64,000 bases of DNA from Butyrivibrio sp. Its GTDB lineage: Bacteria; Bacillota; Clostridia; Lachnospirales; Lachnospiraceae. Position 1 is the stretch's first letter. Each line of letters opens with the position of its first letter. Of the stretch, positions 1 to 64,000 are shown one piece after another. The position numbers were made by a program, and so were the translations under genes. Where the stretch lies: assembly GCA_015056565.1 (NCBI GenBank), contig SVGB01000006.1, positions 62,001 to 126,000 on the forward strand, given 5' to 3'. The notes beneath the pieces were generated by a model. It was given only the letters and a program-made list of their open reading frames with translations. It made no database searches and was not told the DNA's origin.

Positions 1-1
1 T

Positions 2-730
2 ATGTTATATTTCCTGCTTGTTCGCTCTCCTCTTTTACATCTTCGCAAGGAGGCCAGGGTACCATTTACCCTTAACGAACTTCAAACAGCAGTCAAGATT
101 GCAATCCCTGTTGGTATTGAGCAGGGAATCATGGGAATTGGCTACGTTATGGTCACCAAAATTGTATCTCCCCTTGGTAACATAGCTCTTGCCGCCAACT
201 CTTTTTCAATTACAGCAGAGGGACTTTGCTACATGCCTGGATATGGCATAGCCAGCGCCGCCACAGCCATCATAGGTCAGACACTTGGCGCAGGAAGAAA
301 AAAGCTGGCAAACCGCCTGGGATGGCTTGCAACAGCTCTTGGAATGCTTGTTATGACAGGAACCGGTATCCTGATGTATATATTTGCTCCGCAGCTTCTT
401 GGCCTCATGACAAAGGACCCGGAGATCCAGGCTCTTGGCGTAAAAGTCCTTCGTATTGAAGCATTTGCAGAGCCTATGTTCGCCGCATCTATCGTAGGAA
501 CTGGAGTATTTAGAGGTGCAGGAGACACTCTTGGCCCATCAGTCATCAATTTCATCAGTATGTGGGCAGTGCGCCTTACCCTTGCGTCAATCCTTGCTCC
601 AAGGATCGGTCTGCCCGGTGTATGGACAGCCATGTGCATTGATATCATCGTAAGAGGAGCTTTATTCCTTCTTCGTCTGTATCTAAAGCCCGTAAGCAGC
701 TCAAAAATTGTGAAGGCTCAGTTACAGTAG
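2..730 (+). CDS. MATE family multidrug/metabolite efflux transporter, C-terminal part (5' end outside window)
   Basis: This is the last 242 residues of a MATE-type inner-membrane antiporter, which exports cationic drugs or metabolites in exchange for Na+ or H+. The fragment holds about six hydrophobic segments and the second-half MATE pattern, including GIEQGIMGIGYVMVTKIVSP and a GVFRGAGDTLGPS segment near residue 165. A full MATE is about 450 residues, so roughly half lies upstream. The ATG at base 2 is probably internal. It ends convergently with, and overlaps by 9 bases, the GNAT gene on the other strand. The substrate cannot be told from the sequence. A second, complete MATE lies at 5250-6599. 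Confidence 0.85.
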   Translation: MLYFLLVRSPLLHLRKEARVPFTLNELQTAVKIAIPVGIEQGIMGIGYVMVTKIVSPLGNIALAANSFSITAEGLCYMPGYGIASAATAIIGQTLGAGRKKLANRLGWLATALGMLVMTGTGILMYIFAPQLLGLMTKDPEIQALGVKVLRIEAFAEPMFAASIVGTGVFRGAGDTLGPSVINFISMWAVRLTLASILAPRIGLPGVWTAMCIDIIVRGALFLLRLYLKPVSSSKIVKAQLQ

Positions 731-1189
731 CTTTTCCATGCCTGTTTTCTGTACTCCCATGCCCATTTTCTCATAAAATGCCCTGGCACCTGGATTACAC
801 TCCCAGACATTTAAAGTAATATTGTGACAGCCTTCTTTTTTGGCAAACTCTTCCACGTACTGGTAGAGCTTTTTACCCACATTTTCCCCTCTTCGATTCT
901 CATCAACGCAGATATCGTCGATATAAAGGGTCTTGCAGTCTTCAAGAAGCCTTTCACCTTTGTGTTCCTGGAATACACAAAAAGCGTGTCCATAGACTTC
1001 TCCGTCCTGAACACACACAAATATTGGCTTATCATCCTGCAGGATCAGCTCTTTTAACTCTTCCTCTGAATATTTAGTGGTTGGTCCCTTGAAAAGATCA
1101 GGCCTACCCACATGATGTACCATATTCACCTGCACAAGCAGCTTTAAAATGCCATTTATATCCCCATTTTGAGCTCTTCTTATTTCCAT
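722..1189 (-). CDS. GNAT family N-acetyltransferase
   Basis: The 155-residue single-domain protein has the GNAT acetyl-CoA pocket: a beta-4 strand (LYIDDICVDENRRG) followed by the RRGENVGKKLY pyrophosphate loop near residues 98-108, then the C-terminal LNVWECNPGARAFYEKMGM motif typical of the family. It would move an acetyl group from acetyl-CoA to an amine. The substrate is unknown. A GGGGAA ribosome site precedes the ATG. It reads toward the MATE gene and overlaps its end, and lies downstream of the WYL regulator on the same strand with a 31-base gap, so it may be the last gene of that transcript. Confidence 0.85.
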   Translation of the reverse strand: MEIRRAQNGDINGILKLLVQVNMVHHVGRPDLFKGPTTKYSEEELKELILQDDKPIFVCVQDGEVYGHAFCVFQEHKGERLLEDCKTLYIDDICVDENRRGENVGKKLYQYVEEFAKKEGCHNITLNVWECNPGARAFYEKMGMGVQKTGMEKLL

Positions 1190-1220
1190 AACAAATTCCC
1201 CAACTTTTTATTTTAAAAGC

Positions 1221-2207
1221 CTAATATAAGCCTTTAATTGCGTTAATATCACCGGAAAATCTCTGTACCACTTCTTCTGGTCCAACGATCTTAATATTTG
1301 TCCCAAGTGAAAATACCCAGCCTAAAAACTGCTCTGACAAAGCCACGTCAACGTTGGCCTCTGACCAGCCTTCTTCCTGTGTTGGTCTTATGGTGATATC
1401 CTTTCCAAACCTGTCTAAAAGGACTCCGACTATATCATTTTTAAACCTGAGCTTTACCTTTACCTCTTTTCCGCCGAACATTCCAAAATTCATTCTGGCA
1501 TAGGCAGCCATGTCAAAGTTCTGGAAATGCTCTTTTCCCTGACGTCTTTCATCAAGTATCTCCACATTGCGAATCTTATCAACTCTGTAGTGTTTGATCT
1601 TTCCAGCCTCTGCGTCAAAGGCAATAAGGTAGTAGTTTTCATCGTCCCAGCTAAGAGCCCAGGGACTTACCTCGTACTTTTCGTCTTTTCTTTTCACCAT
1701 CTCTTTTTTGAGATTCCACTTAAGATAGTCAAACCTGATCTTGTGATTGTGGCTAATGGCGCTATGAAGTTCATCTACAGTGTAGTAGATGCTTTCATTC
1801 ATGGTTTTGATACGTCCCTGGACCACCACCTGACGCTTAAGTCCGGACGCCTCAAAATCGCTTACAAACCCTGTAAGCTTCTTTATCAGTTCATTTGATT
1901 TCTTTTCTGTGATAAATTTTGACGACTGAATTGCGTCCACAAGAAGTTTGAGCTCTGCTATTTCGAGCTCTTTGCTACCCATGTGATAGTAGAAATTTCT
2001 GCCATCCTTTTCACCGATGACATCAAATCCAAGCTCTCTAAGGGCATTTAGATCGTCATATAGACTTTTTCTGTCAGCTGAGACATCATATACCTCAAGG
2101 TGCTCCTGGATCTCAGGCATTGTAAGCTTATGATTATCATCTGTCTTGTCGTGAAGTATTTTGTATAAGTAATAGAGTTTAAGCTTCTGATTGCTTCCCT
2201 TTGGCAT
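1221..2207 (-). CDS. HTH/WYL-domain transcriptional regulator
   Basis: This 328-residue protein has an N-terminal helix-turn-helix region (residues about 1-80, with SADRKSLYDDLNALRELGFD as the recognition region), then a WYL domain (about 150-230). The WYL core reads VSPWALSWDDENYYLIAFD followed by KIKHYRVDKI, and a C-terminal WCX-type extension follows. Such proteins sense a ligand, often a nucleotide or nucleic-acid fragment, through the WYL fold. The start follows the anti-sigma gene stop by 21 bases on the same strand, so STAS, anti-sigma factor and this regulator probably form one operon. The target genes are unknown. Confidence 0.85.
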   Translation of the reverse strand: MPKGSNQKLKLYYLYKILHDKTDDNHKLTMPEIQEHLEVYDVSADRKSLYDDLNALRELGFDVIGEKDGRNFYYHMGSKELEIAELKLLVDAIQSSKFITEKKSNELIKKLTGFVSDFEASGLKRQVVVQGRIKTMNESIYYTVDELHSAISHNHKIRFDYLKWNLKKEMVKRKDEKYEVSPWALSWDDENYYLIAFDAEAGKIKHYRVDKIRNVEILDERRQGKEHFQNFDMAAYARMNFGMFGGKEVKVKLRFKNDIVGVLLDRFGKDITIRPTQEEGWSEANVDVALSEQFLGWVFSLGTNIKIVGPEEVVQRFSGDINAIKGLY

Positions 2208-2228
2208 GATAACGCCCCCAGCGTGTTA

Positions 2229-2636
2229 TCAGATATTCTTTTCGATAGTCAGGACATTCTTATTGTCTTTATACTCATAAGTCATTTTGTCCATACTCTT
2301 TTTTACCATATAAATACCAAGCCCGCCAATCTGTCTCTCTTCAGCGGACAAAGTAACGTCTGGATCCTCCTTTGCAAGGGGATCATACGGAACACCTTCA
2401 TCAATGAAAGTGATCTGTACCCTCTTAGGATCGCCCAGTTCCTCAATCTGTATCAGTGCATAGCCTGTATTTGGCGCATAAGCATAGCTCGCAATATTTA
2501 CAAAAATCTCCTCAACAGCTACATCAAGCTGGATCTGCTCCTTCATTTCGCATCCACAAGCTTCAAGCTCGCCATCAAGAAAAGCCAGCACTTCATCCAG
2601 GTTTTGGATTGTAGCGTCGATCTTTAGTTCTTTCAT
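2229..2636 (-). CDS. Anti-sigma regulatory factor (RsbW/SpoIIAB-like HATPase)
   Basis: The 135-residue GHKL ATPase-fold protein has an N-box (EEIFVNIASYAY), a G1 box (FIDEGVPYDP) and a G2 box (GGLGIYMVKKSMD). This is the layout of serine kinases of partner-switching modules, which phosphorylate a STAS antagonist and hold a sigma factor or other target. The start is taken at the second in-frame ATG because the AAAAGGAC ribosome site sits about 7 bases before it; the ATG 6 bases further upstream would be too close. It lies just downstream of a STAS protein, its likely partner. No sigma-factor gene is adjacent, so the output is unknown. Confidence 0.85.
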   Translation of the reverse strand: MKELKIDATIQNLDEVLAFLDGELEACGCEMKEQIQLDVAVEEIFVNIASYAYAPNTGYALIQIEELGDPKRVQITFIDEGVPYDPLAKEDPDVTLSAEERQIGGLGIYMVKKSMDKMTYEYKDNKNVLTIEKNI

Positions 2637-2664
2637 ATTCATGTCCTTTTTTGGCTGCTACAAA

Positions 2665-2696
2665 AAAGCCTTTCTTGTTTGATGAAGAAAGGCTTT
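2665..2696 (-). terminator. Rho-independent terminator/attenuator after the STAS gene
   Basis: A perfect 12-bp stem (AAAGCCTTTCTT paired with AAGAAAGGCTTT, 8-base loop) is followed on the minus strand by a U-tract. It lies between the STAS gene and the anti-sigma gene of the same direction, so it may lower expression of the downstream genes relative to the antagonist. Confidence 0.75.
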
Positions 2697-2703
2697 ATCA
2701 TCA

Positions 2704-3000
2704 TCACTCGATTGTAAGGATATCAACAAATCCTGTAACTTCAAAAATCTCGCTGATCTCTTCGCTTACGTTCTTAACGATCATATTGCCTTGTTTATTC
2801 ATTACCTTCTGTGCTGATAAAAGAACTCTCAGTCCTGCAGAAGAAATGTATTCAAGTCCTGAAAAGTCAAAGCTCAGCTTTTCTACACCTTCAAGTGCTG
2901 TCTTGAGCTCGTCATCCAGCTGTGGAGCAGTTGTCGTATCAAGCCTTCCAGTAAGTGATATTGTTAGCTCGCTTCCGTTTTGTGTTTTGTTAATAGTCAT
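2704..3000 (-). CDS. STAS-domain anti-sigma factor antagonist
   Basis: This is a 98-residue SpoIIAA/RsbV-like protein. The phospho-acceptor loop DFSGLEYISSAGLRVLL near residues 45-61 carries the serine that the partner kinase would phosphorylate. The ATG at 3000 is chosen because it follows GGAGGAGA at good spacing; an in-frame ATG 15 bases upstream is itself part of that ribosome site. It is the first gene of the probable STAS, anti-sigma, WYL operon. In this family the unphosphorylated antagonist binds the anti-sigma factor and frees its target. Confidence 0.9.
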   Translation of the reverse strand: MTINKTQNGSELTISLTGRLDTTTAPQLDDELKTALEGVEKLSFDFSGLEYISSAGLRVLLSAQKVMNKQGNMIVKNVSEEISEIFEVTGFVDILTIE

Positions 3001-3198
3001 GAATTTCTCCTCCATAGTCGAATTATCATAATTTCATTTTAATTATAGTGCATAAATGGTAATAACCGTAAATTTATTATATACTTTTTTATCAACAGAA
3101 AAACTAAATTTTTTCTAATATCTGTATGATTTCTTGATTTAGATTAATTTGAGATATAGAATTATATAGAAATTACTGTGTTGAGAGGGTTTCCACTT

Positions 3199-3981
3199 AT
3201 GAAAATTCTTAGAAACAAAATTTTTCGAATAGTAGTTTTTCTCATATGTATTGGCGTAATCATTTATGAATGCATAGGTTTATATAGAGATAACAAGGAA
3301 TATAACGTAGCTGACACCGAGTATGAAGAGCTCTTGGAAGAGGTTGTAACAGAGGCTCCATCAAGCACTCTTCCTGAGGGTGCCAACTATCCTCCTATGC
3401 AGATCAGGTATAGTGAGCTAGAGTCCATTAACCCAGACTTCGTTGCCTGGCTGTATTTTCCATATTTTGATATCAGCTATCCTGTTGTTCATGAAAATGA
3501 GATCGACCAGTACCTTCGTACAACCTTTGATGGCACTCCAAACAAGGCAGGATGTCTTTTCACTGATGTTCTAAGCACTGAAGATTTCACCGGATATCAT
3601 GATATCATCTTTGGTCACAACATGAGAAACGGGTCCATGTTTGGCAAGCTCAAAAAGCTTAATCAGACCGAAGATCAGGAAAATATTAAGCAGAACCCGT
3701 ATATCTATATATATACTGAAAAAGCAGTTTATCAGTACCAGATTTTTGCCTTCTACGTAACAACTGTAGGAAGTGACGCTTACAAGGTAGTTTCAAATGA
3801 CGAGGAGTATGAGGCTTTTCTTGAATACATCTATAGTCACTCTGCATTCGAAAAGCCCGCTTCACTTGATCTTAGCAATCATCCATGTCTTCTTACTCTT
3901 TCCACCTGTAGTGGAAGAGCTGGCGGTAGCCGCAGATTTGTTATTCATGCAGCGAAGGTTAACGCTTGGGCTAACAATTGA
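3199..3981 (+). CDS. Class B sortase
   Basis: This 260-residue transpeptidase is anchored by an N-terminal membrane segment (residues about 8-27). The sortase B catalytic residues are all present: His140 in FGHNMRNGSMFGKLKKL, Cys237 in LLTLSTCS, and the Arg245/246 pair in GGSRRFVIHA. It would cleave a sorting signal on secreted proteins and join them to peptidoglycan or pilin. The ATG at 3199 follows AGAGGG by 9 bases; a GTG 21 bases upstream is less likely. No protein in the window shows an obvious cell-wall sorting signal, so its substrate lies elsewhere. Confidence 0.9.
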   Translation: MKILRNKIFRIVVFLICIGVIIYECIGLYRDNKEYNVADTEYEELLEEVVTEAPSSTLPEGANYPPMQIRYSELESINPDFVAWLYFPYFDISYPVVHENEIDQYLRTTFDGTPNKAGCLFTDVLSTEDFTGYHDIIFGHNMRNGSMFGKLKKLNQTEDQENIKQNPYIYIYTEKAVYQYQIFAFYVTTVGSDAYKVVSNDEEYEAFLEYIYSHSAFEKPASLDLSNHPCLLTLSTCSGRAGGSRRFVIHAAKVNAWANN

Positions 3982-3996
3982 TTATATGTATTAGAT

Positions 3997-4010
3997 ATGT
4001 TATATAACAT
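3997..4010. repeat. Isolated 14-bp palindrome ATGTTATATAACAT
   Basis: This is a perfect palindrome between the convergent sortase and ACT genes. Its core matches the palindromes clustered near parA (8643-9760) and single copies at 12850, 14184, 19098 and 57652. It could be a dispersed binding site for a replicon-specific DNA-binding protein. Confidence 0.6.
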
Positions 4011-4024
4011 TTATATTGCAAATT

Positions 4025-4052
4025 AAAAGAGTCCTTTGAAAGGGACTCTTTT
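4025..4052. terminator. Bidirectional terminator between sortase and ACT genes
   Basis: A 10-bp stem (AAAAGAGTCC with GGACTCTTTT, 8-base loop) has a T-run on the plus side and an A-run on the left. It can therefore end both the plus-strand sortase transcript and the minus-strand receiver/ACT transcript. Confidence 0.85.
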
Positions 4053-4058
4053 TTGCAC

Positions 4059-4463
4059 TCACATGCAGTTATATCCTTTGTTGATCAGAATATTTTCAAC
4101 CTGAGCTGCATCCTCCGTATGCATTACCATGATCGGAAGACCTGAATCTCTGTTGAATGAAAGATATATATAATTCACATTGATATTGCTTGAATACAAA
4201 GTCTTAAGGATCTTGTCGAGAGCTCCTACCTCATCAGGACACTCAACTGCAAGAACTGGTGTGGTCTTGCAGATATAACCGTTCTCCCTAAGTACCTCTA
4301 CACACTTCTCAGGATCTGAAACAACCATCCTGATGATTCCATACTCTGCAGAGTCATTGGTTACTGATCCAAGGATATTGATACTGTTTTCATTCAAAAG
4401 ACCAGTAATACTCTGAAAGCACCCCTTCTTGTTCTCCGCGTAAATAGATACCTGTTTTAACAT
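4059..4463 (-). CDS. Tandem ACT-domain protein (amino-acid sensor-like)
   Basis: The 134-residue protein is made of two ACT folds. The first starts KQVSIYAENKKGCFQSITGLLNENSINI; the second, from about residue 70, reads VLAVECPDEVGALDKILKTL. ACT modules bind small ligands, usually amino acids, at domain interfaces. There is no attached enzyme domain, so it probably acts as a free regulatory subunit. A GGGGAGAG ribosome site precedes the ATG. It starts 21 bases after the receiver-domain gene and ends at a terminator, so the two form an operon. Confidence 0.85.
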   Translation of the reverse strand: MLKQVSIYAENKKGCFQSITGLLNENSINILGSVTNDSAEYGIIRMVVSDPEKCVEVLRENGYICKTTPVLAVECPDEVGALDKILKTLYSSNINVNYIYLSFNRDSGLPIMVMHTEDAAQVENILINKGYNCM

Positions 4464-4484
4464 CTCTCTCCCCTTTTTTCTCTT

Positions 4485-4850
4485 TTATTCTCCGAAAAGC
4501 TTCTTAACCGCAAGGAGAATGTCATATGAAGTAAAAGGCTTAATGACAAAATCCTTTGCCCCCTTCTTAAGCGCCATCATGATCATAGATTCATATTTCT
4601 GATCAGAGCACATGATAACCTTAGCATCAGGATCGATCTTTATGATCTCACCAAGAGCATCAATACCATTCATCTTGGGCATATTGATATCAAGGAGCAT
4701 GACATCAGGCTGAGTTTCCTTGTATTTCTCAACAGCCTGGTCCCCAGAAGTCGCCTCACCTACAATCTGGTACTCTTCTGCAGGTAAAGCTCCTCTTATG
4801 AGCTCTCTCATCAATGCAGTATCGTCAGCAATTAGCACTTTCTTTTTCAT
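4485..4850 (-). CDS. Stand-alone CheY-like response regulator receiver
   Basis: The 121 residues form one REC domain: acidic pair Asp9/Asp10, phospho-acceptor Asp54 in VMLLDINMPKMNG, switch Ser82 in MCSD, and Lys104 in FVIKPF. There is no output domain, so it works by protein contact like CheY. No chemotaxis or histidine kinase gene is near. It is the first gene of a two-gene operon with the ACT-domain protein, which hints at a link between amino-acid level and phospho-signalling. Confidence 0.9.
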   Translation of the reverse strand: MKKKVLIADDTALMRELIRGALPAEEYQIVGEATSGDQAVEKYKETQPDVMLLDINMPKMNGIDALGEIIKIDPDAKVIMCSDQKYESMIMMALKKGAKDFVIKPFTSYDILLAVKKLFGE

Positions 4851-5249
4851 TTAGCCTCCTTCTCGGAAACGCCCGTCAAAAAAGTCCTTTCAATTTATAT
4901 TAACATTTATAATTTGAGAAAAAAAGACGCAACGCATTGCTTTATGAATAAAAAATCATAATTACAATGCGTCGCAGGATGATCCTTTTAAATTCTCAGA
5001 ACAAGAATTGATTGGGAATAATAAAGAAGAAAGAATAGCTCTGAATAATGAGCATAGTGAATTTAGCATACATATAGATTTTACTCAAATGATTCAAGCC
5101 CTTTTTTGTGAACATTGTGTGTATTCTGCAAAACAGTTTTATGAAAGCATATTTAAAATGAAATTAATTTTGTTGAAGTTCCTTTATATTAAATTCATTT
5201 TCTGCTATACTAGCTATCCGTAAATCACAATAAAATAAAGGAAACTCTT
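4851..5249. other. Gene-free 399-base interval between divergent genes
   Basis: It holds the leader of the minus-strand receiver gene on the left and the MATE promoter on the right (5183-5211). An imperfect inverted repeat (ACGCATTG near 4936 with CAATGCGT near 4967) has a loop too long for a terminator. A 71-codon open frame at 5008-5223 lacks a ribosome site and resembles no protein I know, so I see no gene here. Confidence 0.5.
5183..5211 (+). promoter_or_regulatory. Extended -10 promoter of the second MATE gene
   Basis: TTTATA and TATACT lie 17 bases apart, with TGC just before the -10 giving an extended -10. The distance to the AAAGGAAA ribosome site fits a short leader. Confidence 0.5.
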
Positions 5250-6599
5250 ATGACTAAAGAAAACAAAATGGGTACTCAGCCTGTAAAGCAGCTCATCATA
5301 TCCATGTCTCTTCCAATGATGATATCCATGCTTGTCCAGGCATTATATAACGTTGTTGACAGCATATTTGTTGCCAGGATCAGTGAAAGAGCTCTTACAG
5401 CTGTAACCCTTGCATTTCCATTACAAAACCTTATGATAGCCGTTGGATCCGGTACAGGAGTTGGTATTAATGCCCTTCTCTCCCGCTCTCTTGGAGAAAA
5501 GAAATTTGACAGATCTGATTCTGCCGCAAATAACGGTCTGTTTCTGACTTTTATGAACTTTGTGTTTTTTCTGTTAATTGGAATCTTCTTTTCAAAAGCA
5601 TTCATTAAAACACAGATAACAGATCCACAGATAATTGAATATGGAGCCACTTATCTTAGAATAATATGCTGTCTTTCCTTTGGTATATTCTTCCAGATGA
5701 CCTTTGAAAGACTTCTTCAGTCCACAGGTAAGACTATCTACAGCATGTTTTCACAGGCTACAGGAGCAATCATCAATATTATATTTGATCCACTACTCAT
5801 CTTCGGTATTGGACCATTCCCAAGACTTGGAGTCGCTGGAGCTGCCTACGCTACTATTTTAGGCCAGATTATTGGCTCTTGTATAGGTCTTTACTGTAAT
5901 CTAAAGTTTAATAATGAGATAAAACTATCTTTTAATAAGATGATAAAGCCTGATCGCTCAACGATATCAGAGATATACTATGTTGGCATTCCTTCAATGC
6001 TTATGATGTCCATTGGTTCTGCAATGACTTATCTCATGAACCTGATCCTCGGCGCTTTCTCATCTACTGCAACAGCAGTATTCGGTGTTTACTTCAAGCT
6101 ACAGAGTTTCTTCTTTATGCCAGTATTTGGCTTAAATAACGGTCTTATTCCAGTTCTTGCATATAACTATGGCGCAAAGAGAAAAGACCGAATAAAGGAA
6201 GCTCTGCAATTCTCACTGATACTTGCTGTTTCCATTATGGTGATTGGCTGTATAACATTTTTGGCTATACCAGGAACGCTTTTATCCTTCTTCAAAGCTT
6301 CTGATGACATGATGGCTATTGGAATTCCTGCTCTTAGGACTATTTGCCTCTCTTTCCCTCTGGCAGGTATATGTATTGCCATGGGCTCCATATTCCAGGC
6401 CTTTTCAAAGAGTTTTTATTCACTTGTCGTATCAGTAGGAAGACAGTTAGTTGTACTTATACCTGTCGCCTGGCTCTTTTCAAAAACCGGAGTCATAGAT
6501 CTTGTTTGGTGGGCATTTCCTATTGCTGAACTCATGTCTCTTGTTCTTTCTTCCTACTTTTTTAGGAAGCTATATAAAGAAAGAGTAGCAACTCTGTGA
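5250..6599 (+). CDS. MATE family efflux transporter
   Basis: This complete 449-residue MATE protein has twelve predicted membrane segments. Typical features are QPVKQLIISMSLPMMISMLV at the start, IFDPLLIFGIGPFP in the first half, and GLNNGLIPVLAYNYGAKR in the second half, where MATE proteins have conserved loop residues. It exports small cationic compounds using an ion gradient. It stands alone, with its own promoter and AAAGGAAA ribosome site. It is distinct in sequence from the partial MATE at the window start. The substrate is unknown. Confidence 0.9.
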   Translation: MTKENKMGTQPVKQLIISMSLPMMISMLVQALYNVVDSIFVARISERALTAVTLAFPLQNLMIAVGSGTGVGINALLSRSLGEKKFDRSDSAANNGLFLTFMNFVFFLLIGIFFSKAFIKTQITDPQIIEYGATYLRIICCLSFGIFFQMTFERLLQSTGKTIYSMFSQATGAIINIIFDPLLIFGIGPFPRLGVAGAAYATILGQIIGSCIGLYCNLKFNNEIKLSFNKMIKPDRSTISEIYYVGIPSMLMMSIGSAMTYLMNLILGAFSSTATAVFGVYFKLQSFFFMPVFGLNNGLIPVLAYNYGAKRKDRIKEALQFSLILAVSIMVIGCITFLAIPGTLLSFFKASDDMMAIGIPALRTICLSFPLAGICIAMGSIFQAFSKSFYSLVVSVGRQLVVLIPVAWLFSKTGVIDLVWWAFPIAELMSLVLSSYFFRKLYKERVATL

Positions 6600-6701
6600 G
6601 TTTGAGAACGATTATTTAAAAAAAGTCAATACTGTAGCGCTTTTTCAGAATTGTGCACTAAAAAACATGTTTATTTTTGGCATTTTTTCGTCTTCAAACT
6701 A

Positions 6702-6730
6702 TTGTAATCGTCATTTTTATGTCGTAGAAT
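6702..6730 (+). promoter_or_regulatory. Promoter of the HU gene
   Basis: TTGTAA and TAGAAT are separated by exactly 17 bases. The bases just before the -10 are GTCG, similar to the TTCG seen in the three small-peptide promoters. The spacing leaves a leader of about 40 bases before the HU ATG. Confidence 0.6.
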
Positions 6731-6775
6731 CTTGTTTAGTAGTTAAATTACTCACATTTGAGGGAGGTATAATCC

Positions 6776-7060
6776 ATGAATAAGACAGAACTTGTTGATG
6801 CTATCGCAAAGGAAACTGGTCTTTCAAAGAAAGATTCAGAGAAGGCTGTTAAGGCTTTCACAGATGCTGTTTCAAAAGAGCTCAAGAAAAAGGGCAAAGT
6901 TCAGCTTGTAGGCTTCGGTACATTCGAGACTGCTAAGAGAGCAGCTAGAACAGGTAAGAATCCTCAGACTGGCGCAGCTATCAAGATTCCTGCAGCTACA
7001 GTTCCTAAGTTCAAGGCTGGTAAGGCACTCAAGGATGCTGTTAACGGCAAGAAGAAATAA
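6776..7060 (+). CDS. hup: HU family DNA-binding protein
   Basis: This 94-residue histone-like protein starts MNKTELVDAIAKETGLSKKD. It has the KVQLVGFGTFE strand and the DNA-arm segment RAARTGKNPQTG, followed by IKIPAATVPKFKAGKALKDAV. It is full length for HU, which bends and compacts DNA as a dimer. It has a strong GAGGGAGG ribosome site, its own promoter and a terminator. It lies next to the parA/rep region, and HU commonly assists iteron-based initiation, though the link here is only positional. Confidence 0.95.
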   Translation: MNKTELVDAIAKETGLSKKDSEKAVKAFTDAVSKELKKKGKVQLVGFGTFETAKRAARTGKNPQTGAAIKIPAATVPKFKAGKALKDAVNGKKK

Positions 7061-7072
7061 TTTATGACAAAT

Positions 7073-7104
7073 AAAACCCTTGGGTCCTTTGATCCAAGGG
7101 TTTT
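7073..7104 (+). terminator. Terminator after HU
   Basis: An 11-bp stem (AAAACCCTTGG with CCAAGGGTTTT), extended by G-T pairs into the loop, is followed by a T-run. A clear Rho-independent terminator. Confidence 0.9.
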
Positions 7105-7152
7105 TTATTGGGTTTTTTCCGGATTTATCTGCGTAACATTAAAAGAACTGGT

Positions 7153-7701
7153 CTAGTTGCCTGTTCTGCCTCTAAGCTTCTCTTCTAATGCCTTGTGGGC
7201 TTCATAGATATCCATATTCTTATCCATATCTAGCTGAATAAGATTTCTAATATACTTTGTTGCAGACATATTAGCCGCCTTGGCCATATGCTCAACATAG
7301 TCTCTGTATCCTCTTACATCAAGAAGAAGGAATTTCTCTTTCTCATACCTGCTGTTAGCCTTTTCTTTCTGCATTTTAGGCTCTTCTACAGTTTTATTAA
7401 TACTTGTATTAATTTCTTCCTCTTCTTCCTTTTTAACCTCTTTTACTACCTTTACAGCTTCTACAGGTGCTTCTTTAGCAGGTTCTACTGCCTTAACTAC
7501 TTCTGGCTCTTCTACTTCTACAGGCTTAATAATTTCTGGTTCTGGCTCATTGACCTCTTCAGTCACTTTTTCAATATCGCTTGTTACTTCAGCCTCGTTT
7601 AAAGGCGCTTCCTCTCTGGCTTCCAGCTTGGTCATTCCTGCAAATAAACCCTTTCCGGTCTTATTTGCCCCCTGCTTTAACATACTTGCTTTGCTTGCCA
7701 T
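7153..7701 (-). CDS. Probable partition partner protein with C-terminal ribbon-helix-helix
   Basis: The 182-residue protein is encoded directly after parA; its ATG overlaps the parA stop (TGATG) behind GGAGGATG, so the two are translationally coupled. Residues about 30-110 are low complexity, rich in Glu, Val, Pro and Lys, and probably disordered. The C-terminal part (about 120-175) reads as strand EKFLLLDVR, helix GYRDYVEHMAKAANM, then SATKYIRNLIQLDMDKN, the pattern of a ribbon-helix-helix DNA-binding fold. It has no classic ParB box. By position it is the centromere-binding partner of ParA. The role is inferred, not recognised from a named family. Confidence 0.6.
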   Translation of the reverse strand: MASKASMLKQGANKTGKGLFAGMTKLEAREEAPLNEAEVTSDIEKVTEEVNEPEPEIIKPVEVEEPEVVKAVEPAKEAPVEAVKVVKEVKKEEEEEINTSINKTVEEPKMQKEKANSRYEKEKFLLLDVRGYRDYVEHMAKAANMSATKYIRNLIQLDMDKNMDIYEAHKALEEKLRGRTGN

Positions 7702-8528
7702 CACTCATCCTCCTCCAGAAATTCATCAATAAAGTCATCATAATCTCTTGCAGCAGCTGATCCCCCAGCATACTCAAAAATATCCATTTTCATTGTCTGA
7801 GCCTCTTCTACTGATACATTAAGTCTAATCTTGGACTTGAATACCTTTGTCCCTAAAAGCTCAGCTTTTTCCTCTATATCGTTGATCCAGATCTTGGAAT
7901 TTGCAGTATTTCTAACCTTAGTTACGAGGATTCCATCTACTTTAAGCTTGTCATTGGTGAAATCATGGATCTGATCGATGAATTTATACAGTCTTGATAA
8001 TCCCTGAAGAGAATATGCACCAGGTTCAAGAGGAATGATTACCTCATCAGCAACGGTAAGTATATTCATAAGAACAACGCCAAGTGCTGGGCTGCAGTCA
8101 AATATGCAGAAATCGTACTTGTTTTTTAGCTTGCTGAAGGCTTCCTTGATCAGTCTCTCTCTTCCAAGAGCTCCAAAGGTCATATCAGCGGATGCAAGAT
8201 CAATTCCACCTACAATAAGGTCCAAATTCTCTGCAATAGGAATTATGGCCTTATTTATGTCCTTTTCCCCTTTCATGACCTCAAAAAGCTTAGCTGGTAC
8301 ATTTTTATAGAAATATTCCTGCTGTTCAGCTGTAAGCTTCTCAATATCCTCTGGATCAGGATCTATCTCATTTAAATCGATTCCAGCGGTCATAGAGAGA
8401 TTTTCCTGTGGATCTGCATCGATCACAAGAACCTTAAAGTCTCTCTTGGCAAGGCCAACAGCCATGGCATAACTTGAAGTAGTTTTAGCTACTCCCCCTT
8501 TTTGATTACTAAAAGCAACAATACGCAT
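7701..8528 (-). CDS. parA: ParA/Soj family partition ATPase
   Basis: This 275-residue deviant-Walker ATPase has KGGVAKTT at residues 10-17, VIDADPQ at 36-41, and a switch region FCIFDCSPALGVV. It moves replicon copies apart by ATP-dependent binding to nucleoid DNA. There is no N-terminal HTH before the P-loop, so it is the short Soj-like form. The ATG at 8528 follows GGGGAAGAAG; the open frame extends 22 codons upstream without a better site. It faces away from the AT-rich repeat cluster, a typical parA-centromere layout. Confidence 0.9.
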   Translation of the reverse strand: MRIVAFSNQKGGVAKTTSSYAMAVGLAKRDFKVLVIDADPQENLSMTAGIDLNEIDPDPEDIEKLTAEQQEYFYKNVPAKLFEVMKGEKDINKAIIPIAENLDLIVGGIDLASADMTFGALGRERLIKEAFSKLKNKYDFCIFDCSPALGVVLMNILTVADEVIIPLEPGAYSLQGLSRLYKFIDQIHDFTNDKLKVDGILVTKVRNTANSKIWINDIEEKAELLGTKVFKSKIRLNVSVEEAQTMKMDIFEYAGGSAAARDYDDFIDEFLEEDE

Positions 8529-9760
8529 ACTTCTTCCCCTTACTAATTCATTTTCTCCAAAAACAATTATAAGACTCAGGATATTTATTTTCAATATATA
8601 ATATGAAAAATATAATAAATATACTTTCTATGAATTATACACATCATATATGTTATATATCAATCTTATTCATTTTTTTGATCTTGCTGTTATTATATAG
8701 CTTATATTTGTTATATATAATTATGCTATTCAAATTCTATTTATTGTTTTGTATATGTTATATATCTTATATTATATATTTATCTTTTTATTTTCTGTTG
8801 ATTTTTGTTTTGACATTATCTGAGTTTGATTTGTTATATATCATATATACATTGTGATTTTTTCTTGTTACATTGTTTCGATTTTATAAAGGCGCCAAGA
8901 TAGTTAAATGATATATATCATATATAATTTTTGTATCTTAATCAGAGAAAGATTTGGATATAATATTTCTATGTTTTAGTCATGCTGATTCAAAATACAA
9001 CCCCTTCCAGGATCTAATCTTGTATTCAGATCCTTAAAACTGGCTATTCATATCAGCTATCAATACGCAGAAATGCTATATATGTTATATATCATCTCTG
9101 TTGTTACTCTCTTTGTAAACCCGCATGTTTACTGTATTTTCTAGATTTTTATTTATCAGCAATATTCCGGACGGATAAATTTACTCGCTTACTTTATTCT
9201 TTTTATTAAGGGCAAAATATATATCATCAGTGACTGCAAAATCATTTATATCATTTATACCATATATGTTATATAGCTTATTTATTATACTTCGACTATT
9301 ATTTATATGTTATATATCATCTATATTCTATATTTATGATATATGTTATAATTCACAAATGATATATATTAAATATATTTCATATAATATTTATAGTTCT
9401 TATATTAAATATATTATGTATTTCATATATATTGCATATGTTATATAGGTTTTTATCTATATGTTATATAACCTATATTTGTTATAGTATATATTTATTT
9501 TGTATCATGTATTTGTTATATATTAAATATATCTTGTACATAGATGTTATTTATATTTTATAGGTTATATATTGTATATATTTTAATTATTTTTTATATT
9601 TTGTATATTTTATATTTGTTCATTATGATATATTTTTTTTATATACTAAATGTATTAAATAATTTATTTATTTCTTATATTTAATATATAATAAATATCT
9701 TGTATTTGTTATGTATTTATAGTATCATATATATGTTAGATGTTAGATGTTTGATCTTTG
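8529..9760. repeat. AT-rich palindrome cluster next to parA (candidate centromere)
   Basis: This gene-free stretch is dominated by variants of ATATGTTATATATCAT. Clear copies lie near 8643-8662, 8752-8770, 8830-8850, 8907-8929, 9076-9096, 9260-9277, 9303-9321, 9335-9353, 9435-9449 and 9458-9473. Several extend into longer imperfect palindromes. Apparent open frames here (near 8603-8857 and 9230-9448) are Ile/Tyr/Leu-only translations of the repeats and are not genes. Position beside parA and its DNA-binding partner suggests parS-like partition sites; low melting energy could also aid origin opening. Confidence 0.6.
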
Positions 9761-10690
9761 CATATTTTGGGATCAATTAGTTCTGGATTTCTTTTGTTAA
9801 TGCCTGAGGCCCCAGATTTTGTCAAAAAAGAGCAAAAAACATTAATATTCATCAAGTTTGTAGTGATTTTAATCATTTTGTCTTTTGTTAGGTTTTGAAG
9901 AGTTATTAATAAGTATTTCCAGGCATTTATGACTCAAAAAAACGAATTTTATAAAATCTTTATAAACAAAATTACGTGTAACAAATTGATGCAAGAATAT
10001 AAATCTCCAAGATTATGTTGAAGTCCGCATAAATAGGGCTTGTTCGAGATTCTGCATAGAATATGAATTTTTTAAATTTATCTATTGCAAGTATACATTC
10101 ATCAAAATATAGACAGATTTTAAACTTAAATATAATAGCGCATGTTACCTATTCTGATTTAATCAAATGTTTTTGATTTGATTAAATTTAATTTTAATTA
10201 TTTTGGCCTGTTTATAATTAAATTGATTTATATCAATATTTCATTTTCCAAAATAGTCAATTGCAATTTAAGATATTTTCACTGATCAGTATATTTGTTA
10301 ATTATAATGTATTTGTCTAGAATAATTTTGTTCATAATGATAGCTTGGTAAATTTTTGTATCTTCATTGATTACATACGTTATATAAATGATAATTTCTA
10401 TTGCAATTCTTATAATTAATATTAGAATTAATTTATTATCTTAAGCCAATTTCATTTGAAATTAAATTCATAATTATTATCATATATTTTAGTTTATATG
10501 TTATTTTTTAGAGGCAAAACATGTATATTTTGTCTCTTTTTTGTTGCAAGAAAAAATCTATTTGATTGCAATATATGATTTAAAAGCAGTATTTATGCAC
10601 CTGAATCAGTTGTTTTTTATTATTATTTTTAAAACTTACAATTGTTTATTAATTACTATGTCCAAGAATGCAGATGAATACTGTTGTTCA
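9761..10690. other. AT-rich gene-free spacer between partition repeats and iterons
   Basis: About 930 bases with no convincing frame, ribosome site or stable hairpin. Runs such as TTTGATTTGATTAAATTTAA and scattered TAATTAT stretches make it a plausible DNA-unwinding element next to the iterons, but nothing specific can be assigned. Confidence 0.4.
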
Positions 10691-10698
10691 GCATTTTA

Positions 10699-11664
10699 AA
10701 GTGTACAAAAAGGGGATGATTCGTGAAGTTAAAGGGAAGATGATGTGACAAGATAGGGATTTTGAGGTGAACAAATAGGGTATGGATGATGTAGTGCACA
10801 GGTGATGCTAAATGGGATGATAAGTTACATAAAAAGGACTGAAAGGTGACCAGAAAGGGAATACCTGGATTTTAAAGTTATATGTGTCTAAAAATCGCAC
10901 AAATACAGGGCTTTTGGGCATAAAACAGATTTAAGGTGACTAGAAAGGGAATGTTAAGGTGACCAAAAAGGGAATGCCATTAATTAAGATATTACGATAA
11001 ATCAATGGTTTTACCAGTAATGATTCCTGGCTGAATATTTGGATCTATAGCTATAAATTCATCTATAAATGCTTATGCTGCGCTAAGATCACAGACTTTC
11101 AGACTATCCTAAAAACCTTCAAAAACGCAATATTTCAAGGGAAGAGAAGATTTGGGTACCTAAAAGGGAATTAAAGGTGACTAAAAAGGGAATGATTAGT
11201 ATTTCATGTAATGTCTTGTTAAAAAGAGCTATTTTAGAGAAGGATAAGACGGTCTGGATCCCAAATTTAAGCTCTAAAATCAGGTAAATATAAAGATTTA
11301 GGTACTAATTATTTATCTTGGGAACCAAAAAGGGCGCAAAGGGTCTAAAAAGGTGACTTAAAAGGGAATAAATTTGACTGATTAGATTAATATAATATGG
11401 TCAAAAGTGACGATAAGGGGCGCACATATTATCAAAGGTGCATAAAAAGGGAATAAATCGAATTGACTGAATAGATTAATATAATATTGTGGTTTTAAGC
11501 CTATTTGCACACAAAATAATGTAAAAAACAGCTTGAAAGTGACAAAAAAGGGAATATAATAGAATTAAGGTTTATAAAAAGGGAATGTTATTTATTCTTT
11601 AGACTTTAAAGGTGAATAAAAAAGGAACACTTTGATTATATCAATAGGTGTACAAAAAAGGAAT
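10699..11664 (+). repeat. Iteron array upstream of rep (candidate replication origin)
   Basis: At least 14 same-direction copies of a motif close to AGGTGACNAAAAAGGGAAT begin at 10699, 10743, 10765, 10844, 10934, 10957, 11155, 11175, 11351, 11436, 11537, 11568, 11610 and 11646. Two pairs lie 23 and 20 bases apart; the rest are irregularly spaced. This is the iteron layout of Rep_3 origins, to which the initiator binds. The last copy contains the ribosome site of the rep gene, so binding there could also control rep. Confidence 0.8.
11374..11487 (+). repeat. 25-bp direct repeat pair inside the iteron region
   Basis: The 25-base segments at 11374-11398 and 11463-11487 (beginning TTGACTGA, ending TTAATATAATAT) differ at a single base. 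Each follows an iteron-like AAAAGGGAATAAAT, so iteron plus AT-rich tail form a composite unit repeated about 90 bases apart. Confidence 0.7.
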
Positions 11665-11671
11665 CCTATCT

Positions 11672-12844
11672 ATGCAAAAAGAAAAGAGAGACCAGCTTAT
11701 TGTAAGTAAGAAGACTTACAAGAAATCCAATGAGCTTATCAATGCTATGGGAAAGGGTACAGCTCTTAGCCAGAAGCTTTTCGCTATTGGAATGCAGAAT
11801 ATTAAAGTTGATGAGACCAATAACGTAGTTGCTACTATATATGGAACAGAACTTCGTAAGATGTTTAAATCGAGTTCTGGATCTCTTTATGAGCATATCG
11901 AGGCGCTATGCGACAGACAGATCAAGGGATCAACAATATTTGACTGGAACCTTCTTATGAAGGACAAGGAAAATGGTAAGATCGAGGCACATCAGGTTGT
12001 TACTGATGCTTCGTTTAAAAATGGTACTTTGACTCTTCGTTATAACAACTCTCTTACTGATAAGATAGTCAATCTGCAGAAGGACTACACTGTTTTGAGC
12101 CTTGCGGATACTTTAAGCCTTAAGAGTGTATATTCTCTTAGATTATATGAGATGCTCAAGTCTGCTTATGACTACCAGAGAGCTATTAGCAAGATGCAGG
12201 GCGAGATGGTGCTTGAATACAAGCTCACAGAGCTTAAACTTGAGCTTGGTATTATCAATTCAGGTGGAAGCAAGGAGATCAAGGCTGAGCTTGAAAAAGA
12301 GTATCCTGATTACGACAGGATTGATGAACTTGCTGAGAAGACCGGTCAGACCAAGTACAAAGAATACAAGATCTTCAACAGGAACGTACTTTCCAAGGCA
12401 AAAGAGGAGCTGAATCAGAAAACCAGTATCCAGGTTGATTACGAGCCTATCAAAAACGGTCGTAAAACTGAGGGGATCAGATTCTTTGTCACCAAGAAGG
12501 ATGCAGAGGTAGCAAAAGCAAGTAATGAAGCTCCTATCAACAAGGATGAGATATTAGACGATCTTATCGATCTTATGCATGATGATTTTAAGTTAAGAGA
12601 GATCAGGGAGCTGGCAGAGCTTGCAGAATATGATTTTGACAAGATTAAAAAGGCTTATGAATATATGAACAGTTACACCAAGCCTATAGATGTCCCAATT
12701 GCATTCATGAAGGATTGTATCAAGAACGAATACTACAACAATAAAACTACCAAGTTTAGGGCTAAAAAGAATACTTTTAACGACTTTGAGCAGCGTGGAG
12801 ACTATAACTTCGAGGAACTTGAGAAACAACTTCTAGATAACTGA
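11672..12844 (+). CDS. Rep_3 family replication initiator protein
   Basis: This 390-residue initiator has winged-helix architecture. SKKTYKKSNELINAMGKGTA opens the first domain, SVYSLRLYEMLKSAYDY (about residues 150-165) is typical of Rep_3, and KEYKIFNRNVLSKAKEELNQ (about 235-255) leads into the second winged helix, whose wing reads TEGIRFFVTKK. Such proteins bind iterons, melt the origin and load helicase. The ATG at 11672 lies 9 bases after AAGGA; a GTG 24 bases upstream is within the last iteron. The C-terminal 120 residues are charged and helical. The AAA+ ATPase gene follows after 39 bases. Confidence 0.85.
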   Translation: MQKEKRDQLIVSKKTYKKSNELINAMGKGTALSQKLFAIGMQNIKVDETNNVVATIYGTELRKMFKSSSGSLYEHIEALCDRQIKGSTIFDWNLLMKDKENGKIEAHQVVTDASFKNGTLTLRYNNSLTDKIVNLQKDYTVLSLADTLSLKSVYSLRLYEMLKSAYDYQRAISKMQGEMVLEYKLTELKLELGIINSGGSKEIKAELEKEYPDYDRIDELAEKTGQTKYKEYKIFNRNVLSKAKEELNQKTSIQVDYEPIKNGRKTEGIRFFVTKKDAEVAKASNEAPINKDEILDDLIDLMHDDFKLREIRELAELAEYDFDKIKKAYEYMNSYTKPIDVPIAFMKDCIKNEYYNNKTTKFRAKKNTFNDFEQRGDYNFEELEKQLLDN

Positions 12845-12849
12845 TAACA

Positions 12850-12872
12850 CATATATGATATATAACATATAT
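12850..12872. repeat. Palindrome-type repeat between rep and the AAA+ gene
   Basis: The reverse complement of this segment matches the parA-side repeats (ATATGTTATATATCAT plus flanks) over the whole core. It sits just before the TAAAGGAGATGT ribosome site of the ATPase gene, so a protein bound here could affect that gene as well as partition. Confidence 0.6.
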
Positions 12873-12883
12873 AAAGGAGATGT

Positions 12884-14194
12884 ATGGAGAAAGTCGTTGC
12901 AAAACTTCTGATTTTTGGGGATTTACCGGAAGATTCTATACTTATGCAGCTGTCAAAAGTCTATAGTGATTATCACAGCGGCGAGTATTCAAAAGAGGAT
13001 CTTATCAGCAGATGTTATAAGCAGATAAAGCGTCTGTTAGAGCTTGGGACAGCCTGTGCTTTTGACAAAAATCTATGGCACAATTACCTGACCTATATTC
13101 TTATTATGAGCGAGAATCCTTTTACCTTAACCTGCGAAAAAGTGGGTTGGAAGGATGGAAGTGTCAATCACTTTGCTAAAAGCGATTTTAAGGCCTTTAA
13201 AGAGCTTTTTGACTATGATTTTACAGAGCTTGAGAAAGACCTTGATATCGATTGCTTCAGCTGCATTACAAACTATAAAGCAATTGAAAAGCCACAGCTT
13301 ATGTACAACAAGAACGTAAGCGAAAAGGTGAGAGGACTTAGCGAAGAACTCGAAAAGACAGAGACTGTAGAGGATTTCTTCGAGGCAGTGACCTCTTTTT
13401 ACAGGGATATTGGAGTAGGCGCCTTTGGTCTTAACAAGGCATTCAGATTTAGGGATCTTCCAAGTGGAAATGTAGAGTTTATGCCCATCAACAATATGGA
13501 TACCGTCGTACTTGACGATCTTATTGGATACGAGCTGCAAAAAGAAAAGCTAATCGCCAACACCAAGGCCTTTGTGAAGGGACAAAGAGCCAACAATGTT
13601 CTTTTATTTGGCGATAGCGGAACTGGTAAGTCTACCAGCATTAAGGCTATAGTCAATGAGTTTTACACAGAGGGCCTTAGGATGATCGAAATCTACAAGC
13701 ATCAGTTCAGGTTCCTTTCCCAGGTAATTGCACAGATCAAGAACAGAAATTACAAGTTTATCATCTATATGGATGATCTTTCTTTTGAAGAGGATGAGTC
13801 CGATTATAAGTTCTTAAAAGCCCTTATAGAAGGCGGAGTAGAGACAAGGCCAGATAATATACTTATATATGCCACATCAAACAGAAGGCATCTTATCAAG
13901 GAGACCTGGCGTGATAGAACAGATGTGGAGCAGGATGGTGATATACACAGATCCGACACCATGGAGGAGAAGCTTTCACTGGCTAACAGATTTGGTGTGA
14001 CAATTGGTTATTATAAACCCTCCAGGCAGGAGTTTTATGATATTGTTACTGCTCTTTCCAAGAAAAGTGGCTTGAGCATTGACCCTGATCAGCTAAAAAT
14101 TGAGGCTGACAGGTGGGAAATGAGCCACGGAGGCATATCTGGCAGGACTGCTCAACAGTTTGTTGATCATCTGTTAGGAAAGAATGTTATATAA
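12884..14194 (+). CDS. AAA+ ATPase of the DUF815 type, next to rep
   Basis: The 436-residue protein has a poorly conserved N-terminal half, then an ATPase core. Walker A is LLFGDSGTGKST (about 239-250), Walker B FIIYMDDLSFEE (about 291-302), sensor-1 ILIYATSNRRHLI, and a C-terminal lid. This matches DUF815 ATPases, whose job is unknown; folds of this kind act as loaders or remodelers. It has a strong AAGGAGATGT ribosome site and follows rep in the same direction, which suggests a role in replicon maintenance such as helicase loading. Its last codons overlap the palindrome at 14184. Confidence 0.8.
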   Translation: MEKVVAKLLIFGDLPEDSILMQLSKVYSDYHSGEYSKEDLISRCYKQIKRLLELGTACAFDKNLWHNYLTYILIMSENPFTLTCEKVGWKDGSVNHFAKSDFKAFKELFDYDFTELEKDLDIDCFSCITNYKAIEKPQLMYNKNVSEKVRGLSEELEKTETVEDFFEAVTSFYRDIGVGAFGLNKAFRFRDLPSGNVEFMPINNMDTVVLDDLIGYELQKEKLIANTKAFVKGQRANNVLLFGDSGTGKSTSIKAIVNEFYTEGLRMIEIYKHQFRFLSQVIAQIKNRNYKFIIYMDDLSFEEDESDYKFLKALIEGGVETRPDNILIYATSNRRHLIKETWRDRTDVEQDGDIHRSDTMEEKLSLANRFGVTIGYYKPSRQEFYDIVTALSKKSGLSIDPDQLKIEADRWEMSHGGISGRTAQQFVDHLLGKNVI

Positions 14195-14196
14195 CA
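14184..14196. repeat. Palindrome ATGTTATATAACA over the ATPase stop codon
   Basis: Thirteen of the 14 bases of the palindrome seen at 3997 occur here, covering the stop codon of the DUF815 ATPase gene. It directly precedes the hairpin at 14200-14235. Confidence 0.55.
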
Positions 14197-14199
14197 AAT

Positions 14200-14235
14200 A
14201 TAAGCCATATAATCTATATAGGTTATATGGCTTAT
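14200..14235. terminator. Hairpin after the ATPase gene
   Basis: A perfect 13-bp stem (ATAAGCCATATAA with TTATATGGCTTAT, 10-base loop) lies between convergent genes. The run after it is only partly T-rich, so it is a probable but not classic terminator. Confidence 0.55.
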
Positions 14236-14266
14236 TTATAATCAGCAATAAGTATTATTCAAAATA

Positions 14267-14482
14267 TCAAGGATTCCATTTTAGATTAGGACAATTAGCA
14301 GCACAACCCTGCAGGGCGTTATTTCTTACTTCACAGGAAGCATTGCGGCATTCCCTACATTTAAAATTATAATGATATGAATATCGGATCTTACATGCCT
14401 TACAGCAGAACGGATTAGCGCTGTTTCGGGCTATAAATGTTCGACCACATCCTACACACTGAATAGCAACGTTGTGAGCCAT
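14267..14482 (-). CDS. Small cysteine-rich (zinc-ribbon-like) protein
   Basis: This 71-residue protein has ten cysteines arranged CVGCG, CCKAC, CRECRNAS-C and two more near the end (GCAANCPNL). The first two pairs look like a zinc-binding knuckle; the later ones resemble a second site. The ATG at 14482 has a near-perfect GGAGGTGGAG ribosome site, which makes this a real gene although it is short. The open frame extends upstream without a ribosome site. It is divergent from hypA, a Zn/Ni protein. I do not recognise a named family and assign no function. Confidence 0.65.
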   Translation of the reverse strand: MAHNVAIQCVGCGRTFIARNSANPFCCKACKIRYSYHYNFKCRECRNASCEVRNNALQGCAANCPNLKWNP

Positions 14483-14587
14483 ACTCCACCTCCTAATACT
14501 ATTATTGCAAGAAAAACAGTCACAATCAATTAAATTGTAGTAAAATGAACGTAAAAAATAAGTTTTATTATAGTTAAGGAATAAAAT

Positions 14588-14935
14588 ATGCATGAAATGA
14601 GCTATATTTCAAGGATGGTAAATCTTGCTATAGATGTGGCCAATGAGAATAAGGCCAAGGTCGTAAAGAGCATTGAAGTCAGCATAGGGAAGAGTAGTGG
14701 AGTAATGCCATATTATATGCACAAGTATTACCCTGATGCATCTAAGGGAACAATCTTAGAGGGGGCAGAACTTATCTGCATCGAGATTCCGGTCACAGCA
14801 CTTTGCGAGGAATGCGGCAGTGAATATGAACCGGTAAAAGAGCATGATTACCTTTGCCCCAGGTGTGGTGGACGAAGGGCCAGGATAATAGCTGGGCGAG
14901 ATGTGGCTCTATCAAATGTAGTGATTGAAGATTAA
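14588..14935 (+). CDS. hypA: HypA-like nickel metallochaperone
   Basis: The 115-residue protein starts MHEMSYISRMVNLAIDVANE. His2 at the N-terminus is the nickel ligand of HypA, and the two CxxC pairs (CEECG, CPRCGG, about residues 75-100) form the zinc site. HypA delivers nickel to hydrogenase or other nickel enzymes. No hydrogenase gene or hypB is nearby. The next gene, larC, follows after 21 bases in the same direction, which suggests delivery of nickel to the nickel-pincer cofactor route instead. Confidence 0.9.
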   Translation: MHEMSYISRMVNLAIDVANENKAKVVKSIEVSIGKSSGVMPYYMHKYYPDASKGTILEGAELICIEIPVTALCEECGSEYEPVKEHDYLCPRCGGRRARIIAGRDVALSNVVIED

Positions 14936-14956
14936 AGGAAGATTACAGGTGGCTTT

Positions 14957-16201
14957 ATGAAGATTCTTTATCTGGAATGCAAAATGGGTATTGCAGGAGA
15001 TATGCTTGCATCAGCGCTCCTTGGTACCTTTGAAGACAAAGAAAAGATAATCAGTGAGCTTAATTCCATGGGAATTCCTAAGGTCACATATAAGAATACA
15101 AAAACAGAGAAATGTCATATTGTTGGCGAACATATTTCTGTGCTTATAGACGGAGAGGAAGAAGAGAGTATAGACGTCTCAGACCACCACCATGAACATG
15201 ATCATGACCACGATCACCACCATGGGGACACGGAACATCATGAGCATAGTCATAACTCTCTTTATGAAATTGAAGAAATTATAGAAGGACTTAATATTTC
15301 AAAAGAAATCAGGAGTGACATAAGAGAGATTTACCAGCTTCTTGCTCAAGCAGAGAGCGAAGTTCATGGAACAAGTGTGTCTGAGATACATTTCCATGAA
15401 GTTGGGAAGCTTGATGCTATTGCTGATATTGCTGCAGTCTGCTATATGATGCACGAGATTGATCCTGACAAAGTGATCGTTTCACCTATAAACGTGGGAA
15501 GTGGTCAAGTAAGAGCAGCACATGGGATTCTTCCTGTACCAGCGCCTGCCACTGCGAATCTTTTGATTGGGATACCTAGTTACTCCTCAGACAGGATAAA
15601 TGGAGAGCTGTGCACTCCAACAGGAGCGGCTCTTGTTAAGTATTTTGCCTTTGAGTTTGGCGCTCAGCCTATAATGGTTGTAGACAGGATCGGCTATGGA
15701 ATGGGTAAAAAAGATTTCCCTCAGGCTAACTGCGTCCGCGCAATTATTGGAGAAGCTAACGATGAGGCTGATGTGGTCGTAGAGCTTTCCTGTAACGTTG
15801 ATGATATGACTCCGGAAGAGGTTGGATTTGCCACAGAAATGCTCTTTGAGGCAGGTGCATTGGAGGTTTATACGATATCAATTGCTATGAAAAAGAATCG
15901 TCCTGGATTCCTTTTGACCTGCATGTGCAGAGAGGATAAAAAAGAAGCTATCATAAGGACTATCTTCAAGCACACCACAACCATAGGAATCAGGGAGAAT
16001 ATCAGCAACAGATACGTGCTCACAAGGCAGATAGAAAAGATACAGACTCCTTATGGAGAAGTCAGGATTAAGAATTCTTCAGGATACGATGTAAAACGAA
16101 GAAAATTTGAATATGATGACCTTGCAGGTATATCTAGAAGGACAGGAAAGTCTGTTATTGAATTAAAAAAAGAACTGATAGATTTCTTACCTGAGGAATA
16201 A
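14957..16201 (+). CDS. larC: LarC: nickel insertion for the nickel-pincer nucleotide cofactor
   Basis: This 414-residue protein of the DUF111 family opens KILYLECKMGIAGDMLASALL. Residues about 75-98 form a His-rich stretch (HHHEHDHDHDHHHG and more) suited to nickel storage. The middle carries EIHFHEVGKLDAIADI, and the C-terminal part has ELSCNVDDMTPEEVGFATEM, both typical of LarC. The enzyme is CTP-dependent in studied cases and inserts nickel into pyridinium dithiocarboxylate mononucleotide for LarA-type racemases. Here it is one uninterrupted frame, not split into larC1/larC2. LarA, LarB and LarE genes are not in the window. Confidence 0.92.
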   Translation: MKILYLECKMGIAGDMLASALLGTFEDKEKIISELNSMGIPKVTYKNTKTEKCHIVGEHISVLIDGEEEESIDVSDHHHEHDHDHDHHHGDTEHHEHSHNSLYEIEEIIEGLNISKEIRSDIREIYQLLAQAESEVHGTSVSEIHFHEVGKLDAIADIAAVCYMMHEIDPDKVIVSPINVGSGQVRAAHGILPVPAPATANLLIGIPSYSSDRINGELCTPTGAALVKYFAFEFGAQPIMVVDRIGYGMGKKDFPQANCVRAIIGEANDEADVVVELSCNVDDMTPEEVGFATEMLFEAGALEVYTISIAMKKNRPGFLLTCMCREDKKEAIIRTIFKHTTTIGIRENISNRYVLTRQIEKIQTPYGEVRIKNSSGYDVKRRKFEYDDLAGISRRTGKSVIELKKELIDFLPEE

Positions 16202-16235
16202 AAATAGCTGTGAAGGAATACTTCACAGCTATTTT
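16201..16235. terminator. Bidirectional terminator after larC
   Basis: A perfect 15-bp stem (AAAATAGCTGTGAAG with its complement, 5-base loop) is followed by T-runs on the plus side. It serves larC and the converging binding-protein gene. Confidence 0.9.
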
Positions 16236-16245
16236 TTTAGTATGA

Positions 16246-17481
16246 TCACTTATCAAACAGCTCTTCAATTGCCTCCTGAGAGCTTTCTATGGCGTCATTT
16301 ACGGTTTTTTCTCCGTCAATGCAACTTACTAGCTCCTTGCCAAAAATCTCTTCGATTTGGGCCCATTTTGTTGTTCTGGGACGTACTCTTGAGTTATTGG
16401 TTCCGCTGTAGAGTTGTTCAAAGTAAGGATATTTACTTAGGACCTCTGAGTCTCTAAATATACTCTTTCTTGTTGGTACACCGCCATATTCAAGAGCTTT
16501 GCGCTGAACTTCCTCACTGGTCAGATATGTGGCCAGCTTAAGAGCAAGTTCAGGGTTGGCAGAATTGCTTGTAACTCCGAGGAGCCAGTTACCAATCTCT
16601 CCAGTAGCAAGGACTTGAGAGGAAGCTGTCTTTTTACCGGGAATCTGAGCTATTGAGGCCTTGGATCCCTCTCCAGATACGAACCAGGAAGGCCAGCCAA
16701 GCGCAATAGCAGCTTCACCAGTGGTAATGGCATTAACAAGTTCATCTTTACTGTAATTTCCGCCAGTCTGATATAGTTTGCAATAAAATTCAAGAGCTTC
16801 TCGGCTCTGAGGTGAGTCAAGGATCAGTTTTCCGTCTTCGTTAAACAGATCTCCACCAAATGCCCACAAAATTGGCAAAAAGTCTGAGACTATCGGGTTT
16901 CCGGACTGCCCACGTATGGCATAGCCTTTTTTTCCAGACTGGTTTATTTCCTGACATTTACTATATATGCTTCCCCAGTTCTCAAGTACAGAAGGATCTT
17001 CAACTAACTCCTCATTGTAGAAAACAAGCTGTACATTACCTGAAAATGGAAGAGCATAGGTGGCGCCCAGTGGATATGGGTCTTTTCCAAGAAGTTTTGA
17101 CTTTTCAACGAAATCTTCATCGTCTAAGTAACCACGCTGTGTCAGGTTCTGGATTATCTTTTTTTCTATGTATTCAGGCATTAAGGGGTCATCGATCATG
17201 ATGACATCATACATCCCTACGGCGTTTGAAGAATCGTCAATTGCAGTCTTATGAATGTCGTCAGCGCTCAGTGGAACTACGTTGACTAAGCAGAAGTTTT
17301 CTTTTTCAAAATCACCTTTAACTGCGTTAATGATATCGCTATGAGAGCCGTCTCTTGCTGCGATAGTTATGGTGGTCACGGGGCTGCTTGAGGCGTTTTG
17401 TTTGCTAGAACAGCCAAAACAGGTGATCATGAGTGCTGACAATAATATGATCGACAATGCTTTTTTAAACATTTCTCTCAT
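16246..17481 (-). CDS. Extracellular solute-binding lipoprotein (family 1, sugar type)
   Basis: This 411-residue substrate-binding protein has a lipoprotein signal with the acceptor at Cys24 (ALMITCFGCSSK; the -3 position is Cys, atypical). The fold features are YDVIMIDDPLMPEYIEK, YALPFSGNVQLVFYNEELVED and AAIALGWPSW, as in family 1 sugar-binding proteins. It would hand a sugar or oligosaccharide to an ABC permease. A GGAGGAA ribosome site precedes the ATG. No permease or ATPase gene is beside it, so it is an orphan receptor or works with a remote transporter. Confidence 0.85.
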   Translation of the reverse strand: MREMFKKALSIILLSALMITCFGCSSKQNASSSPVTTITIAARDGSHSDIINAVKGDFEKENFCLVNVVPLSADDIHKTAIDDSSNAVGMYDVIMIDDPLMPEYIEKKIIQNLTQRGYLDDEDFVEKSKLLGKDPYPLGATYALPFSGNVQLVFYNEELVEDPSVLENWGSIYSKCQEINQSGKKGYAIRGQSGNPIVSDFLPILWAFGGDLFNEDGKLILDSPQSREALEFYCKLYQTGGNYSKDELVNAITTGEAAIALGWPSWFVSGEGSKASIAQIPGKKTASSQVLATGEIGNWLLGVTSNSANPELALKLATYLTSEEVQRKALEYGGVPTRKSIFRDSEVLSKYPYFEQLYSGTNNSRVRPRTTKWAQIEEIFGKELVSCIDGEKTVNDAIESSQEAIEELFDK

Positions 17482-17629
17482 TCAGTTTTCCTCCGAGATG
17501 AAATAATTTTATCATATTACGAGTGCAAATATATGAAAAAATAATAAACATTGATGAATTAATGGGGAGTTGTAGTGTATAATTATTTTGGATATATGTA
17601 ACTATAAACAGACATTCAAGGAGACTGCC

Positions 17630-19033
17630 ATGCCTGCTAAAGAAACAGAAGGGAAGATAGGATATTCTTTTGATACAGAGCTTTCAAACAGTGATATTTT
17701 ATCAATGCTTGGAGAACTGCCTGACGCATGTTGCATTTTCAAGGTCTTAACCGATCCCTTCGGAACAGTAAAAGACATGCTTTTTTTGTTCGCCAATGAG
17801 AAGTATGCACAGTTGACGGGATTTTCTACAGCTGAGCTGATCGGCTCTACTTTTTATACCACAGTAAACAATCAGGATGAGGATTGGATCAAATTCAGCT
17901 ATCAGGCTGCGATCTTAAGACAGTCTTCTATCAACCGGTCTTATAATACCCAGCACAATCTGTGGCTTGAGTTTTGGGCAGTGCCTGTGTATCAGAAGGG
18001 ATTTTGTGCCTATATCATCCATGATGTGACAGCAGCCAAGAGGGATGAGGATATCAAGGATCTTCAGTCCAACACCAATAAACTGGTTATAGAGTGCGCC
18101 AAGGCTGGTTCCACTTCAGATTTTGCCAAGGGAATCAAAAGAGTTCTAAGGCTCATCGGTCAGACTCTTGAGGCAGACAGGGTCTATGTTGTAAGGAATG
18201 ATGGTAATAGGGTAGTTGACAGGCATGAGTGGATCAGCAAGAGCAGTTCTGCCGATCTTCCACCCAAAAAGATATTTGAAAAATACGACCTTATAAGCAG
18301 CTGGAACAGGCAGCTTAAGGGCAAGAGCTTTTATATAATGCATGATACGTCTCCAATAGCAGAGGTACAGCCTGAAATGTACAATGAGTACCTGGCTGGT
18401 AAATGCTCAAGATATGCAATCTCTGTCCTGAAAGACAAGGATGAAAGGATAGGCTTCCTTGTTGCAGATAATTTCTCAAATGAGTTAAGGCTTGATATCG
18501 GTGAAGTAATGGAAACTGTAAGTGTCTTTCTTGCAGCTCAGATCAAAAACCATGAGCTCAACCAGGAACTAAGGTTTATAGGAGGACATGATGCCCTTAC
18601 CGGTCTTGGCAACAGATATGCTCTCAATCAGCAGCTTGCGCTGCTAAAAGAGATGTCGGTACCTGTAGGGGTATGCTACACGGATATAAACAGTCTTAAG
18701 TCGATAAATGATGGACAGGGTCATGAAGCAGGGGATAATCTGATAAGGAATACAGCTTATCTGTTTGGCTCCATTTTTAAAAAGAAATTCTGCTACAGGT
18801 TTGGGGGAGATGAGTTCATTGCCCTTGTTCCAGAGGTATCAGAGGATAAGTTCGCAGAAATGGTAGAGAAATTCAAGCTTAAGGTAAGAGATGTTGCCAT
18901 AGCTGTGGGCTGGGAGTGGATTGAAGTATCTGCAGATGTAAACAAGGCTATTAAACTTGCTGATGAGGAGATGTACAAGGATAAAGCAAGGTATTACAAG
19001 AGCCATGAAAGACGTCATGTAAACAATACTTAA
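17630..19033 (+). CDS. PAS-GAF-GGDEF diguanylate cyclase
   Basis: The 467-residue soluble protein has a PAS domain (about 20-140, with FANEKYAQLTGFSTAELIG), a GAF-like domain (about 155-300), and a C-terminal GGDEF domain (about 310-460). The active loop is RFGGDEF and the substrate segment is GHDALTGLGNRYALNQ, so it should make c-di-GMP. No RxxD inhibitory site is present five residues before the loop. The ATG follows AAGGAGACTGCC; a TTG 42 bases upstream has no such site. An AT-rich leader with TATAAT at 17578 precedes it. The sensed signal is unknown. Confidence 0.9.
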   Translation: MPAKETEGKIGYSFDTELSNSDILSMLGELPDACCIFKVLTDPFGTVKDMLFLFANEKYAQLTGFSTAELIGSTFYTTVNNQDEDWIKFSYQAAILRQSSINRSYNTQHNLWLEFWAVPVYQKGFCAYIIHDVTAAKRDEDIKDLQSNTNKLVIECAKAGSTSDFAKGIKRVLRLIGQTLEADRVYVVRNDGNRVVDRHEWISKSSSADLPPKKIFEKYDLISSWNRQLKGKSFYIMHDTSPIAEVQPEMYNEYLAGKCSRYAISVLKDKDERIGFLVADNFSNELRLDIGEVMETVSVFLAAQIKNHELNQELRFIGGHDALTGLGNRYALNQQLALLKEMSVPVGVCYTDINSLKSINDGQGHEAGDNLIRNTAYLFGSIFKKKFCYRFGGDEFIALVPEVSEDKFAEMVEKFKLKVRDVAIAVGWEWIEVSADVNKAIKLADEEMYKDKARYYKSHERRHVNNT

Positions 19034-19053
19034 AGCGTGATAACACATAAAAA

Positions 19054-19080
19054 GAGCCGCCTTCGTAATGAAGACGGCTC
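19054..19080. terminator. Terminator after the GGDEF gene
   Basis: An 11-position stem (GAGCCG-CTTC with GAAG-CGGCTC, one mismatch) has A-rich sequence before and T-rich sequence after. It lies between convergent genes and may act on both. Confidence 0.75.
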
Positions 19081-19097
19081 ATATTTTATGCAAGATT

Positions 19098-19120
19098 GTT
19101 ATATAACATATATGATATGT
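19098..19120. repeat. Isolated palindrome-type repeat before the pta stop
   Basis: GTTATATAACATATATGATA shares the core of the parA-side repeat family. It lies between the GGDEF terminator and the pta stop codon, again in a convergent 3' region. Confidence 0.55.
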
Positions 19121-19126
19121 ATATCA

Positions 19127-20110
19127 TCAAGCAAGAGATGCTGTGATGATAGCCATTGAGTAAACCTCGATAGCATTGCAGCCACGTGAAAGGTCATTGA
19201 TAGGTGCGTTAAGGCCAAGAAGGATAGGACCATATGCTTCGAAGTTACCCATTCTCTGAGCAATCTTGTAACCAAGGTTACCAGCGTTGATGTCAGGGAA
19301 GATGAAGGTATTTGCGTGACCTGCTACAGGTGAACCAGGAGCTTTCTGTTTAGCTACACGAGGTGAAACAGCAGCGTCGAACTGAAGCTCTCCATCGATA
19401 GGGACCTCAGGATACCTCTCCTGTGCCTTCTTGGTAGCGTTCTGCATCTTGGTTACTGTATCGTCCTTAGCTGATCCCTTTGTTGAGAATGAAAGGAATG
19501 CAACCTTAGGCTCTACACCGAATCTCTTAGCGCAGTTTACTGTCTCGCCGCAGATCTCAACAAGCTCATCCTCGTTAGGATTGATGTTGATTCCGCAGTC
19601 AGCCATTGCGATAACCTCGTTGTCACCAGTTGCTGAAGGACGAACAAGGATAAAGCATGAAGAAACGATAGTGTTCTCAGGTTTAGTCTTGATGATCTGA
19701 AGTGCAGGACGAACTGTGTCTGCTGTTGAGTATGTAGCACCGCCAAGGAGGCAGTCGCCAAGACCCATCTTTACAAGCATTGTTCCGAAGTAGTTAGTCT
19801 GCTTGAGCATTGGGATAGCCTTCTCAGGTGTCATTCCCTTGCTCTTTCTAAGTTCGCAGAAAAGGTCAACCATCTCATCAAACCTATCGAAATTCTCAGG
19901 ATCGATGATCTGTGCTCCGCGGATGTTGTAACCAGCATCCTCTGAAACTTTGATGATCTCTTCCTCGTTACCTAAAAGAATAGGCTTAATGAAGTTTCCT
20001 GCAAGAAGACGTGAAGCAGCCTCTAAGATTCTTGGGTCATTTCCCTCTGGGAAAACGATTGTCTTAGGGTCTTTTTTGAGCTTCTGTATCATATCTCCAA
20101 ATCCGTACAT
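19127..20110 (-). CDS. pta: Phosphate acetyltransferase
   Basis: This 327-residue enzyme makes acetyl phosphate and CoA from acetyl-CoA and phosphate, the first half of the acetate/ATP pathway. The start reads TIVFPEGNDPRILEAASRLL. GLGDCLLGGATYSTADTVRP and FIFPDINAGNLGYKIAQRMG are hallmark segments, and the length is that of the short clostridial form. A strong AAGGAGGATAAGTAA site precedes the ATG. The acetate kinase gene normally next to pta in Clostridia is absent, and the gene stands alone, with a TATAAT-like -10 on its strand at 20183-20188. Confidence 0.95.
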   Translation of the reverse strand: MYGFGDMIQKLKKDPKTIVFPEGNDPRILEAASRLLAGNFIKPILLGNEEEIIKVSEDAGYNIRGAQIIDPENFDRFDEMVDLFCELRKSKGMTPEKAIPMLKQTNYFGTMLVKMGLGDCLLGGATYSTADTVRPALQIIKTKPENTIVSSCFILVRPSATGDNEVIAMADCGININPNEDELVEICGETVNCAKRFGVEPKVAFLSFSTKGSAKDDTVTKMQNATKKAQERYPEVPIDGELQFDAAVSPRVAKQKAPGSPVAGHANTFIFPDINAGNLGYKIAQRMGNFEAYGPILLGLNAPINDLSRGCNAIEVYSMAIITASLA

Positions 20111-20279
20111 TTACTTATCCTCCTTAAAAAATGCGAATCTAGTTTCAGCTATGTAAGCGCTATCATTTCGAAGCGCAAGCGTATTATAAGACAATGATAT
20201 CAAAAAAAGTTTGATTTCACTCAACTTTTACATTAAAATTTATTTGTTAATTATTAAACTATATTGTGAGGAAAATATC

Positions 20280-20519
20280 ATGAATATGAACCCTATGATG
20301 CTGATGCAAATGCAGCAGAGATTACAGACTTTTCAGCAGGATCATCCAAAGGTAATGCCATTTTTCATGGCGGTAAAAGATACTGCAATGGTAGAAGGAA
20401 CTGTTCTTGCCATGAAGGTTACAACTCCTGATGGAAAAACACTAGAATCCAACATCAAGCTCACTGCCAATGATATTGAGACAATGAAGATGATGTCGGA
20501 TCCGAACTTTCAGAAATGA
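20280..20519 (+). CDS. Small Met-rich hypothetical protein
   Basis: The 79-residue protein starts MNMNPMMLMQMQQRLQTFQQ and ends KLTANDIETMKMMSDPNFQK. The first 20 residues are very rich in Met and Gln; the middle is a short beta-rich domain (AMVEGTVLAMKVTTPDGK). GTGAGGAAAATATC precedes the ATG, which is better than the ATG 69 bases upstream. It ends 8 bases from the convergent YgjV-like gene. I recall similar small proteins in Lachnospiraceae but no function. Confidence 0.7.
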   Translation: MNMNPMMLMQMQQRLQTFQQDHPKVMPFFMAVKDTAMVEGTVLAMKVTTPDGKTLESNIKLTANDIETMKMMSDPNFQK

Positions 20520-20527
20520 TCGTCAGA

Positions 20528-21145
20528 TCATAGAACTTTTACGTACTTGTCGCCCTGCTTGGCGAAGTCGTTCTTGGCCAGGTACTCCTTGTGATAGGTA
20601 TCAGGGCCATTGAAAGTCACTGATTTTACGCCTACTGTAGCGAGATTTGCAAAAAGGAATTTGCCAATTGAAAAATCTCTGTACTCAGGCAGACAGTAAT
20701 CGATAAGGATGCTAAGATCGCCCTTTTCGTCCTCATCACCAACAAAGATGCCTACAGGAGCTCCTTTGTAGCATACCATGTAAGCAGAATTGGAGTTCTT
20801 GAACCTGTTTGTGGTGCCAGGGAAGAATTTCTCAATATCATCCTTCTGCCTGTCAATTGAATAACCAAGCATAGAGTCGTCAGGGGATACTTTTACAAGG
20901 TCGTATTCTCTGGCGCTTTTACTTGTGTTGCTCATCTTGACCAGATAGTAGATATTGATCATCACAAGGCACAGGTTCATGATGGCTGTAGGATAGGAGT
21001 GGATTATAAAAGCATAGATCGTAAAGATAATGCTGCCTATGGTGTTTACCACACGGAGTTTAACTACAGATACCATCAAAAAAGACACCAGAACAAGTGC
21101 AGATCCTGTATATCCGATTGCTTCAATAAGAACTTTTGTGTTCAT
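20528..21145 (-). CDS. YgjV-like membrane domain fused to an acetyltransferase-like domain
   Basis: The 205-residue protein has three membrane segments in residues 1-70 (GYTGSALVLVSFLMVSVVKL, then TIGSIIFTIYAFIIH and IMNLCLVMINIYYL), the pattern of the YgjV/CBU_0592 family. Residues about 85-205 look like a compact GNAT-type fold (SAYMVCYKGAPVGIFVGDED, then IGKFLFANLATVGVKSVTFN). A small membrane anchor bearing a cytoplasmic acetyltransferase-like domain is the simplest reading. A second, shorter YgjV-like protein is at 57138. Function unknown. Confidence 0.7.
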   Translation of the reverse strand: MNTKVLIEAIGYTGSALVLVSFLMVSVVKLRVVNTIGSIIFTIYAFIIHSYPTAIMNLCLVMINIYYLVKMSNTSKSAREYDLVKVSPDDSMLGYSIDRQKDDIEKFFPGTTNRFKNSNSAYMVCYKGAPVGIFVGDEDEKGDLSILIDYCLPEYRDFSIGKFLFANLATVGVKSVTFNGPDTYHKEYLAKNDFAKQGDKYVKVL

Positions 21146-21189
21146 AAAAACCTCTTTCCTTTGTGTAATGGTTTTTTGTTATAATAATT

Positions 21190-21218
21190 TTGCCATTAGC
21201 TTTTTTGTTTCGTATAAA
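21190..21218 (+). promoter_or_regulatory. Promoter P1 of the first double-glycine peptide gene
   Basis: TTGCCA and TATAAA are separated by exactly 17 bases, and the last bases of the spacer are TTCG. The same architecture occurs at 27585-27613 and 49587-49615, each time before a small peptide gene. Confidence 0.7.
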
Positions 21219-21277
21219 TAATTATAAAGCGACTGAGCTATTTATCCAAGAGATATTCATATGAGGAGGAACTGACA

Positions 21278-21508
21278 ATGGGAATCAATGAGAAATTAAC
21301 AGATGAAGAACTTAAGGGCATTTCTGGCGGTGCTGGAAAAGCTATCGATCCCAAGCATGAAAAAGAAAGAAAAGAGTTTGAAAAGGCATGGGAGAGGCAG
21401 AAAAAGGATGATCTTGATATTTCTGGAATGCGTCGTGCCGAGCTTTTTGATGAGTGGCAGGCCAGCGGAAAATCTGCAGAGGTATTCCTTTCTAATATCA
21501 ACTGCTAA
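21278..21508 (+). CDS. Double-glycine leader peptide with C-terminal cysteine (bacteriocin/signal-like)
   Basis: The 76-residue precursor has an 18-residue leader ending LTDEELKGISGG, which matches the double-glycine rule (Leu-12, Glu-8, Leu-7, Ile-4, Gly-2, Gly-1). Cleavage after GG would release a 58-residue, highly charged, helical peptide whose only cysteine is the last residue (SNINC). The peptide is not hydrophobic, so it is unlike a simple pore-forming class II bacteriocin. It has a strong GAGGAGGAAC ribosome site, promoter P1 and a terminator at 21533. No C39-peptidase exporter is adjacent. The ABC exporter at 22636 lacks the peptidase domain. Confidence 0.75.
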   Translation: MGINEKLTDEELKGISGGAGKAIDPKHEKERKEFEKAWERQKKDDLDISGMRRAELFDEWQASGKSAEVFLSNINC

Positions 21509-21532
21509 AGTTAAAAGAGAGCAAAAGAAAAG

Positions 21533-21557
21533 GCAAGGAGGCCACATGTCTCCTTGC
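21533..21557 (+). terminator. Terminator after the first double-glycine peptide
   Basis: An 8-bp stem (GCAAGGAG with CTCCTTGC, 9-base loop) lies between convergent small genes. The trailing T-run is short. Confidence 0.6.
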
Positions 21558-21579
21558 TTTGCTAATTAATACAAAGAAA

Positions 21580-21759
21580 TCACAGTAATAAAAGTGCGAC
21601 AAAAGTAGCAAAAGCTGCCAAAAAAGCAGATGATGCTGCTATTGTGACAATTTTTGACTTCAAGGCATTAGAATCTACGTACTTTCCGTTGAAATTAACA
21701 GTATCTATTGTTTTGGGTTCTGATACCTTGTTGTATCCGCTGCATGTATTAATATCCAT
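21580..21759 (-). CDS. Small single-pass membrane protein
   Basis: The 59-residue protein starts MDINTCSGYNKVSEPKTID and ends in one strongly hydrophobic segment (KIVTIAASSAFLAAFATFVA and LLLL), so it is probably tail-anchored. GGAGGACG precedes the ATG at good distance. It converges on the double-glycine peptide gene, 71 bases away, so it could be an immunity protein or an independent membrane peptide. I recognise no family. Confidence 0.55.
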   Translation of the reverse strand: MDINTCSGYNKVSEPKTIDTVNFNGKYVDSNALKSKIVTIAASSAFLAAFATFVALLLL

Positions 21760-21919
21760 AGGCTCGTCCTCCAATTTGATCAAAAACCAAATATCCAAAT
21801 TAACCACTTTAGTAAATATTAACCTATAAATGTGTAGATTTGCTTACCATGACCTTAAGATTTTATAAAAAGAGTATTAAGATAAAAAAATGTCGAAAAA
21901 TTTATGGAATTTTCTTACA

Positions 21920-21954
21920 ATATTTCGAACAATATCCGAAATATGAATTATAAT
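21920..21954 (+). promoter_or_regulatory. Promoter with palindromic operator before the secreted protein/ABC operon
   Basis: A perfect 8-bp inverted repeat (ATATTTCG and CGAAATAT, 9-base centre, 21920-21944) lies just upstream of a TATAAT -10 (21949-21954). The palindrome covers the -35 position, as expected for a repressor or activator site. No regulator gene is adjacent. Confidence 0.5.
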
Positions 21955-21985
21955 GAGTGTAGGTGAACAAAGGAGGTATGAGCTA

Positions 21986-22639
21986 ATGAAAAGAAATAGT
22001 ATTGTTGGAATGATCTTAGCGACTACTCTTTTATTGACAACTGGATTTGGAGGATATGCGGCTGACAGATGTATTCAGAGCGAAAATGAAGATCTTAAGC
22101 CAGTCATATACCTATACCCACAGGAGGATGGCCAGGAAATCTCGGTCAGCCTTGATTATGATGGCGATATCACGGAGCTGATACCTGAATTTAATGCAGA
22201 TAACACCTGGAACGTGACAGCAACGAAGGATGGCACTATTACTTTCGAGGGACAGAACTATGACTACCTCTTCTGGGAAGGTGTTCCGCACTTTGAATAT
22301 GATTTCTTCACCGGCTATTGCGTAAAAGGCTCAGAAACAGAGGCTTTTTTGAGAGATATGCTCCCAAAGCTTGGTCTTAACGACGCTGAAATGGAAGAAT
22401 TTTTGAAGTTCTGGCTCCCAGACCTTGAAAGAAACCCTTATAACATGATAAGCTTCCAAGATAGAACTTATCGTAATGGGGCGAAACTTTCCGTCACACC
22501 AGAGCCTGACACTTTGATCAGAGTGTTCATGGCATGGTATCCTTCAGATGTTTACGTAAAGATTTCTCCTCAGATTATTGAAACCCCGGAAAGAAATGGC
22601 TTTACCGTGGTTGAATGGGGCGGAAACAAGGTTAGATGA
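21986..22639 (+). CDS. Secreted KPVIYLYP-motif protein, coupled to an ABC exporter
   Basis: The 217-residue protein has a signal peptide (MKRNSIVGMILATTLLLTTG) cut near residue 27. The mature part contains KPVIYLYPQEDGQEISVSLD, a motif I recall from secreted Firmicute proteins of unknown role, and is rich in Trp, Tyr and Asp. The start at 21986 follows AAAGGAGG by 9 bases; the ATG at 21953 lies upstream of that site. The stop overlaps the ATG of the ABC transporter (ATGA), so both are made from one mRNA. Possibly a partner or substrate of that exporter. Confidence 0.65.
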   Translation: MKRNSIVGMILATTLLLTTGFGGYAADRCIQSENEDLKPVIYLYPQEDGQEISVSLDYDGDITELIPEFNADNTWNVTATKDGTITFEGQNYDYLFWEGVPHFEYDFFTGYCVKGSETEAFLRDMLPKLGLNDAEMEEFLKFWLPDLERNPYNMISFQDRTYRNGAKLSVTPEPDTLIRVFMAWYPSDVYVKISPQIIETPERNGFTVVEWGGNKVR

Positions 22640-24369
22640 AGCTTATCAAGAAATTTATACCATACTATAAGCCTTATATAGGCATCTTTTTGCTGGATCT
22701 TTTATGTGCTTCTATCATGTCGGCAATCGATCTGGCATTTCCACAATTCATGAGGATCCTCAGGGCAACGCTTTATTTGGAGGCACCAGAGGTGATCTTA
22801 AAGAGAATAGGGCTTGTTGCAGCGCTTCTGATCGCAATGTATGCGGTCAGAAGCCTTTGTAAGTATTATGTAACTTACCAGGGGCACATGATGGGAGCCA
22901 GGATGGAATCCACCATGAGAAGAGAGCTGTTTGACAGGTTTGAAGCATTCTCTTTTTCCTATTATGACACCCATAACACAGGAGAAATGATGTCCAAGCT
23001 GGTTTCAGATCTTTTTGATGTATCTGAGCTGGCTCATCACGGCCCTGAGAATATCTTTATATCAGTGGTCAAGATAATCGGATCTTTCATTCTTCTTATG
23101 AGGATCAATGTTCCCATGACTCTGTGTCTGCTGGCAGTAGTGATCTGCATGGCATGTTTTTCTGTGAGTCAGAACAAAAAGATGAGAAGGACGTTTTCTG
23201 ACAACCGCAGAAAGATCGCGGGAATCAATTCCTCCCTGCAGGATACTCTTGGAGGTATCAGGGTTGTTAAGTCCTTTACCGGTGAAGAAATTGAGCAGGG
23301 CAAGTTTGATAAGTCAAACCTGGCATTTCTTGATTCAAAACAGGCAAATTACAGGCAGATGGCTCTTTTCCACTCAGGAAACAACCTCTTTGAGGGGCTG
23401 ATGTTCGTGGCCGTACTTGTGGCAGGAGGCGTGTTCATTGCAACTGGGCAGCTGACTGGTGAGGATATAGCTATCTATGCTCTGTATATAAACATTTTCA
23501 TAAACCCTGTAAACGTTCTGGTTGAGTTCACTGAGCAGCTACAGAAGGGCATGGCGGGCTTTGAAAGATTTTCAGATGTCATGGATACAATGCCTGAGAT
23601 TGTTGATAAGGATGGGGCAAAAGAGCTAAAGGACGTCAAGGGTGTTATCGACTACAAGAACGTGTCCTTTGCCTATGGAGATGAAGAGGCAGTTCTTAAG
23701 GATATCAACCTCCATGTAGAGGCTGGCAGGGCTATTGCCATCGTAGGGCCTTCAGGCGGCGGAAAGACCACACTTTGCTCGCTCCTTCCAAGATTTTATG
23801 ATGTAAGCGACGGAGCGGTCCTCATTGATGGAACAGACATAAGGGATGTGACACAGAAATCCCTTAGATCCTTCATCGGAATTGTACAGCAGGACGTATA
23901 CCTGTTTAATGGCACGGTAAAAGAGAACATCGCTTACGGAAAACCTGATGCCACAATGGAAGAAATAGTACAAGCAGCAAAAAATGCCGATCTTTTGGGC
24001 TTTATTGAGATGTTGCCAAATGGCTTTGATACAGAGGTAGGAGAGAGGGGAGCAAGGCTTTCTGGAGGCCAGAAACAAAGAATTGCCATCGCCAGGGTGT
24101 TCCTTAAGAATCCTCCGATCCTGATCCTTGATGAGGCCACAAGTGCTCTTGATAACGAGAGTGAGAGATATATTCAGGAAAGCCTTGATAAGCTTGCAAA
24201 AGGAAGAACAACGATCACCATCGCCCACAGGCTTTCAACTATCCTTGGGGCGGATGAGATCATTGTCCTTGATGAAGATGGTATAAAAGAGCGCGGAAAG
24301 CACAAAGAACTGATCCAAAAGGGCGGTCTGTACGAGAAGTATTACCGGATGCAGCTTGGAAAAGTATAA
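22636..24369 (+). CDS. ABC exporter, fused membrane and ATPase domains
   Basis: This 577-residue half-transporter has a six-helix membrane domain (about 1-310) followed by an ATPase domain: Walker A GPSGGGKTT, Q-loop IVQQDVYLFNGTV, signature LSGGQKQRIAIARV, Walker B ILILDEATSALD and H-loop IAHRLS. It is of the lipid/drug/peptide exporter type and works as a homodimer. It lacks an N-terminal C39 peptidase domain, so it cannot itself remove double-glycine leaders. It is translationally coupled to the KPVIYLYP protein upstream. Substrate unknown. Confidence 0.92.
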   Translation: MKLIKKFIPYYKPYIGIFLLDLLCASIMSAIDLAFPQFMRILRATLYLEAPEVILKRIGLVAALLIAMYAVRSLCKYYVTYQGHMMGARMESTMRRELFDRFEAFSFSYYDTHNTGEMMSKLVSDLFDVSELAHHGPENIFISVVKIIGSFILLMRINVPMTLCLLAVVICMACFSVSQNKKMRRTFSDNRRKIAGINSSLQDTLGGIRVVKSFTGEEIEQGKFDKSNLAFLDSKQANYRQMALFHSGNNLFEGLMFVAVLVAGGVFIATGQLTGEDIAIYALYINIFINPVNVLVEFTEQLQKGMAGFERFSDVMDTMPEIVDKDGAKELKDVKGVIDYKNVSFAYGDEEAVLKDINLHVEAGRAIAIVGPSGGGKTTLCSLLPRFYDVSDGAVLIDGTDIRDVTQKSLRSFIGIVQQDVYLFNGTVKENIAYGKPDATMEEIVQAAKNADLLGFIEMLPNGFDTEVGERGARLSGGQKQRIAIARVFLKNPPILILDEATSALDNESERYIQESLDKLAKGRTTITIAHRLSTILGADEIIVLDEDGIKERGKHKELIQKGGLYEKYYRMQLGKV

Positions 24370-24391
24370 GTAAATATATGATCTACAGGTG

Positions 24392-24418
24392 TTGCTCACC
24401 GCAGTATGCGGTGAGCAA
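24392..24418. terminator. Strong hairpin shared by the ends of the ABC gene and the GH5-GT2 gene
   Basis: A perfect 12-bp GC-rich stem (TTGCTCACCGCA with its complement, 3-base loop) overlaps the last codons of the minus-strand GH5-GT2 gene. Flanking T-runs are weak on both strands, so termination may be partial. Confidence 0.5.
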
Positions 24419-27400
24419 TATTTCTAAGCAGATGAGTGATTATTCCGTAGTCTCTGTTCAGGGACTGAGGAAGAGTGGGCACTCTGTCAAATAATATCTG
24501 CTGATATTCATCGCCAGTTCCTTTTAAATCCAGTATTTCAAGTGAATAGACCGCAGACACACCAGATCTTGAAGGGGTGATCCCCGTAATTACACAGCCA
24601 AGATCTGCTGATGCTGTGAGGGCATCTATGTTCACATCTACGTTGTCACCAATGACGATATCGCCGGCTTCATCCAGGAAAACCTTTAGGCTGTGCTCTG
24701 TCAGGAAGGTTGTGATGCCATCAAACTTTTGACCGTCAGCTTTTTTGGTCATAAGTATCGGTTCTGCGTCAATTACATGAACTTCATCAGCTTCACTGTC
24801 CCTGCCATCCTCAAGGAACATGGACATAGCAAGGTAGTAGGAATTTCTGATAAGCCAGAAGATAAGGATAAGAAGTGAAAGCGACTGAAGCCCCTTTGCA
24901 ATAACGATGCACCTTATGATTCCGACTATAGAAAGAGCGATAAGCACAAGGTATGGCATCATGGATTTAAGATCGGAGCCTCTTTTTACCTTTCTTGCAG
25001 ACTTATCGGTAACAGCAAACTTCTTGGTTGTGATGCCAAAGAACTCTTTGATTATAGGCACAAGAAGATGCGGCATTACACTGGTTTCATAAATTCCGCT
25101 CCACTTAAGGGATACAGAGTTATCACTGTTGGCTCTAAGGCACAGATCCTGCATGATATACATTGGGACCCAGAATATCAGAAGATCAAGCCAGGAACAC
25201 TTAAACACAGGGATAGCAAATACTGCGAAGATCAGCGGGGAAATTATGTAAATCAGGTTTTTGATTGGTGAATACCAGTAAACCACGGAACTCCAGTAGC
25301 TAAGGCGTTGTGAAAAAGAAAGTCCCTTGCGTCTGAACAGGTGGAGCTGGCGTGCTGTGCTGATAACGCCGCGGCCCCAGCGGATCCTCTGCTTGATATG
25401 CTCTTTGAAGGTATCAGGCGTCTTTCCGCTGGCCAGTGGCTCAGGAAGAGCAAGACTCACAAAGCCGTGAGACTCAATAAGAAGACCTGTGGCAAAATCT
25501 TCTGTGATGGATTCGGTATAGAATCCGCCCACTGCTTCAAGAGCTTCTCTGGCGATAACAGTGTTAGAACCGCCATAGATCACGCTGTTTGTGGAAGTTT
25601 TTGCAACTTCAATGGTCCTGTAAAAGAAATCCTGCTCATTGGGAGCAGTCTTTTCAGAATAAAGAGCATATTGGAAAATATCAGGTTCATAGAAGCACTG
25701 GGGAGTCTGCAACAGGCCAAGACGTATTTTCTTTTCCGCAGGAAGGCTCTCGCTCTTCTTTTTTGCGTCTATGAAGTAAGGAATGGTCTTAAGAAGGAAA
25801 TCGCTCTTTACCAGCATATCAGCGTCCAAGGTTACTACGTAAGGAGCGCTGGTCTTTCCGAGGGCATTGTTTAGGTTACCTGCCTTGGCACCTTTGTTGT
25901 CAGGGCGATCGAAATAACCAATTCCCATGGAATCAGCAAGGGAGCGCATTTCACTTCTTCTGTTGTCGTCGCATAGCCATACATGCACCTTGGACTTGTC
26001 AGGATATCTAAGGTGGTTGCATGCATTTATTGTCTTCCTTAGGAGATCGGCGGGCTCATTATAGGTGGCTATAAAGATGTCAACCTCAGGAAATTCATCA
26101 TCTGAAATAGCTGGCAGAGGATGATCCTTTAAGGCCAAAAGGTTCATATAAAGGATTATGGACTCGATAAATCCAAAAACTTCCACAACCAGCAGGATAA
26201 TATTGGAGGCCACAGCAACAGGTCCCATTTTCACAGGGACTGAGTAGGCTATACGCCAGAACAGATACATAAGCGTAAAGAATATGCTAAGAAGGAGCAC
26301 GATTCTTTTTAATACAGAGAAGATTTTCTCTTTTATCTTCGGATTGCTTGTAGGATTTGTGGCATCAAGATTGTCGTAAATTAAGTATTTTTTTCTGGAA
26401 ATAGATCTTACTGTGACTACGAAAATCACAGCTACAGCCTCAAGAATTAGAATATCAAGCGCTATTTTTGGCCATGCGTTGATCATTGCCACATCTCTCT
26501 GGGTCAGAGACTGCAAAAGAGCTGATGGAAGGACGACCTTCTTTGCCTCAGCTTCCGGTATAGGGATTAAATCCGGTTCCTGACCACTAATAAGAGCCTT
26601 GACCCAGGTTCCGCTTGGAGTAAGATCTGCGTCCGTCATAGGCTTGTGAGGGTCATATTGGGGCTTTAACATGGCGGAGGACTCATCCTTGTTGGACAAA
26701 CTCCAGATTGCATAGCTGATACCATTCTCGTGGAGGATGTTGAACCATTCTGCGGAAGTTTTATAGTCAACAGCGCCATCACCACTGGCTTCACAGATGC
26801 CGCACTCTGAGATAAATACAGGAAGACCCTTATCAAGTGCTTCCAGCAGCTCGCCCTGGAGATCGGTATGGTGGGTAGCAGAGTAGAAGTGAAGAACATA
26901 CATCACATTGTCGAAATCGAGGGGGTTTCTGGAGGCCATGATAAGATCTCTGTCATAGGAGGACGTTCCAACTAAGATGACAGCATCAGGACTGTTTGCT
27001 CTGATAATAGGGATGACCTTGTTTGAATACTCATAAACGTCGCTCCAGGAGCACTCTTTATTGGGCTCATTACATATCTCGTAGATGATATTTGGAACGC
27101 CGGCGTACTCGGAAGAAATCTGGCTAAAGAAGTCCATGGCCGCATCGATGTTGATGTTGGGGTCATAGTCGTTAAGGATATGCCAGTCAACCATGACGTA
27201 CATATCGTTTTTTATGGCATAGTCAACGCCTTGTCTTAGAAGCGCTGCGTTTTCATCTTTTTCTCCATTGCAGTAAAGCTCAGAATACATGGGAAGTCTT
27301 ACGAGGTTACAATCCCATTCGGTGGAGACCTGCTTAAATATGTCGCTAGATATAAAGTCTGGGAACCAGGTGAGGCCGTGAAGACTTACACCTTTAAGAA

Positions 27401-27581
27401 TGACAGGAGAGCCGTTTTTATCCACGAGCTTAGTGCCCTTTACAGACAGTTGGCCGCTTGTACTTGGCCTTGCGTGGATAAAGGAGCTATCCCCTGCATA
27501 AGAAGTAAATCCCGAACATAAAATGCCCAGGATCAGTGAAAATGCTGCGATGATTGAAATTACCCTGATAGTTTTTTTCAT
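24396..27581 (-). CDS. GH5 glucanase fused to a GT2 cellulose-synthase-like transferase
   Basis: The 1061-residue protein combines two enzymes. Residues 1-30 are a signal peptide/anchor. About 40-335 form an extracellular GH5 endoglucanase-type domain, with acid/base Glu172 in IYEICNEPN and nucleophile Glu259 in FISECG. Membrane helices (about 368-480) lead to a family 2 glycosyltransferase (about 490-760) with CDDN 537-540, DAD 586-588, TED 693-695 and QRIRW 731-735, the processive beta-glucan synthase set. More helices follow. The last 100 residues resemble a degenerate PilZ domain without an RxxxR motif. Secreted glucanases usually sit as separate genes in cellulose operons. The ribosome site is weak (GGATGG). 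GGDEF and EAL genes lie within 10 kb. Confidence 0.9.
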   Translation of the reverse strand: MKKTIRVISIIAAFSLILGILCSGFTSYAGDSSFIHARPSTSGQLSVKGTKLVDKNGSPVILKGVSLHGLTWFPDFISSDIFKQVSTEWDCNLVRLPMYSELYCNGEKDENAALLRQGVDYAIKNDMYVMVDWHILNDYDPNINIDAAMDFFSQISSEYAGVPNIIYEICNEPNKECSWSDVYEYSNKVIPIIRANSPDAVILVGTSSYDRDLIMASRNPLDFDNVMYVLHFYSATHHTDLQGELLEALDKGLPVFISECGICEASGDGAVDYKTSAEWFNILHENGISYAIWSLSNKDESSAMLKPQYDPHKPMTDADLTPSGTWVKALISGQEPDLIPIPEAEAKKVVLPSALLQSLTQRDVAMINAWPKIALDILILEAVAVIFVVTVRSISRKKYLIYDNLDATNPTSNPKIKEKIFSVLKRIVLLLSIFFTLMYLFWRIAYSVPVKMGPVAVASNIILLVVEVFGFIESIILYMNLLALKDHPLPAISDDEFPEVDIFIATYNEPADLLRKTINACNHLRYPDKSKVHVWLCDDNRRSEMRSLADSMGIGYFDRPDNKGAKAGNLNNALGKTSAPYVVTLDADMLVKSDFLLKTIPYFIDAKKKSESLPAEKKIRLGLLQTPQCFYEPDIFQYALYSEKTAPNEQDFFYRTIEVAKTSTNSVIYGGSNTVIAREALEAVGGFYTESITEDFATGLLIESHGFVSLALPEPLASGKTPDTFKEHIKQRIRWGRGVISTARQLHLFRRKGLSFSQRLSYWSSVVYWYSPIKNLIYIISPLIFAVFAIPVFKCSWLDLLIFWVPMYIMQDLCLRANSDNSVSLKWSGIYETSVMPHLLVPIIKEFFGITTKKFAVTDKSARKVKRGSDLKSMMPYLVLIALSIVGIIRCIVIAKGLQSLSLLILIFWLIRNSYYLAMSMFLEDGRDSEADEVHVIDAEPILMTKKADGQKFDGITTFLTEHSLKVFLDEAGDIVIGDNVDVNIDALTASADLGCVITGITPSRSGVSAVYSLEILDLKGTGDEYQQILFDRVPTLPQSLNRDYGIITHLLRNIAHRILR

Positions 27582-27584
27582 TTT

Positions 27585-27613
27585 TTGCCATCCACTTCGC
27601 TAGTTCGTATAAA
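27585..27613 (+). promoter_or_regulatory. Promoter P2 of the 42-aa peptide gene
   Basis: TTGCCA, a 17-base spacer ending in TTCG, and TATAAA match promoter P1 at 21190. The twelve bases TTCGTATAAATA are identical in both. It starts 4 bases upstream of the divergent GH5-GT2 start codon. Confidence 0.7.
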
Positions 27614-27654
27614 TACATGTAATACCTATTACTACAGAAAAGAGGTACAAAAAT

Positions 27655-27783
27655 ATGTCAAAAATAAGAGAATGTATTTCAGATTGCAGAAACAATGTAG
27701 TATTTGCAGTAACAATGGCCAGAGATGTGGCTAAGTATCTGAAGGAAGAAAAGAAAAACGAGAAGCTCTGTCTTCAGATCTGA
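27655..27783 (+). CDS. 42-residue Cys-containing peptide
   Basis: The short frame encodes MSKIRECISDCRNNVVFAVT, then an amphipathic, Lys/Glu-rich tail ending EKLCLQI. Cysteines are at positions 7, 11 and 39. An AGAGGT ribosome site lies 9 bases before the ATG, and promoter P2 lies 40 bases upstream. There is no double-glycine leader or signal peptide. The promoter match to the two double-glycine peptide genes is the main reason to take it as real. Function unknown. Confidence 0.55.
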   Translation: MSKIRECISDCRNNVVFAVTMARDVAKYLKEEKKNEKLCLQI

Positions 27784-27794
27784 TCAAAACGTAA

Positions 27795-28571
27795 TCATAT
27801 CAATTGATATTTATTCATGGCCTTCCAGATTCCGTCATCTTCAAGATTGGAGGTGACGAAGTCTGCCAGGGCTTTTGTTTCGTCTGAGGATCTTCCCATG
27901 GCAACTGCAATGCCAGCGGTCTCAAGCATCTCCTTGTCGTTGATGCTGTCTCCAAAAGCCATAGTATTACGGGGGTCTTCATTCAATAGCTTGCACACTT
28001 CCAGTACACCGGTTCCTTTGCTGAAGCCCTTTGGCACCATTTCTACGATGGTGTCGGTGTGAAGGATATAGTTGTACAGATCGCCAATTTCTTTAAAGCA
28101 CTGGTCCCTTGTGGGGCTTGTGCAGTCGCAGGAGAGCTTGTTCATCTCCCAGTTTCCCCAGTTATCAGTGATCCCAAGGAGATTTTCTCCCATTTCACGC
28201 ATGACTTTTTCGCCATACATATCCCCTTCAAAATCACTTCTGTCCATATACAGGTACTTAGGACCTTCAAGGATTGCCTTAAATCCGTGTCTTTTTACTG
28301 CCTCCAGGGTTCTTATTGCGTCTTCTTTTGGGATAACTCTGTTAAAAAGAGTCTCTCCCTTGTATTCAATCATGCATCCGCAGGATGAGACTATTCCATC
28401 AAAACCTATGCTAAGAAGCTCTTTGTTGTGAACAAATGCTCTTGCCCGTCCGGTGTTTATAAAGCAGTGGTGGCCATTTTCCTGGGCTTTTTTGATCGCA
28501 AGCTTGGTGCTGTCTGGGATGTAGTTCTTGTAATCCCACAAAGTGCCGTCAATATCGAAAAACAAAATCAT
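27795..28571 (-). CDS. HAD-family phosphatase, Cof type
   Basis: This 258-residue HAD hydrolase has a C2-type cap. The nucleophile motif is FFDIDGTLW (Asp6, Asp8), motif II sits in INTGR, and motif IV is AFGDSINDKEML. Such enzymes remove phosphate from sugar phosphates or FMN-like substrates; specificity cannot be read. It converges with the 42-aa peptide gene 12 bases away and is divergent from the radical SAM gene. Confidence 0.9.
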   Translation of the reverse strand: MILFFDIDGTLWDYKNYIPDSTKLAIKKAQENGHHCFINTGRARAFVHNKELLSIGFDGIVSSCGCMIEYKGETLFNRVIPKEDAIRTLEAVKRHGFKAILEGPKYLYMDRSDFEGDMYGEKVMREMGENLLGITDNWGNWEMNKLSCDCTSPTRDQCFKEIGDLYNYILHTDTIVEMVPKGFSKGTGVLEVCKLLNEDPRNTMAFGDSINDKEMLETAGIAVAMGRSSDETKALADFVTSNLEDDGIWKAMNKYQLI

Positions 28572-28662
28572 AAAAACTATCTCCAGTTAAAACATATGCT
28601 ATGATTATTATAACTTATTAATTGTCAGATTAGTCGTTAATTTTAATTTGGAGCACAACCAC

Positions 28663-29541
28663 ATGAGCAGAAAAGCTATGCTCTTAAACGAATATTTACG
28701 GAAAAGATTTGGATGCAAGGTCTATAAAATTGCACTAAATGGTGGCTTTACCTGCCCTAATAGGGATGGAAAAATTGATACAAGAGGCTGCATCTTCTGC
28801 TCCGAGGGTGGCAGCGGAGAATTTGCCCAGAGCGCAAGGCTTTCAATTACTGAGCAGATCGAGCTTGGAAAAGAAAAGGTCGCAGGGAAGATAAAGGATG
28901 GCAAATATATTGCATATTTCCAGGCCTACACAGGAACCTACGACAAAGTTGAAAGGCTTAGAGCTCTTTTTACAGAGGCACTAGAGCACCCTGACATCGT
29001 GGTACTGTCTGTAGCTACAAGGCCTGACTGTCTTCCCGGGGAGGTTCTTGACCTGTTGGAGGAACTTAACCGGAAAAAGCCCGTATGGGTTGAACTGGGG
29101 CTTCAGACAATCCATGAAGAGTCCGCAAGGTACATTAGAAGAGGGTATGAGCTGCCTGTTTATGACAAGGCAGTAAAAGAGCTTCGAGAGCGAGGAATAG
29201 AAGTCATAACCCACCTGATAATAGGCCTTCCCGGTGAGACGCGACAGGACATCCTAAAGTCTGTACGCTATGTGTGTGAATCCGGAGCCAGTGGCATAAA
29301 GCTTCAGCTACTTCACATACTTAAGGGGACTGACCTTGAAAAAGAGTATCAGGAGGGCCATATAGAGGTTCTTTCCGAGGATGAATACATAGAAATACTG
29401 AAGGAATGTGTGGATATCATACCTGAAAATGTGATAATCCACAGACTGACTGGGGATGGAGACAAAAAGATCTTACTTGCCCCAATGTGGAGCGCAAATA
29501 AAAAACATGTATGGAATAGAATCCAGAAATACGTGTTATAA
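28663..29541 (+). CDS. Radical SAM protein, YhcC/TIGR01212 type
   Basis: The 292-residue protein has the iron-sulfur cysteines Cys31-x11-Cys43-x2-Cys46 within TCPNRDGKIDTRGCIFC, the spacing used by the YhcC-like family. It also carries YFQAYTGTYD and THLIIGLPGETRQDI, both typical for that family. It binds a 4Fe-4S cluster and S-adenosylmethionine; the reaction is not known to me. The ATG at 28663 follows TTTGGAG; a TTG 15 bases upstream is part of that site. The EAL gene follows after 21 bases and is probably cotranscribed. Confidence 0.9.
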   Translation: MSRKAMLLNEYLRKRFGCKVYKIALNGGFTCPNRDGKIDTRGCIFCSEGGSGEFAQSARLSITEQIELGKEKVAGKIKDGKYIAYFQAYTGTYDKVERLRALFTEALEHPDIVVLSVATRPDCLPGEVLDLLEELNRKKPVWVELGLQTIHEESARYIRRGYELPVYDKAVKELRERGIEVITHLIIGLPGETRQDILKSVRYVCESGASGIKLQLLHILKGTDLEKEYQEGHIEVLSEDEYIEILKECVDIIPENVIIHRLTGDGDKKILLAPMWSANKKHVWNRIQKYVL

Positions 29542-29562
29542 TGGTTCTAGGAGAGAAACAAT

Positions 29563-31488
29563 ATGCTTCTGGCGATGAATGTGCTAAACAATAGCAACTA
29601 TTCACCAGTTGGGGATATACTTGTTATGGCCATAATAGGTATTTTCCTGATACTGATTCGTGCGGCCTTTATTAAACAGACCAAGGAATTCAGGATCTTC
29701 AGGCATGCCCTGATCACGCTGCTTCTTGCTGCCATCATGGATATTCTCTATCATGCCTTTTTGGTAAATATTGAGCATGTTCCTAATATGCCAATATATG
29801 TCTTCAGGTTCTTGTATCATTTCCTTTTATTCCAGGAATTTGTTCTTTATGTGAGATATTTTGAGTACACTTTGCAGATGGTGAGAAAGTGGGAAAAATC
29901 CTACTGGTACACGGCGCTTTCAGGCTTTATTGTTTTTTCTGTTATAGACATACTGGGAAGTGTATATAAGTTTGGATTTTACATTACAGAGGATAAAAAG
30001 GCCCTTTACGGTCTTAACCTCTTTCCGTTCCAGTATCTTTTCTTTGTAGGAATTTTATTTGTTCAGATGCTCATGTACAAGAAAAGAGTTTACAGGCCCA
30101 TTATTGGGGCATTTCTGGCAGCCCTGACCATGTCGCTTTTAGTCATGTATCTTCAGGGAACTCATCATCAGCAGTCCTTTACTACTGCGACATTTCTTTT
30201 CCCGGCCTTTGGCGTTCTATATCTTCTTCATGCAAATCCATATGATCCGGAAATGGGTACCTTAAGGCTTGATTCCTTTGAGTCGTCAATATCCTACGCT
30301 GCGCAGCACAAGACCAGGCTCATCATGCTGAGTCTTTTTATGCACGAATTTGACGAGGCGGGACGCAAGTATCCAAAAGAGATGAAGGATACCATAAGGA
30401 AATACACAGAGAACTACTACAAGAATGCCACAATTTTCCAGATATCAGGTGGAAGACTTATCCTGACTGCAGAGCTTTCGGCAAATCTGGACTATGAAGC
30501 ACGGACCCAGGAAGCGCTTAAAGTATTTAAGGAGCAGTACAAGGTATACGGTCAGGACTACAAGATAGTTATATTAAACAGCTTTGAAAGCATCACAGAT
30601 CCTGATGACTACATAAATCTTATTCAGTACGTAGAAAACAGGATGTTTGAAAATGAGATCCAGTTCGTAGATGAGCAGCTTCTTGAAAAGTACTTAAGTC
30701 ACAAGTATATCGTGGATGAGCTTCAGGATATCAATGAAAAGAAGGACCTTTATGACGACAGGGTAGTTGTTTATTGTCAGCCTGTTTATAACTTAAGGAC
30801 CAGGAAATTTGACACTGCAGAAGCTCTTATGAGGATGCGGCTGGATAAGACCGGTATGGTATTTCCTGACAGGTTCATTCCTATTGCTGAAAAGCACGGA
30901 TACGTCCATCAGCTGAGCTTGATCATTCTGGCAAAGACCTGCAGACAAGTAAAAAAGATGATGGATGAGGGCTATCAGGTCCAGAGAATATCAGTCAACT
31001 TCTCCATTTTGGACATCAGGGAGAAAGAGTTTAGCAACAATGTAAAAAAGATTCTGGCAATGAGCGGCATTCCATTTGAGAAGATTGCCATAGAGATAAC
31101 TGAGAGCCAGAATGAGAAAGACTTCTCCATTGTAAAAGAGAAGATAATAGAGCTAAAGAAAAGCGGAATCACCTTCTACCTTGATGACTTTGGAACGGGC
31201 TATTCTAATTTTGAGAGGATTATGGAGCTGCCTTTTGATATCATCAAGTTTGATAAATCCATGGTGGTTGCAGCAAGGAGCGATGCAAAGTCAGAGACAA
31301 TGGTGTCTTACCTGGCACACATGTTCACCGATATGAACTATGCAGTTTTGTATGAGGGAATTGAGGACGAGGTGGACGAAGACCTTGCAAGCCGCATGTA
31401 CGCCAGATATCTGCAGGGTTACAAGTACTCTAAGCCCATACCAATTGAAGAACTTACAAACTTTTTCGTAAAAGAAAACGGCAACTGA
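29563..31488 (+). CDS. Membrane-anchored EAL c-di-GMP phosphodiesterase
   Basis: The 641-residue protein begins with about seven or eight membrane helices (residues 15-225), a sensor of MASE type. A degenerate GGDEF-like domain (about 235-390) lacks the GGDEF motif, and a C-terminal EAL domain (about 395-635) follows. All catalytic residues are visible: AEALMRM, SVNFS, IEITES, DDFGTGYSN (about 540), IKFDKS and YEGIED. It should hydrolyse c-di-GMP at the inner membrane. An AGGAGAG ribosome site precedes the ATG. It opposes the cyclase at 17630 and lies near the glucan synthase. Confidence 0.9.
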   Translation: MLLAMNVLNNSNYSPVGDILVMAIIGIFLILIRAAFIKQTKEFRIFRHALITLLLAAIMDILYHAFLVNIEHVPNMPIYVFRFLYHFLLFQEFVLYVRYFEYTLQMVRKWEKSYWYTALSGFIVFSVIDILGSVYKFGFYITEDKKALYGLNLFPFQYLFFVGILFVQMLMYKKRVYRPIIGAFLAALTMSLLVMYLQGTHHQQSFTTATFLFPAFGVLYLLHANPYDPEMGTLRLDSFESSISYAAQHKTRLIMLSLFMHEFDEAGRKYPKEMKDTIRKYTENYYKNATIFQISGGRLILTAELSANLDYEARTQEALKVFKEQYKVYGQDYKIVILNSFESITDPDDYINLIQYVENRMFENEIQFVDEQLLEKYLSHKYIVDELQDINEKKDLYDDRVVVYCQPVYNLRTRKFDTAEALMRMRLDKTGMVFPDRFIPIAEKHGYVHQLSLIILAKTCRQVKKMMDEGYQVQRISVNFSILDIREKEFSNNVKKILAMSGIPFEKIAIEITESQNEKDFSIVKEKIIELKKSGITFYLDDFGTGYSNFERIMELPFDIIKFDKSMVVAARSDAKSETMVSYLAHMFTDMNYAVLYEGIEDEVDEDLASRMYARYLQGYKYSKPIPIEELTNFFVKENGN

Positions 31489-31509
31489 TCTTAAAAGATC
31501 AATTGCCGT
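31478..31509 (+). terminator. Terminator after the EAL gene
   Basis: A long stem (ACGGCAA with TTGCCGT outside, TGATCTT with AAGATCA inside) is followed by TATTTTTT. It overlaps the stop codon region of the EAL gene. Confidence 0.9.
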
Positions 31510-31514
31510 ATTTT

Positions 31515-31856
31515 TTATAATACTGCACTGTTTATTGCGCTGTGGACCTTGGCGGTCATCTCATCTGAAAGCTGAATGTTCAGCATGTCGATAACTCTGT
31601 TATCTATTGAATAACCCAGCCTGTTGGCGTGGAATCTGAAATCGTCTCCGTGAGTCATATCGTAGCTGCTCTTCATGTTGTCAGAAAGCGCTTTGGTGGC
31701 AACCATTGAATCGTAGGCCTGCTCAAAGGCTTCGCCAAATTTTCTTTTGGTTTCTTCATCGAGACCGTTTAGCTCTTTTACGGACTTAGAAGCTGCCTCC
31801 TGATTGAGATATTTACTTGTTATTCCGTTTGCAGTCGCCAAGAAGTTAAAATCCAT
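31515..31856 (-). CDS. Hypothetical helical protein
   Basis: This 113-residue, soluble, all-helical protein is rich in Ala, Ser, Asn and Asp (MDFNFLATANGITSKYLNQE at the start; LGYSIDNRVIDMLNIQLSDE near residue 90). It has a GAGAGGGCAG ribosome site. There is no signal peptide, membrane segment or motif I recognise. It is convergent with the EAL gene and divergent from the XRE regulator. Confidence 0.6.
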   Translation of the reverse strand: MDFNFLATANGITSKYLNQEAASKSVKELNGLDEETKRKFGEAFEQAYDSMVATKALSDNMKSSYDMTHGDDFRFHANRLGYSIDNRVIDMLNIQLSDEMTAKVHSAINSAVL

Positions 31857-31954
31857 ATTCTGCCCTCTCCTGAAACATTGTCAGAATATATATCGGACGA
31901 ATGAGGGAAAAATTAAGAGGGTTTAGTTGTCTTTTTTTACCCTTGTCTTTCTGT

Positions 31955-31960
31955 TATAAT
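31955..31960 (+). promoter_or_regulatory. -10 element of the XRE/dlt-like operon
   Basis: A perfect TATAAT lies 27 bases before the XRE start codon. No good -35 is visible at 16-18 bases (only a T-run), which may mean activator dependence or a weak promoter. Confidence 0.4.
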
Positions 31961-31986
31961 TTCATCTGTATAGGGAGGGCAGGAGT

Positions 31987-32517
31987 ATGCCAAAAGTATC
32001 GAGTAAAGAGAACAAAAATCCATATTTTAGGAGGAGGGAGGAGCTTAAGCTCACCAGAGATCAGGCCAGCGAGCTGCTTGAGTCCATTCCCCCTGAGAGA
32101 ATAGAAAAGATTGAAAACGAGAGAGTATTTCCACATCCTGACGAAATCATGATCATGGCGGACAAGTACAAGTCCCCTGAGCTTTGCAATTATTACTGCG
32201 CAAATCAGTGCCCGATTGGGGAGAGGTATGTTCCTGAGATCAAGATGCAGGATCTTTCACAGATCGTCCTTAACACTGTGGATTCGCTTAACACAGTTCA
32301 GGACCAGCAGCGCAGATTTATCAATATCGCAGCTGATGGTGTCATTGACGACGCTGAGATCGACGATTTTGTGGACATCCAGGAGGAGCTTGAAAAGATA
32401 TCCATCGCAGTTGAGACTTTGCAGCTGTGGTCAGAGCAGATGCTGGCCAACGGCTCCATCAACGTTGAAAAATACGAAGCAAGAAAGAAACTGAAAAACA
32501 AGCAGGCTAAGGAGTGA
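31987..32517 (+). CDS. XRE-type helix-turn-helix regulator heading the dlt-like operon
   Basis: The 176-residue protein has an HTH at residues about 15-65 (LKLTRDQASELLESIPPERI, then IEKIENERVFPHPDEIMIMA), a Cys-containing link (NYYCANQCPIGERY) and a helical coiled-coil-like C-terminal half. It is a probable transcription factor. The ribosome site is AGGGAGGGCAGG. The ribosome site of the next gene (AAGGAG) overlaps its last codons and the gap is 9 bases, so it is cotranscribed with, and perhaps controls, the surface-modification genes. Confidence 0.75.
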   Translation: MPKVSSKENKNPYFRRREELKLTRDQASELLESIPPERIEKIENERVFPHPDEIMIMADKYKSPELCNYYCANQCPIGERYVPEIKMQDLSQIVLNTVDSLNTVQDQQRRFINIAADGVIDDAEIDDFVDIQEELEKISIAVETLQLWSEQMLANGSINVEKYEARKKLKNKQAKE

Positions 32518-32526
32518 TGAGGGGAT

Positions 32527-34092
32527 ATGGATTTTTTATCCTTAGGCTATATTGCGTTTACGGCAGCCGCTTTAGTTTTATATTACAGGCTTCCAAGGGC
32601 CCATCAGTGGAAGGTTCTGCTTGCTGCTAACCTATTATTTTACCTTCTTGTTGGCAGATGGAACATCGCCTTTATCCTTGTTACGGCGTTTTCTGTGTGG
32701 TATGCAGCCATCCTCTTAGACAGGCTTTCGGAGCAGTTTAAGGCCGCAAAAAAGACCGCTGAGAGCCGCGAAGAGAAGAAGGTCCTTAAGAGCAGATTTC
32801 AGAATAAGAAACGATTTGTGTTGTTCCTGGCACTGGTCCTGAACTTCGGGATACTGGCGTTTATGAAGTACTTCCGGGTAATGGGATCCTGGGGTCAGGG
32901 ACTTTTGGTGCCCCTTGGTATCTCTTTTTACACCTTCCAGGCAGTAGGATATCTTGTCGATGTTCACGGCGAGAAGTATGAGGCGGAAAAGAGATTTCCA
33001 AGGTTCCTTTTATTTGTATCCTTCTTTCCACAGCTGGTGCAGGGCCCTATTAACAGATATGGCAAGATGGGACCACAGTTTGAAAAAGAGCACAGCTGGT
33101 CAGCGGAAAGAGCTAAAAGAGCGGTGATATTGATCCTCTTTGGACTTATGAAAAAGTACGCTGTAGCCAACATGCTGACAGACAGCATAGCAAGGATATT
33201 TGATTCACCGGCTGACACAATCCCGGGATCACTGGTGGTTTGCGGCATTTTGCTTTATTCAGTTCAGCAGTACGCTGACTTTTCAGGCGGTATCGACATT
33301 GTTCTTGGCGTTGCACAGCTTTTTGACCTTGAGATGATGCCAAACTTCAGACAGCCCTATTTTGCGGTTTCTCTTGGAGATTTCTGGAGAAGGTGGCATA
33401 TTTCACTGGGAGCATGGATGAGGGATTATGTTTTTTACCCCTTTGCGCTTTTAAAGCCCATGCAGAACTTTGGAAAGTGGTGCAGCAAGCATCTTGGCAA
33501 GCACTTTGGAAGGGTGCTTCCTGCGGGAATCGCCAATATCCTGGTATTCTTCCTTGTTGGCGTGTGGCATGGAGCCTACATGCACTATGTGTGGTGGGGA
33601 CTTTATAACGGAATCGTCATAGCCCTTAGTGATATTTTGGAACCAACCTTTGGAAAGGTGTCAGAGCTTCTGCATTTGCCTCTAAAGAGCAGAGGAATGC
33701 ACATTTTCAGAGTTATAAGAACATTTGTTATTGTAAATATTGGCTGGTACTTTGACAGAATTGAGGACATGGGTCAGTGTTTGGCATGCTTTGGAAGAAC
33801 TGTTTCTGCTTTTAAACCAGGGGAGTTTTTGTATAGCTTTAGCAATGTCTGCCTTAATCCAGAACTTGTTAAGCCCATGTATGTTCTTGGCGGAATGGTC
33901 ATTGCACTTGTTGGAACTGTGGTCATATTTGCAGTTAGCCTTTGGAAAGAGCTTCATCCAGAGGAGGATATCCATGAAAGGTATGGAAACAAGGCTCTTA
34001 CAGGTCTTTCCTGGGTATTCCTATCAATGATGGTCCTTGTTTCCTTTGTATTTACAACAACTACAGGAGGTTTCCTATATGCGAATTTTTAA
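32527..34092 (+). CDS. DltB/AlgI-like MBOAT acyltransferase
   Basis: This 521-residue membrane-bound O-acyltransferase has about eleven helices. Hallmarks are FFPQLVQGPINRY (about 166-178), DFWRRWHISLGAWMRDYV (about 285-302) and GVWHGAYMHYVWWGLYNG with the likely active His348. In DltB, the enzyme moves D-alanine from a carrier protein across or at the membrane to teichoic acid. Here its neighbours are a carrier protein, an adenylation enzyme and a DltD-like protein, so it belongs to a dlt-like pathway. The acyl group moved may differ from D-Ala. The start is coupled to the XRE gene. Confidence 0.88.
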   Translation: MDFLSLGYIAFTAAALVLYYRLPRAHQWKVLLAANLLFYLLVGRWNIAFILVTAFSVWYAAILLDRLSEQFKAAKKTAESREEKKVLKSRFQNKKRFVLFLALVLNFGILAFMKYFRVMGSWGQGLLVPLGISFYTFQAVGYLVDVHGEKYEAEKRFPRFLLFVSFFPQLVQGPINRYGKMGPQFEKEHSWSAERAKRAVILILFGLMKKYAVANMLTDSIARIFDSPADTIPGSLVVCGILLYSVQQYADFSGGIDIVLGVAQLFDLEMMPNFRQPYFAVSLGDFWRRWHISLGAWMRDYVFYPFALLKPMQNFGKWCSKHLGKHFGRVLPAGIANILVFFLVGVWHGAYMHYVWWGLYNGIVIALSDILEPTFGKVSELLHLPLKSRGMHIFRVIRTFVIVNIGWYFDRIEDMGQCLACFGRTVSAFKPGEFLYSFSNVCLNPELVKPMYVLGGMVIALVGTVVIFAVSLWKELHPEEDIHERYGNKALTGLSWVFLSMMVLVSFVFTTTTGGFLYANF

Positions 34093-35143
34093 AAAGTATG
34101 GAACCTTCTTGTGTTTCATGTTATTGTTCATAATATTAAATCTTGGTTTATCATTTGCCCTAAGACCATATAGTGGATCCGGATCAGAGATGTGGAAGGG
34201 ATTTGCTGCTAAGGGGCAGGTAGACATGGTATATACCGGTACTTCTTTTTGCCTGTGCGACATTGATCCTGTGCTGGTGGATGAGGTGACAGGCCTTAAA
34301 TCCTACAACATGGGCACAAACATGCAGTCTATACAGAGCTCATATATAGCGCTAAAGCAGGCCATTGAAAGGGGCGGCGTGACCAGAGCCATTGTGGGCA
34401 TAGACCCAGAGATAATGGAGATGGAAAGAAAGGATAACTTCAGGGCTGAGGCATGCTTTGTAAGGAATCTCAGTGATACTCTGCCTGTTTCGAAAAAGAT
34501 CGCTGCAGATGCAAGTTTTGTGGCATCCAAAGACTTTATTGGAACCCCGTCATCAGTTCTTTACTACTTCCCATGGACCTACGACAGAGTAAGTAACGTT
34601 CCTTTGAACATAAGAGAAAAGCTCAAGGATCAGATCCTTGATATGACTGATCACAGGGATGTAAATGGTCATTACGGCTCTGATGAAAAATATGGCGAAG
34701 GCAGGCATTTCCTGGACCTTAGTACTCTTGTTAAGTGGAATAACGAGGTTGACGACCTTTATTACATAGATGTTAAGAAGGAGAATCTTGATACCCTTGA
34801 GGATATGGCAAGGCTTTGCAAGAAGAAAAATGTGGAGCTTTTCGTCATTGCTTTTCCTACAACCCAGGCGCTGTCTATTTACAGACTGGACAGTTACCAG
34901 GAATACACAGATCTTATCAGGAACATGCTCTCTAAGTACGGCATTGAGTACTATGACTACAACCTTGCAAAAGAGGAGTATGTGGACGTATTTAACCTTG
35001 AGATCTACAGGGATAACGGACATCTTAACAACAGCGGAACAGAGCAGTTTTCAAAGGCTCTTGGCACCATGGTGACAAAATATGAAAAGGGCGAAGATGT
35101 AAAAGAAATGTTCTACGATCTTCCGTCCTATGAAGGGAACTAA
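34079..35143 (+). CDS. DltD-like SGNH-fold membrane-anchored protein
   Basis: The 354-residue protein has one N-terminal membrane helix (KYGTFLCFMLLFIILNLGLS) and an extracellular SGNH-like domain. The catalytic Ser is in YTGTSFCLCDIDP (about residue 57) and the Asp/His pair in DNGHLNNSG near residue 330, as in DltD-type proteins. GGAGG precedes the ATG at 34079, which overlaps the MBOAT gene by 14 bases, so translation is coupled. It would complete transfer of the activated group to the cell-surface polymer. Confidence 0.8.
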   Translation: MRIFKKYGTFLCFMLLFIILNLGLSFALRPYSGSGSEMWKGFAAKGQVDMVYTGTSFCLCDIDPVLVDEVTGLKSYNMGTNMQSIQSSYIALKQAIERGGVTRAIVGIDPEIMEMERKDNFRAEACFVRNLSDTLPVSKKIAADASFVASKDFIGTPSSVLYYFPWTYDRVSNVPLNIREKLKDQILDMTDHRDVNGHYGSDEKYGEGRHFLDLSTLVKWNNEVDDLYYIDVKKENLDTLEDMARLCKKKNVELFVIAFPTTQALSIYRLDSYQEYTDLIRNMLSKYGIEYYDYNLAKEEYVDVFNLEIYRDNGHLNNSGTEQFSKALGTMVTKYEKGEDVKEMFYDLPSYEGN

Positions 35144-35146
35144 GAA

Positions 35147-36685
35147 ATGAGCTATTGCAACAGCGTTCTTGACCTCATAGAAGGTCAGGCCATTATCAAC
35201 AGGGACAAGATTGCCTTTACAGATCCGGTAAAAGAGATATCTTTCGGACAGTTATATCTCTTTTCCAGGAAAATAGGAACGTTTTTGGCTGGCAAGATTG
35301 AAAAGAGAAGCCCGGTTTCTTTTTACATGGAAAAGAGCTGCGATGCGGTGGTTGGAATGTTTGGCGCTGTGTACGCAGGGGGATTTTACTCATTTCTGGA
35401 CGTAAGGCAGCCAGTTGTAAGGGCTGAGAGCATTCTTAACACCCTAAAGCCACGAGTTATGTTTACGGATGTAAGTATGCTTGATAAGGCAAAAGAGCTG
35501 ACGCTCCCTGAAGGATGTGAACTTATTGTGCTTGATGAGCTCATTGAGCAAATGGATGAGCTTTCTATAGATGATGAGAAGCTTGGAAGTATAAGGGCTC
35601 TTTCCCAGGATATTGACCCATTGTACGTTAATTTCACCAGCGGAAGTACAGGAGTGCCCAAGGGCGTTACTGTCTGCCACCGCTCTGTGCTTGAGTTTAT
35701 AGGCTATTTTGTTGATATATTCGGGATTGAAGAGGGAGATGTTCTCGGAAATCAGGCGCCTTTTGACTTCGATGTGTCTGTTAAGGACGTGTATTCAGGG
35801 CTTATGTCTGGCGCCAGAACAGCACTGATCCCAAGGGACTACTTCAGTAACCCAATGACCCTTATGGACTACCTGGCAGACCAGAAGGTTACCGTGATCG
35901 TGTGGGCAGTGAGCGCCATGTGCTTTGTATCCATCATGAATGGCCTTGAGTACAGAAACCCTGACAGTATCAGGATGATCATGTTCTCAGGGGAAGTGAT
36001 GCCTGTTAAGCACCTGAATCACTTTAAAAAGTTTCTTCCTGAGGCTACCTACATAAACCTCTATGGACCAACAGAGATTACCTGCAACTGCTCATACCAC
36101 ATTCTTGACAGGGATTATGAGGAAAACGAGGTTATCCCGGCTGGAATCCCATTCCCCAATGAGCATGTTTTTTTGCTGGACGAAGAGGACAAGCTGGTTA
36201 CGGAGCCTGGCATGGAGGGCGAGATCTGCGTAACAGGAACAAGCCTTGCACTTGGCTACTACGGCGACAAGGAAAAGACTGACGCTGCATTTATGCAGAA
36301 CCCGTTAAATAAGCTTTTCCAGGAGATGATGTACAGGACCGGAGATATCGGAAGATACGATGAAAACGGCATTTTGTACTATGTTTCAAGGAAAGACTTC
36401 CAGATCAAGCACATGGGCCACAGAATCGAGCTTGGAGAGATCGAAGTTGCTGCAATGGCCACAGATGGCGTAACAAGGGCCTGCTGTATCTATGAGCCGG
36501 ATAAAAAGAAGCTTATCCTGTTCTACACAGGAGATAGGGATAAAAAGGAGCTCCAGGCGCATCTTAAAGAGGATCTTCCGCCATATATGATCCCATCAAC
36601 AGTAAAGCAGCTGGAAGAGATGCCAGTTAATAAAAACGGCAAGATAGACAGGACCTATCTTTTAAAAGAATGGAAAAACTTATGA
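35147..36685 (+). CDS. DltA-like amino-acid adenylation enzyme
   Basis: The 512-residue ANL-family ligase has core motifs VNFTSGSTGVPKG (161-173), LYGPTEIT (305-312), MYRTGDIGRYDENG, and the catalytic Lys in PVNKNGKIDR near the end. It would activate an amino acid as AMP ester and load it onto the carrier protein at 37960. It resembles DltA, but the position of the D-Ala-selecting Cys in DltA (FCGE segment) is Ser281 in MFSGE. The substrate may therefore not be D-alanine. Its stop overlaps the next start (ATGA). Confidence 0.88.
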   Translation: MSYCNSVLDLIEGQAIINRDKIAFTDPVKEISFGQLYLFSRKIGTFLAGKIEKRSPVSFYMEKSCDAVVGMFGAVYAGGFYSFLDVRQPVVRAESILNTLKPRVMFTDVSMLDKAKELTLPEGCELIVLDELIEQMDELSIDDEKLGSIRALSQDIDPLYVNFTSGSTGVPKGVTVCHRSVLEFIGYFVDIFGIEEGDVLGNQAPFDFDVSVKDVYSGLMSGARTALIPRDYFSNPMTLMDYLADQKVTVIVWAVSAMCFVSIMNGLEYRNPDSIRMIMFSGEVMPVKHLNHFKKFLPEATYINLYGPTEITCNCSYHILDRDYEENEVIPAGIPFPNEHVFLLDEEDKLVTEPGMEGEICVTGTSLALGYYGDKEKTDAAFMQNPLNKLFQEMMYRTGDIGRYDENGILYYVSRKDFQIKHMGHRIELGEIEVAAMATDGVTRACCIYEPDKKKLILFYTGDRDKKELQAHLKEDLPPYMIPSTVKQLEEMPVNKNGKIDRTYLLKEWKNL

Positions 36686-37917
36686 CAACAGAAAAGCTTA
36701 AGGAAATAGCAGCTACATATGGCACTCCGTCATTTCTTTTCGACGAAAAAGCCCTTAAAATGCGGCTTAGAGCCATCAAGGAAATAGTGGGAGATAAGGT
36801 TAGTTTGTGCTTTAGCATAAAGGCCAATCCATTTTTGATCCCGGCTATGCTTGATGTCACTGAGCGACTTGAGGTGTGCAGTCCGGGAGAGCTGGATATC
36901 TGCAAGAATCTAGGGGTGGATCCGGACAGGATCGTGTACTCAGGGGTTAATAAGACTGAGGATAATGTACGGGATGCGGCAGAGTACGGTGCAGGCATCT
37001 ATACTGCAGAATCTCTAAAGCACGTGCTCCTTCTTAATGACGAGGGAAGGCGCATGGGAAAGGCACTTCCTGTGCTTCTTAGACTAAACGGCGGAAGTCA
37101 GTTTGGCATGTCCAGAGAAGATCTTTTTAAGGTCCTTGAAAAGAGAGATGGCCTTGATGGCATTGAGATAAAGGGAATCCATTATTTTGCAGGAACCCAG
37201 AGAAAAAAGCTTATGCAGCAGCAAAAAGAGCTGCAGATGCTCAAAGACCTTTATGACGAGATAGAAGATACCTTTGGAGTAAGACTTGAAAAACTTGAGT
37301 ATGGTCCGGGACTTCCTGTGCCCTACTTTGATACAGAGGATTTTAATGATACATTAGCCCCTGTAAAAGAACTTTCTGATGCACTTAAGGAAACTGCCAC
37401 ATGGTGTGATCTGACCGTTGAAATGGGCAGATTTTTCACTTCTGAGTGTGGATACTATCTTACTAAGGTAATGGATATAAAATCCAATGAAGGTACCAAT
37501 TATTGCGTTGTAGACGGTGGTATGAACCATTTGACCTACCTTGGACAGATAATGGGCATGAAGATCCCTGTTATTCACAAGCTTGAGGCTGAAAATAGAG
37601 AAGATATCGATGTAGAGATCAATAATACCTTCGGAGAAGCAGAGCTTTGCGGCAATTTAGAGGACGGAGCAGCCGACTATGCCCTCTGCGGAAGCCTTTG
37701 CACCACTGCGGATGTCATTGTTAGACAAATCAGGTTGCAGGATTTGAAAATAGGGGATATACTTGCATTCTGTAACGTTGGAGCATATTCTGTTACAGAG
37801 GGAATATATTTATTCCTTAGCAGGACAATGCCAAGGATTCTCCTTGCCAAGGAAGATGGCAGTATCGTCGTGGCAAGGGACTTTACTGAGAGCAGCGTCT
37901 TAAACTACCAGCGTTAA
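36682..37917 (+). CDS. Fold-type III PLP decarboxylase (LysA/BtrK-like) inside the dlt-like operon
   Basis: The 411-residue enzyme has the PLP lysine at Lys47 in CFSIKANP. It also has the LysA-type segments RLNGGSQFGM (usually KFG; here QFG), IKGIHYFAGTQ, EYGPGLPVPYF, VEMGRFFTSECGYYL, the active Cys region CGSLCTTADV, and FCNVGAYSVTEGIYLFLSRT. It decarboxylates an amino acid or an amino-acyl group. Position between the adenylation enzyme and the carrier gene recalls BtrK of butirosin biosynthesis, which acts on a glutamyl group held on a carrier protein. The start chosen overlaps the upstream stop; an in-frame ATG lies 12 bases earlier. Confidence 0.85.
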   Translation: MTTEKLKEIAATYGTPSFLFDEKALKMRLRAIKEIVGDKVSLCFSIKANPFLIPAMLDVTERLEVCSPGELDICKNLGVDPDRIVYSGVNKTEDNVRDAAEYGAGIYTAESLKHVLLLNDEGRRMGKALPVLLRLNGGSQFGMSREDLFKVLEKRDGLDGIEIKGIHYFAGTQRKKLMQQQKELQMLKDLYDEIEDTFGVRLEKLEYGPGLPVPYFDTEDFNDTLAPVKELSDALKETATWCDLTVEMGRFFTSECGYYLTKVMDIKSNEGTNYCVVDGGMNHLTYLGQIMGMKIPVIHKLEAENREDIDVEINNTFGEAELCGNLEDGAADYALCGSLCTTADVIVRQIRLQDLKIGDILAFCNVGAYSVTEGIYLFLSRTMPRILLAKEDGSIVVARDFTESSVLNYQR

Positions 37918-37959
37918 TAGTAAAAACACGAAAAACATTGAGATTAAGGAGATTTTTTG

Positions 37960-38187
37960 ATGGAAGAGCTTTTGGATATCCTTTCAGAGATCAAGGATGA
38001 CGTGGATTTTGAAACAGAGGACAAGCTTATTGATGATGGAATACTGGATTCTTTTGATATCCTTCAGATCATAAGCGCATTAAATGATGAGTACGACATT
38101 TCAATCCCTGCATCTGAGATCATCCCGGAGAACTTTAACAGTGCAGAATCACTGTGGGAGATGGTACAGAGACTTCAGGAGGACTGA
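37960..38187 (+). CDS. DltC-like acyl/aminoacyl carrier protein
   Basis: The 75-residue carrier protein has phosphopantetheine attachment Ser31 in GILDSFDILQII. The four-helix carrier pattern continues to AESLWEMVQRLQED. It would carry the activated amino acid for the MBOAT protein. The ATG at 37960 follows AAGGAGATTTTTT; the TTG codon just before it is also in frame. It lies 42 bases after the decarboxylase and ends in a terminator, closing the operon. Confidence 0.9.
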   Translation: MEELLDILSEIKDDVDFETEDKLIDDGILDSFDILQIISALNDEYDISIPASEIIPENFNSAESLWEMVQRLQED

Positions 38188-38199
38188 TATTCAGTCCTC
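38179..38199 (+). terminator. Terminator of the dlt-like operon
   Basis: A perfect 9-bp stem (GAGGACTGA with TCAGTCCTC, 3-base loop) followed by eight T. It overlaps the stop codon of the carrier gene. Confidence 0.92.
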
Positions 38200-38204
38200 T
38201 TTTT

Positions 38205-39260
38205 TTATTTATTTCTGTTGGAAGCAGATTGCTTGCGGTAAGCAGAAGGGGTCATACCGGTATGTTTTTTGAACTGTCTGATGTAGTGTTCTGTAGTATC
38301 ATATCCAACAGCTTCTGCAATAGTCTGCACTGTCATGGTGGAATTTGCCAGAAGATCCTGGGATCTTTCAATCCTGACGGTTCTTAGAATCTCAGTATAA
38401 TTCATTCCCGTCAGTTCTTTTATCAGGCGGGAGGTGTATTCGGTGGAGTAATGAAATTTACTGGAAAGATCCGAGAGAGTAACGTCTTTGTAATTCTCCT
38501 GAATATACTGGATCAATGCGTAGCGCTGTACATCCACCCGAGAGTCAAAGAGTGGCATCTGGACAGACTCAGAGTATCTTCTAATGATCAGGTAAAAATC
38601 TAATAAAAGGGTATTGGTGATAGCCTGATAGTGATACTCTTCCTTGTTGAGGCTCTCTGACAGCATCCATATAAAGGACGTGGCTATGGCTTCATCCTGT
38701 CCGGTTCTGAACATGATATAATCATTGGCTTTCTTCGCATAAATATTATTAAGAAAGAATGATGAGAGAATATTCTGTGTATTTAGAAAAGAATAAAACA
38801 TGGTGTGAAGGGTATCGCGCCGTAACATGATATTGACCGCTATTGTGTCATCAAATACGGCAAAAGAGTGACTAATTCCAGGAGGGATCACACAAAAATC
38901 CCCTGTTCGCATTTCGATAGTTTTACCAGATATAGTCTGGGTGCATCTTCCGTCATATATATACGAAATTTCAAAAAAAGTATGACTGTGCTCTATGTCT
39001 GGACTGTAGCGCTCATGTTTTTGCACTACTATACTGTCATTATCGGTAAGATCAAAAAAGAAATAATCCTCGTATACTTTGGGGATTGTTTCTTTTTTTT
39101 CTTTTATGAGGAGGTGTTTTTTTAGCACCATATCCATGTTCAGGTTTTTTAGAAAAATATTCAGCTTTTCGGGATCTTGCCCGGCTAAATAGTAGTCCCT
39201 GTAAAACTGTTCTACTTCGGTAACGTCATATATATGTTGCTTCAAAGCGTTGGCTTCCAT
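38205..39260 (-). CDS. AraC family transcriptional regulator
   Basis: This 351-residue regulator has an N-terminal cupin-like sensor (HSHTFFEISYIYDGRCTQTI, then EMRTGDFCVIPPGISHSF) and a C-terminal pair of helix-turn-helix motifs (DLSSKFHYSTEYTSRLIKEL and AEAVGYDTTEHYIRQFKKHT). It is probably sugar-responsive. The ATG at 39260 follows AGAGGAAT; a TTG 30 bases upstream lacks a site. It is divergent from the sugar ABC/glycosidase operon, which it most likely activates. Confidence 0.9.
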   Translation of the reverse strand: MEANALKQHIYDVTEVEQFYRDYYLAGQDPEKLNIFLKNLNMDMVLKKHLLIKEKKETIPKVYEDYFFFDLTDNDSIVVQKHERYSPDIEHSHTFFEISYIYDGRCTQTISGKTIEMRTGDFCVIPPGISHSFAVFDDTIAVNIMLRRDTLHTMFYSFLNTQNILSSFFLNNIYAKKANDYIMFRTGQDEAIATSFIWMLSESLNKEEYHYQAITNTLLLDFYLIIRRYSESVQMPLFDSRVDVQRYALIQYIQENYKDVTLSDLSSKFHYSTEYTSRLIKELTGMNYTEILRTVRIERSQDLLANSTMTVQTIAEAVGYDTTEHYIRQFKKHTGMTPSAYRKQSASNRNK

Positions 39261-39406
39261 CTGTATTCCTCTAATCCGTATCTGGTCCAATTATCAGGAG
39301 AATCCTCTAATACAAATATAATATGCATCCAAAAGGAATATGTCAAAAAAGTACAATTAAATACAAAAAAAATTACTTTTAGATCAAAATACATCAACAG
39401 AATTGA

Positions 39407-39448
39407 ACAATATTGTGAATTATAATTATTCGCCATGGTACATATAAT
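39407..39448 (+). promoter_or_regulatory. Probable promoter/operator of the sugar ABC operon
   Basis: A 10-bp palindrome ACAATATTGT (39407-39416) precedes -10-like TATAAT at 39421 and 39443. No good -35 is present, which fits an AraC-activated promoter in this divergent region. Confidence 0.4.
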
Positions 39449-39490
39449 TACATCATGAAGTGGAGCCTTGATAGAAAGGAATAGGCAGTT

Positions 39491-40993
39491 ATGAATAAAC
39501 CAATTCTTGAGATGAAAAATATCAGCAAAAGGTTCGGCAGTGTTGTGGCACTTAATAAAGTGGACCTGACGGTTTATCCCGGAGAGATAAGAGGATTGAT
39601 CGGTGAGAATGGATCCGGTAAGTCCACAATATCCTCAATTGCAGCAGGAATGCAGAAGGCAAATGAGGGACAAATGCTTTTTAAAGGAATTAAATGGGAG
39701 CCAGCAAGTATGATAGATGCTCTAAATGGCGGCATAGGAATGGTCGTCCAGGAGAGTGGAACAATTGCAGGTATATCCGTTGCTGAGAATATGTTTCTTG
39801 CAGAGCTGGGAAACTTCAAAAACGGTTTTGGCCTGGTGGACAGGAAAAAACTTGAAAGTAAAGCAGACGAAGCTCTTGCAAACATCGGAATTGACAGTAT
39901 AAGCGGAAAGGACATGATGGGAAGCCTGGACTTTCAGGATAGAAAGCTGGTGGAAATCGCTAAGGTGATCATGAAAAACCCTGAAGTTCTGGTAATTGAT
40001 GAAACCTCCACAGCTCTTTCTCATGATGGAAGACAGATCATGTACGACCTGATCAAACGAATGAGGGATAATGGGAAATCTGTGCTGTTTATATCCCACG
40101 ATCTTGATGAGATCATGGAAACCTGTGACTCGCTGACAGTACTTCGAGACGGAAACATAATAAGAACTTTCAATAAGGACGAGTTTGATGCAGACGCTAT
40201 CAGAAGCAGCATGATCGGAAGAGAGCTTAAGGGCGATTACTACAGAGCAGATGCAGAATGTACCGCACTTCCTGAGGTGGCACTTAGTGCAGAGCACCTT
40301 TGGTATAAGGACATGTTAAAAGATATATCTCTTGAACTTCACAGAGGCGAGATAGTTGGAGTAGGAGGCCTTGCCAGCAGCGGGATGCATGCGCTGGGTG
40401 AAGCACTATTTGGGGCGATAACCCTTGATTCTGGTCGAGTGGTATGTAGCAGTGGAAAGGTGATTCAGAATCCGCACAACGCCATGGGACAGAAAATTGG
40501 ATATGTTTCAAAGGACAGAGACCAGAAATCCCTGTGCCTGGACGCCAGCATAAGAGATAACATAGCTATCGCCGGGATGAACATCTTTAAGAATAATTTG
40601 AATCTTCTTACTACTTTCAATGAAAAGAAATATGTAAAGAAGCAGGTAGATGACCTGAACATTAAGTGTTCCGACATGGATCAGACAGTAAGTCAGCTGT
40701 CAGGTGGAAATAAGCAAAAGGTTGTTTTTGGAAAGTGGATAGGTTGTGGCAGTGAAATCCTTATTCTCGATTGTCCGACGCGAGGCGTGGACATTGGTGT
40801 TAAGCAGGCTATGTATCAGCTTATGGTAAAGCTGAAAAATGAGGGAAAAGCCATTCTCATGATAAGCGAGGAGATGCCAGAGCTTATAGGAATGAGCGAT
40901 AGAGTACTCATTATGAAGGATGGGATCATCACGAAACAATTCAAAAGAAGCGGCTCTCTTAGTGAAGCTGACATCATCAGCTACATGATCTGA
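39491..40993 (+). CDS. Sugar ABC transporter tandem ATPase (RbsA/MglA type)
   Basis: The 500-residue protein has two ATPase domains. The first has Walker A GENGSGKST, signature region SLDFQDRKLVEIAK and Walker B VLVIDETST. The second has a degenerate P-loop (VGVGGLASSGMHALGEALFG), signature QLSGGNKQKVVFGKW and Walker B ILILDCPTRGVD. This is the layout of ribose/galactose-type importers. It is the first gene of a seven-gene operon reading to 48186. The sugar is unknown. Confidence 0.92.
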   Translation: MNKPILEMKNISKRFGSVVALNKVDLTVYPGEIRGLIGENGSGKSTISSIAAGMQKANEGQMLFKGIKWEPASMIDALNGGIGMVVQESGTIAGISVAENMFLAELGNFKNGFGLVDRKKLESKADEALANIGIDSISGKDMMGSLDFQDRKLVEIAKVIMKNPEVLVIDETSTALSHDGRQIMYDLIKRMRDNGKSVLFISHDLDEIMETCDSLTVLRDGNIIRTFNKDEFDADAIRSSMIGRELKGDYYRADAECTALPEVALSAEHLWYKDMLKDISLELHRGEIVGVGGLASSGMHALGEALFGAITLDSGRVVCSSGKVIQNPHNAMGQKIGYVSKDRDQKSLCLDASIRDNIAIAGMNIFKNNLNLLTTFNEKKYVKKQVDDLNIKCSDMDQTVSQLSGGNKQKVVFGKWIGCGSEILILDCPTRGVDIGVKQAMYQLMVKLKNEGKAILMISEEMPELIGMSDRVLIMKDGIITKQFKRSGSLSEADIISYMI

Positions 40994-41008
40994 GAAAGGT
41001 GAAGTGAA

Positions 41009-41989
41009 ATGACAAATAAAAAGAGAATTAATAATAAGCAAAAGTTGATAGCAGCGCTTCCAATAGCAGCTTTATTGATACTATTTGCGGTATTTCTGGC
41101 AGTTGTAAACATGAATGACTACAGGCTTGATATGTATCTAAAAATAGTCTTTAACGAAGCACTTGTACTAGCAGTAGTGGCAACCGGAGCAATTTTTATT
41201 TACACCCTGGGGACCTTTGACATAAGCCTTGGAGCTTCAACGCTATTTGCAGCCACCATGGGAGTTATGACATATAACTACACTCAGAGCCTTGCTCTTA
41301 TGATACTTGTGATCTTTGCGGTAGGCATTACAGCGTCGCTTTTAAATTCGGTTCTGGCCTCAGTTTTTCATATCCCTGCCTTTGTCACCACAGTAGCCAT
41401 GATGTCAGTTCTATCAGCACTTTCAGCTCAGATAATTACTAGCTTTGGTGGGGCACTGGGAGGAATCAGTATTCCTAGTGAAGTGATAAAGCCTTTTGAC
41501 AATGTCGGGTTTAAGGCAGCACTTCTCATTATATTTTTTGTAGTCTGCTTTTTCGTATTCCAGTTTACAAAGGCTGGAAGGCGAATGAAGTTCGTGGGAG
41601 GTAATCCTCTTTGTGCCGAACTTACAGGAATAAAACAGAGTAAGTACACAATAATAGCTTTTGTGATGGCGGGAATTGGGATAGGACTTGGAGCTTTTTT
41701 GACTCTTTGTTATACACCTTCAGTTACCACTACAACAGCTTCAAGTATTGGAATGAACATCTTTATCGCCATTGTATTTGGAGGAATGCCTATCTCAGGA
41801 GGCGCAAGAAGTAAGATCTACGCTGCGCTGATTGGAGGCTTCTCATATATTCTGCTCAATGACATTCTGGAAATTGTCATAGACAGTAGCGCAGCTTACG
41901 GCATTACACAGGTAATAAGTGCAGTATTTTTCCTGGCGGTCGTTTATGTCACCAGCATGAATTATAGAACAGCGCTGTTGCCCAGATAA
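41009..41989 (+). CDS. Sugar ABC transporter permease (RbsC type)
   Basis: The 326-residue inner-membrane permease has about nine helices. GTFDISLGASTLFAATMGVM and AFVTTVAMMSVLSALSAQII are typical of the ribose-type permease family, as is GMNIFIAIVFGGMPISGGAR. It starts 15 bases after the ATPase gene. A second permease of the same family is at 43259, so the complex is probably a heterodimer. Confidence 0.9.
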   Translation: MTNKKRINNKQKLIAALPIAALLILFAVFLAVVNMNDYRLDMYLKIVFNEALVLAVVATGAIFIYTLGTFDISLGASTLFAATMGVMTYNYTQSLALMILVIFAVGITASLLNSVLASVFHIPAFVTTVAMMSVLSALSAQIITSFGGALGGISIPSEVIKPFDNVGFKAALLIIFFVVCFFVFQFTKAGRRMKFVGGNPLCAELTGIKQSKYTIIAFVMAGIGIGLGAFLTLCYTPSVTTTTASSIGMNIFIAIVFGGMPISGGARSKIYAALIGGFSYILLNDILEIVIDSSAAYGITQVISAVFFLAVVYVTSMNYRTALLPR

Positions 41990-42044
41990 TGTAGCTAAGA
42001 GCAAAGAATAAAAACCGTAAACCGAAAGAGGAGGAAAAATCATT

Positions 42045-43244
42045 ATGAACAAAAAACTTACCAGAGCAGTAGGACTTGTTATGGCAGGGGCCATGACACT
42101 AATGGCAGGATGTGGAAATGCAGCACCTGCTGCATCGGGAGATGCGCAGACAACAGCCGCCACTGAGGAGACAAAAGAAACTGCTGCACCTTCAGGAGAC
42201 GCAAAGAAGATCGGTGTACTAGTTGCTGATGTCAGCGGTGAAGAAGCTCTCGGATTTAGGAACTACTATGAGAAATATATTCAGGGAAATTACGATGTGA
42301 CCTTTGATTATACTGATGCATTGGCAAGTGCAGAGGATGAGAAGGCTGCCATTGAGAAGTTTGCATCTAAGGGTTATGATGCGATCATTTCTTTATCAAG
42401 CAGTGACAGAGCACAGCAGATCGAGACCTGCGAGGAATATGGCCTGTACTATGCCATCGCATCAGGCGTTCTTGATGATGAGCAGTATGAGAAATATAAG
42501 GGTTATGAGCACTTTGTATGTCAGATCGGACCTTCAAACGCAACAGAGTTTGAGGCTGGAAAAGCAATGGGAGAGTATTTCAAGAATCAGGGAGTAAAGA
42601 AGGTGGCTCTTTATGGCGCATTTATTCCTAACCCAATGCATGTATTCAGGGCTGCAGGTGTTCTTGTCGGACTTGGCTGTACATATGGAGACGCAAATGA
42701 TATGGGAGCCGTAGTTGGTCAGATATTCCAGGATCAGGGTATCGATCCAACCAAGGTATCAGGTGATGTAGAACTTGTGGCATATCTTCAGGGATATGGA
42801 GACACAACTACAGATGAGCTCAATGCAGCAATCCAGAAGGCACCTGAGGCGTTCCTCTCAGTTGGAATGGCAACAACATTCTTTGCACAGACACTTTCTC
42901 AGGAGAACATACCTTTCGCTGATATTGATTCCTTCACAGCTATGAACAGTCAGTCAATGGAAAGCGGAAGCCTTAAGTATCTTGCTGGCAAGTATTCATC
43001 ATCAATTGGACCTGTTTTTGCACTGGTTGTAGACGCTGTTGATGGAAATGTGATCAGAGATGATGAAGGAAATGCAGTATCACTTAACCAGGGCTATCTG
43101 GTAGCAACAGATAAAGCCAGCTTTGATGAATATTTTGTTAATGACAATGGTGATACACCCATCTACGACAAAGAAACACTTGACGGAATTATAGGAAGTC
43201 AGGTTACTTATCAGGATGTTAAGAGCCTTGTAGAGAGTAAGTAA
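42045..43244 (+). CDS. Sugar-binding lipoprotein of the ABC importer
   Basis: The 399-residue receptor has a lipoprotein signal with Cys23 in TLMAGCGNA and a Thr/Ala/Glu-rich linker. A periplasmic-binding-protein-like fold follows (KKIGVLVADVSGEEALGFRN, then YDAIISLSSSDRAQQIETCE). It catches the sugar outside the membrane. It has a strong GAGGAGG ribosome site and lies between the two permease genes. Confidence 0.9.
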   Translation: MNKKLTRAVGLVMAGAMTLMAGCGNAAPAASGDAQTTAATEETKETAAPSGDAKKIGVLVADVSGEEALGFRNYYEKYIQGNYDVTFDYTDALASAEDEKAAIEKFASKGYDAIISLSSSDRAQQIETCEEYGLYYAIASGVLDDEQYEKYKGYEHFVCQIGPSNATEFEAGKAMGEYFKNQGVKKVALYGAFIPNPMHVFRAAGVLVGLGCTYGDANDMGAVVGQIFQDQGIDPTKVSGDVELVAYLQGYGDTTTDELNAAIQKAPEAFLSVGMATTFFAQTLSQENIPFADIDSFTAMNSQSMESGSLKYLAGKYSSSIGPVFALVVDAVDGNVIRDDEGNAVSLNQGYLVATDKASFDEYFVNDNGDTPIYDKETLDGIIGSQVTYQDVKSLVESK

Positions 43245-43258
43245 TAAGGAGAACAACA

Positions 43259-44239
43259 ATGAGTACCCCAAAGAGAATCTTAAATGCACTGGCAATACCT
43301 GTGGCAACGCTGGTAATATTACAGGCTCTTTGCCTTTTTAATGGACAGAGTGTGATATCGAATATGAAGAGCTTTGACAATTTCATAGTTTATACGGCTA
43401 TTGTGATGATCACAACCATGGCTCTCTCCATCAATCTAAACAGCGGAAGATTTGATTTTTCCCTTGGATCTATGGCTTCGTTGTCAGCTGTCATAGGAGC
43501 AAAAGTTACATACATGATTCTCTCTGGGGGTAGCGGCTCAGCGGCGCTTATGTTGATGATCGCGCTGTTGTCAGGAGTGATCCTGGGATTAATCTCAGGG
43601 CTTACCTACTGTATTTTGAGGCTCCCTCCAATAATAGTTTCATTGGGAGTGACTCTGGTATATGAAGGGATCATGTACACCATTACAGGCGGTAAGTATG
43701 TCATGACCGAAGTACAGAATCAGTCTATGTCAGGCCTTACAGGGACCTGGATCTATGCGGCTTTTATAATACTGGTAGTTCTTGTATTTATGATATTTGT
43801 CTTTGACAAATCGGCCTTTGGATATGACTACAATGCCCTTAAATCCGGTCAGAAAGTGGCAGTTGCAACGGGAATCAATGAAGTGAAAAATGCCCTTGTT
43901 TGTTACGGGATCTGTGGCGGGCTGATGGGAATTGTCGGAACACTTAATGCGGCGAGGAATACCACTATTAACGGAGGACAGTTGAATTTTGGAAGTATTG
44001 CGATCATGTTTACTGCATTCCTTCCCATGTTTATATCTGGCTACATCGGAAGATTTACCAACGAAAAGATAGGATTTCTTCTTGCAGCCATCTGTATGTC
44101 GCTTTTAAATTCAACCTTCGCAGTATTCTCCAATACTGTTAATGCAACTATGCAGTCAATTATAAATGCAGTGTTGTTGGTTGTATTCCTGATCTATTTG
44201 AACAATAAAGATATGATAAAGAGATTAATTAAAGCATGA
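43259..44239 (+). CDS. Second sugar ABC permease
   Basis: The 326-residue RbsC-type permease contains SINLNSGRFDFSLGSMASLS, the counterpart of the first permease's motif, and LPPIIVSLGVTLVYEGIMYT. It follows the binding protein by 14 bases. Its stop overlaps the next start (ATGA), so the glycosidase is translationally coupled. Confidence 0.9.
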   Translation: MSTPKRILNALAIPVATLVILQALCLFNGQSVISNMKSFDNFIVYTAIVMITTMALSINLNSGRFDFSLGSMASLSAVIGAKVTYMILSGGSGSAALMLMIALLSGVILGLISGLTYCILRLPPIIVSLGVTLVYEGIMYTITGGKYVMTEVQNQSMSGLTGTWIYAAFIILVVLVFMIFVFDKSAFGYDYNALKSGQKVAVATGINEVKNALVCYGICGGLMGIVGTLNAARNTTINGGQLNFGSIAIMFTAFLPMFISGYIGRFTNEKIGFLLAAICMSLLNSTFAVFSNTVNATMQSIINAVLLVVFLIYLNNKDMIKRLIKA

Positions 44240-45759
44240 GAGACTTAACACTATTAGAAAAGGCGGTAGCTCTTTTCCCAAAGATAAATGAAAAAGAGGT
44301 TTCTGTATCAGAAACGGTAAGTATTACAAGAGACGACAGCGGAATAAATAAAGCTGTTCAGCCAGACTTTAGGACCAGGGTCTTAAAGAAGAAGGATGAG
44401 GTGATACTGGATTTCGGAGAGCATCTGGTTGGTTATCTGACTCTTGAGTTAAAGAACATAGGTGCCCATGCTGACGCTCCCGTTTTGCTTCAGATACAGT
44501 TTGCAGAGCGAGAAATAGAGCTATTCGAGGATGCGTCAACATACAATGGATGGGTCAGTGCTTCATGGATACAGGAAGAACTGGTGAAGGTTGATGTGGT
44601 TCCTTCAAAGCTTGATCTAGCGAGAAGGTACGCCTTCAGATACGTCAGGATCAAAGTTTCGGATATCAGTTCAAAGTTTGATCTGCAGATCATAGATGCA
44701 AAAGTAAGGGCAGTTACGTCAGCCAGAGACGAAGATCTTCTGTCATGTGAAATAGAAGATTCCCTTGACAATAGGATAGATACGATAGCAGTCAATACCC
44801 TGAAAGACTGCATGCAGACTATCTTTGAGGACGGACCTAAGAGAGACAGGAGACTGTGGATTGGAGATCTCAGGATACAGGCTCTTGCTAATTATGTGAC
44901 TTATAGGATGAATGACATGGTAAAAGCCTGTCTGTACCTGTTTGGTGCACTTACTCAGGAAGATGGAAGGGTTGGAGCCTGCATCTTTTTAGAGCCTGAG
45001 CCGGAAGTGGATGACACCTTTATGTACGACTACTCTCTGTTTTTTGTGTCAATCCTTCGTGATTATTACAAAGAAACAGGGGACATGGAAGCAGTAAAAG
45101 ATCTATGGAATGTATGTAAAAGACAGATTGAATTGGCAAAAGAAGGCTTGGATGAGCACTGTGTTGTAAAGGATCTGGATGTTCTTGGATGGTGTTTTGT
45201 AGACTGGAATCTTGAACTTAATAAACAGGCCGCAGCTCAGGGAATCCTGCTTTATGCTCTTGAAGCAGCAATAGAACTTGCCGAATGTGCAGGGGATGTT
45301 CTTGCTGAAGAAGAGTATGCAGCCCTTTATATCAAGGTCAGAGACGGAGCCAACAGGTTTTTATATGACGATAAGCTTGGATTATATGTCAGCGGCAGTG
45401 ACAGACAGATATCCTATGCGTCGCAGGTGTGGATGGTACTTGGTGGTGCTGTAGATGGAAAGGCTGCTGAAAGACTGCTTGGAAAGCTTGAGGCCTATGA
45501 TGCTGCTGTTAAGATGGTTACACCATACATGTATCATAACTATATTGATGCGCTGTTAAAACTTGGAAAAAAGGATGAGGCACATAGTCTTATGAGGCAG
45601 TATTGGGGCGGAATGGTAGAAAATGGTGCAGATACCTTCTGGGAACTTTACAACCCGGAAAATACTGATGAATCTCCATATGGTGGAACTATAGTTAACA
45701 GTTACTGTCATGCCTGGAGCTGTGGCCCTGCATATTTCCTTAGAAAGTTCTTTAAATGA
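44236..45759 (+). CDS. GH78-like alpha-L-rhamnosidase family protein (cytoplasmic)
   Basis: The 507-residue protein has no signal peptide. A beta-sandwich region (about 1-170) precedes the (alpha/alpha)6-barrel. The GH78 hallmark EDGPKRDRRLWIGDLRIQ is present near residues 198-215, with VDDTFMYDYSLFFV and ADTFWELYNPENTDESPYGG later. This fits an intracellular enzyme that removes rhamnose or a related sugar from an imported oligosaccharide. It is shorter than typical GH78 enzymes (about 900), so it may have another specificity. Confidence 0.8.
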   Translation: MRDLTLLEKAVALFPKINEKEVSVSETVSITRDDSGINKAVQPDFRTRVLKKKDEVILDFGEHLVGYLTLELKNIGAHADAPVLLQIQFAEREIELFEDASTYNGWVSASWIQEELVKVDVVPSKLDLARRYAFRYVRIKVSDISSKFDLQIIDAKVRAVTSARDEDLLSCEIEDSLDNRIDTIAVNTLKDCMQTIFEDGPKRDRRLWIGDLRIQALANYVTYRMNDMVKACLYLFGALTQEDGRVGACIFLEPEPEVDDTFMYDYSLFFVSILRDYYKETGDMEAVKDLWNVCKRQIELAKEGLDEHCVVKDLDVLGWCFVDWNLELNKQAAAQGILLYALEAAIELAECAGDVLAEEEYAALYIKVRDGANRFLYDDKLGLYVSGSDRQISYASQVWMVLGGAVDGKAAERLLGKLEAYDAAVKMVTPYMYHNYIDALLKLGKKDEAHSLMRQYWGGMVENGADTFWELYNPENTDESPYGGTIVNSYCHAWSCGPAYFLRKFFK

Positions 45760-45779
45760 TTTGAGAAGAGAGAGCACTG

Positions 45780-47549
45780 ATGAGATTTGATAGAAAAGAA
45801 ATTGATTATAAAGGAAATCCTTTTTTCCTTGATGATACAGATATCCAATGGGTAAAAGAAACCTTTGATGGAATGAACCTTGAGGAGAAATGCGGACAGG
45901 TCTTTTGTCCCATGGGATTTAGTAGCGATGAAGATGTCCTTAAAGGCATTGTAAGCGGCATTGGTGTTGGAGGTATGATGTACAGGAGTGGCAGCGCAAA
46001 AGAGATACAGGAAACCCATAGGAAAATCCAGTCTCTTGCAAAAATTCCTCTTCTTATCGCTGCTAATACCGAGAGCGGTGGTGATGGCCTTGCTATAGAG
46101 GGAACTTCTTTTGGAAAACCTATGGCAGTCGCTGCAACAAATGACCCTGAGAATGGATACAGAATGGGGTATGTGGCATGTAAAGAAGGGGCTGCGCTGG
46201 GGTTAAACTGGTCTTTTGCGCCAATTGTTGATATTAACAGGGATTTCCATAATCCGATAACAAACGTAAGAACCTTCGGTGATGACCCGGAGAAGATAGT
46301 TCAGTTTGCATCCCGTTATATGGATGGTGCCAACGAGAATGATGTGGCAGTTTCCATAAAGCATTTTCCTGGGGACGGGATTGACGAACGAGATCAGCAT
46401 ATTCTTACCAGTGTCAATACATTCTCGGTAAAAGAGTGGGATGACAGCTTTGGATATATCTATAAGAATCTTATAGAAAAAGGTGCCAAAACAGTGATGG
46501 TAGGACATATCGCTCAGCCTGCCTACGTAAAAGAAATCAATAAGGAGGCAGACAGAAAGAGCATGCTAATGCCGGCGTCTCTTTCCAAAGAGCTTATAAC
46601 AGGCCTTTTGCGCGGACGACTTGGATTCAATGGTCTTATTACTACAGATGCCACACCAATGGTAGGATTTACCAGTGCTATGCCTCGGCATTTGGCAATT
46701 CCAACTGCCATTGAAAACGGATGTGACATGATACTTTTTAACAAGAGTCTAGATGAAGATTATGAATTCATGTTAAAAGGGCTGGAGAAAGGTCTTTTGT
46801 CCAAAGACAGGCTCGATGAAGCGGTTCTGAGAATCCTTGCAACCAAAGCTTCTTTAGGGCTACACAGGAAGCAGAAAGAGGGCAGACTTGTTCCATGTGA
46901 AGATGCTCTTTCGGTAGTCGGTTGTACAGAGCACAGGAGCTGGGCTAAAGAGGTTGCGGATAAGTCAGTGACACTTGTACGTGATGAGAAAGCTCTTTTG
47001 CCACTAAGCCCTAAGAAGTACAAAAGAATCTACTTAAATGTTATAGATAAAGATAAAAATCCTAATAGTCCATTTGTGCAGATGTGGAGGGATAAGCTAA
47101 CTGCTGAAGGATTTGAAGTTACTGTAAGAGACAGGAGAGTTGGTATAGTACCTTCTGATTTTATGGATCCTTCGGCTCTTAGCAATGAGAAAAAGGCTCT
47201 TTTGCATGAAATGTACAGAAGTATTGCCGAGATGAAAGAGGCCTTTGATCTGTATCTATATGTATGCAATATGGAGAATGCTTCAAATAACACCACGCTG
47301 AGGCTGAACTGGAACGTGGTGTTTGGCCTTGGAGATGATGCACCATGGCATGCTGCTGAAATTCCGATGATGATGATTTCCACAGCATATCCCTACCATT
47401 TATTTGATGCCCCTATGATAGGTACTTACATCAATGCATACAGTGGAAACGAAGATTTTGTGAATGCGATTTTGGAAAAAATAATGGGAAGATCGGAGTT
47501 TTATGGAGTTAGTCCGATCGATCCGTTCTGCGGAAAGGACTATATCTGA
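45780..47549 (+). CDS. GH3 family glycoside hydrolase (cytoplasmic)
   Basis: The 589-residue enzyme has the GH3 barrel: SIKHFPGDG near residue 195, and the nucleophile Asp in GLITTDATPMVGF near 285. The second domain resembles that of NagZ-like or beta-hexosaminidase-type GH3 enzymes. There is no signal peptide, so it cuts an imported glycan. It follows the GH78-like gene by 20 bases. The exact bond cut is unknown. Confidence 0.85.
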   Translation: MRFDRKEIDYKGNPFFLDDTDIQWVKETFDGMNLEEKCGQVFCPMGFSSDEDVLKGIVSGIGVGGMMYRSGSAKEIQETHRKIQSLAKIPLLIAANTESGGDGLAIEGTSFGKPMAVAATNDPENGYRMGYVACKEGAALGLNWSFAPIVDINRDFHNPITNVRTFGDDPEKIVQFASRYMDGANENDVAVSIKHFPGDGIDERDQHILTSVNTFSVKEWDDSFGYIYKNLIEKGAKTVMVGHIAQPAYVKEINKEADRKSMLMPASLSKELITGLLRGRLGFNGLITTDATPMVGFTSAMPRHLAIPTAIENGCDMILFNKSLDEDYEFMLKGLEKGLLSKDRLDEAVLRILATKASLGLHRKQKEGRLVPCEDALSVVGCTEHRSWAKEVADKSVTLVRDEKALLPLSPKKYKRIYLNVIDKDKNPNSPFVQMWRDKLTAEGFEVTVRDRRVGIVPSDFMDPSALSNEKKALLHEMYRSIAEMKEAFDLYLYVCNMENASNNTTLRLNWNVVFGLGDDAPWHAAEIPMMMISTAYPYHLFDAPMIGTYINAYSGNEDFVNAILEKIMGRSEFYGVSPIDPFCGKDYI

Positions 47550-47550
47550 T

Positions 47551-48186
47551 ATGCAAATTAAAGGAATTATTTTCGACCTTGACGGAGTTATCTGCAGCAC
47601 AGATGAGTTCCACTACAAGGCATGGAAAAAGATGGCAGATGATGAAGGTATATACTTTGACAAAGAGATTAATGAGAGGCTAAGGGGTGTTTCAAGAGCT
47701 GAGAGCCTCGAAATCATTTTAGAAAAGGCTTCAAGGACATATTCTGATGAAGAGAAAACACAGATGATGGAAAAGAAAAATCAGCTGTACAGAGACCTTT
47801 TGTCCGAGATGAGTGAAAGAAATGTAACAGACGAAGTCAGAAGTACCCTTGAGGAATTGAGAGCAAAAGGCTTGAAACTTGCAATTGGATCATCTTCAAA
47901 AAACACAGCATATATCTTGGAGAGAATAGGACTTTTAAGCTTTTTTGATGACGTTTCTGATGGAACTATCATTTCCAGATCCAAACCGGATCCTGAAGTG
48001 TTTATAAAAGCTGCAGGTATGCTCCATTTAAAAAATGATGAGTGTATAGTAGTTGAAGATGCAAAGGCTGGCATAGATGCTGCAGTTTCAGGAGGCTTTG
48101 CAAGTGCAGGGATAGGCAGCGCAAAGGACTACTCTAAATGCACTTATCATCTTGATAGTTTCAGTGATGTTCTGGCGGTTGTGTGA
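47551..48186 (+). CDS. pgmB: Beta-phosphoglucomutase-type HAD enzyme
   Basis: The 211-residue HAD protein has the nucleophile pair Asp9/Asp11 in FDLDGVICSTDEFHYKAW, the cap contact RLRGVSRAESLEI, IGSSSKN (motif II), the SKPDPEVF lysine region and VVEDAKAGID (motif IV). These are signatures of beta-phosphoglucomutase. It turns beta-glucose 1-phosphate into glucose 6-phosphate. The ATG one base after the GH3 stop follows AAAGGA. No disaccharide phosphorylase is in the window to supply its usual substrate. Confidence 0.88.
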   Translation: MQIKGIIFDLDGVICSTDEFHYKAWKKMADDEGIYFDKEINERLRGVSRAESLEIILEKASRTYSDEEKTQMMEKKNQLYRDLLSEMSERNVTDEVRSTLEELRAKGLKLAIGSSSKNTAYILERIGLLSFFDDVSDGTIISRSKPDPEVFIKAAGMLHLKNDECIVVEDAKAGIDAAVSGGFASAGIGSAKDYSKCTYHLDSFSDVLAVV

Positions 48187-48215
48187 ATTAAATTGATTTG
48201 GGTAGCTCTCTTTTT

Positions 48216-49514
48216 TCATTCGATAAATTCGCTGTATCTGCCATAGTTCTCCGCATTAAGGTAAGCCTCTACGGTGATCCCGTCCCCTTCGTAGGCAACA
48301 GATACAACCTGGGAGCTGTTTCTTATCTGGCTTTCAATGCCGGATTTGTCATATGGGATCTTTAAGGTGCAGAGCCGCAGTGACTCATTCAGTTTCTTTT
48401 CTATGAGATTTACAAGTTCCCTTATTCCAATTCCGCTTTTTGCGGAAATATAGATCTTATCGTCTCTAACCAAGGGGATTTCTACGTTTTCCAGCCTTTC
48501 AGCCTTGTTCATCACAGTGATCCTGGGGATGTTTCCAGCTCCAAGATCCAGGAGTGTCTTTTGTGTGACTTCGGAATGCATCATGTAATTCTCATCTGAC
48601 GAGTCTATCACTTCCACGATAAGGTCCGCAAACAGGGCTTCTTCCAAAGTTGAGTGGAAGGCACTCACAAGGTCAGTGGGAAGATCATTGATGAAGCCAA
48701 CCGTGTCAGATAAAAGAAAGGCTCTGCCACCGGTTGTTTCAAGCTTTCTGACAGTTGTGTCAAGGGTTGCAAAGAGCATGTCTTCAACATAGACCTTCTG
48801 ACCAAGATCCCCGCCGTATTCATCGATAAGCTTGTTCATAAGGGTGGATTTTCCTGCGTTTGTGTAGCCTACAAGGGCAACAAGAGGAATTCCTGCTGAT
48901 GAGCGCTTATTTCTTTGAAGCTTTCTTGTCTTTTCAACTTCCTCAAGTTCACGGCGGAGAAGGGCCATCTCTTTTTCAATCTTACGTCTGTCCAGCTCTA
49001 TCTGTTTTTCGCCTGAACCCTTATTGGACAGAGAACCGCCTGTCCCTCCCTGCCTTGAGAGGTTAGCCCTAAGACCAACAAGCCTTGGGAGCATGTATTT
49101 AAGCTGGGCATAGTCCACCTGAAGCCTTGCTTCTCTGGTCCTTGCTCTTTCTGCAAAGATATTGAGAATAAGACCTGTTCGGTCAATTACTTCAACATCA
49201 AGGGCCTTGGAGAGGTTTGTAAGCTGTGAGGGAGAAAGAGTGTTGTTAAATATGGCTGTGTCGATGTCGTACATCTCGATGACAGCCTTGATCTCCTCAA
49301 TTTTTCCTGAGCCTATATATGTAGCGGAGTCCTCTGCTGCAAGACTTTGGGTGGAATTCATCACAGGCTCGATGTCACAGGCCTTGGCAAGTCCCTTAAG
49401 TTCATACATTCCAACCTCAAAATCCTCGTCGCTTACGCGTCCAATCTTAGCGCCAACCAGCACAGCACGCCTTTTTTTGTCGTTTCCAGTTTCATAAACC
49501 TTAGTATTACTCAA
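48216..49514 (-). CDS. hflX: HflX GTPase (ribosome-associated)
   Basis: The 432-residue protein has an N-terminal HflX domain (about 1-190, with DRTGLILNIFAERARTREAR and GGTGGSLSNKGSGEKQIELD) and a G domain (P-loop GYTNAGKST, switch DTVGFINDLP, and MNKAE for the base-binding site). HflX splits stalled ribosomes. The start is a TTG, chosen because GAGGAG lies 8 bases upstream and the aligned family start is here. It is divergent from the second double-glycine peptide. Confidence 0.93.
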   Translation of the reverse strand: MSNTKVYETGNDKKRRAVLVGAKIGRVSDEDFEVGMYELKGLAKACDIEPVMNSTQSLAAEDSATYIGSGKIEEIKAVIEMYDIDTAIFNNTLSPSQLTNLSKALDVEVIDRTGLILNIFAERARTREARLQVDYAQLKYMLPRLVGLRANLSRQGGTGGSLSNKGSGEKQIELDRRKIEKEMALLRRELEEVEKTRKLQRNKRSSAGIPLVALVGYTNAGKSTLMNKLIDEYGGDLGQKVYVEDMLFATLDTTVRKLETTGGRAFLLSDTVGFINDLPTDLVSAFHSTLEEALFADLIVEVIDSSDENYMMHSEVTQKTLLDLGAGNIPRITVMNKAERLENVEIPLVRDDKIYISAKSGIGIRELVNLIEKKLNESLRLCTLKIPYDKSGIESQIRNSSQVVSVAYEGDGITVEAYLNAENYGRYSEFIE

Positions 49515-49586
49515 TTATTTACTCCTCAAAATATAAATATAGATACATATTACGTTTTTTTGTATAATCTGTATATAAGAATTGTT

Positions 49587-49615
49587 CTGCCACATTTAAA
49601 AGATATTCGTATAAA
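49587..49615 (+). promoter_or_regulatory. Promoter P3 of the second double-glycine peptide gene
   Basis: CTGCCA, 17 bases ending in TTCG, and TATAAA match P1 and P2. Ten bases around the -10 (TTCGTATAAA) are identical to both. Confidence 0.7.
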
Positions 49616-49651
49616 GAGTCAGAGAGACATATATCAAGGAGGTAAATTGAT

Positions 49652-49900
49652 ATGGGCATTGATAAGGATTTAAATGGCGCACTTAATGATGACGCACTTG
49701 AAAACGTAGCTGGTGGCATGGGAGACGTACAAAACCTGGTGTACAGCGATAGAACTACAAAGAGAGTAGCGGCCACTGTCCAGAAGGGCAAGGCTCCAAA
49801 AGCTGGTAGTCTCGTTTACAAGGAGACTAAGTCTGGCAACAAAGAGGTTGATGGCAAGACTTTTTCCGGTGATGTCATAGGAAAAGGCACAATGTGTTGA
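49652..49900 (+). CDS. Second double-glycine leader peptide with C-terminal cysteine
   Basis: The 82-residue precursor has a 22-residue leader ending LNDDALENVAGG (Leu-12, Leu-7, Val-4, Gly-2, Gly-1), which fits the double-glycine rule. The 60-residue product is basic, Lys/Gly/Thr-rich, and its only cysteine is the last residue (GKGTMC). An AAGGAGGTAAATTGAT ribosome site and promoter P3 precede it, and a terminator follows. The first residues (MGIDKD) resemble those of the peptide at 21278 (MGINEK), though the mature parts differ. Likely a secreted signal or bacteriocin-like peptide; the exporter is not adjacent. Confidence 0.75.
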   Translation: MGIDKDLNGALNDDALENVAGGMGDVQNLVYSDRTTKRVAATVQKGKAPKAGSLVYKETKSGNKEVDGKTFSGDVIGKGTMC

Positions 49901-49942
49901 CAAAAACGTAGTGTTTATCAGCATTAACAGCATCCTAACAGG

Positions 49943-49964
49943 GCGGGAACCGCATGGTTCCTGC
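49943..49964 (+). terminator. Terminator after the second double-glycine peptide
   Basis: A 9-bp stem (GCGGGAACC with GGTTCCTGC, one G-T pair, 4-base loop) is followed by TCTTTTTTT. Confidence 0.9.
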
Positions 49965-50104
49965 TCTTTTTTTGTTTTTCTTAACCAATTATTACAGTTT
50001 TCTTTCCTGTTATTTTATAGGGAGTTTATCCTTTTTATAATTGTGAACCGTATAATTATGTATAAGATAACGAAAACGATTAAGAAAAAATAAGAGGAAA
50101 GATC

Positions 50105-50599
50105 ATGCAGGGGAAAATAGTTAGGTTAAGGGAGATTGATGATATTGCACTTGGATTTATCTTTTTGGGGATAACAGCACTGGTACTTGGAATAGCAATG
50201 CTTATAGGGAGCGTAAGTGGTCTTGTATATTTTGCAAATCACGGACTCAAGGCTACAACGCTAATGGTGAACACTATGTATAATGGAATTGCTTTTGTAA
50301 TCTGCTCAGGAATGTCACTTCTAATGACTTCAATGCTTGTATTTACTATCAAAAATGAGATCGTTTTAAAGGGAATTGAGTATATTTCGCTTTTATCAGT
50401 TCTTTTCACAGCAGCAAACGTGATCAGAGAGCTTGTGCAGGGAACTAACTTCTTCGAGTTTGGAGTAGCATTTGTGGCGCTTGCCATCTGTGGAGTTCTG
50501 TACTACGCGATCTGCAACATCAAAAAGAGGATCGAGTACATGATGGACCTTCAGAAGATCAGAGATACTCTTGACGATTCCTTAAAAGATGTTGGCTGA
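50105..50599 (+). CDS. Four-helix membrane protein of unknown function
   Basis: The 164-residue protein has four hydrophobic segments (ALGFIFLGITALVLGIAMLI; a weaker one near 60-80; YISLLSVLFTAANVI; FGVAFVALAICGVLYYAI) and a charged helical tail (KIRDTLDDSLKDVG). AAGAGGAAAGATC precedes the ATG. It follows the peptide gene's terminator by about 140 bases and has its own terminator. No family recognised. Confidence 0.65.
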   Translation: MQGKIVRLREIDDIALGFIFLGITALVLGIAMLIGSVSGLVYFANHGLKATTLMVNTMYNGIAFVICSGMSLLMTSMLVFTIKNEIVLKGIEYISLLSVLFTAANVIRELVQGTNFFEFGVAFVALAICGVLYYAICNIKKRIEYMMDLQKIRDTLDDSLKDVG

Positions 50600-50622
50600 T
50601 GATAAACGACAGACACCCCGTT

Positions 50623-50658
50623 GAACTGGTTTTTCTCTAAAAAGAGAGAGATCAGTTC
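50623..50658 (+). terminator. Terminator after the four-helix membrane protein
   Basis: A 16-position stem (GAACTGGTTTTTCTCT with AGAGAGAGATCAGTTC, some G-T pairs) is followed by eight T. Confidence 0.9.
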
Positions 50659-50778
50659 TTTTTTTTACTGTTTTAGTTATGTAATCATCCACTTAACGTA
50701 TATATAATGTCTATATAGCAAAGAAAAATCAGTTTTGCTTATGAACAGAGAACTTTGAAAAAGAAAGGGGATAGAAAT

Positions 50779-51168
50779 ATGCAGATCACATTAGAAGCAG
50801 TAGAAAAAGTTATGGAGCAGACAGGAGTTGACTATAAAACAGCAAAGGAAGCTCTTGTTAAGACAGACGGAGACGTGGATGCAGCAATCAAGCTGATCGC
50901 TCCTGACACCAAGGACCTTGGCGATGACATCAAGGAAATGATGGACAAGCTTAAAAAGAAGGTTGAAGAGGGAAATGTGGACAGGATCCAGATCAAGAAG
51001 GGAGACGAGGTTGTATTCAGCGTTCCTGTAAATGTTGGTATCGTTGGCGGACTTTTAGGACTTGCAGCAGCTCCATGGGCACTGATCGCCGGATCAGTTG
51101 CAGCATTTGGACTTGGATGCAGACTTGAAGTTGTTAAAAAAGACGGAACCACAGACGAAATTAAATAA
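50779..51168 (+). CDS. UBA-like plus DUF4342 protein
   Basis: The 129-residue protein has an N-terminal UBA/TS-N-like helical unit (VEKVMEQTGVDYKTAKEALV, then GDVDAAIKLI). A DUF4342 domain follows (NVDRIQIKKGDEVVFSVPVN, then VGIVGGLLGLAAAPWALIAG), with a hydrophobic segment that may touch the membrane. The family role is unknown to me. The ATG at 50779 follows AAAGGGGAT; the in-frame start 24 bases upstream lacks a site. Confidence 0.75.
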   Translation: MQITLEAVEKVMEQTGVDYKTAKEALVKTDGDVDAAIKLIAPDTKDLGDDIKEMMDKLKKKVEEGNVDRIQIKKGDEVVFSVPVNVGIVGGLLGLAAAPWALIAGSVAAFGLGCRLEVVKKDGTTDEIK

Positions 51169-51180
51169 TAAGCGTAAGAT

Positions 51181-51209
51181 AGGGCGGTTTGCTTGAAGCA
51201 GGCCGCCTT
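51181..51209 (+). terminator. Terminator after the DUF4342 gene
   Basis: AGGGCGG pairs with CCGCCTT (one G-T), with an inner TGCTT/AAGCA stem, followed by ATTTTTTAT. Confidence 0.85.
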
Positions 51210-51253
51210 ATTTTTTATAATAAAGCATATCATTTTTGTTACGGAGAAAGCTG

Positions 51254-52720
51254 TTGAGTTATAGGTTAAACGTCCCTTACAGGGAGAAAGATCAAGCAAA
51301 AGCATATGGCGCCAAGTGGAACTGGGAAGGGAAGTACTGGTACTGCACAGCACTTACAGAGGAGCTAAAGCGCTGGTACGACGGCCCTGAAGGCGATGGT
51401 AATAGCGACGGTGTGGATGGCGCTTTGGCGGGATCAGTGACTGCGCCTTTGGCGGATTCAGTGCAGGAAGGCTCTCCATCTACAGGCGGATCTTTAGACA
51501 AGGCTGATGATCCCTATGCTAAGTATAAGAGCGTGTCTGAGATAAACTACCTGATTACCGACCAGTTTGAGATGAATCCTGCCTTCAGGAACATTCTGGT
51601 CAAGGGAGAAGTTACCAACTACAGGGGCCCCAACAGCGGCAATTACTACTTTTACATCAAGGACGAGAAGTCGCTTCTTTCATGTATTTTGTGGAGGAGT
51701 ACAGCTCAGAGTGCCTTAAAATTCCAGCTTGAGGCAGGAAAACAGGTAGCCATCGTCGGGAGCCTTAACTATTCAGAAAAGAGCGGAAAAACAAACCTCA
51801 TCGTCAGGCAGATTGCAGACATGGGCGCAGGAGAAGCAAACCTAAAGTATCTTGAGCTGAAAGCCAAGCTTGAGGCAGAAGGTCTTTTCGCCCCTGAACA
51901 TAAAAAGCCTATTCCCAAATTCCCTGAGAAGGTGGGAATTGTCACTTCCATGAATGGACAGGCAAGGAACGATATCGAGAAGGTTGCAAAAAAGAGAAAT
52001 CCCTACATCCAGCTGATCCTGTACCACGTAAATGTGCAGGGTGTAAATGCTGTAAGTACTATCCTAAAGGGTATAAAGGCTCTGGATGAAATGGGGCTTG
52101 ATACCATCATTGTTGGAAGAGGCGGAGGTTCTGACGAAGAGCTTATTGCCTACAACGACGAAGCTGTGGCAAGGGCTGTTTACGAGGCAAAAACGCCCAT
52201 AATCTCGGCTGTTGGTCATGAGGGAAACTGGTCTCTTATTGATTATGTGTCGGATAAGCGTGCAGCTACTCCTTCAGAGGCCGCAGAAGAGGCTGTTCCG
52301 GACATTATGTCAACGATCCATCGCTTAGAGCAGCTAAGGCGCGGAATTAACGACAATATGAGAAGCCGCCTCAATGAGAGAAAGCTTCTTTTACAGACCC
52401 AGAAGGCCAAGCTTGAAGGCCACGATCCAGTGCGGATACTAAAAGAGCGAAAAGAAAAACTTGCTGTATTGTCAGATGGGCTAAAACAGAGGATACAGGT
52501 GATCCTTGAAGCCAAAAAGAGCAGGTGCAAGGTGCTTATTACCGAGCTTCATGGTCTGTCGCCAACAGCCAAGCTTGTAAGGGGCTTTGGTTATATTACA
52601 GCCGATGACAAGCCGGTAGTCAGTGTTGATGATGTTAAAAAGGGCGATAAAGTGACCATACGGATCCATGATGGTCAGATCAATACAACAGTTGATGATA
52701 CTGTAAAATCAGCAGAATAA
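51254..52720 (+). CDS. xseA: Exodeoxyribonuclease VII large subunit with N-terminal DUF5710 domain
   Basis: The 488-residue protein has an unusual front part: residues 1-45 (LNVPYREKDQAKAYGAKWNW, GKYWYCTALTEELKRWY) match a DUF5710 unit, and about 45 residues of Gly/Ser/Ala/Pro-rich linker follow. From about residue 90 it is XseA: OB-fold NILVKGEVTNYRGPNSGNYY, then TSMNGQARNDIEKVAKKRNP and VGRGGGSDEELIAYNDEAVA. It degrades single-stranded DNA with XseB. The start is a TTG after CGGAGAAAGC. xseB follows 11 bases later. Confidence 0.93.
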   Translation: MSYRLNVPYREKDQAKAYGAKWNWEGKYWYCTALTEELKRWYDGPEGDGNSDGVDGALAGSVTAPLADSVQEGSPSTGGSLDKADDPYAKYKSVSEINYLITDQFEMNPAFRNILVKGEVTNYRGPNSGNYYFYIKDEKSLLSCILWRSTAQSALKFQLEAGKQVAIVGSLNYSEKSGKTNLIVRQIADMGAGEANLKYLELKAKLEAEGLFAPEHKKPIPKFPEKVGIVTSMNGQARNDIEKVAKKRNPYIQLILYHVNVQGVNAVSTILKGIKALDEMGLDTIIVGRGGGSDEELIAYNDEAVARAVYEAKTPIISAVGHEGNWSLIDYVSDKRAATPSEAAEEAVPDIMSTIHRLEQLRRGINDNMRSRLNERKLLLQTQKAKLEGHDPVRILKERKEKLAVLSDGLKQRIQVILEAKKSRCKVLITELHGLSPTAKLVRGFGYITADDKPVVSVDDVKKGDKVTIRIHDGQINTTVDDTVKSAE

Positions 52721-52731
52721 AGGAGTTTAAA

Positions 52732-52932
52732 ATGGCAGAAAATCAGGAATTCAATATAGACGAAGCATTAAATCAGCTTGAGGAGATCAATAAAAAGCTC
52801 TCAGCAAAGGATATTTCCTTAGACGACTCAATAAAGCTCTACAACGAGGGAACAATTCTTGCCACAAAGTGCCAGGAGCACCTTGTGGGCGTAGAAAAGC
52901 AGCTACAGATCGTAAATGGACAGGAATCTTGA
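52732..52932 (+). CDS. xseB: Exodeoxyribonuclease VII small subunit
   Basis: The 66-residue helical protein (NIDEALNQLEEINKKLSAKD, then ISLDDSIKLYNEGTILATKC) is the typical XseB repeat-like coil that binds the XseA C-terminal region. AAGGAGTTTAAA precedes the ATG. It is in an operon with xseA. A short tail after the last helix is normal for the family. Confidence 0.93.
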   Translation: MAENQEFNIDEALNQLEEINKKLSAKDISLDDSIKLYNEGTILATKCQEHLVGVEKQLQIVNGQES

Positions 52933-52978
52933 TAGCTGCTTGTCTTTAATAGAGCCCAGTATGTAATTTTAGTAGTTC

Positions 52979-54025
52979 TTATAATGCATATGCGATCAGA
53001 AGCCGTAAGACGTTCTCAGCGCCGTCCTTATGGCTTCTTTCATATCCGTGGGAAGCGTAGACGCCAGCGCCTATAAGACCGTGTTTAAGGTCGTTTCCGG
53101 CGCGAAGAGTGGCTTCAACGTCGCTTCCGTAGTGTGGATAGATGTCTACAGCATAGTCTGCGCCGCTGTCCTTGGCTGCCTTGATAAGACCCTGTACCAT
53201 AGCATAGCTGTAAGGTCCTCCGCTGTCCTTGGCGCAGATGGATACCTGTTTTTCTGTGCAGGTAAGTCCCTCACCTACGCAGCCCATATCGATGGAAATG
53301 GCCTCTGTGCAGTTTTCAGGAACGCTGCCGCATCCGCCGTGACCAACTTCCTCAAAACAGGTGATATGAGCGTAAAGAGCACGCTTTGGAGTTATCTTGT
53401 TGTCCTTGATGTACTTGGCAAGACCAAGAAGGATTCCAACGCTAAGCTTGTCGTCAAGGAAGCGGGATTTGATGTATCCGCTCTTTGTAACCCTCGCGTT
53501 TGGCTCAAAGCATACGATATCACCCACAGAAATACCAAGTTTTTCTGTATCTTCTTTTGACTTAACGTCTTCATCAAGCACAACCTCGCAGTTTTCCCAG
53601 GTGCGCTTGGTATCGTCATATTCGCCGTTTACATGGATAGAAGCGTTGTTTAGCTGGAAAGTTCCCTCGTAGATACCATCAAATTTGGTTACGACGCGGA
53701 CATTCTCAGTCTCTGCGTTATTGGGGTTCATACCGCCAAGATTGGTGAGCTGGAGCCTTCCGTTTGACTTGATAGTAGCCACCATTCCGCCTAAAGTATC
53801 GGCGTGGGCCTCAAGTAAAATGCCGTTCTTTTTGTCTTTTCCCGTAAGATCAACTATAACGCCGCCTTTGTTGGTAATGTGAGCCTTAAATCCCAAGGAT
53901 TCAAACTCGCCCTTTACCCAGTTGCAGGCCGCTTCTGTGTAGCCTGTAGGAGAGTCAATGTTAAGGAGATCAAGGGTCTCTTTAACAATGAAATCAGTGT
54001 ATTTCTTAAGATTTATCTTTTTCAT
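52979..54025 (-). CDS. M42 family metallopeptidase
   Basis: The 348-residue zinc aminopeptidase of the M42 family (glutamyl aminopeptidase/deblocking type) has the metal-ligand segments ILLEAHADTLGGMV, SRFLDDKLSVGILLGL, CFEEVGHGG and SIDMGCVGEG, and a C-terminal ASHGYERSHKDG histidine. It trims peptides in the cytoplasm. AGGAGCTACACATC precedes the ATG. It converges with xseB. Confidence 0.9.
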   Translation of the reverse strand: MKKINLKKYTDFIVKETLDLLNIDSPTGYTEAACNWVKGEFESLGFKAHITNKGGVIVDLTGKDKKNGILLEAHADTLGGMVATIKSNGRLQLTNLGGMNPNNAETENVRVVTKFDGIYEGTFQLNNASIHVNGEYDDTKRTWENCEVVLDEDVKSKEDTEKLGISVGDIVCFEPNARVTKSGYIKSRFLDDKLSVGILLGLAKYIKDNKITPKRALYAHITCFEEVGHGGCGSVPENCTEAISIDMGCVGEGLTCTEKQVSICAKDSGGPYSYAMVQGLIKAAKDSGADYAVDIYPHYGSDVEATLRAGNDLKHGLIGAGVYASHGYERSHKDGAENVLRLLIAYAL

Positions 54026-54155
54026 GATGTGTAGCTCCTTATATTTGCAATTCTAGTGAAAAGTATAGCACAACATGGCAGAAAATGGGCGCATTCGTGG
54101 TACAATTGGGATATGGCATAAGTTAAAAGAAATATCTCGGTTGGAGGGTTAAAAA

Positions 54156-55031
54156 ATGATATACGAGCTCAAAAATTCAGAAATTACTGTAAAGATCTCA
54201 GACCACGGCGCAGAGCTTAAGTCCATTGTAAAAAACAGCGATGGCAGAGAGTACCTGTGGCAGGCAGATCCAAAGTTCTGGGGCAGGACATCACCGGTTC
54301 TTTTCCCGGTTGTTGGCTGCTACTTTGGAAAAGAGTCAAGATATAAGGGGAAGACCTATAGCATGGGTCAGCACGGCTTTGCCAGAGATATGGATTTTGA
54401 ACTGGTTTTCCAGGCTGATGATGCTATAGAGTTCAGGCTCAGGGACAACGCAGAAACCCACGAGAAATACCCATTTGCCTTTGAACTTCACTGCGGATAC
54501 AAGATTTCAGGAAAAGAGATCCAGGTTATCTGGAAGGTTGTAAATACCGATAAAGAGCAGGCTTTCTTCTCAATTGGTGCTCATCCCGCATTTAACTGCG
54601 ATCTGGACACAGACGTCCTTAAGTTTGAGAGGGCTGGAAAAGAGCTTTCAAGCCTTAATTCAAATGTTGTGGCATGCGACGGTTCAGGATGTCTTTCAGA
54701 TAAGACCAAACAGTTTGATCTTAATAACGGCATTTTAAAGATGTCAGACGAGCTCTTTGCAGAGGACGCCCTTGTAATAGAGGATAAGCAGACCGATGCC
54801 ATAAGCATTGTTGGCGCTGATGGCCAGCCTTTCGTCAAGGTCAGCTTTGATACACCACTTGTTGGCGTCTGGTCTCCAGTTGGCAAGCACGCTCCATTTG
54901 TTTGCATCGAGCCCTGGTACGGAAGATGCGACAGAGTAGGCTTTGCAGGAGACCTTTCTGAGAGAGAATATGGCAATAAACTGGCGCCTTTAGAAGAGTT
55001 CAACGTCAGCTACAGGATCACAATAAAATAA
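54156..55031 (+). CDS. Aldose 1-epimerase family protein (LacX-like)
   Basis: The 291-residue galactose-mutarotase-fold protein contains AELKSIVKNSDGREYLWQAD, SPVLFPVVGCYFG, GQHGFARDM and IGAHPAFNCDLD. These are the LacX-type family features, with His residues in the binding cleft. It interconverts sugar anomers or binds sugars. It is a single gene; the long inverted repeat at 55045 lies just after it and may terminate it. Confidence 0.88.
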   Translation: MIYELKNSEITVKISDHGAELKSIVKNSDGREYLWQADPKFWGRTSPVLFPVVGCYFGKESRYKGKTYSMGQHGFARDMDFELVFQADDAIEFRLRDNAETHEKYPFAFELHCGYKISGKEIQVIWKVVNTDKEQAFFSIGAHPAFNCDLDTDVLKFERAGKELSSLNSNVVACDGSGCLSDKTKQFDLNNGILKMSDELFAEDALVIEDKQTDAISIVGADGQPFVKVSFDTPLVGVWSPVGKHAPFVCIEPWYGRCDRVGFAGDLSEREYGNKLAPLEEFNVSYRITIK

Positions 55032-55044
55032 CATGCGATTTCAC

Positions 55045-55170
55045 AAAAAACAAGACACGGGGACGGTTCTGCTGACACGGGGACGGTTCTACTGTCAGGT
55101 TTTATCAAAATAAAACCTGACAGTAGAACCGTCCCCGTGTCAGCAGAACCGTCCCCGTGTCTTGTTTTTT
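55045..55170. repeat. 61-bp perfect inverted repeat with internal GGGGACGGTTCT units
   Basis: Two 61-base arms (55045-55105 and 55110-55170) are perfect complements around a 4-base centre CAAA. Each arm holds two direct copies of a 20-base unit starting GACACGGGGACGGTTCT. The GGGGACGGTTCT core is a sequence I recall near REP/IS200-type transposases in many bacteria, so this is probably a non-autonomous REPIN- or MITE-like element. No transposase is in the window. It sits between the aldose epimerase and the padR promoter and can form a strong hairpin ending in a T-run. Confidence 0.8.
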
Positions 55171-55182
55171 AAAAAATACTAC

Positions 55183-55214
55183 TTGACACATAATACTATG
55201 CGACATATAGTATT
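55183..55214 (+). promoter_or_regulatory. padR promoter with overlapping palindromic operator
   Basis: TTGACA (55183-55188) and TATAGT (55206-55211) are 17 bases apart. An 8-bp inverted repeat (AATACTAT and ATAGTATT, 7-base centre) covers the spacer and -10, with further symmetry outside (ACACA and TGTGT). The layout suggests PadR autorepression. Confidence 0.7.
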
Positions 55215-55234
55215 GTGTATCAGGAGGTATTGCG

Positions 55235-55552
55235 ATGGAAAATCAAATGAAACGAGGACTTCTTGACGTATGTGTCCTTGCAGCCATCAAAAGTGAAGAC
55301 TCCTACGGATACCAGATCGTAAAGGATATGAGTCCTTTCGTGGAAATATCCGAGTCAACGCTTTATCCGATACTTCGAAGGCTTGAAAACCAGCAGCTGC
55401 TCACTGTCCGGACCGCTGAGCACAATGGCAGGCTAAGGAAGTATTACCACATCACAGCTTCAGGTCTTGAGAGATTAAAAGCGTTTGAAGAGGAATGGAA
55501 GGAACTTAAGCAGATTTACGAGTTTGTTACGAGGGAGGATAAACATGAATAA
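55235..55552 (+). CDS. PadR family transcriptional regulator
   Basis: The 105-residue winged-helix protein reads LLDVCVLAAIKSEDSYGYQI, then ESTLYPILRRLENQQLLTVR and GRLRKYYHITASGLERL. This is the compact PadR form, without a long C-terminal dimer arm. AGGAGG precedes the ATG. The following gene overlaps by 8 bases. With DUF1700 and DUF4097 genes it forms a common Firmicute envelope-stress-like operon, probably self-regulated through the operator at 55192-55214. Confidence 0.92.
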   Translation: MENQMKRGLLDVCVLAAIKSEDSYGYQIVKDMSPFVEISESTLYPILRRLENQQLLTVRTAEHNGRLRKYYHITASGLERLKAFEEEWKELKQIYEFVTREDKHE

Positions 55553-56144
55553 GGCAGAATTTACACAGCAGCTTACAAATAGCCTCGCAGGTCTTTCTCA
55601 ATATGATATTAGCAGGTCGGTAGACTATTACACAGAGATGATAGATGACCGCGTTGAGGACGGAATGTCTGAGGAGGATGCTGTTGCAGCTCTTGGAAGT
55701 ATCGACGAGATAAGGTCTAAGATCCTTGAAGAAGTGCCTATCACCAAGATTGTAAAAGAGAAGATGACTCCAAAGAGAAGCTTTGGTGCCGGGGAGATAG
55801 TACTTTTGGTTCTTGGATCACCTGTGTGGCTTCCATTATTACTTGCAGGAATAATCGTGACCCTGGCTTTATATATCAGCTTTTGGAGCATTATCTTTTC
55901 ACTGTATGTCGCAGATTTTTCAGTGTTCATCTCAGGAATAGCTGGACTTATCATTGCTGTAATTAAGCCAGGAGGACCATTTGGAGCACTGTTTTATGCA
56001 GGCTGCGGAATCGCACTTATAGGTGTGTCAATACTATTGTTCTTTGGATTTAACCAGGTTACTAAGGGACTTTTATTCATCAGTAAGATGATAATTCTTG
56101 GAATTAAGAAGATGTTCGTAGGAGGTGGAAAAAATGAGACTTGA
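55545..56144 (+). CDS. DUF1700 (HAAS-domain) membrane protein
   Basis: The 199-residue protein starts with a helical HAAS domain (NKAEFTQQLTNSLAGLSQYD, ...SEEDAVAALGSIDEIR). It then has three or four membrane segments (IVLLVLGSPVWLPLLLAGII and others). It is the usual middle gene between padR and a DUF4097 gene. The ATG at 55545 lies inside the end of padR after GAGGGAGG, so the genes are coupled. Function unknown; probably signal transfer at the membrane. Confidence 0.85.
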   Translation: MNKAEFTQQLTNSLAGLSQYDISRSVDYYTEMIDDRVEDGMSEEDAVAALGSIDEIRSKILEEVPITKIVKEKMTPKRSFGAGEIVLLVLGSPVWLPLLLAGIIVTLALYISFWSIIFSLYVADFSVFISGIAGLIIAVIKPGGPFGALFYAGCGIALIGVSILLFFGFNQVTKGLLFISKMIILGIKKMFVGGGKNET

Positions 56145-56925
56145 GAAAAAGATCACTATATTTGTAGCAATCGGCCTTGTGATCGTGGGAAGCTTTATGG
56201 CGTCTTTTGCAGTTGCAGCTGCAGGCGGAGACTTTTCAAGAATAATGACAACCGAAGAGTATGAAGAAAAAGTATTTGATGTAGCAGAAGACTTTGAAGA
56301 TATCAAGGTTGAACTGCTTTCTCATGACCTTAAGGTTCTGCCATCAGAGGATGGGGATACACACTTTATCTGCCATGAGTTTAAGAATAACAAATACACA
56401 GTTGAGGTTCGCGGAACAGAGCTTGTTATCTCAGAAAAAGAGAGCTTTGACTGGAAAGACCATATCATGGTCAATTACCCACATACCGATGAGATCCTGT
56501 ATCTTCCCAAGGACTCCTACAGAGACTTTGAGGCAAGCTTTGGAAGCGGAGATATGAGTATTCAGGATAAATTCTCTTTTGCAGAGCTTAAGGTAAATGT
56601 CGGAAGCGGAGATGTGGAGCTTAAGAATGTCTTTGCAAAAGAAAAGCTGACTATTAAGACTGGTTCTGGAAGGATAAATCTATCAAGCTGCGACGCAGCA
56701 TCCATGGACCTTAAATCAGGAAGTGGAGATATTGATTTTATGAGCTGCGAGGGTATGAATATCGTGATATCTACAGGAAGCGGCGATGTTACAGGTTCAT
56801 TTAGGACTGCCAAGACCTTTGATGCAAATTCCGGATCGGGTGATGTAAGAGTTCCACAGGACGGAAACGGTGGAAACTGCAAGATCAGATGTGGAAGCGG
56901 AGATATCAGCATAGACATAGGCTAA
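56134..56925 (+). CDS. DUF4097 beta-repeat protein
   Basis: The 263-residue protein has an N-terminal membrane anchor (ITIFVAIGLVIVGSFMASFA). A beta-helix-like domain follows, with at least seven GSG[DR]-type turns spaced about 20 residues apart (FGSGDMSI, VGSGDVEL, TGSGRINL, SGSGDIDF, TGSGDVTG, SGSGDVRV, CGSGDISI). It is the standard third gene of the padR-DUF1700-DUF4097 operon. The ATG at 56134 follows GGAGGTGGAAAA and overlaps the upstream gene by 11 bases. Confidence 0.85.
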   Translation: MRLEKKITIFVAIGLVIVGSFMASFAVAAAGGDFSRIMTTEEYEEKVFDVAEDFEDIKVELLSHDLKVLPSEDGDTHFICHEFKNNKYTVEVRGTELVISEKESFDWKDHIMVNYPHTDEILYLPKDSYRDFEASFGSGDMSIQDKFSFAELKVNVGSGDVELKNVFAKEKLTIKTGSGRINLSSCDAASMDLKSGSGDIDFMSCEGMNIVISTGSGDVTGSFRTAKTFDANSGSGDVRVPQDGNGGNCKIRCGSGDISIDIG

Positions 56926-56955
56926 AGACCAGATAAACAGAAAATAGACCATAAA

Positions 56956-56998
56956 AAAAGTACCTCCACCGGGATCCTGCCGCAGTGAAGGTACTTTT
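56956..56998. terminator. Terminator of the padR operon
   Basis: AAAAGTACCTCCA pairs with TGAAGGTACTTTT with one mismatch around a 17-base loop. A- and T-rich flanks allow use on both strands. It superficially resembles a T-box terminator but has no T-box stem upstream. Confidence 0.7.
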
Positions 56999-57137
56999 AT
57001 CTTTTTGGAAGAATTTTGATCATCTGTCATCTTCCTCCTTTCTCTTGCTAATACATATATCGTCATATTATACTTGTAGCTTAGGACTCAAATTATTAAA
57101 TAAGTATAACTAATTTCGCATACAAAGAGGTTTAGGT

Positions 57138-57644
57138 ATGACAACAGTAGTAATCGCAAATATCATCGATTTTCTGGCAGCTGTAGTGCAGGTTGGTTCA
57201 GGTGCCATAAAAGAGAAGACCAAGATCCTTATAGTTCAGACTGTACAGCTTCTTATGCAGGCTGTGAGCATGCTGATCCTGGGAGGCGTCACAGGAGCGG
57301 TAAGTAACGTTCTTTCATGCTTCAGGAACTACCTTTGCTACAAGGACAAGCTAAATACAGCCTGGAAGGCCATTTTGATCGCTGCATCCATCGGATTTAC
57401 CATTCTTTTAAACGATCAGGGGCTTCTTGGGATCATCCCAGCTGCAGTTTGCACCATTTATATCATCTTTATGGACATCAAGGATCCTGTTAAGTTCAAG
57501 CTTCTTGTGACATTGTCTTTTGTTCCATGGGTAATTTACCACTTTATGATAAAGTCCTACACAGGAGCAATTTTCGATGCAGCAACAGTGGTAACCAGTG
57601 CAGTTACACTGTTTAGGATGATAAAAGAAAAGAAGGCCAAGTGA
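57138..57644 (+). CDS. YgjV family membrane protein
   Basis: The 168-residue protein has about five membrane segments (IIDFLAAVVQVGSGAIKEKT, then QTVQLLMQAVSMLILGGVTG and SNVLSCFRNYLCYKDKLNTA). That is the YgjV pattern also seen in the N-terminal part of the protein at 20528. CAAAGAGGTTTAGGT precedes the ATG. Function unknown in the family. Confidence 0.8.
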   Translation: MTTVVIANIIDFLAAVVQVGSGAIKEKTKILIVQTVQLLMQAVSMLILGGVTGAVSNVLSCFRNYLCYKDKLNTAWKAILIAASIGFTILLNDQGLLGIIPAAVCTIYIIFMDIKDPVKFKLLVTLSFVPWVIYHFMIKSYTGAIFDAATVVTSAVTLFRMIKEKKAK

Positions 57645-57651
57645 CATATAA

Positions 57652-57667
57652 GTTATATAACATATAC
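57652..57667. repeat. Isolated palindrome-type repeat GTTATATAACATATAC
   Basis: It shares the TTATATAA core with the parA-side repeats and lies in the 3' gap between the YgjV gene and the terminator at 57687, in another convergent region. Confidence 0.55.
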
Positions 57668-57686
57668 ATTGGTGATCGAAACAAAA

Positions 57687-57714
57687 GGCGGCGGTACCAA
57701 ATGGTACCGTCGCC
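57687..57714. terminator. Bidirectional terminator between ygjV-like and PTS genes
   Basis: A 12-bp stem (GGCGGCGGTACC with GGTACCGTCGCC, one G-T pair, 4-base loop) followed by T-rich sequence. Confidence 0.85.
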
Positions 57715-57745
57715 CTGTTTTGCTTTTTCGGTTCTGATCTAAAGA

Positions 57746-59185
57746 TCAAAGCATCTTCTTAAGCTCGTCGTGTACGAACTGAACCTTAGGTCCAACAATA
57801 ACCTGAACGTTTGACTTAGAAGGACGAACAACGCCAGCAACACCGGCCTGTTTGATCTTCTTTTCGTCAACCTGAGTATAATCGTTGATCTCAAGGCGAA
57901 GTCTTGTAGCGCAGTAGTCGAGTTCCTTGATGTTGTCTTTTCCGCCAAGACCTTCAAGAACAAGCTTAGCCATTCCTGTGAAGTCGTCGTTTGCAAGCTC
58001 GATCTTCTCTTCATCTTCCTCGTCGTCTTCACGTCCAGGAGTCTTGAGGTCCCACTTTATGATAACGAATCTGAATACGAAGTAGTAGATAACTGCAAAT
58101 ACAAGGCCAACAGGGATAAGAAGAAGTGGATTAACAGCCATAGGAGCCTTGAAGCTCAGGATGTAATCAACAAAACCTGCTGAGAAGTTAAATCCAAGTC
58201 TCAAAGGAAGCAGTGTACAAATAACAGCTGATATTCCTGTAAGAACAGCGTGTACAAGGTAAAGGCCGGGAGCCATGAACATGAATGCGAACTCAAGAGG
58301 CTCTGTGATACCTGTGAAGAAAGAAGCAAGAGAGCCAGCAAGAAGGAGAGATGCTGCAGCCTTTTTCTTTGAATCCTTTGCTGTGTGATACATTGCAAGA
58401 GCACCTGCAGGAAGACCGAACATCATAACTGGGAAGAATCCTGTCATGTACTGTCCTGTAACACCCTTAACTGCTCCGTCAGCGCCTGACCAGAAGAGGC
58501 CGAGGTCGTTGATGTTTGCTGTATCAAACCAGAATACAGCGTTGAGAGCGTGGTGAAGTCCAAGAGGAATAAGTGCTCTGTTGAGCATTGCATAGATACC
58601 TGAACCTATAGCACCAAGGCCAAGGATTGCTTTACCAAATGCAACGAGGCCAGCGAAGATAAGAGGCCATACAAAGTACAGAACGATTGATGCAAGAACT
58701 GAACAGCAGGCTGTTACGATAGCTACGCATCTCTTTCCACTAAAGAATGCCAGCCAGTCTGGAAGCTTGGTGTCCTTGAACCTGTTGTAGCAGCTTGAAC
58801 CAATGATACCTGCGAGGATACCAATGAAAGCATTGCTGATCTTGCCAAAAGCGGCAGGAACTTCTGATGTGTCAACGCCTCTGTACATAGCAACAGCGCC
58901 TGTGCTAAGAAGAGTGGTGATCATCAGGAAAGAAACGAGACCTGACAGAGCGCTTGTTCCGTCATGATCTTTTGCCATACCAACAGACACACCAATTGCA
59001 AAAAGAATAGGGATCTGGTCGATAATAGCAGATGCAGCCTTGATCAGGAATGCTGAAACAACGCTGTTTGCGCCCCAGCCAGTGGGATCAAGCCAGTATC
59101 CGATACCATACAGGATACCTGCAGCTGGAAGTACTGCAACGGGGAGCATTAGGGATTTTCCAATTTTCTGTAAATACTTCATCAT
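57746..59185 (-). CDS. nagE: PTS transporter IIC-IIB, N-acetylglucosamine type
   Basis: The 479-residue protein has a ten-helix EIIC domain (LMLPVAVLPAAGILYGIGYW at the start, LGLHHALNAVFWFDTANIND in the middle, the GlcNAc-type loop, and FTGITEPLEFAFMF), then a cytoplasmic EIIB domain with the phospho-acceptor Cys425 in ELDYCATRLRLE. It imports and phosphorylates a sugar, probably N-acetylglucosamine, possibly glucose. AAGGAGG precedes the ATG. It lies 29 bases downstream of the EIIA gene. Confidence 0.88.
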   Translation of the reverse strand: MMKYLQKIGKSLMLPVAVLPAAGILYGIGYWLDPTGWGANSVVSAFLIKAASAIIDQIPILFAIGVSVGMAKDHDGTSALSGLVSFLMITTLLSTGAVAMYRGVDTSEVPAAFGKISNAFIGILAGIIGSSCYNRFKDTKLPDWLAFFSGKRCVAIVTACCSVLASIVLYFVWPLIFAGLVAFGKAILGLGAIGSGIYAMLNRALIPLGLHHALNAVFWFDTANINDLGLFWSGADGAVKGVTGQYMTGFFPVMMFGLPAGALAMYHTAKDSKKKAAASLLLAGSLASFFTGITEPLEFAFMFMAPGLYLVHAVLTGISAVICTLLPLRLGFNFSAGFVDYILSFKAPMAVNPLLLIPVGLVFAVIYYFVFRFVIIKWDLKTPGREDDEEDEEKIELANDDFTGMAKLVLEGLGGKDNIKELDYCATRLRLEINDYTQVDEKKIKQAGVAGVVRPSKSNVQVIVGPKVQFVHDELKKML

Positions 59186-59214
59186 ACGATCATTCCTCCT
59201 TTTTAAGGTTGTAT

Positions 59215-59697
59215 TTACTTATATAAAAGGACGACAGCATCCCCTGCTGTTACGTTTCCGTCCTTTTTTTCTACTTTGGAAAACTTGCTTGAATTAGAGA
59301 TGATGACAGGAGTTACAGTGTCATAGCCAGCAGCCTTGATGCCTTCAAGGTCGACTTTAACTATGAGGTCACCCTTTTTGACGGTGTCACCCTGCTTTGC
59401 CTGTACATCATAGAATTGTCCGTTTAATTTGACTGTATCGATTCCGATATGGACGAGAATCTCAGCGCCGTCATCAGTGTTGAGAGCATATGCATGACCA
59501 GTTGGGAAAAGAGCTACAAGTGTCCCTGAAGCTGGTGCATAAAAGTTGCCATCCTCCGGGATAATGGCAACGCCTTTACCTATCATTTCCTGAGCGAAGG
59601 TTGGGTCGCTTACAGTGTCTATTGGCACGATCTTGCCAGTTACTGGAGAGCCTATCTCAACCTTGTTACCTGAAAAAAGCTTATCGAAAATCCCCAT
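59215..59697 (-). CDS. PTS EIIA, glucose/GlcNAc family
   Basis: The 160-residue Crr-like protein contains GSPVTGKIVPIDTVSDPTFA, AYAL preceded by GH (accessory His) and the phospho-acceptor His in ILVHIGIDTVKLNG. It passes phosphate from HPr to the EIIB domain of the next gene. GGGGGT lies 4 bases before the ATG at 59697; an in-frame TTG lies 12 bases upstream. Operon with nagE. Confidence 0.9.
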   Translation of the reverse strand: MGIFDKLFSGNKVEIGSPVTGKIVPIDTVSDPTFAQEMIGKGVAIIPEDGNFYAPASGTLVALFPTGHAYALNTDDGAEILVHIGIDTVKLNGQFYDVQAKQGDTVKKGDLIVKVDLEGIKAAGYDTVTPVIISNSSKFSKVEKKDGNVTAGDAVVLLYK

Positions 59698-59820
59698 ATT
59701 TACCCCCAATAAAACGTAATCTTTTACTAATTATAACACAATGCAAATTTTAACACATCATATTGTGGCACAATAACAAAAATTGTCCAAAAAAAGGCAA
59801 AATATGGCAATTTATTGCAA

Positions 59821-60738
59821 TTACAGTATCTTTTTCTTTTTAAAGAAGATCAGACTTCCTACAACGATCAGGACACTAAGGACGATAACTATCGGGTATC
59901 CCATCTGGGACTCCAGCTCTGGCATATATTTAAAGTTCATGCCATACCATCCAACGATCAAAGTCAGAGGCATGAAGATGGTAGTTACCACCGTAAGGAC
60001 GGTCATTACGCGGTTCTGGTGAACGTCCAGCTGTGACTGGTAAAGGTCGTTAAGCTGGATGGTGTAGTCCCTAAGGTGGGTAGCGGCGTTGTAGAGCCTC
60101 TCTACGCGGCTTGAGAACATGCTGAAGTAGCGAAGATTTTCCTCGTTAAAGAAGCCGTTCTCGTTCTCTTCAAGCTCCTGGCCAAGGTCAAGGAGCTGCT
60201 CGTAGTGGATACGCAGATCTCTTATATCGCCGCGGATGTCGTTATTCCTTGACATGTCGGCAGACTCTGCGTCGTCCATGATATCTTTTTCCAGGCGGTC
60301 AAGCTCTCGCTCATAGCCTTGCATGGTGAGAAGGTCATTGTGGATTATAAGTTCCAAAAAGTCATAGAAAAAGCGCTCAAGTGAAGGCTTTTTCCACTTC
60401 TTAAGGCGCTGGATGCGTTTAACAAGAGAAAGAACAGTGTCGCTGCTGTCTATAAATACAATTCCGGTTTCGTCAAGTGCATAGGAAAACTTCAGTGGAA
60501 GTGATGAATGCGAGGACTGTGTGGGAATAAAGAAGGTTCCTGTCAGGGAATCGTAGTTAACTTCAGCCTTTGTGGTGAAGATATCTTCGTTACTGATATC
60601 GAAGTCGAGGCCCATATCAAAGTTTTCACTCTGCTCAGCCCACTGGGCGGGAGTAAGGATTGCTACATAGGGAACCGCCGCGTCGTGACACTGCTCAGCG
60701 CTGCATTCTTCAAGAACATTATTTATCAGATAGTACAT
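59821..60738 (-). CDS. corA: CorA family magnesium/divalent cation channel
   Basis: The 305-residue protein has a long cytoplasmic helical domain (about 1-235). Two C-terminal helices surround the pore motif WYGMNF near residue 267. GMN is the CorA signature. It brings in Mg2+ (or Co2+, Ni2+) as a pentamer. The last residues KKKKIL are the usual basic tail. The nickel genes at 14.6-16.2 kb are distant, so no link is claimed. Confidence 0.93.
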   Translation of the reverse strand: MYYLINNVLEECSAEQCHDAAVPYVAILTPAQWAEQSENFDMGLDFDISNEDIFTTKAEVNYDSLTGTFFIPTQSSHSSLPLKFSYALDETGIVFIDSSDTVLSLVKRIQRLKKWKKPSLERFFYDFLELIIHNDLLTMQGYERELDRLEKDIMDDAESADMSRNNDIRGDIRDLRIHYEQLLDLGQELEENENGFFNEENLRYFSMFSSRVERLYNAATHLRDYTIQLNDLYQSQLDVHQNRVMTVLTVVTTIFMPLTLIVGWYGMNFKYMPELESQMGYPIVIVLSVLIVVGSLIFFKKKKIL

Positions 60739-60841
60739 GAGACACCTCCAAAAAGACTTTCATACACATAATAATATAGCACCCAGGCCCAAAATACACC
60801 ATTACTGTAGCCTTGCAATATTTCATTAATCATTATAAAAT

Positions 60842-60857
60842 GTTTAAAACGATTAAC
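60842..60857 (+). promoter_or_regulatory. Candidate LacI operator half-site upstream of the lacI-type gene
   Basis: GTTTAAAACGATTAAC shares one half with the perfect palindrome at 62065. It lies 48 bases before the regulator's start codon, which suggests autoregulation. Confidence 0.45.
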
Positions 60858-60904
60858 TACGCGAGAATGCTGTGATATTTCTATGATCTTATGGGTGAGG
60901 TAAA

Positions 60905-61945
60905 ATGATAACACTAAAAGAGATAGCGAAAGAGTGTGGAGTATCTACTGCCACTGTCTCCAATGTCCTTAATGACAAGAAAAATGTCAGCGATGAGATA
61001 AGACAGAAAGTGCTGGATGTGGTAAAAGAGAGAGGCTACAAGCTCAATTATGTTGCCCAGGGACTCCGCAAGCAAAAGACCCAGACCATAGGCGTTATTG
61101 CCGAAGATATCGCACAGTTTACAACTCCTGCCATCATCGAGGGCATCATGGAGCTGTGTGAGAAAAATGGCTACAGGACCATTGTTCAGAACCTGCGTCT
61201 TTACTCAAGATGGCATGACGAGTGGTTTGACAACGACAAGATGTACTATTCAGTGATGGATCCTGCGGTTCAGGAGATGGCTTCCATCAGGGTTGATGGC
61301 ATAATCTACGTTGCAGGTCACGCCCGCAACATCCACAGATTCCCCAAGGACTACGATATTCCTGCGGTTCTTGCATACGCTTACTCCCAGGAAGAAGATG
61401 TCCCATCAGTAGTTATTGATGATGAAGAGGCAGCCAAGACAGCAGTAGAGTACCTTATCAAAAAAGGCCACAAAAAGATCGGTGTAATGGCCGGAGAAGC
61501 AGAGAACATCCACACTAAGCTCCGTATCCTTGGCTATCAGAGAGCTCTTTTTGAAGCAGGGATCCTCTATAATCCGGAGCTTGTGGTATATGCGGGATGG
61601 GGGCAGGAACTAAGCTACAACAGCGCAAAAGAGCTTCTGGACAAGGATATAACAGCGGTATTTTGCATGAGTGACAGAAATGCGGGCGGTGTATATCAGT
61701 ATCTGTTTGAGCATGGCATGCAGGCTGGAAGAGACATATCAGTAATGGGATTTGATAATGAGATGATCTCAGACTATATGACACCAAGGCTCTCCACTAT
61801 GAAGATCGAGCTTGGTACTATTGGCAAAAAGGCTGTGGAACTTTTATTTGACAAGATGGCGGATAAGCCCGTAGAAAGCCAGATAAAGGTACCTTGTACA
61901 CTTATTGAGAGAAAATCAGTCATTTCAAACACATTAAACGATTAA
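60905..61945 (+). CDS. LacI family transcriptional regulator
   Basis: The 346-residue repressor has an N-terminal HTH and hinge (MITLKEIAKECGVSTATVSN, then ERGYKLNYVAQGLRKQKTQT). A periplasmic-binding-like sugar sensor follows (TIGVIAEDI, GHKKIGVMAGE, ISVMGFDNEMISDYMTPRLS). GTGAGGTAAA precedes the ATG. It sits upstream of a sugar ABC operon in the same direction. The palindrome GTTAATCGATTAAC between the genes is a convincing operator. Confidence 0.93.
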   Translation: MITLKEIAKECGVSTATVSNVLNDKKNVSDEIRQKVLDVVKERGYKLNYVAQGLRKQKTQTIGVIAEDIAQFTTPAIIEGIMELCEKNGYRTIVQNLRLYSRWHDEWFDNDKMYYSVMDPAVQEMASIRVDGIIYVAGHARNIHRFPKDYDIPAVLAYAYSQEEDVPSVVIDDEEAAKTAVEYLIKKGHKKIGVMAGEAENIHTKLRILGYQRALFEAGILYNPELVVYAGWGQELSYNSAKELLDKDITAVFCMSDRNAGGVYQYLFEHGMQAGRDISVMGFDNEMISDYMTPRLSTMKIELGTIGKKAVELLFDKMADKPVESQIKVPCTLIERKSVISNTLND

Positions 61946-62024
61946 GATTTGTGCAAAATATATAGAAACGCCGAGATAATATTATAAATAATTAACAATT
62001 TGTATATTTTCAGCCTAAATATTG

Positions 62025-62053
62025 TTGACAACCCTAGCGGGTTGTCATATATT
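62025..62053 (+). promoter_or_regulatory. Promoter of the sugar ABC operon with internal palindrome
   Basis: TTGACA (62025-62030) and TATATT (62048-62053) are 17 bases apart. A perfect 9-bp inverted repeat TGACAACCC/GGGTTGTCA (62026-62047) overlaps the -35 and spacer, so a second regulator may bind here. Confidence 0.6.
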
Positions 62054-62064
62054 TTACTCAAACA

Positions 62065-62078
62065 GTTAATCGATTAAC
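62065..62078 (+). promoter_or_regulatory. LacI-type operator GTTAATCGATTAAC
   Basis: A perfect 14-bp palindrome with central CG, typical for LacI-family regulators, lies 12 bases downstream of the -10. A repressor bound here would block transcription start. Confidence 0.75.
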
Positions 62079-62140
62079 AAAAACGAAACAGAAATATCAC
62101 AAAACATACTTATGGAAAGACGAGAAAGTTGGAGGATGCT

Positions 62141-63787
62141 ATGAAAAAGAAAATTGCTTCTTTACTACTTAGTATTACAACTGCAGCTATGATCCTTGGT
62201 GGTTGTGGTAGCGCAGCAGACGACACAGCTCCTGACACAGGTGCACAGACAAGTGATGTTACAACATCAGATGCAGGATCAGGGGATGCTGCAGGATCAG
62301 GAGATGCTACAGATAAGGCTGCACAGGCCATTGCAGATCGTAAGGCAGAGGCTGAAAAGAGCGGAGAATACGAAAAGGTCATCATTTCTTTCTTTGACTG
62401 GACTGGAAGACCAGCAGGTCTTGACAGGATCAATGAGGCCCTTTCAGAGCATACAAGAGAGACTCTTGGACTTGATGTAGAACTTCAGATCATTGATTCA
62501 GCTGCATACGGCGATGACATGAAGCTGATGCTTTCATCAGGAGAGCAGGTAGATATCTTCTCAACATGTATCCTTGGTTACAACCCATCGATCAACAACG
62601 GATATGTACTTGACCTTGAAGAAGATGGCATGTTTGATGATTACTGCAACGGGATCAAGGAAAAGGTAAGAGCTGATTACCTTGATGCCTGCAGAGTTGG
62701 CGGAGTATTATACGGAACACCTCCTATCAAGGATTATGCAATTCAGACCTGCGCTGTATGTATCGGTCAGGAATACCTTGATGCTATCGGATATGATGCT
62801 TCTAAGCTTACAGTTGGTGAGCTTGGCTATCCTAAGGCTACATGGGATGAGATCAACGATATCTTCGCACAGCTCCACGAGAAGTTCCCTGACAAGTACG
62901 TATTTGCCATCCAGGACAACGAGCTTACACAGGGCAGCTCAGTAGATAACATTGCTGGCGACTACTTCGGAACACTTCTTGATCCTCAGAACTCTCTTAA
63001 GATCGAGGATGTTTACTCTTCAGATATCTTCAAAGAGTGGGCACAGAGAGCATATGACTGGAATCAGGCTGGATACCTTTCACAGGATGCCCTCACAGAT
63101 CAGACTGGTGCATCAGCTAAGGTTAAGTCAGGTTCTTACATGGCTATGATGGCTTGCAGTAAGCCTGGTTACAAGACACAGATCTCTGGTGAGTGCGGAA
63201 GAGACATGGCAGTATTTGATGTTGGCGAGAGTTTCATGAGCTCATCATCAGTTTCTTCATTCCCATGGTGCGTAAACCAGAACACAGAGGATCCTGTAGC
63301 TACAATCCAGGTTCTTGATGCTCTTTACACAGACCCTGTTATTGAGGGACTTATGTGCTGGGGCCAGGAAGGCAAAGAGTACAAGGTTAACGCAGATGGA
63401 ACTATCACATACGCTGATGGCGTAGATGCTAACAACTCTGAGTACTATCCAAACGTACTCTGGCTTATGCCTAACCCATATGTAACCTATGTATGGGAAG
63501 GAGATCCACTTGATCTTGGCGAGCAGATGTCAGCATTCAACGACAACTGCACATGCAAGTCCAAGGCTCTTGGATTCACATGGGACAACACAGACTACGC
63601 TTCAGAGTACACAGCTTTAAAGAACGCATATGATGAGTATGGTCCTAAGGTTGTTTACGGCTTTGTTGAGCCTGACAAGGGTATCGCAGAGCTTGAGGAA
63701 GCGCTTAAGGCAGCTGGACTTGAGACCTACATGCAGGGCAAGCAGGAAGCACTTGATGCTTGGGCTGCAGAGAACGGAATTCAGTAA
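62141..63787 (+). CDS. Large sugar-binding lipoprotein (LipO/YtcQ type)
   Basis: The 548-residue receptor has a lipoprotein signal with Cys22 in MILGGCGSA, an acidic Asp/Ser/Gly/Thr linker, and a family 1-like binding domain (IISFFDWTGRPAGLDRINEA; VDIFSTCILGYNPSINNGYV; SSVSSFPWCVNQNTEDP). It is the longer LipO/YtcQ class used with LplB/LplC-type permeases for complex oligosaccharides. GGAGGATGCT precedes the ATG; a TTG 12 bases earlier overlaps that site. The permease gene follows, after an attenuator. Confidence 0.9.
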   Translation: MKKKIASLLLSITTAAMILGGCGSAADDTAPDTGAQTSDVTTSDAGSGDAAGSGDATDKAAQAIADRKAEAEKSGEYEKVIISFFDWTGRPAGLDRINEALSEHTRETLGLDVELQIIDSAAYGDDMKLMLSSGEQVDIFSTCILGYNPSINNGYVLDLEEDGMFDDYCNGIKEKVRADYLDACRVGGVLYGTPPIKDYAIQTCAVCIGQEYLDAIGYDASKLTVGELGYPKATWDEINDIFAQLHEKFPDKYVFAIQDNELTQGSSVDNIAGDYFGTLLDPQNSLKIEDVYSSDIFKEWAQRAYDWNQAGYLSQDALTDQTGASAKVKSGSYMAMMACSKPGYKTQISGECGRDMAVFDVGESFMSSSSVSSFPWCVNQNTEDPVATIQVLDALYTDPVIEGLMCWGQEGKEYKVNADGTITYADGVDANNSEYYPNVLWLMPNPYVTYVWEGDPLDLGEQMSAFNDNCTCKSKALGFTWDNTDYASEYTALKNAYDEYGPKVVYGFVEPDKGIAELEEALKAAGLETYMQGKQEALDAWAAENGIQ

Positions 63788-63801
63788 TTAGATGACAATA
63801 G

Positions 63802-63835
63802 CTCCGGCTATCAATATTTTAATGGATAGCCGGAG
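63802..63835 (+). terminator. Terminator/attenuator between binding protein and permease
   Basis: A perfect 11-bp stem (CTCCGGCTATC with GATAGCCGGAG, 12-base loop) followed by seven T. It probably sets a high binding-protein-to-permease ratio. Confidence 0.85.
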
Positions 63836-63860
63836 TTTTTTTACCTAAAAGAGGCAAACA

Positions 63861-64000
63861 ATGGCAGCAAACAGGACAAAGAGTAAGAAAAAGAGCATAA
63901 AGAGATACATTCCGCTTTATCTGATGGCACTTCCCGGGCTTATATATCTTTTCATAAACAACTACTTACCGCTTCCGGGACTGGTGCTGGCGTTTAAGAA
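63861..64000 (+). CDS. ABC sugar permease, N-terminal fragment (cut by window end)
   Basis: The first 46 codons read MAANRTKSKKKSIKRYIPLY, then LMALPGLIYLFINNYLPLPG and LVLAFK. A basic start followed by the first helix and the YLPL-G region is the usual opening of LplB-type permeases. AAGAGG precedes the ATG. It follows the LipO-like binding protein, so it is its permease. The rest lies outside the window. Confidence 0.8.
   Translation, partial: MAANRTKSKKKSIKRYIPLYLMALPGLIYLFINNYLPLPGLVLAFK

Follow-up and report, generated by a model that had tools for sequence, protein, structure and literature searches.

Organization of the locus

Five genes, all on the + strand, form a tight operon at 32527-38187 of the window (the whole stretch of 64,000 nucleotides that was analyzed), encoding an MBOAT acyltransferase, an SGNH/DltD-like protein, an adenylating enzyme (ADEN), a LysA-like PLP decarboxylase (DEC), and an acyl carrier protein (ACP). 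The features are as follows.

31987..32517, + strand: putative HTH regulator; heads the gene run here, outside the conserved cassette; HTH matches sub-threshold
32527..34092, + strand: MBOAT acyltransferase, DltB-like; PF03062 E 9.4e-17; TIGR04091 152.5 bits (cut-off 375); W347-H348-G349 conserved
34072..34089, + strand: C-terminal hexapeptide FLYANF of the MBOAT, an FxYxxF acyl-shuttle motif with Tyr518
34079..35143, + strand: SGNH/DltD-like transferase; G54-T55-S56, D312, H315; PF04914 sub-threshold, E 0.006
35147..36685, + strand: ADEN, stand-alone amino-acid adenylating enzyme; PF00501 E 1.6e-60; pocket DVKVMSLCNK
36670..37917, + strand: DEC, fold-III PLP decarboxylase, BtrK-like; Lys51, Cys344
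37957..38187, + strand: ACP, acyl carrier protein; PF00550; Ser32 for phosphopantetheine
38177..38201, + strand: intrinsic-terminator-like hairpin, 11 pairs followed by a T run; overlaps the ACP stop and ends the operon

The genes, their strand and positions, their packing with overlaps, and the terminator-like hairpin at the end agree with the preliminary description. The regulator and MBOAT genes are separated by 9 nt, MBOAT and SGNH overlap by 14, SGNH and ADEN are 3 nt apart, ADEN and DEC overlap by 16, and ACP follows DEC after 39 nt. Translation of the SGNH gene begins at ATG 34079 (the list of open reading frames used a TTG further upstream), and ATG 37960 is a likelier start for ACP than the listed TTG 37957. 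Overall, the terminator scan returned 11 sites vs 10.2 expected by shuffling; the promoter scan (33 sites vs 23.6 expected, sd 5.0) was uninformative.

An XRE regulator had also been counted as a member of the unit, which did not hold. Its best HTH match, HTH_31, reaches 16.9 of 27 bits (E 0.0082), below threshold, and because, outside its own genome, a relative turned up only at L081 among the fetched loci, some 5 kb away from the cassette, we place the regulator outside the conserved unit.

Conservation and distribution of the cassette

DEC relatives were found in 60 of 299 genomes of the family. All five genes occur together at 43 of these 60 family loci and at 62 of 80 named loci, within Lachnospiraceae and outside it, so that the search for the same genes in this family proposed earlier recovered the set, usually reshuffled: the order seen in the window is present at 5 of the 60 and 13 of the 80 loci. 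The search profiles were made from the 60 family loci plus the window, and the named loci are therefore the more independent set (one of them, L163, repeats family locus L033). Named carriers of the cassette include Gemmiger formicilis ATCC 27749 (L136), Lachnospira multipara ATCC 19207 (L159), and Butyrivibrio sp. NC2002 (L129). Judged by identical 100-residue stretches, the counted sets contain one repeated DEC pair, four ADEN pairs, and three MBOAT pairs. ADEN lies within 500 bp of DEC on the same strand at 56 of the 60 family loci, and ACP at 51. None of the four partner genes was present at 19 LysA loci (about 4 kb each), whereas 29 cassette loci of similar size contained ADEN in 28 cases, ACP in 24, and MBOAT in 15; the gene association thus goes beyond chance.

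In a phylum sample, 6 of 398 gave DEC matches at E 1e-60, two of which (L211 and L212) are not cassette DECs, and no relatives were confirmed in the viral contigs scanned. The cassette is not a stand-in for canonical dltA, with which it shows no association (3/60 vs 10/239, p 0.73).

The adenylating enzyme is not a DltA

The window ADEN scores under the DltA cut-offs (TIGR01734, 262.2 of 559.85; NF003417, 274.6 of 476), and its pocket code, DVKVMSLCNK, differs from the DLMVLCTV[AC]K of most canonical DltA. Of 13 canonical DltA rows from Lachnospiraceae, 12 have the D-Ala pocket DLMVLCTV[AC] and the other, L097, reads DLFVICTGAK; the window ADEN lacks this pocket. Two pocket types prevail among the 132 ADEN frames at DEC loci, type 1 in 100 and type 2 in 30, with at least four repeats among these frames. 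A separate pocket-code count kept 57 of 59 ADEN hits after length filtering. Position 239 is Lys or Arg in both types vs Met or Phe in the 13 canonical DltA. Lys239 was rejected as a marker of decarboxylation, being present also in DEC-less DAKC siblings.

For the ADEN tree, 36 DEC-linked rows were sampled from the 132; a length filter removed long NRPS-like frames, and the tree omitted the odd-code DEC-locus ADENs L037 and L091 as well as 12 loci, of which four bear DEC, seven are repeats, and one (L113) is a non-repeat omitted wrongly. Judged by sequence, ADEN is not DltA and has a separate ancestry. This accords with the earlier proposal of a dlt-like carrier-to-surface system other than D-alanylation, to which the pocket and the Dlt family scores point.

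DEC is a BtrK-like decarboxylase

DEC keeps the catalytic Lys and Cys of fold III (Lys51, Cys344) and lacks two features of LysA, namely the Glu that follows the catalytic Cys and the RPxxY motif. Its CTxxD and GTQ letters match those of BtrK from butirosin biosynthesis (PDB 2j66, 7ru7), a pathway not known to use an MBOAT-SGNH step. The pattern C-[TS]-x-x-D was found in 140 of 141 DECs, the remaining one being truncated by a contig end; a narrower first pattern for this loop had matched 130 of 141. In a quick tree built from the window DEC and 52 rows sampled from 146 DEC-type sequences, 52 of the 53 form one clade (support 100) on the BtrK side (support 99), and the remaining row, L091, clusters with BtrK itself. 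Fold comparison gave the top VIA-align Z for BtrK (40.5) in a near tie with DAPDC (39.4), which does not separate the two, and BtrK is 22-24% identical to DEC. A 21-row alignment contains no invariant basic residue in the substrate-facing stretches 282-300 and 341-348, where K298 is substituted in several rows; K95, R138, R254, K271, and R403 are invariant outside them. TIGR03099, the decarboxylase of an exosortase-A-associated pair, is matched by every one of the 21 DECs in the alignment (best E 5.5e-61), and the ligase of that pair, TIGR03098, by the window ADEN. Nevertheless, the window proteins are far under the cut-offs of the pair (168.5 of 478.45 and 192.1 of 592.35), which has no function known to us.

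If DEC were a second diaminopimelate (DAP) decarboxylase, the locus would be a standard dlt operon that happens to include a lysine gene, or else DAP would be loaded and converted into lysyl-ACP. The top NCBIfam score of the window DEC is to lysA, but its 180 bits are below the cut-off of 297.9, and a further LysA-like gene lies at C40 in the genome, scoring 273 bits, slightly below that cut-off. Given also the missing Glu and RPxxY, the position in the tree, and an ADEN that is not DltA, we consider this explanation extremely improbable: conversion of DAP to a lysyl group on the carrier was rejected on the loss of the distal Glu and RPxxY, and both the lysine-gene reading and plain D-alanylation on the family scores, the second LysA-like gene, the ADEN pocket, and the residues and tree of DEC. 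The phylogeny thus sides with BtrK, and DEC is, on these characters, not LysA but a BtrK-like enzyme in a clade of its own. Together with the conserved gene set, this upholds the view of the decarboxylase as a fixed part of the system.

Transfer proteins and the probable acceptor

A Tyr fourth from the C-terminus and the His of WHG are present in 120 of 120 complete MBOATs, 88 of them with strict FxYxxF; this count excludes 14 of 134 MBOATs that were truncated by a locus end or no longer than 400 aa. An FxYxxF-type motif is described for the MBOAT C-terminus (PMC12148441), and the C-terminal Tyr of the cassette MBOATs is, as predicted from this motif, of the acyl-shuttle type. In a 27-row SGNH alignment, G54 and H315 are invariant and S56 and D312 are kept in at least 90%. 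The best PDB match by E-value is DltD (6pfx, E 1.1e-5), with weak superposition (TM 0.39-0.41), and the DltD family score is below the gathering score (PF04914, 16.4 of 22.7). ACP likewise falls below the cut-offs of the DltC models (39.1 of 68; 27 of 52.35). Its Ser32 is kept in 93% or more of the 58 rows aligned, and DS[FLYM] is found in 95 of 133, most exceptions differing before the Ser and some rows being mis-called frames.

In genomes G008, G043, G094, G191, and G257, an MBOAT or MBOAT-SGNH pair stands apart from the cassette, inside sugar-polymer loci. The acceptor evidence points to exported glycans rather than teichoic acid.

Instead of decorating a polymer, the proteins could make a small secreted or lipid-linked NRPS-like product, acylated by MBOAT and SGNH. 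ADEN, DEC, and ACP correspond to the VinN-VinO-VinL trio of macrolactam synthesis (PMC11284099), and they are the complete same-strand set at 6 of the 60 family loci. Of six genomes checked for a separate MBOAT, however, five have a cassette-type MBOAT elsewhere (E 1e-102 to 1e-119), in polysaccharide loci, and the sixth, G139, has a match at 2.9e-62; with the shuttle-type Tyr in every complete MBOAT, a small-molecule product appears quite unlikely.

Decarboxylation of a free or a carrier-bound amino acid

DEC could also act on free Asp or Glu, with ADEN then loading finished beta-alanine or GABA on ACP for surface transfer. Genome G101 fits such a supply: ADEN and DEC close a panB-panC-coaBC gene run (PanC from its Pfam match, PanB and CoaBC recognized by eye), PanC is present in the genome and PanD gave no match, the cassette ACP was not found within the surrounding 18-19 kb, and no close cassette-type MBOAT is present (best match E 6.7e-34), as though free beta-alanine were provided for pantothenate. 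Yet even here ADEN adjoins DEC, and pan/coa genes also neighbor an ADEN without DEC or an ACP on its own (L241, L273). Among PanC-containing genomes, the cassette is found in 2 of 4 without PanD vs 13 of 69 with PanD (Fisher p 0.18). As a general role, beta-alanine supply for pantothenate was rejected: the gene run occurs only in G101 among the loci read, a search for PanC at E 1e-30 found none in 45 of the 60 genomes with the cassette, and the PanC/PanD count gives no support.

Loci without DEC also bear on this question. Five of them retain an ADEN with the type 1 pocket of the window (the 40 DEC-less loci inspected were hand-picked from the DltA hit list and are non-random). In three of the five, the DEC slot holds a formyltransferase-domain (Formyl_trans_N) protein, and in one a GNAT protein follows MBOAT. 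An unchanged pocket while DEC is swapped for other likely tailoring enzymes fits loading of the amino acid before its modification on the carrier. Since DEC also lacks the LysA distal-group residues and any invariant basic residue in 282-300 and 341-348, we regard decarboxylation of the free amino acid as unlikely.

Proposed function and comparison with known systems

The cassette probably encodes a carrier-protein-based surface aminoacylation system in which an amino acid is decarboxylated on the carrier before transfer. We rank this model, which is the on-carrier route proposed earlier, best because of the conserved cassette, the BtrK-like DEC, the non-DltA pocket, the shuttle Tyr, the sugar-polymer loci, and the exchange of DEC in siblings; the substrate (Asp or Glu), side-chain loading, step order, and acceptor are what we infer. 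ADEN would use ATP to activate an acidic amino acid, which it would then load on the ACP thiol, probably via the side-chain carboxyl. DEC would then strip the free alpha-carboxyl on the carrier, by analogy with BtrK, which decarboxylates glutamyl-BtrI (PMC7857480), and VinO, which acts on the carrier-bound acidic amino acid of 3-methylaspartyl-VinL (PMC11284099). An amine-ended acyl group would be left, beta-alanyl from Asp (the amino acid used by FlvN; PMC11284099) or 4-aminobutyryl (GABA) from Glu. MBOAT would bring this group through the membrane to the Tyr at its own C-terminus, from which SGNH would accept it on Ser and pass it, as an ester, to a surface glycan; in some genomes a Wzm/Wzt-type ABC transporter is the probable exporter of that glycan.

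More tentatively, and at slightly less than even chances, these loci may represent a modular, undescribed class in gut anaerobes, in which a DltA-like loader works with interchangeable enzymes that modify the carrier-bound amino acid (a decarboxylase, a formyltransferase, or an acetyltransferase) and so fix its charge, after which an MBOAT with the shuttle Tyr fused to it and an SGNH protein transfer the group to an exported glycan; where the enzyme is the decarboxylase, the result would be a beta-alanyl or GABA ester. If so, many gut and rumen anaerobes would tune their surface charge with a group other than D-alanine, edited on the carrier before export, commensals such as Gemmiger formicilis would bear beta-alanine or GABA esters on their surfaces, and a carrier protein would cooperate with a fused acyl-shuttle motif. 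Two chemistries known separately, Dlt/PatAB-type export and BtrK/VinO-type on-carrier decarboxylation, would be united.

The Dlt system (DltA-DltX-DltB-DltC-DltD) shares AMP-forming amino-acid loading, a stand-alone carrier, an MBOAT with a conserved His, a Tyr acyl shuttle, and an SGNH transferase. In contrast, the cassette ADEN, MBOAT, and ACP fall short of the Dlt equivalog cut-offs, as SGNH does of the DltD gathering score, a decarboxylase is added, the ADEN pocket differs, and the operon has no separate DltX, for which gaps of at most 39 nt leave no room, the motif being on the MBOAT instead. PatA/PatB and other MBOAT-SGNH polymer acetylation pairs likewise have an FxYxxF-type motif at the MBOAT C-terminus and an SGNH partner, but the portion of PMC12148441 cited here describes these pathways as carrier-free and acyl-CoA-using, whereas the cassette operon encodes a carrier and a loading enzyme.

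VinN-VinO-VinL (and FlvN) of macrolactam biosynthesis share the stand-alone adenylation enzyme, PLP decarboxylase, and stand-alone ACP; the Vin product goes into a polyketide, and the cited part of PMC11284099 mentions no MBOAT-SGNH export (VinO is likened by description only). VinN-type beta-amino-acid adenylation enzymes are marked by bulkier residues at 236 and 301 and by a shortened beta13-beta14 loop; the window ADEN carries Val236 and Ser301, and in an alignment to LgrA its loop is ungapped, with Cys/Asn in place of the loop residues Lys330/Arg331 given for VinN in the cited part of PMC11253843. AlmE-type LPS glycylation, as described there, likewise relies on AMP-forming loading of an amino acid on a carrier to modify a molecule of the cell surface; the amino acid is glycine, and no decarboxylase is known to take part.

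Operon layout and spread of the cassette

The operon lies on the plus strand with intergenic spacing of -16 to +39 nt and is closed by a terminator-like hairpin, which bears out the layout given in the preliminary description.

Genes of the operon (window positions)
31987-32517, +, putative HTH gene, first in the run
32527-34092, +, MBOAT protein (Pfam MBOAT match)
34079-35143, +, SGNH/DltD-like protein, SGNH (DltD match, sub-threshold only)
35147-36685, +, adenylating enzyme, ADEN (Pfam AMP-binding and its C-terminal domain)
36670-37917, +, LysA-like PLP decarboxylase, DEC (both Pfam Orn/DAP/Arg decarboxylase domains)
37957-38187, +, carrier protein, ACP (Pfam carrier domain)

The regulator described earlier is present as a gene, but its HTH match is weak and it shows no conserved linkage to the other five genes. 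Next to the operon, at 38205-43244, lie an AraC-type regulator gene on the minus strand and an ABC transporter operon of the sugar type, both named by eye.

The remaining five genes form a real, widespread and conserved cassette, which most likely joins Dlt-like export with on-carrier decarboxylation, the latter being predicted chemistry. Among the papers listed by searches of an open-access library, none reports such an operon in its title or the start of its abstract. At E 1e-30 or better, DEC has relatives in 60 of the 299 Lachnospiraceae genomes sampled, the window's own among them, and in 15 of 79 genus genomes; at E 1e-60, a phylum sample gave 6 of 398, two of which are not cassette DECs. 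A scan of named genome contigs returned at least 595 stretches, of which at least 561 were related by tblastn (E 1e-3), and the best 80, which we examined, include Butyrivibrio, Gemmiger formicilis ATCC 27749, Lachnospira multipara and Ruminococcus MAGs, as well as Olsenella and Tractidigestivibacter (Actinomycetota) and Erysipelotrichaceae MAGs.

A search for the same five-gene order in Lachnospiraceae had been proposed; the five genes stand together in 43 of the 60 family loci and in 62 of the 80 named loci (best 80 of at least 561); several incomplete loci end at contig borders. Because the search profiles came from the window and the family loci themselves, the fairer test is the named set, which shares one locus with the family set. 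Gene order, read on the DEC strand, varies: ADEN-DEC-ACP-MBOAT-SGNH is commonest in the family (29/60) and ADEN-ACP-DEC-MBOAT-SGNH among the best 80 named loci (25/80), while the window's order recurs in 5/60 and 13/80, respectively. As a control, all four partners were absent from 19 of 19 LysA loci (~4 kb each); in 29 cassette loci of similar size, ADEN was found in 28, ACP in 24 and MBOAT in 15. Because the spread is patchy and the gene order reshuffled, these data suggest horizontal transfer. Locus L127 (Butyrivibrio sp. NC3005) holds MBOAT, SGNH, DEC and ACP, with an SGNH-DEC gap too small for ADEN, and in four genomes (L034, L038, L049 and L050) ADEN-DEC-ACP adjoins an apparent purA (adenylosuccinate synthetase, by eye).

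Identity of the decarboxylase

The top NCBIfam match of DEC is lysA, at 180 bits against the 297.9 required, followed by the exosortase-associated TIGR03099; both were matched by all 21 aligned DECs, in which the PLP lysine Lys51 and Cys344 are invariant. DEC lacks three features of LysA, namely the Glu that follows Cys, RPxxY and the HIGS histidine, and at these positions it resembles BtrK (CTxxD, GTQ). C-[TS]-x-x-D is kept in 140 of 141 DECs, the remaining one being cut by a contig end. The phylogeny against LysA and BtrK suggested earlier, here a quick tree with SH-aLRT support only, unites 52 of 53 sampled cassette DECs in one clade (support 100), and a branch supported at 99 sets this clade on the side of BtrK; L091, the one exception, groups with BtrK itself and probably does not belong to the cassette. 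By Z score BtrK is nearest to the predicted fold (pLDDT 88), though about tied with DAPDCs. Residue roles assigned to LysA and BtrK outside the alignments, and details of butirosin synthesis, are taken as background. The window's genome carries another LysA-like gene, C40, which at 273 bits scores a little below the cut-off. In L037 the DEC frame (6213-9557, 1114 aa) continues into a long C-terminal extension that by eye resembles a membrane-anchored extracellular protein and may be an assembly artefact.

Pocket code of the adenylating enzyme

ADEN scores under both cut-offs for DltA, the D-alanine loader of the dlt operon. Motifs served to locate ten pocket positions, and an NRPS frame in L116 was used to check them: it read DLTKVGHIGK, one letter off the Asp/Asn code DLTKVGHVGK given in PMC12283262. 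The window's ADEN reads DVKVMSLCNK (type 1). Among 132 ADEN frames in DEC loci, with at least four repeats, 100 are type 1, 30 are type 2 (IARxxSQASK, from records mostly named Ruminococcus or uncultured Clostridia/Clostridiales) and 2 are other. Twelve of the 13 canonical DltA rows from this family show the code DLMVLCTV[AC]. Type 2 has Ile rather than Asp at position 235, so a substrate amino group, if any, would be held otherwise. Since position 239 is basic in both types, the pocket suggests an acidic substrate.

Of 40 further DEC-less DltA-like loci, selected from the DltA hit list, most have other codes, 17 being DAKC-type, also with Lys239. Fourteen of these 17 (within L213-L252) also hold ACP, MBOAT and SGNH, a further DltA-like system without DEC and a putative surface aminoacylation of another kind. 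Five of the 40 carry the type 1 code, and in three a formyltransferase-domain protein fills the DEC slot.

Formyltransferase-domain proteins in the DEC slot beside type 1 pockets
L223, 6522-7388
L243, 2-850
L252, 4156-5040

By analogy with LgrA, these three loci possibly perform N-formylation on the carrier. Of the other two, L229 has a GNAT protein after MBOAT, and L251 contains neither a formyltransferase-domain nor a GNAT protein. By tblastn, L075, which does carry DEC, has a formyltransferase-like stretch nearby as well. The sampled DEC-linked ADENs and the five DEC-less type 1 ADENs form one clade at 90 (the tool's star level is 95). Code meanings other than those quoted, and AlmE details, are taken as background.

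Predicted substrate

On-carrier decarboxylation requires a free alpha-amino acid head, so the amino acid would be loaded through its side chain, leaving that head for DEC. PMC11284099 and PMC7857480 describe such loading and decarboxylation for VinN/VinO and BtrK. According to PMC11253843, the conserved Asp binds the beta-amino group in VinN as well, and VinN is set apart by a shortened loop together with bulkier side chains at positions 236 and 301; type 1 ADEN fits at both residues but not in the loop.

Genome G101 has the run panB-panC-coaBC-ADEN-DEC (L070/L272, 4238-10300; PanB and CoaBC named by eye); it is positive for PanC, gave no match to PanD and lacks a close cassette-type MBOAT. 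This is a weak hint of Asp conversion to beta-alanine, and the run is a possible carrier-based source of beta-alanine. The hint is weak because pan/coa genes also lie near other relatives (DEC-less L241 and L273; coaBC beside the full cassette in L054) and because the cassette occurs in 2 of 4 PanC-positive genomes without a PanD match versus 13 of 69 with one (p 0.18). We rank Asp/beta-alanyl slightly ahead of Glu/GABA. In L273 (7561-7788; genome G002, PanC-positive with no PanD match), a cassette-type ACP lies one gene before panB-panC-coaBC.

Export and acceptor

The best solved match of the SGNH model (pLDDT 94) is E. faecium DltD (E 1.1e-5), with a TM of only 0.39-0.41; its conserved residues include Gly54, Ser56, Asp312 and His315. 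Each of the 120 complete MBOATs from these loci has the His of WHG and, as fourth-last residue, a Tyr within a DltX/PatA-like hexapeptide (strict FxYxxF in 88). According to PMC12148441, PatA acetylates the Tyr of its C-terminal motif, and Dlt uses a carrier and DltX whereas other MBOAT-SGNH pairs use acyl-CoA and bear the motif on MBOAT. On that account the cassette shares the carrier with Dlt but has the motif fused to MBOAT in place of DltX, and shares the fusion with PatA-type pairs but adds a carrier where those use acyl-CoA.

Seven genomes in which no MBOAT had been found beside DEC were searched for a cassette-type MBOAT, and five had one elsewhere at E 1e-102 or better; G139 gave 2.9e-62 and G101 at best 6.7e-34. 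Nine such MBOAT loci were inspected by eye, and a scan covered ten proteins drawn from five of these loci. ABC-2 permease or Wzt-type genes accompany MBOAT in G008, G043, G094 and G257, and nucleotide-sugar genes, RmlD included, in G191; no exporter was seen by eye in the remaining loci, G139's included. Because MBOATs located apart from DEC sit with such genes, the acceptor is likely a glycan. The window's genome has nine MBOAT matches at E 1e-10, making several surface acylations possible in this organism.
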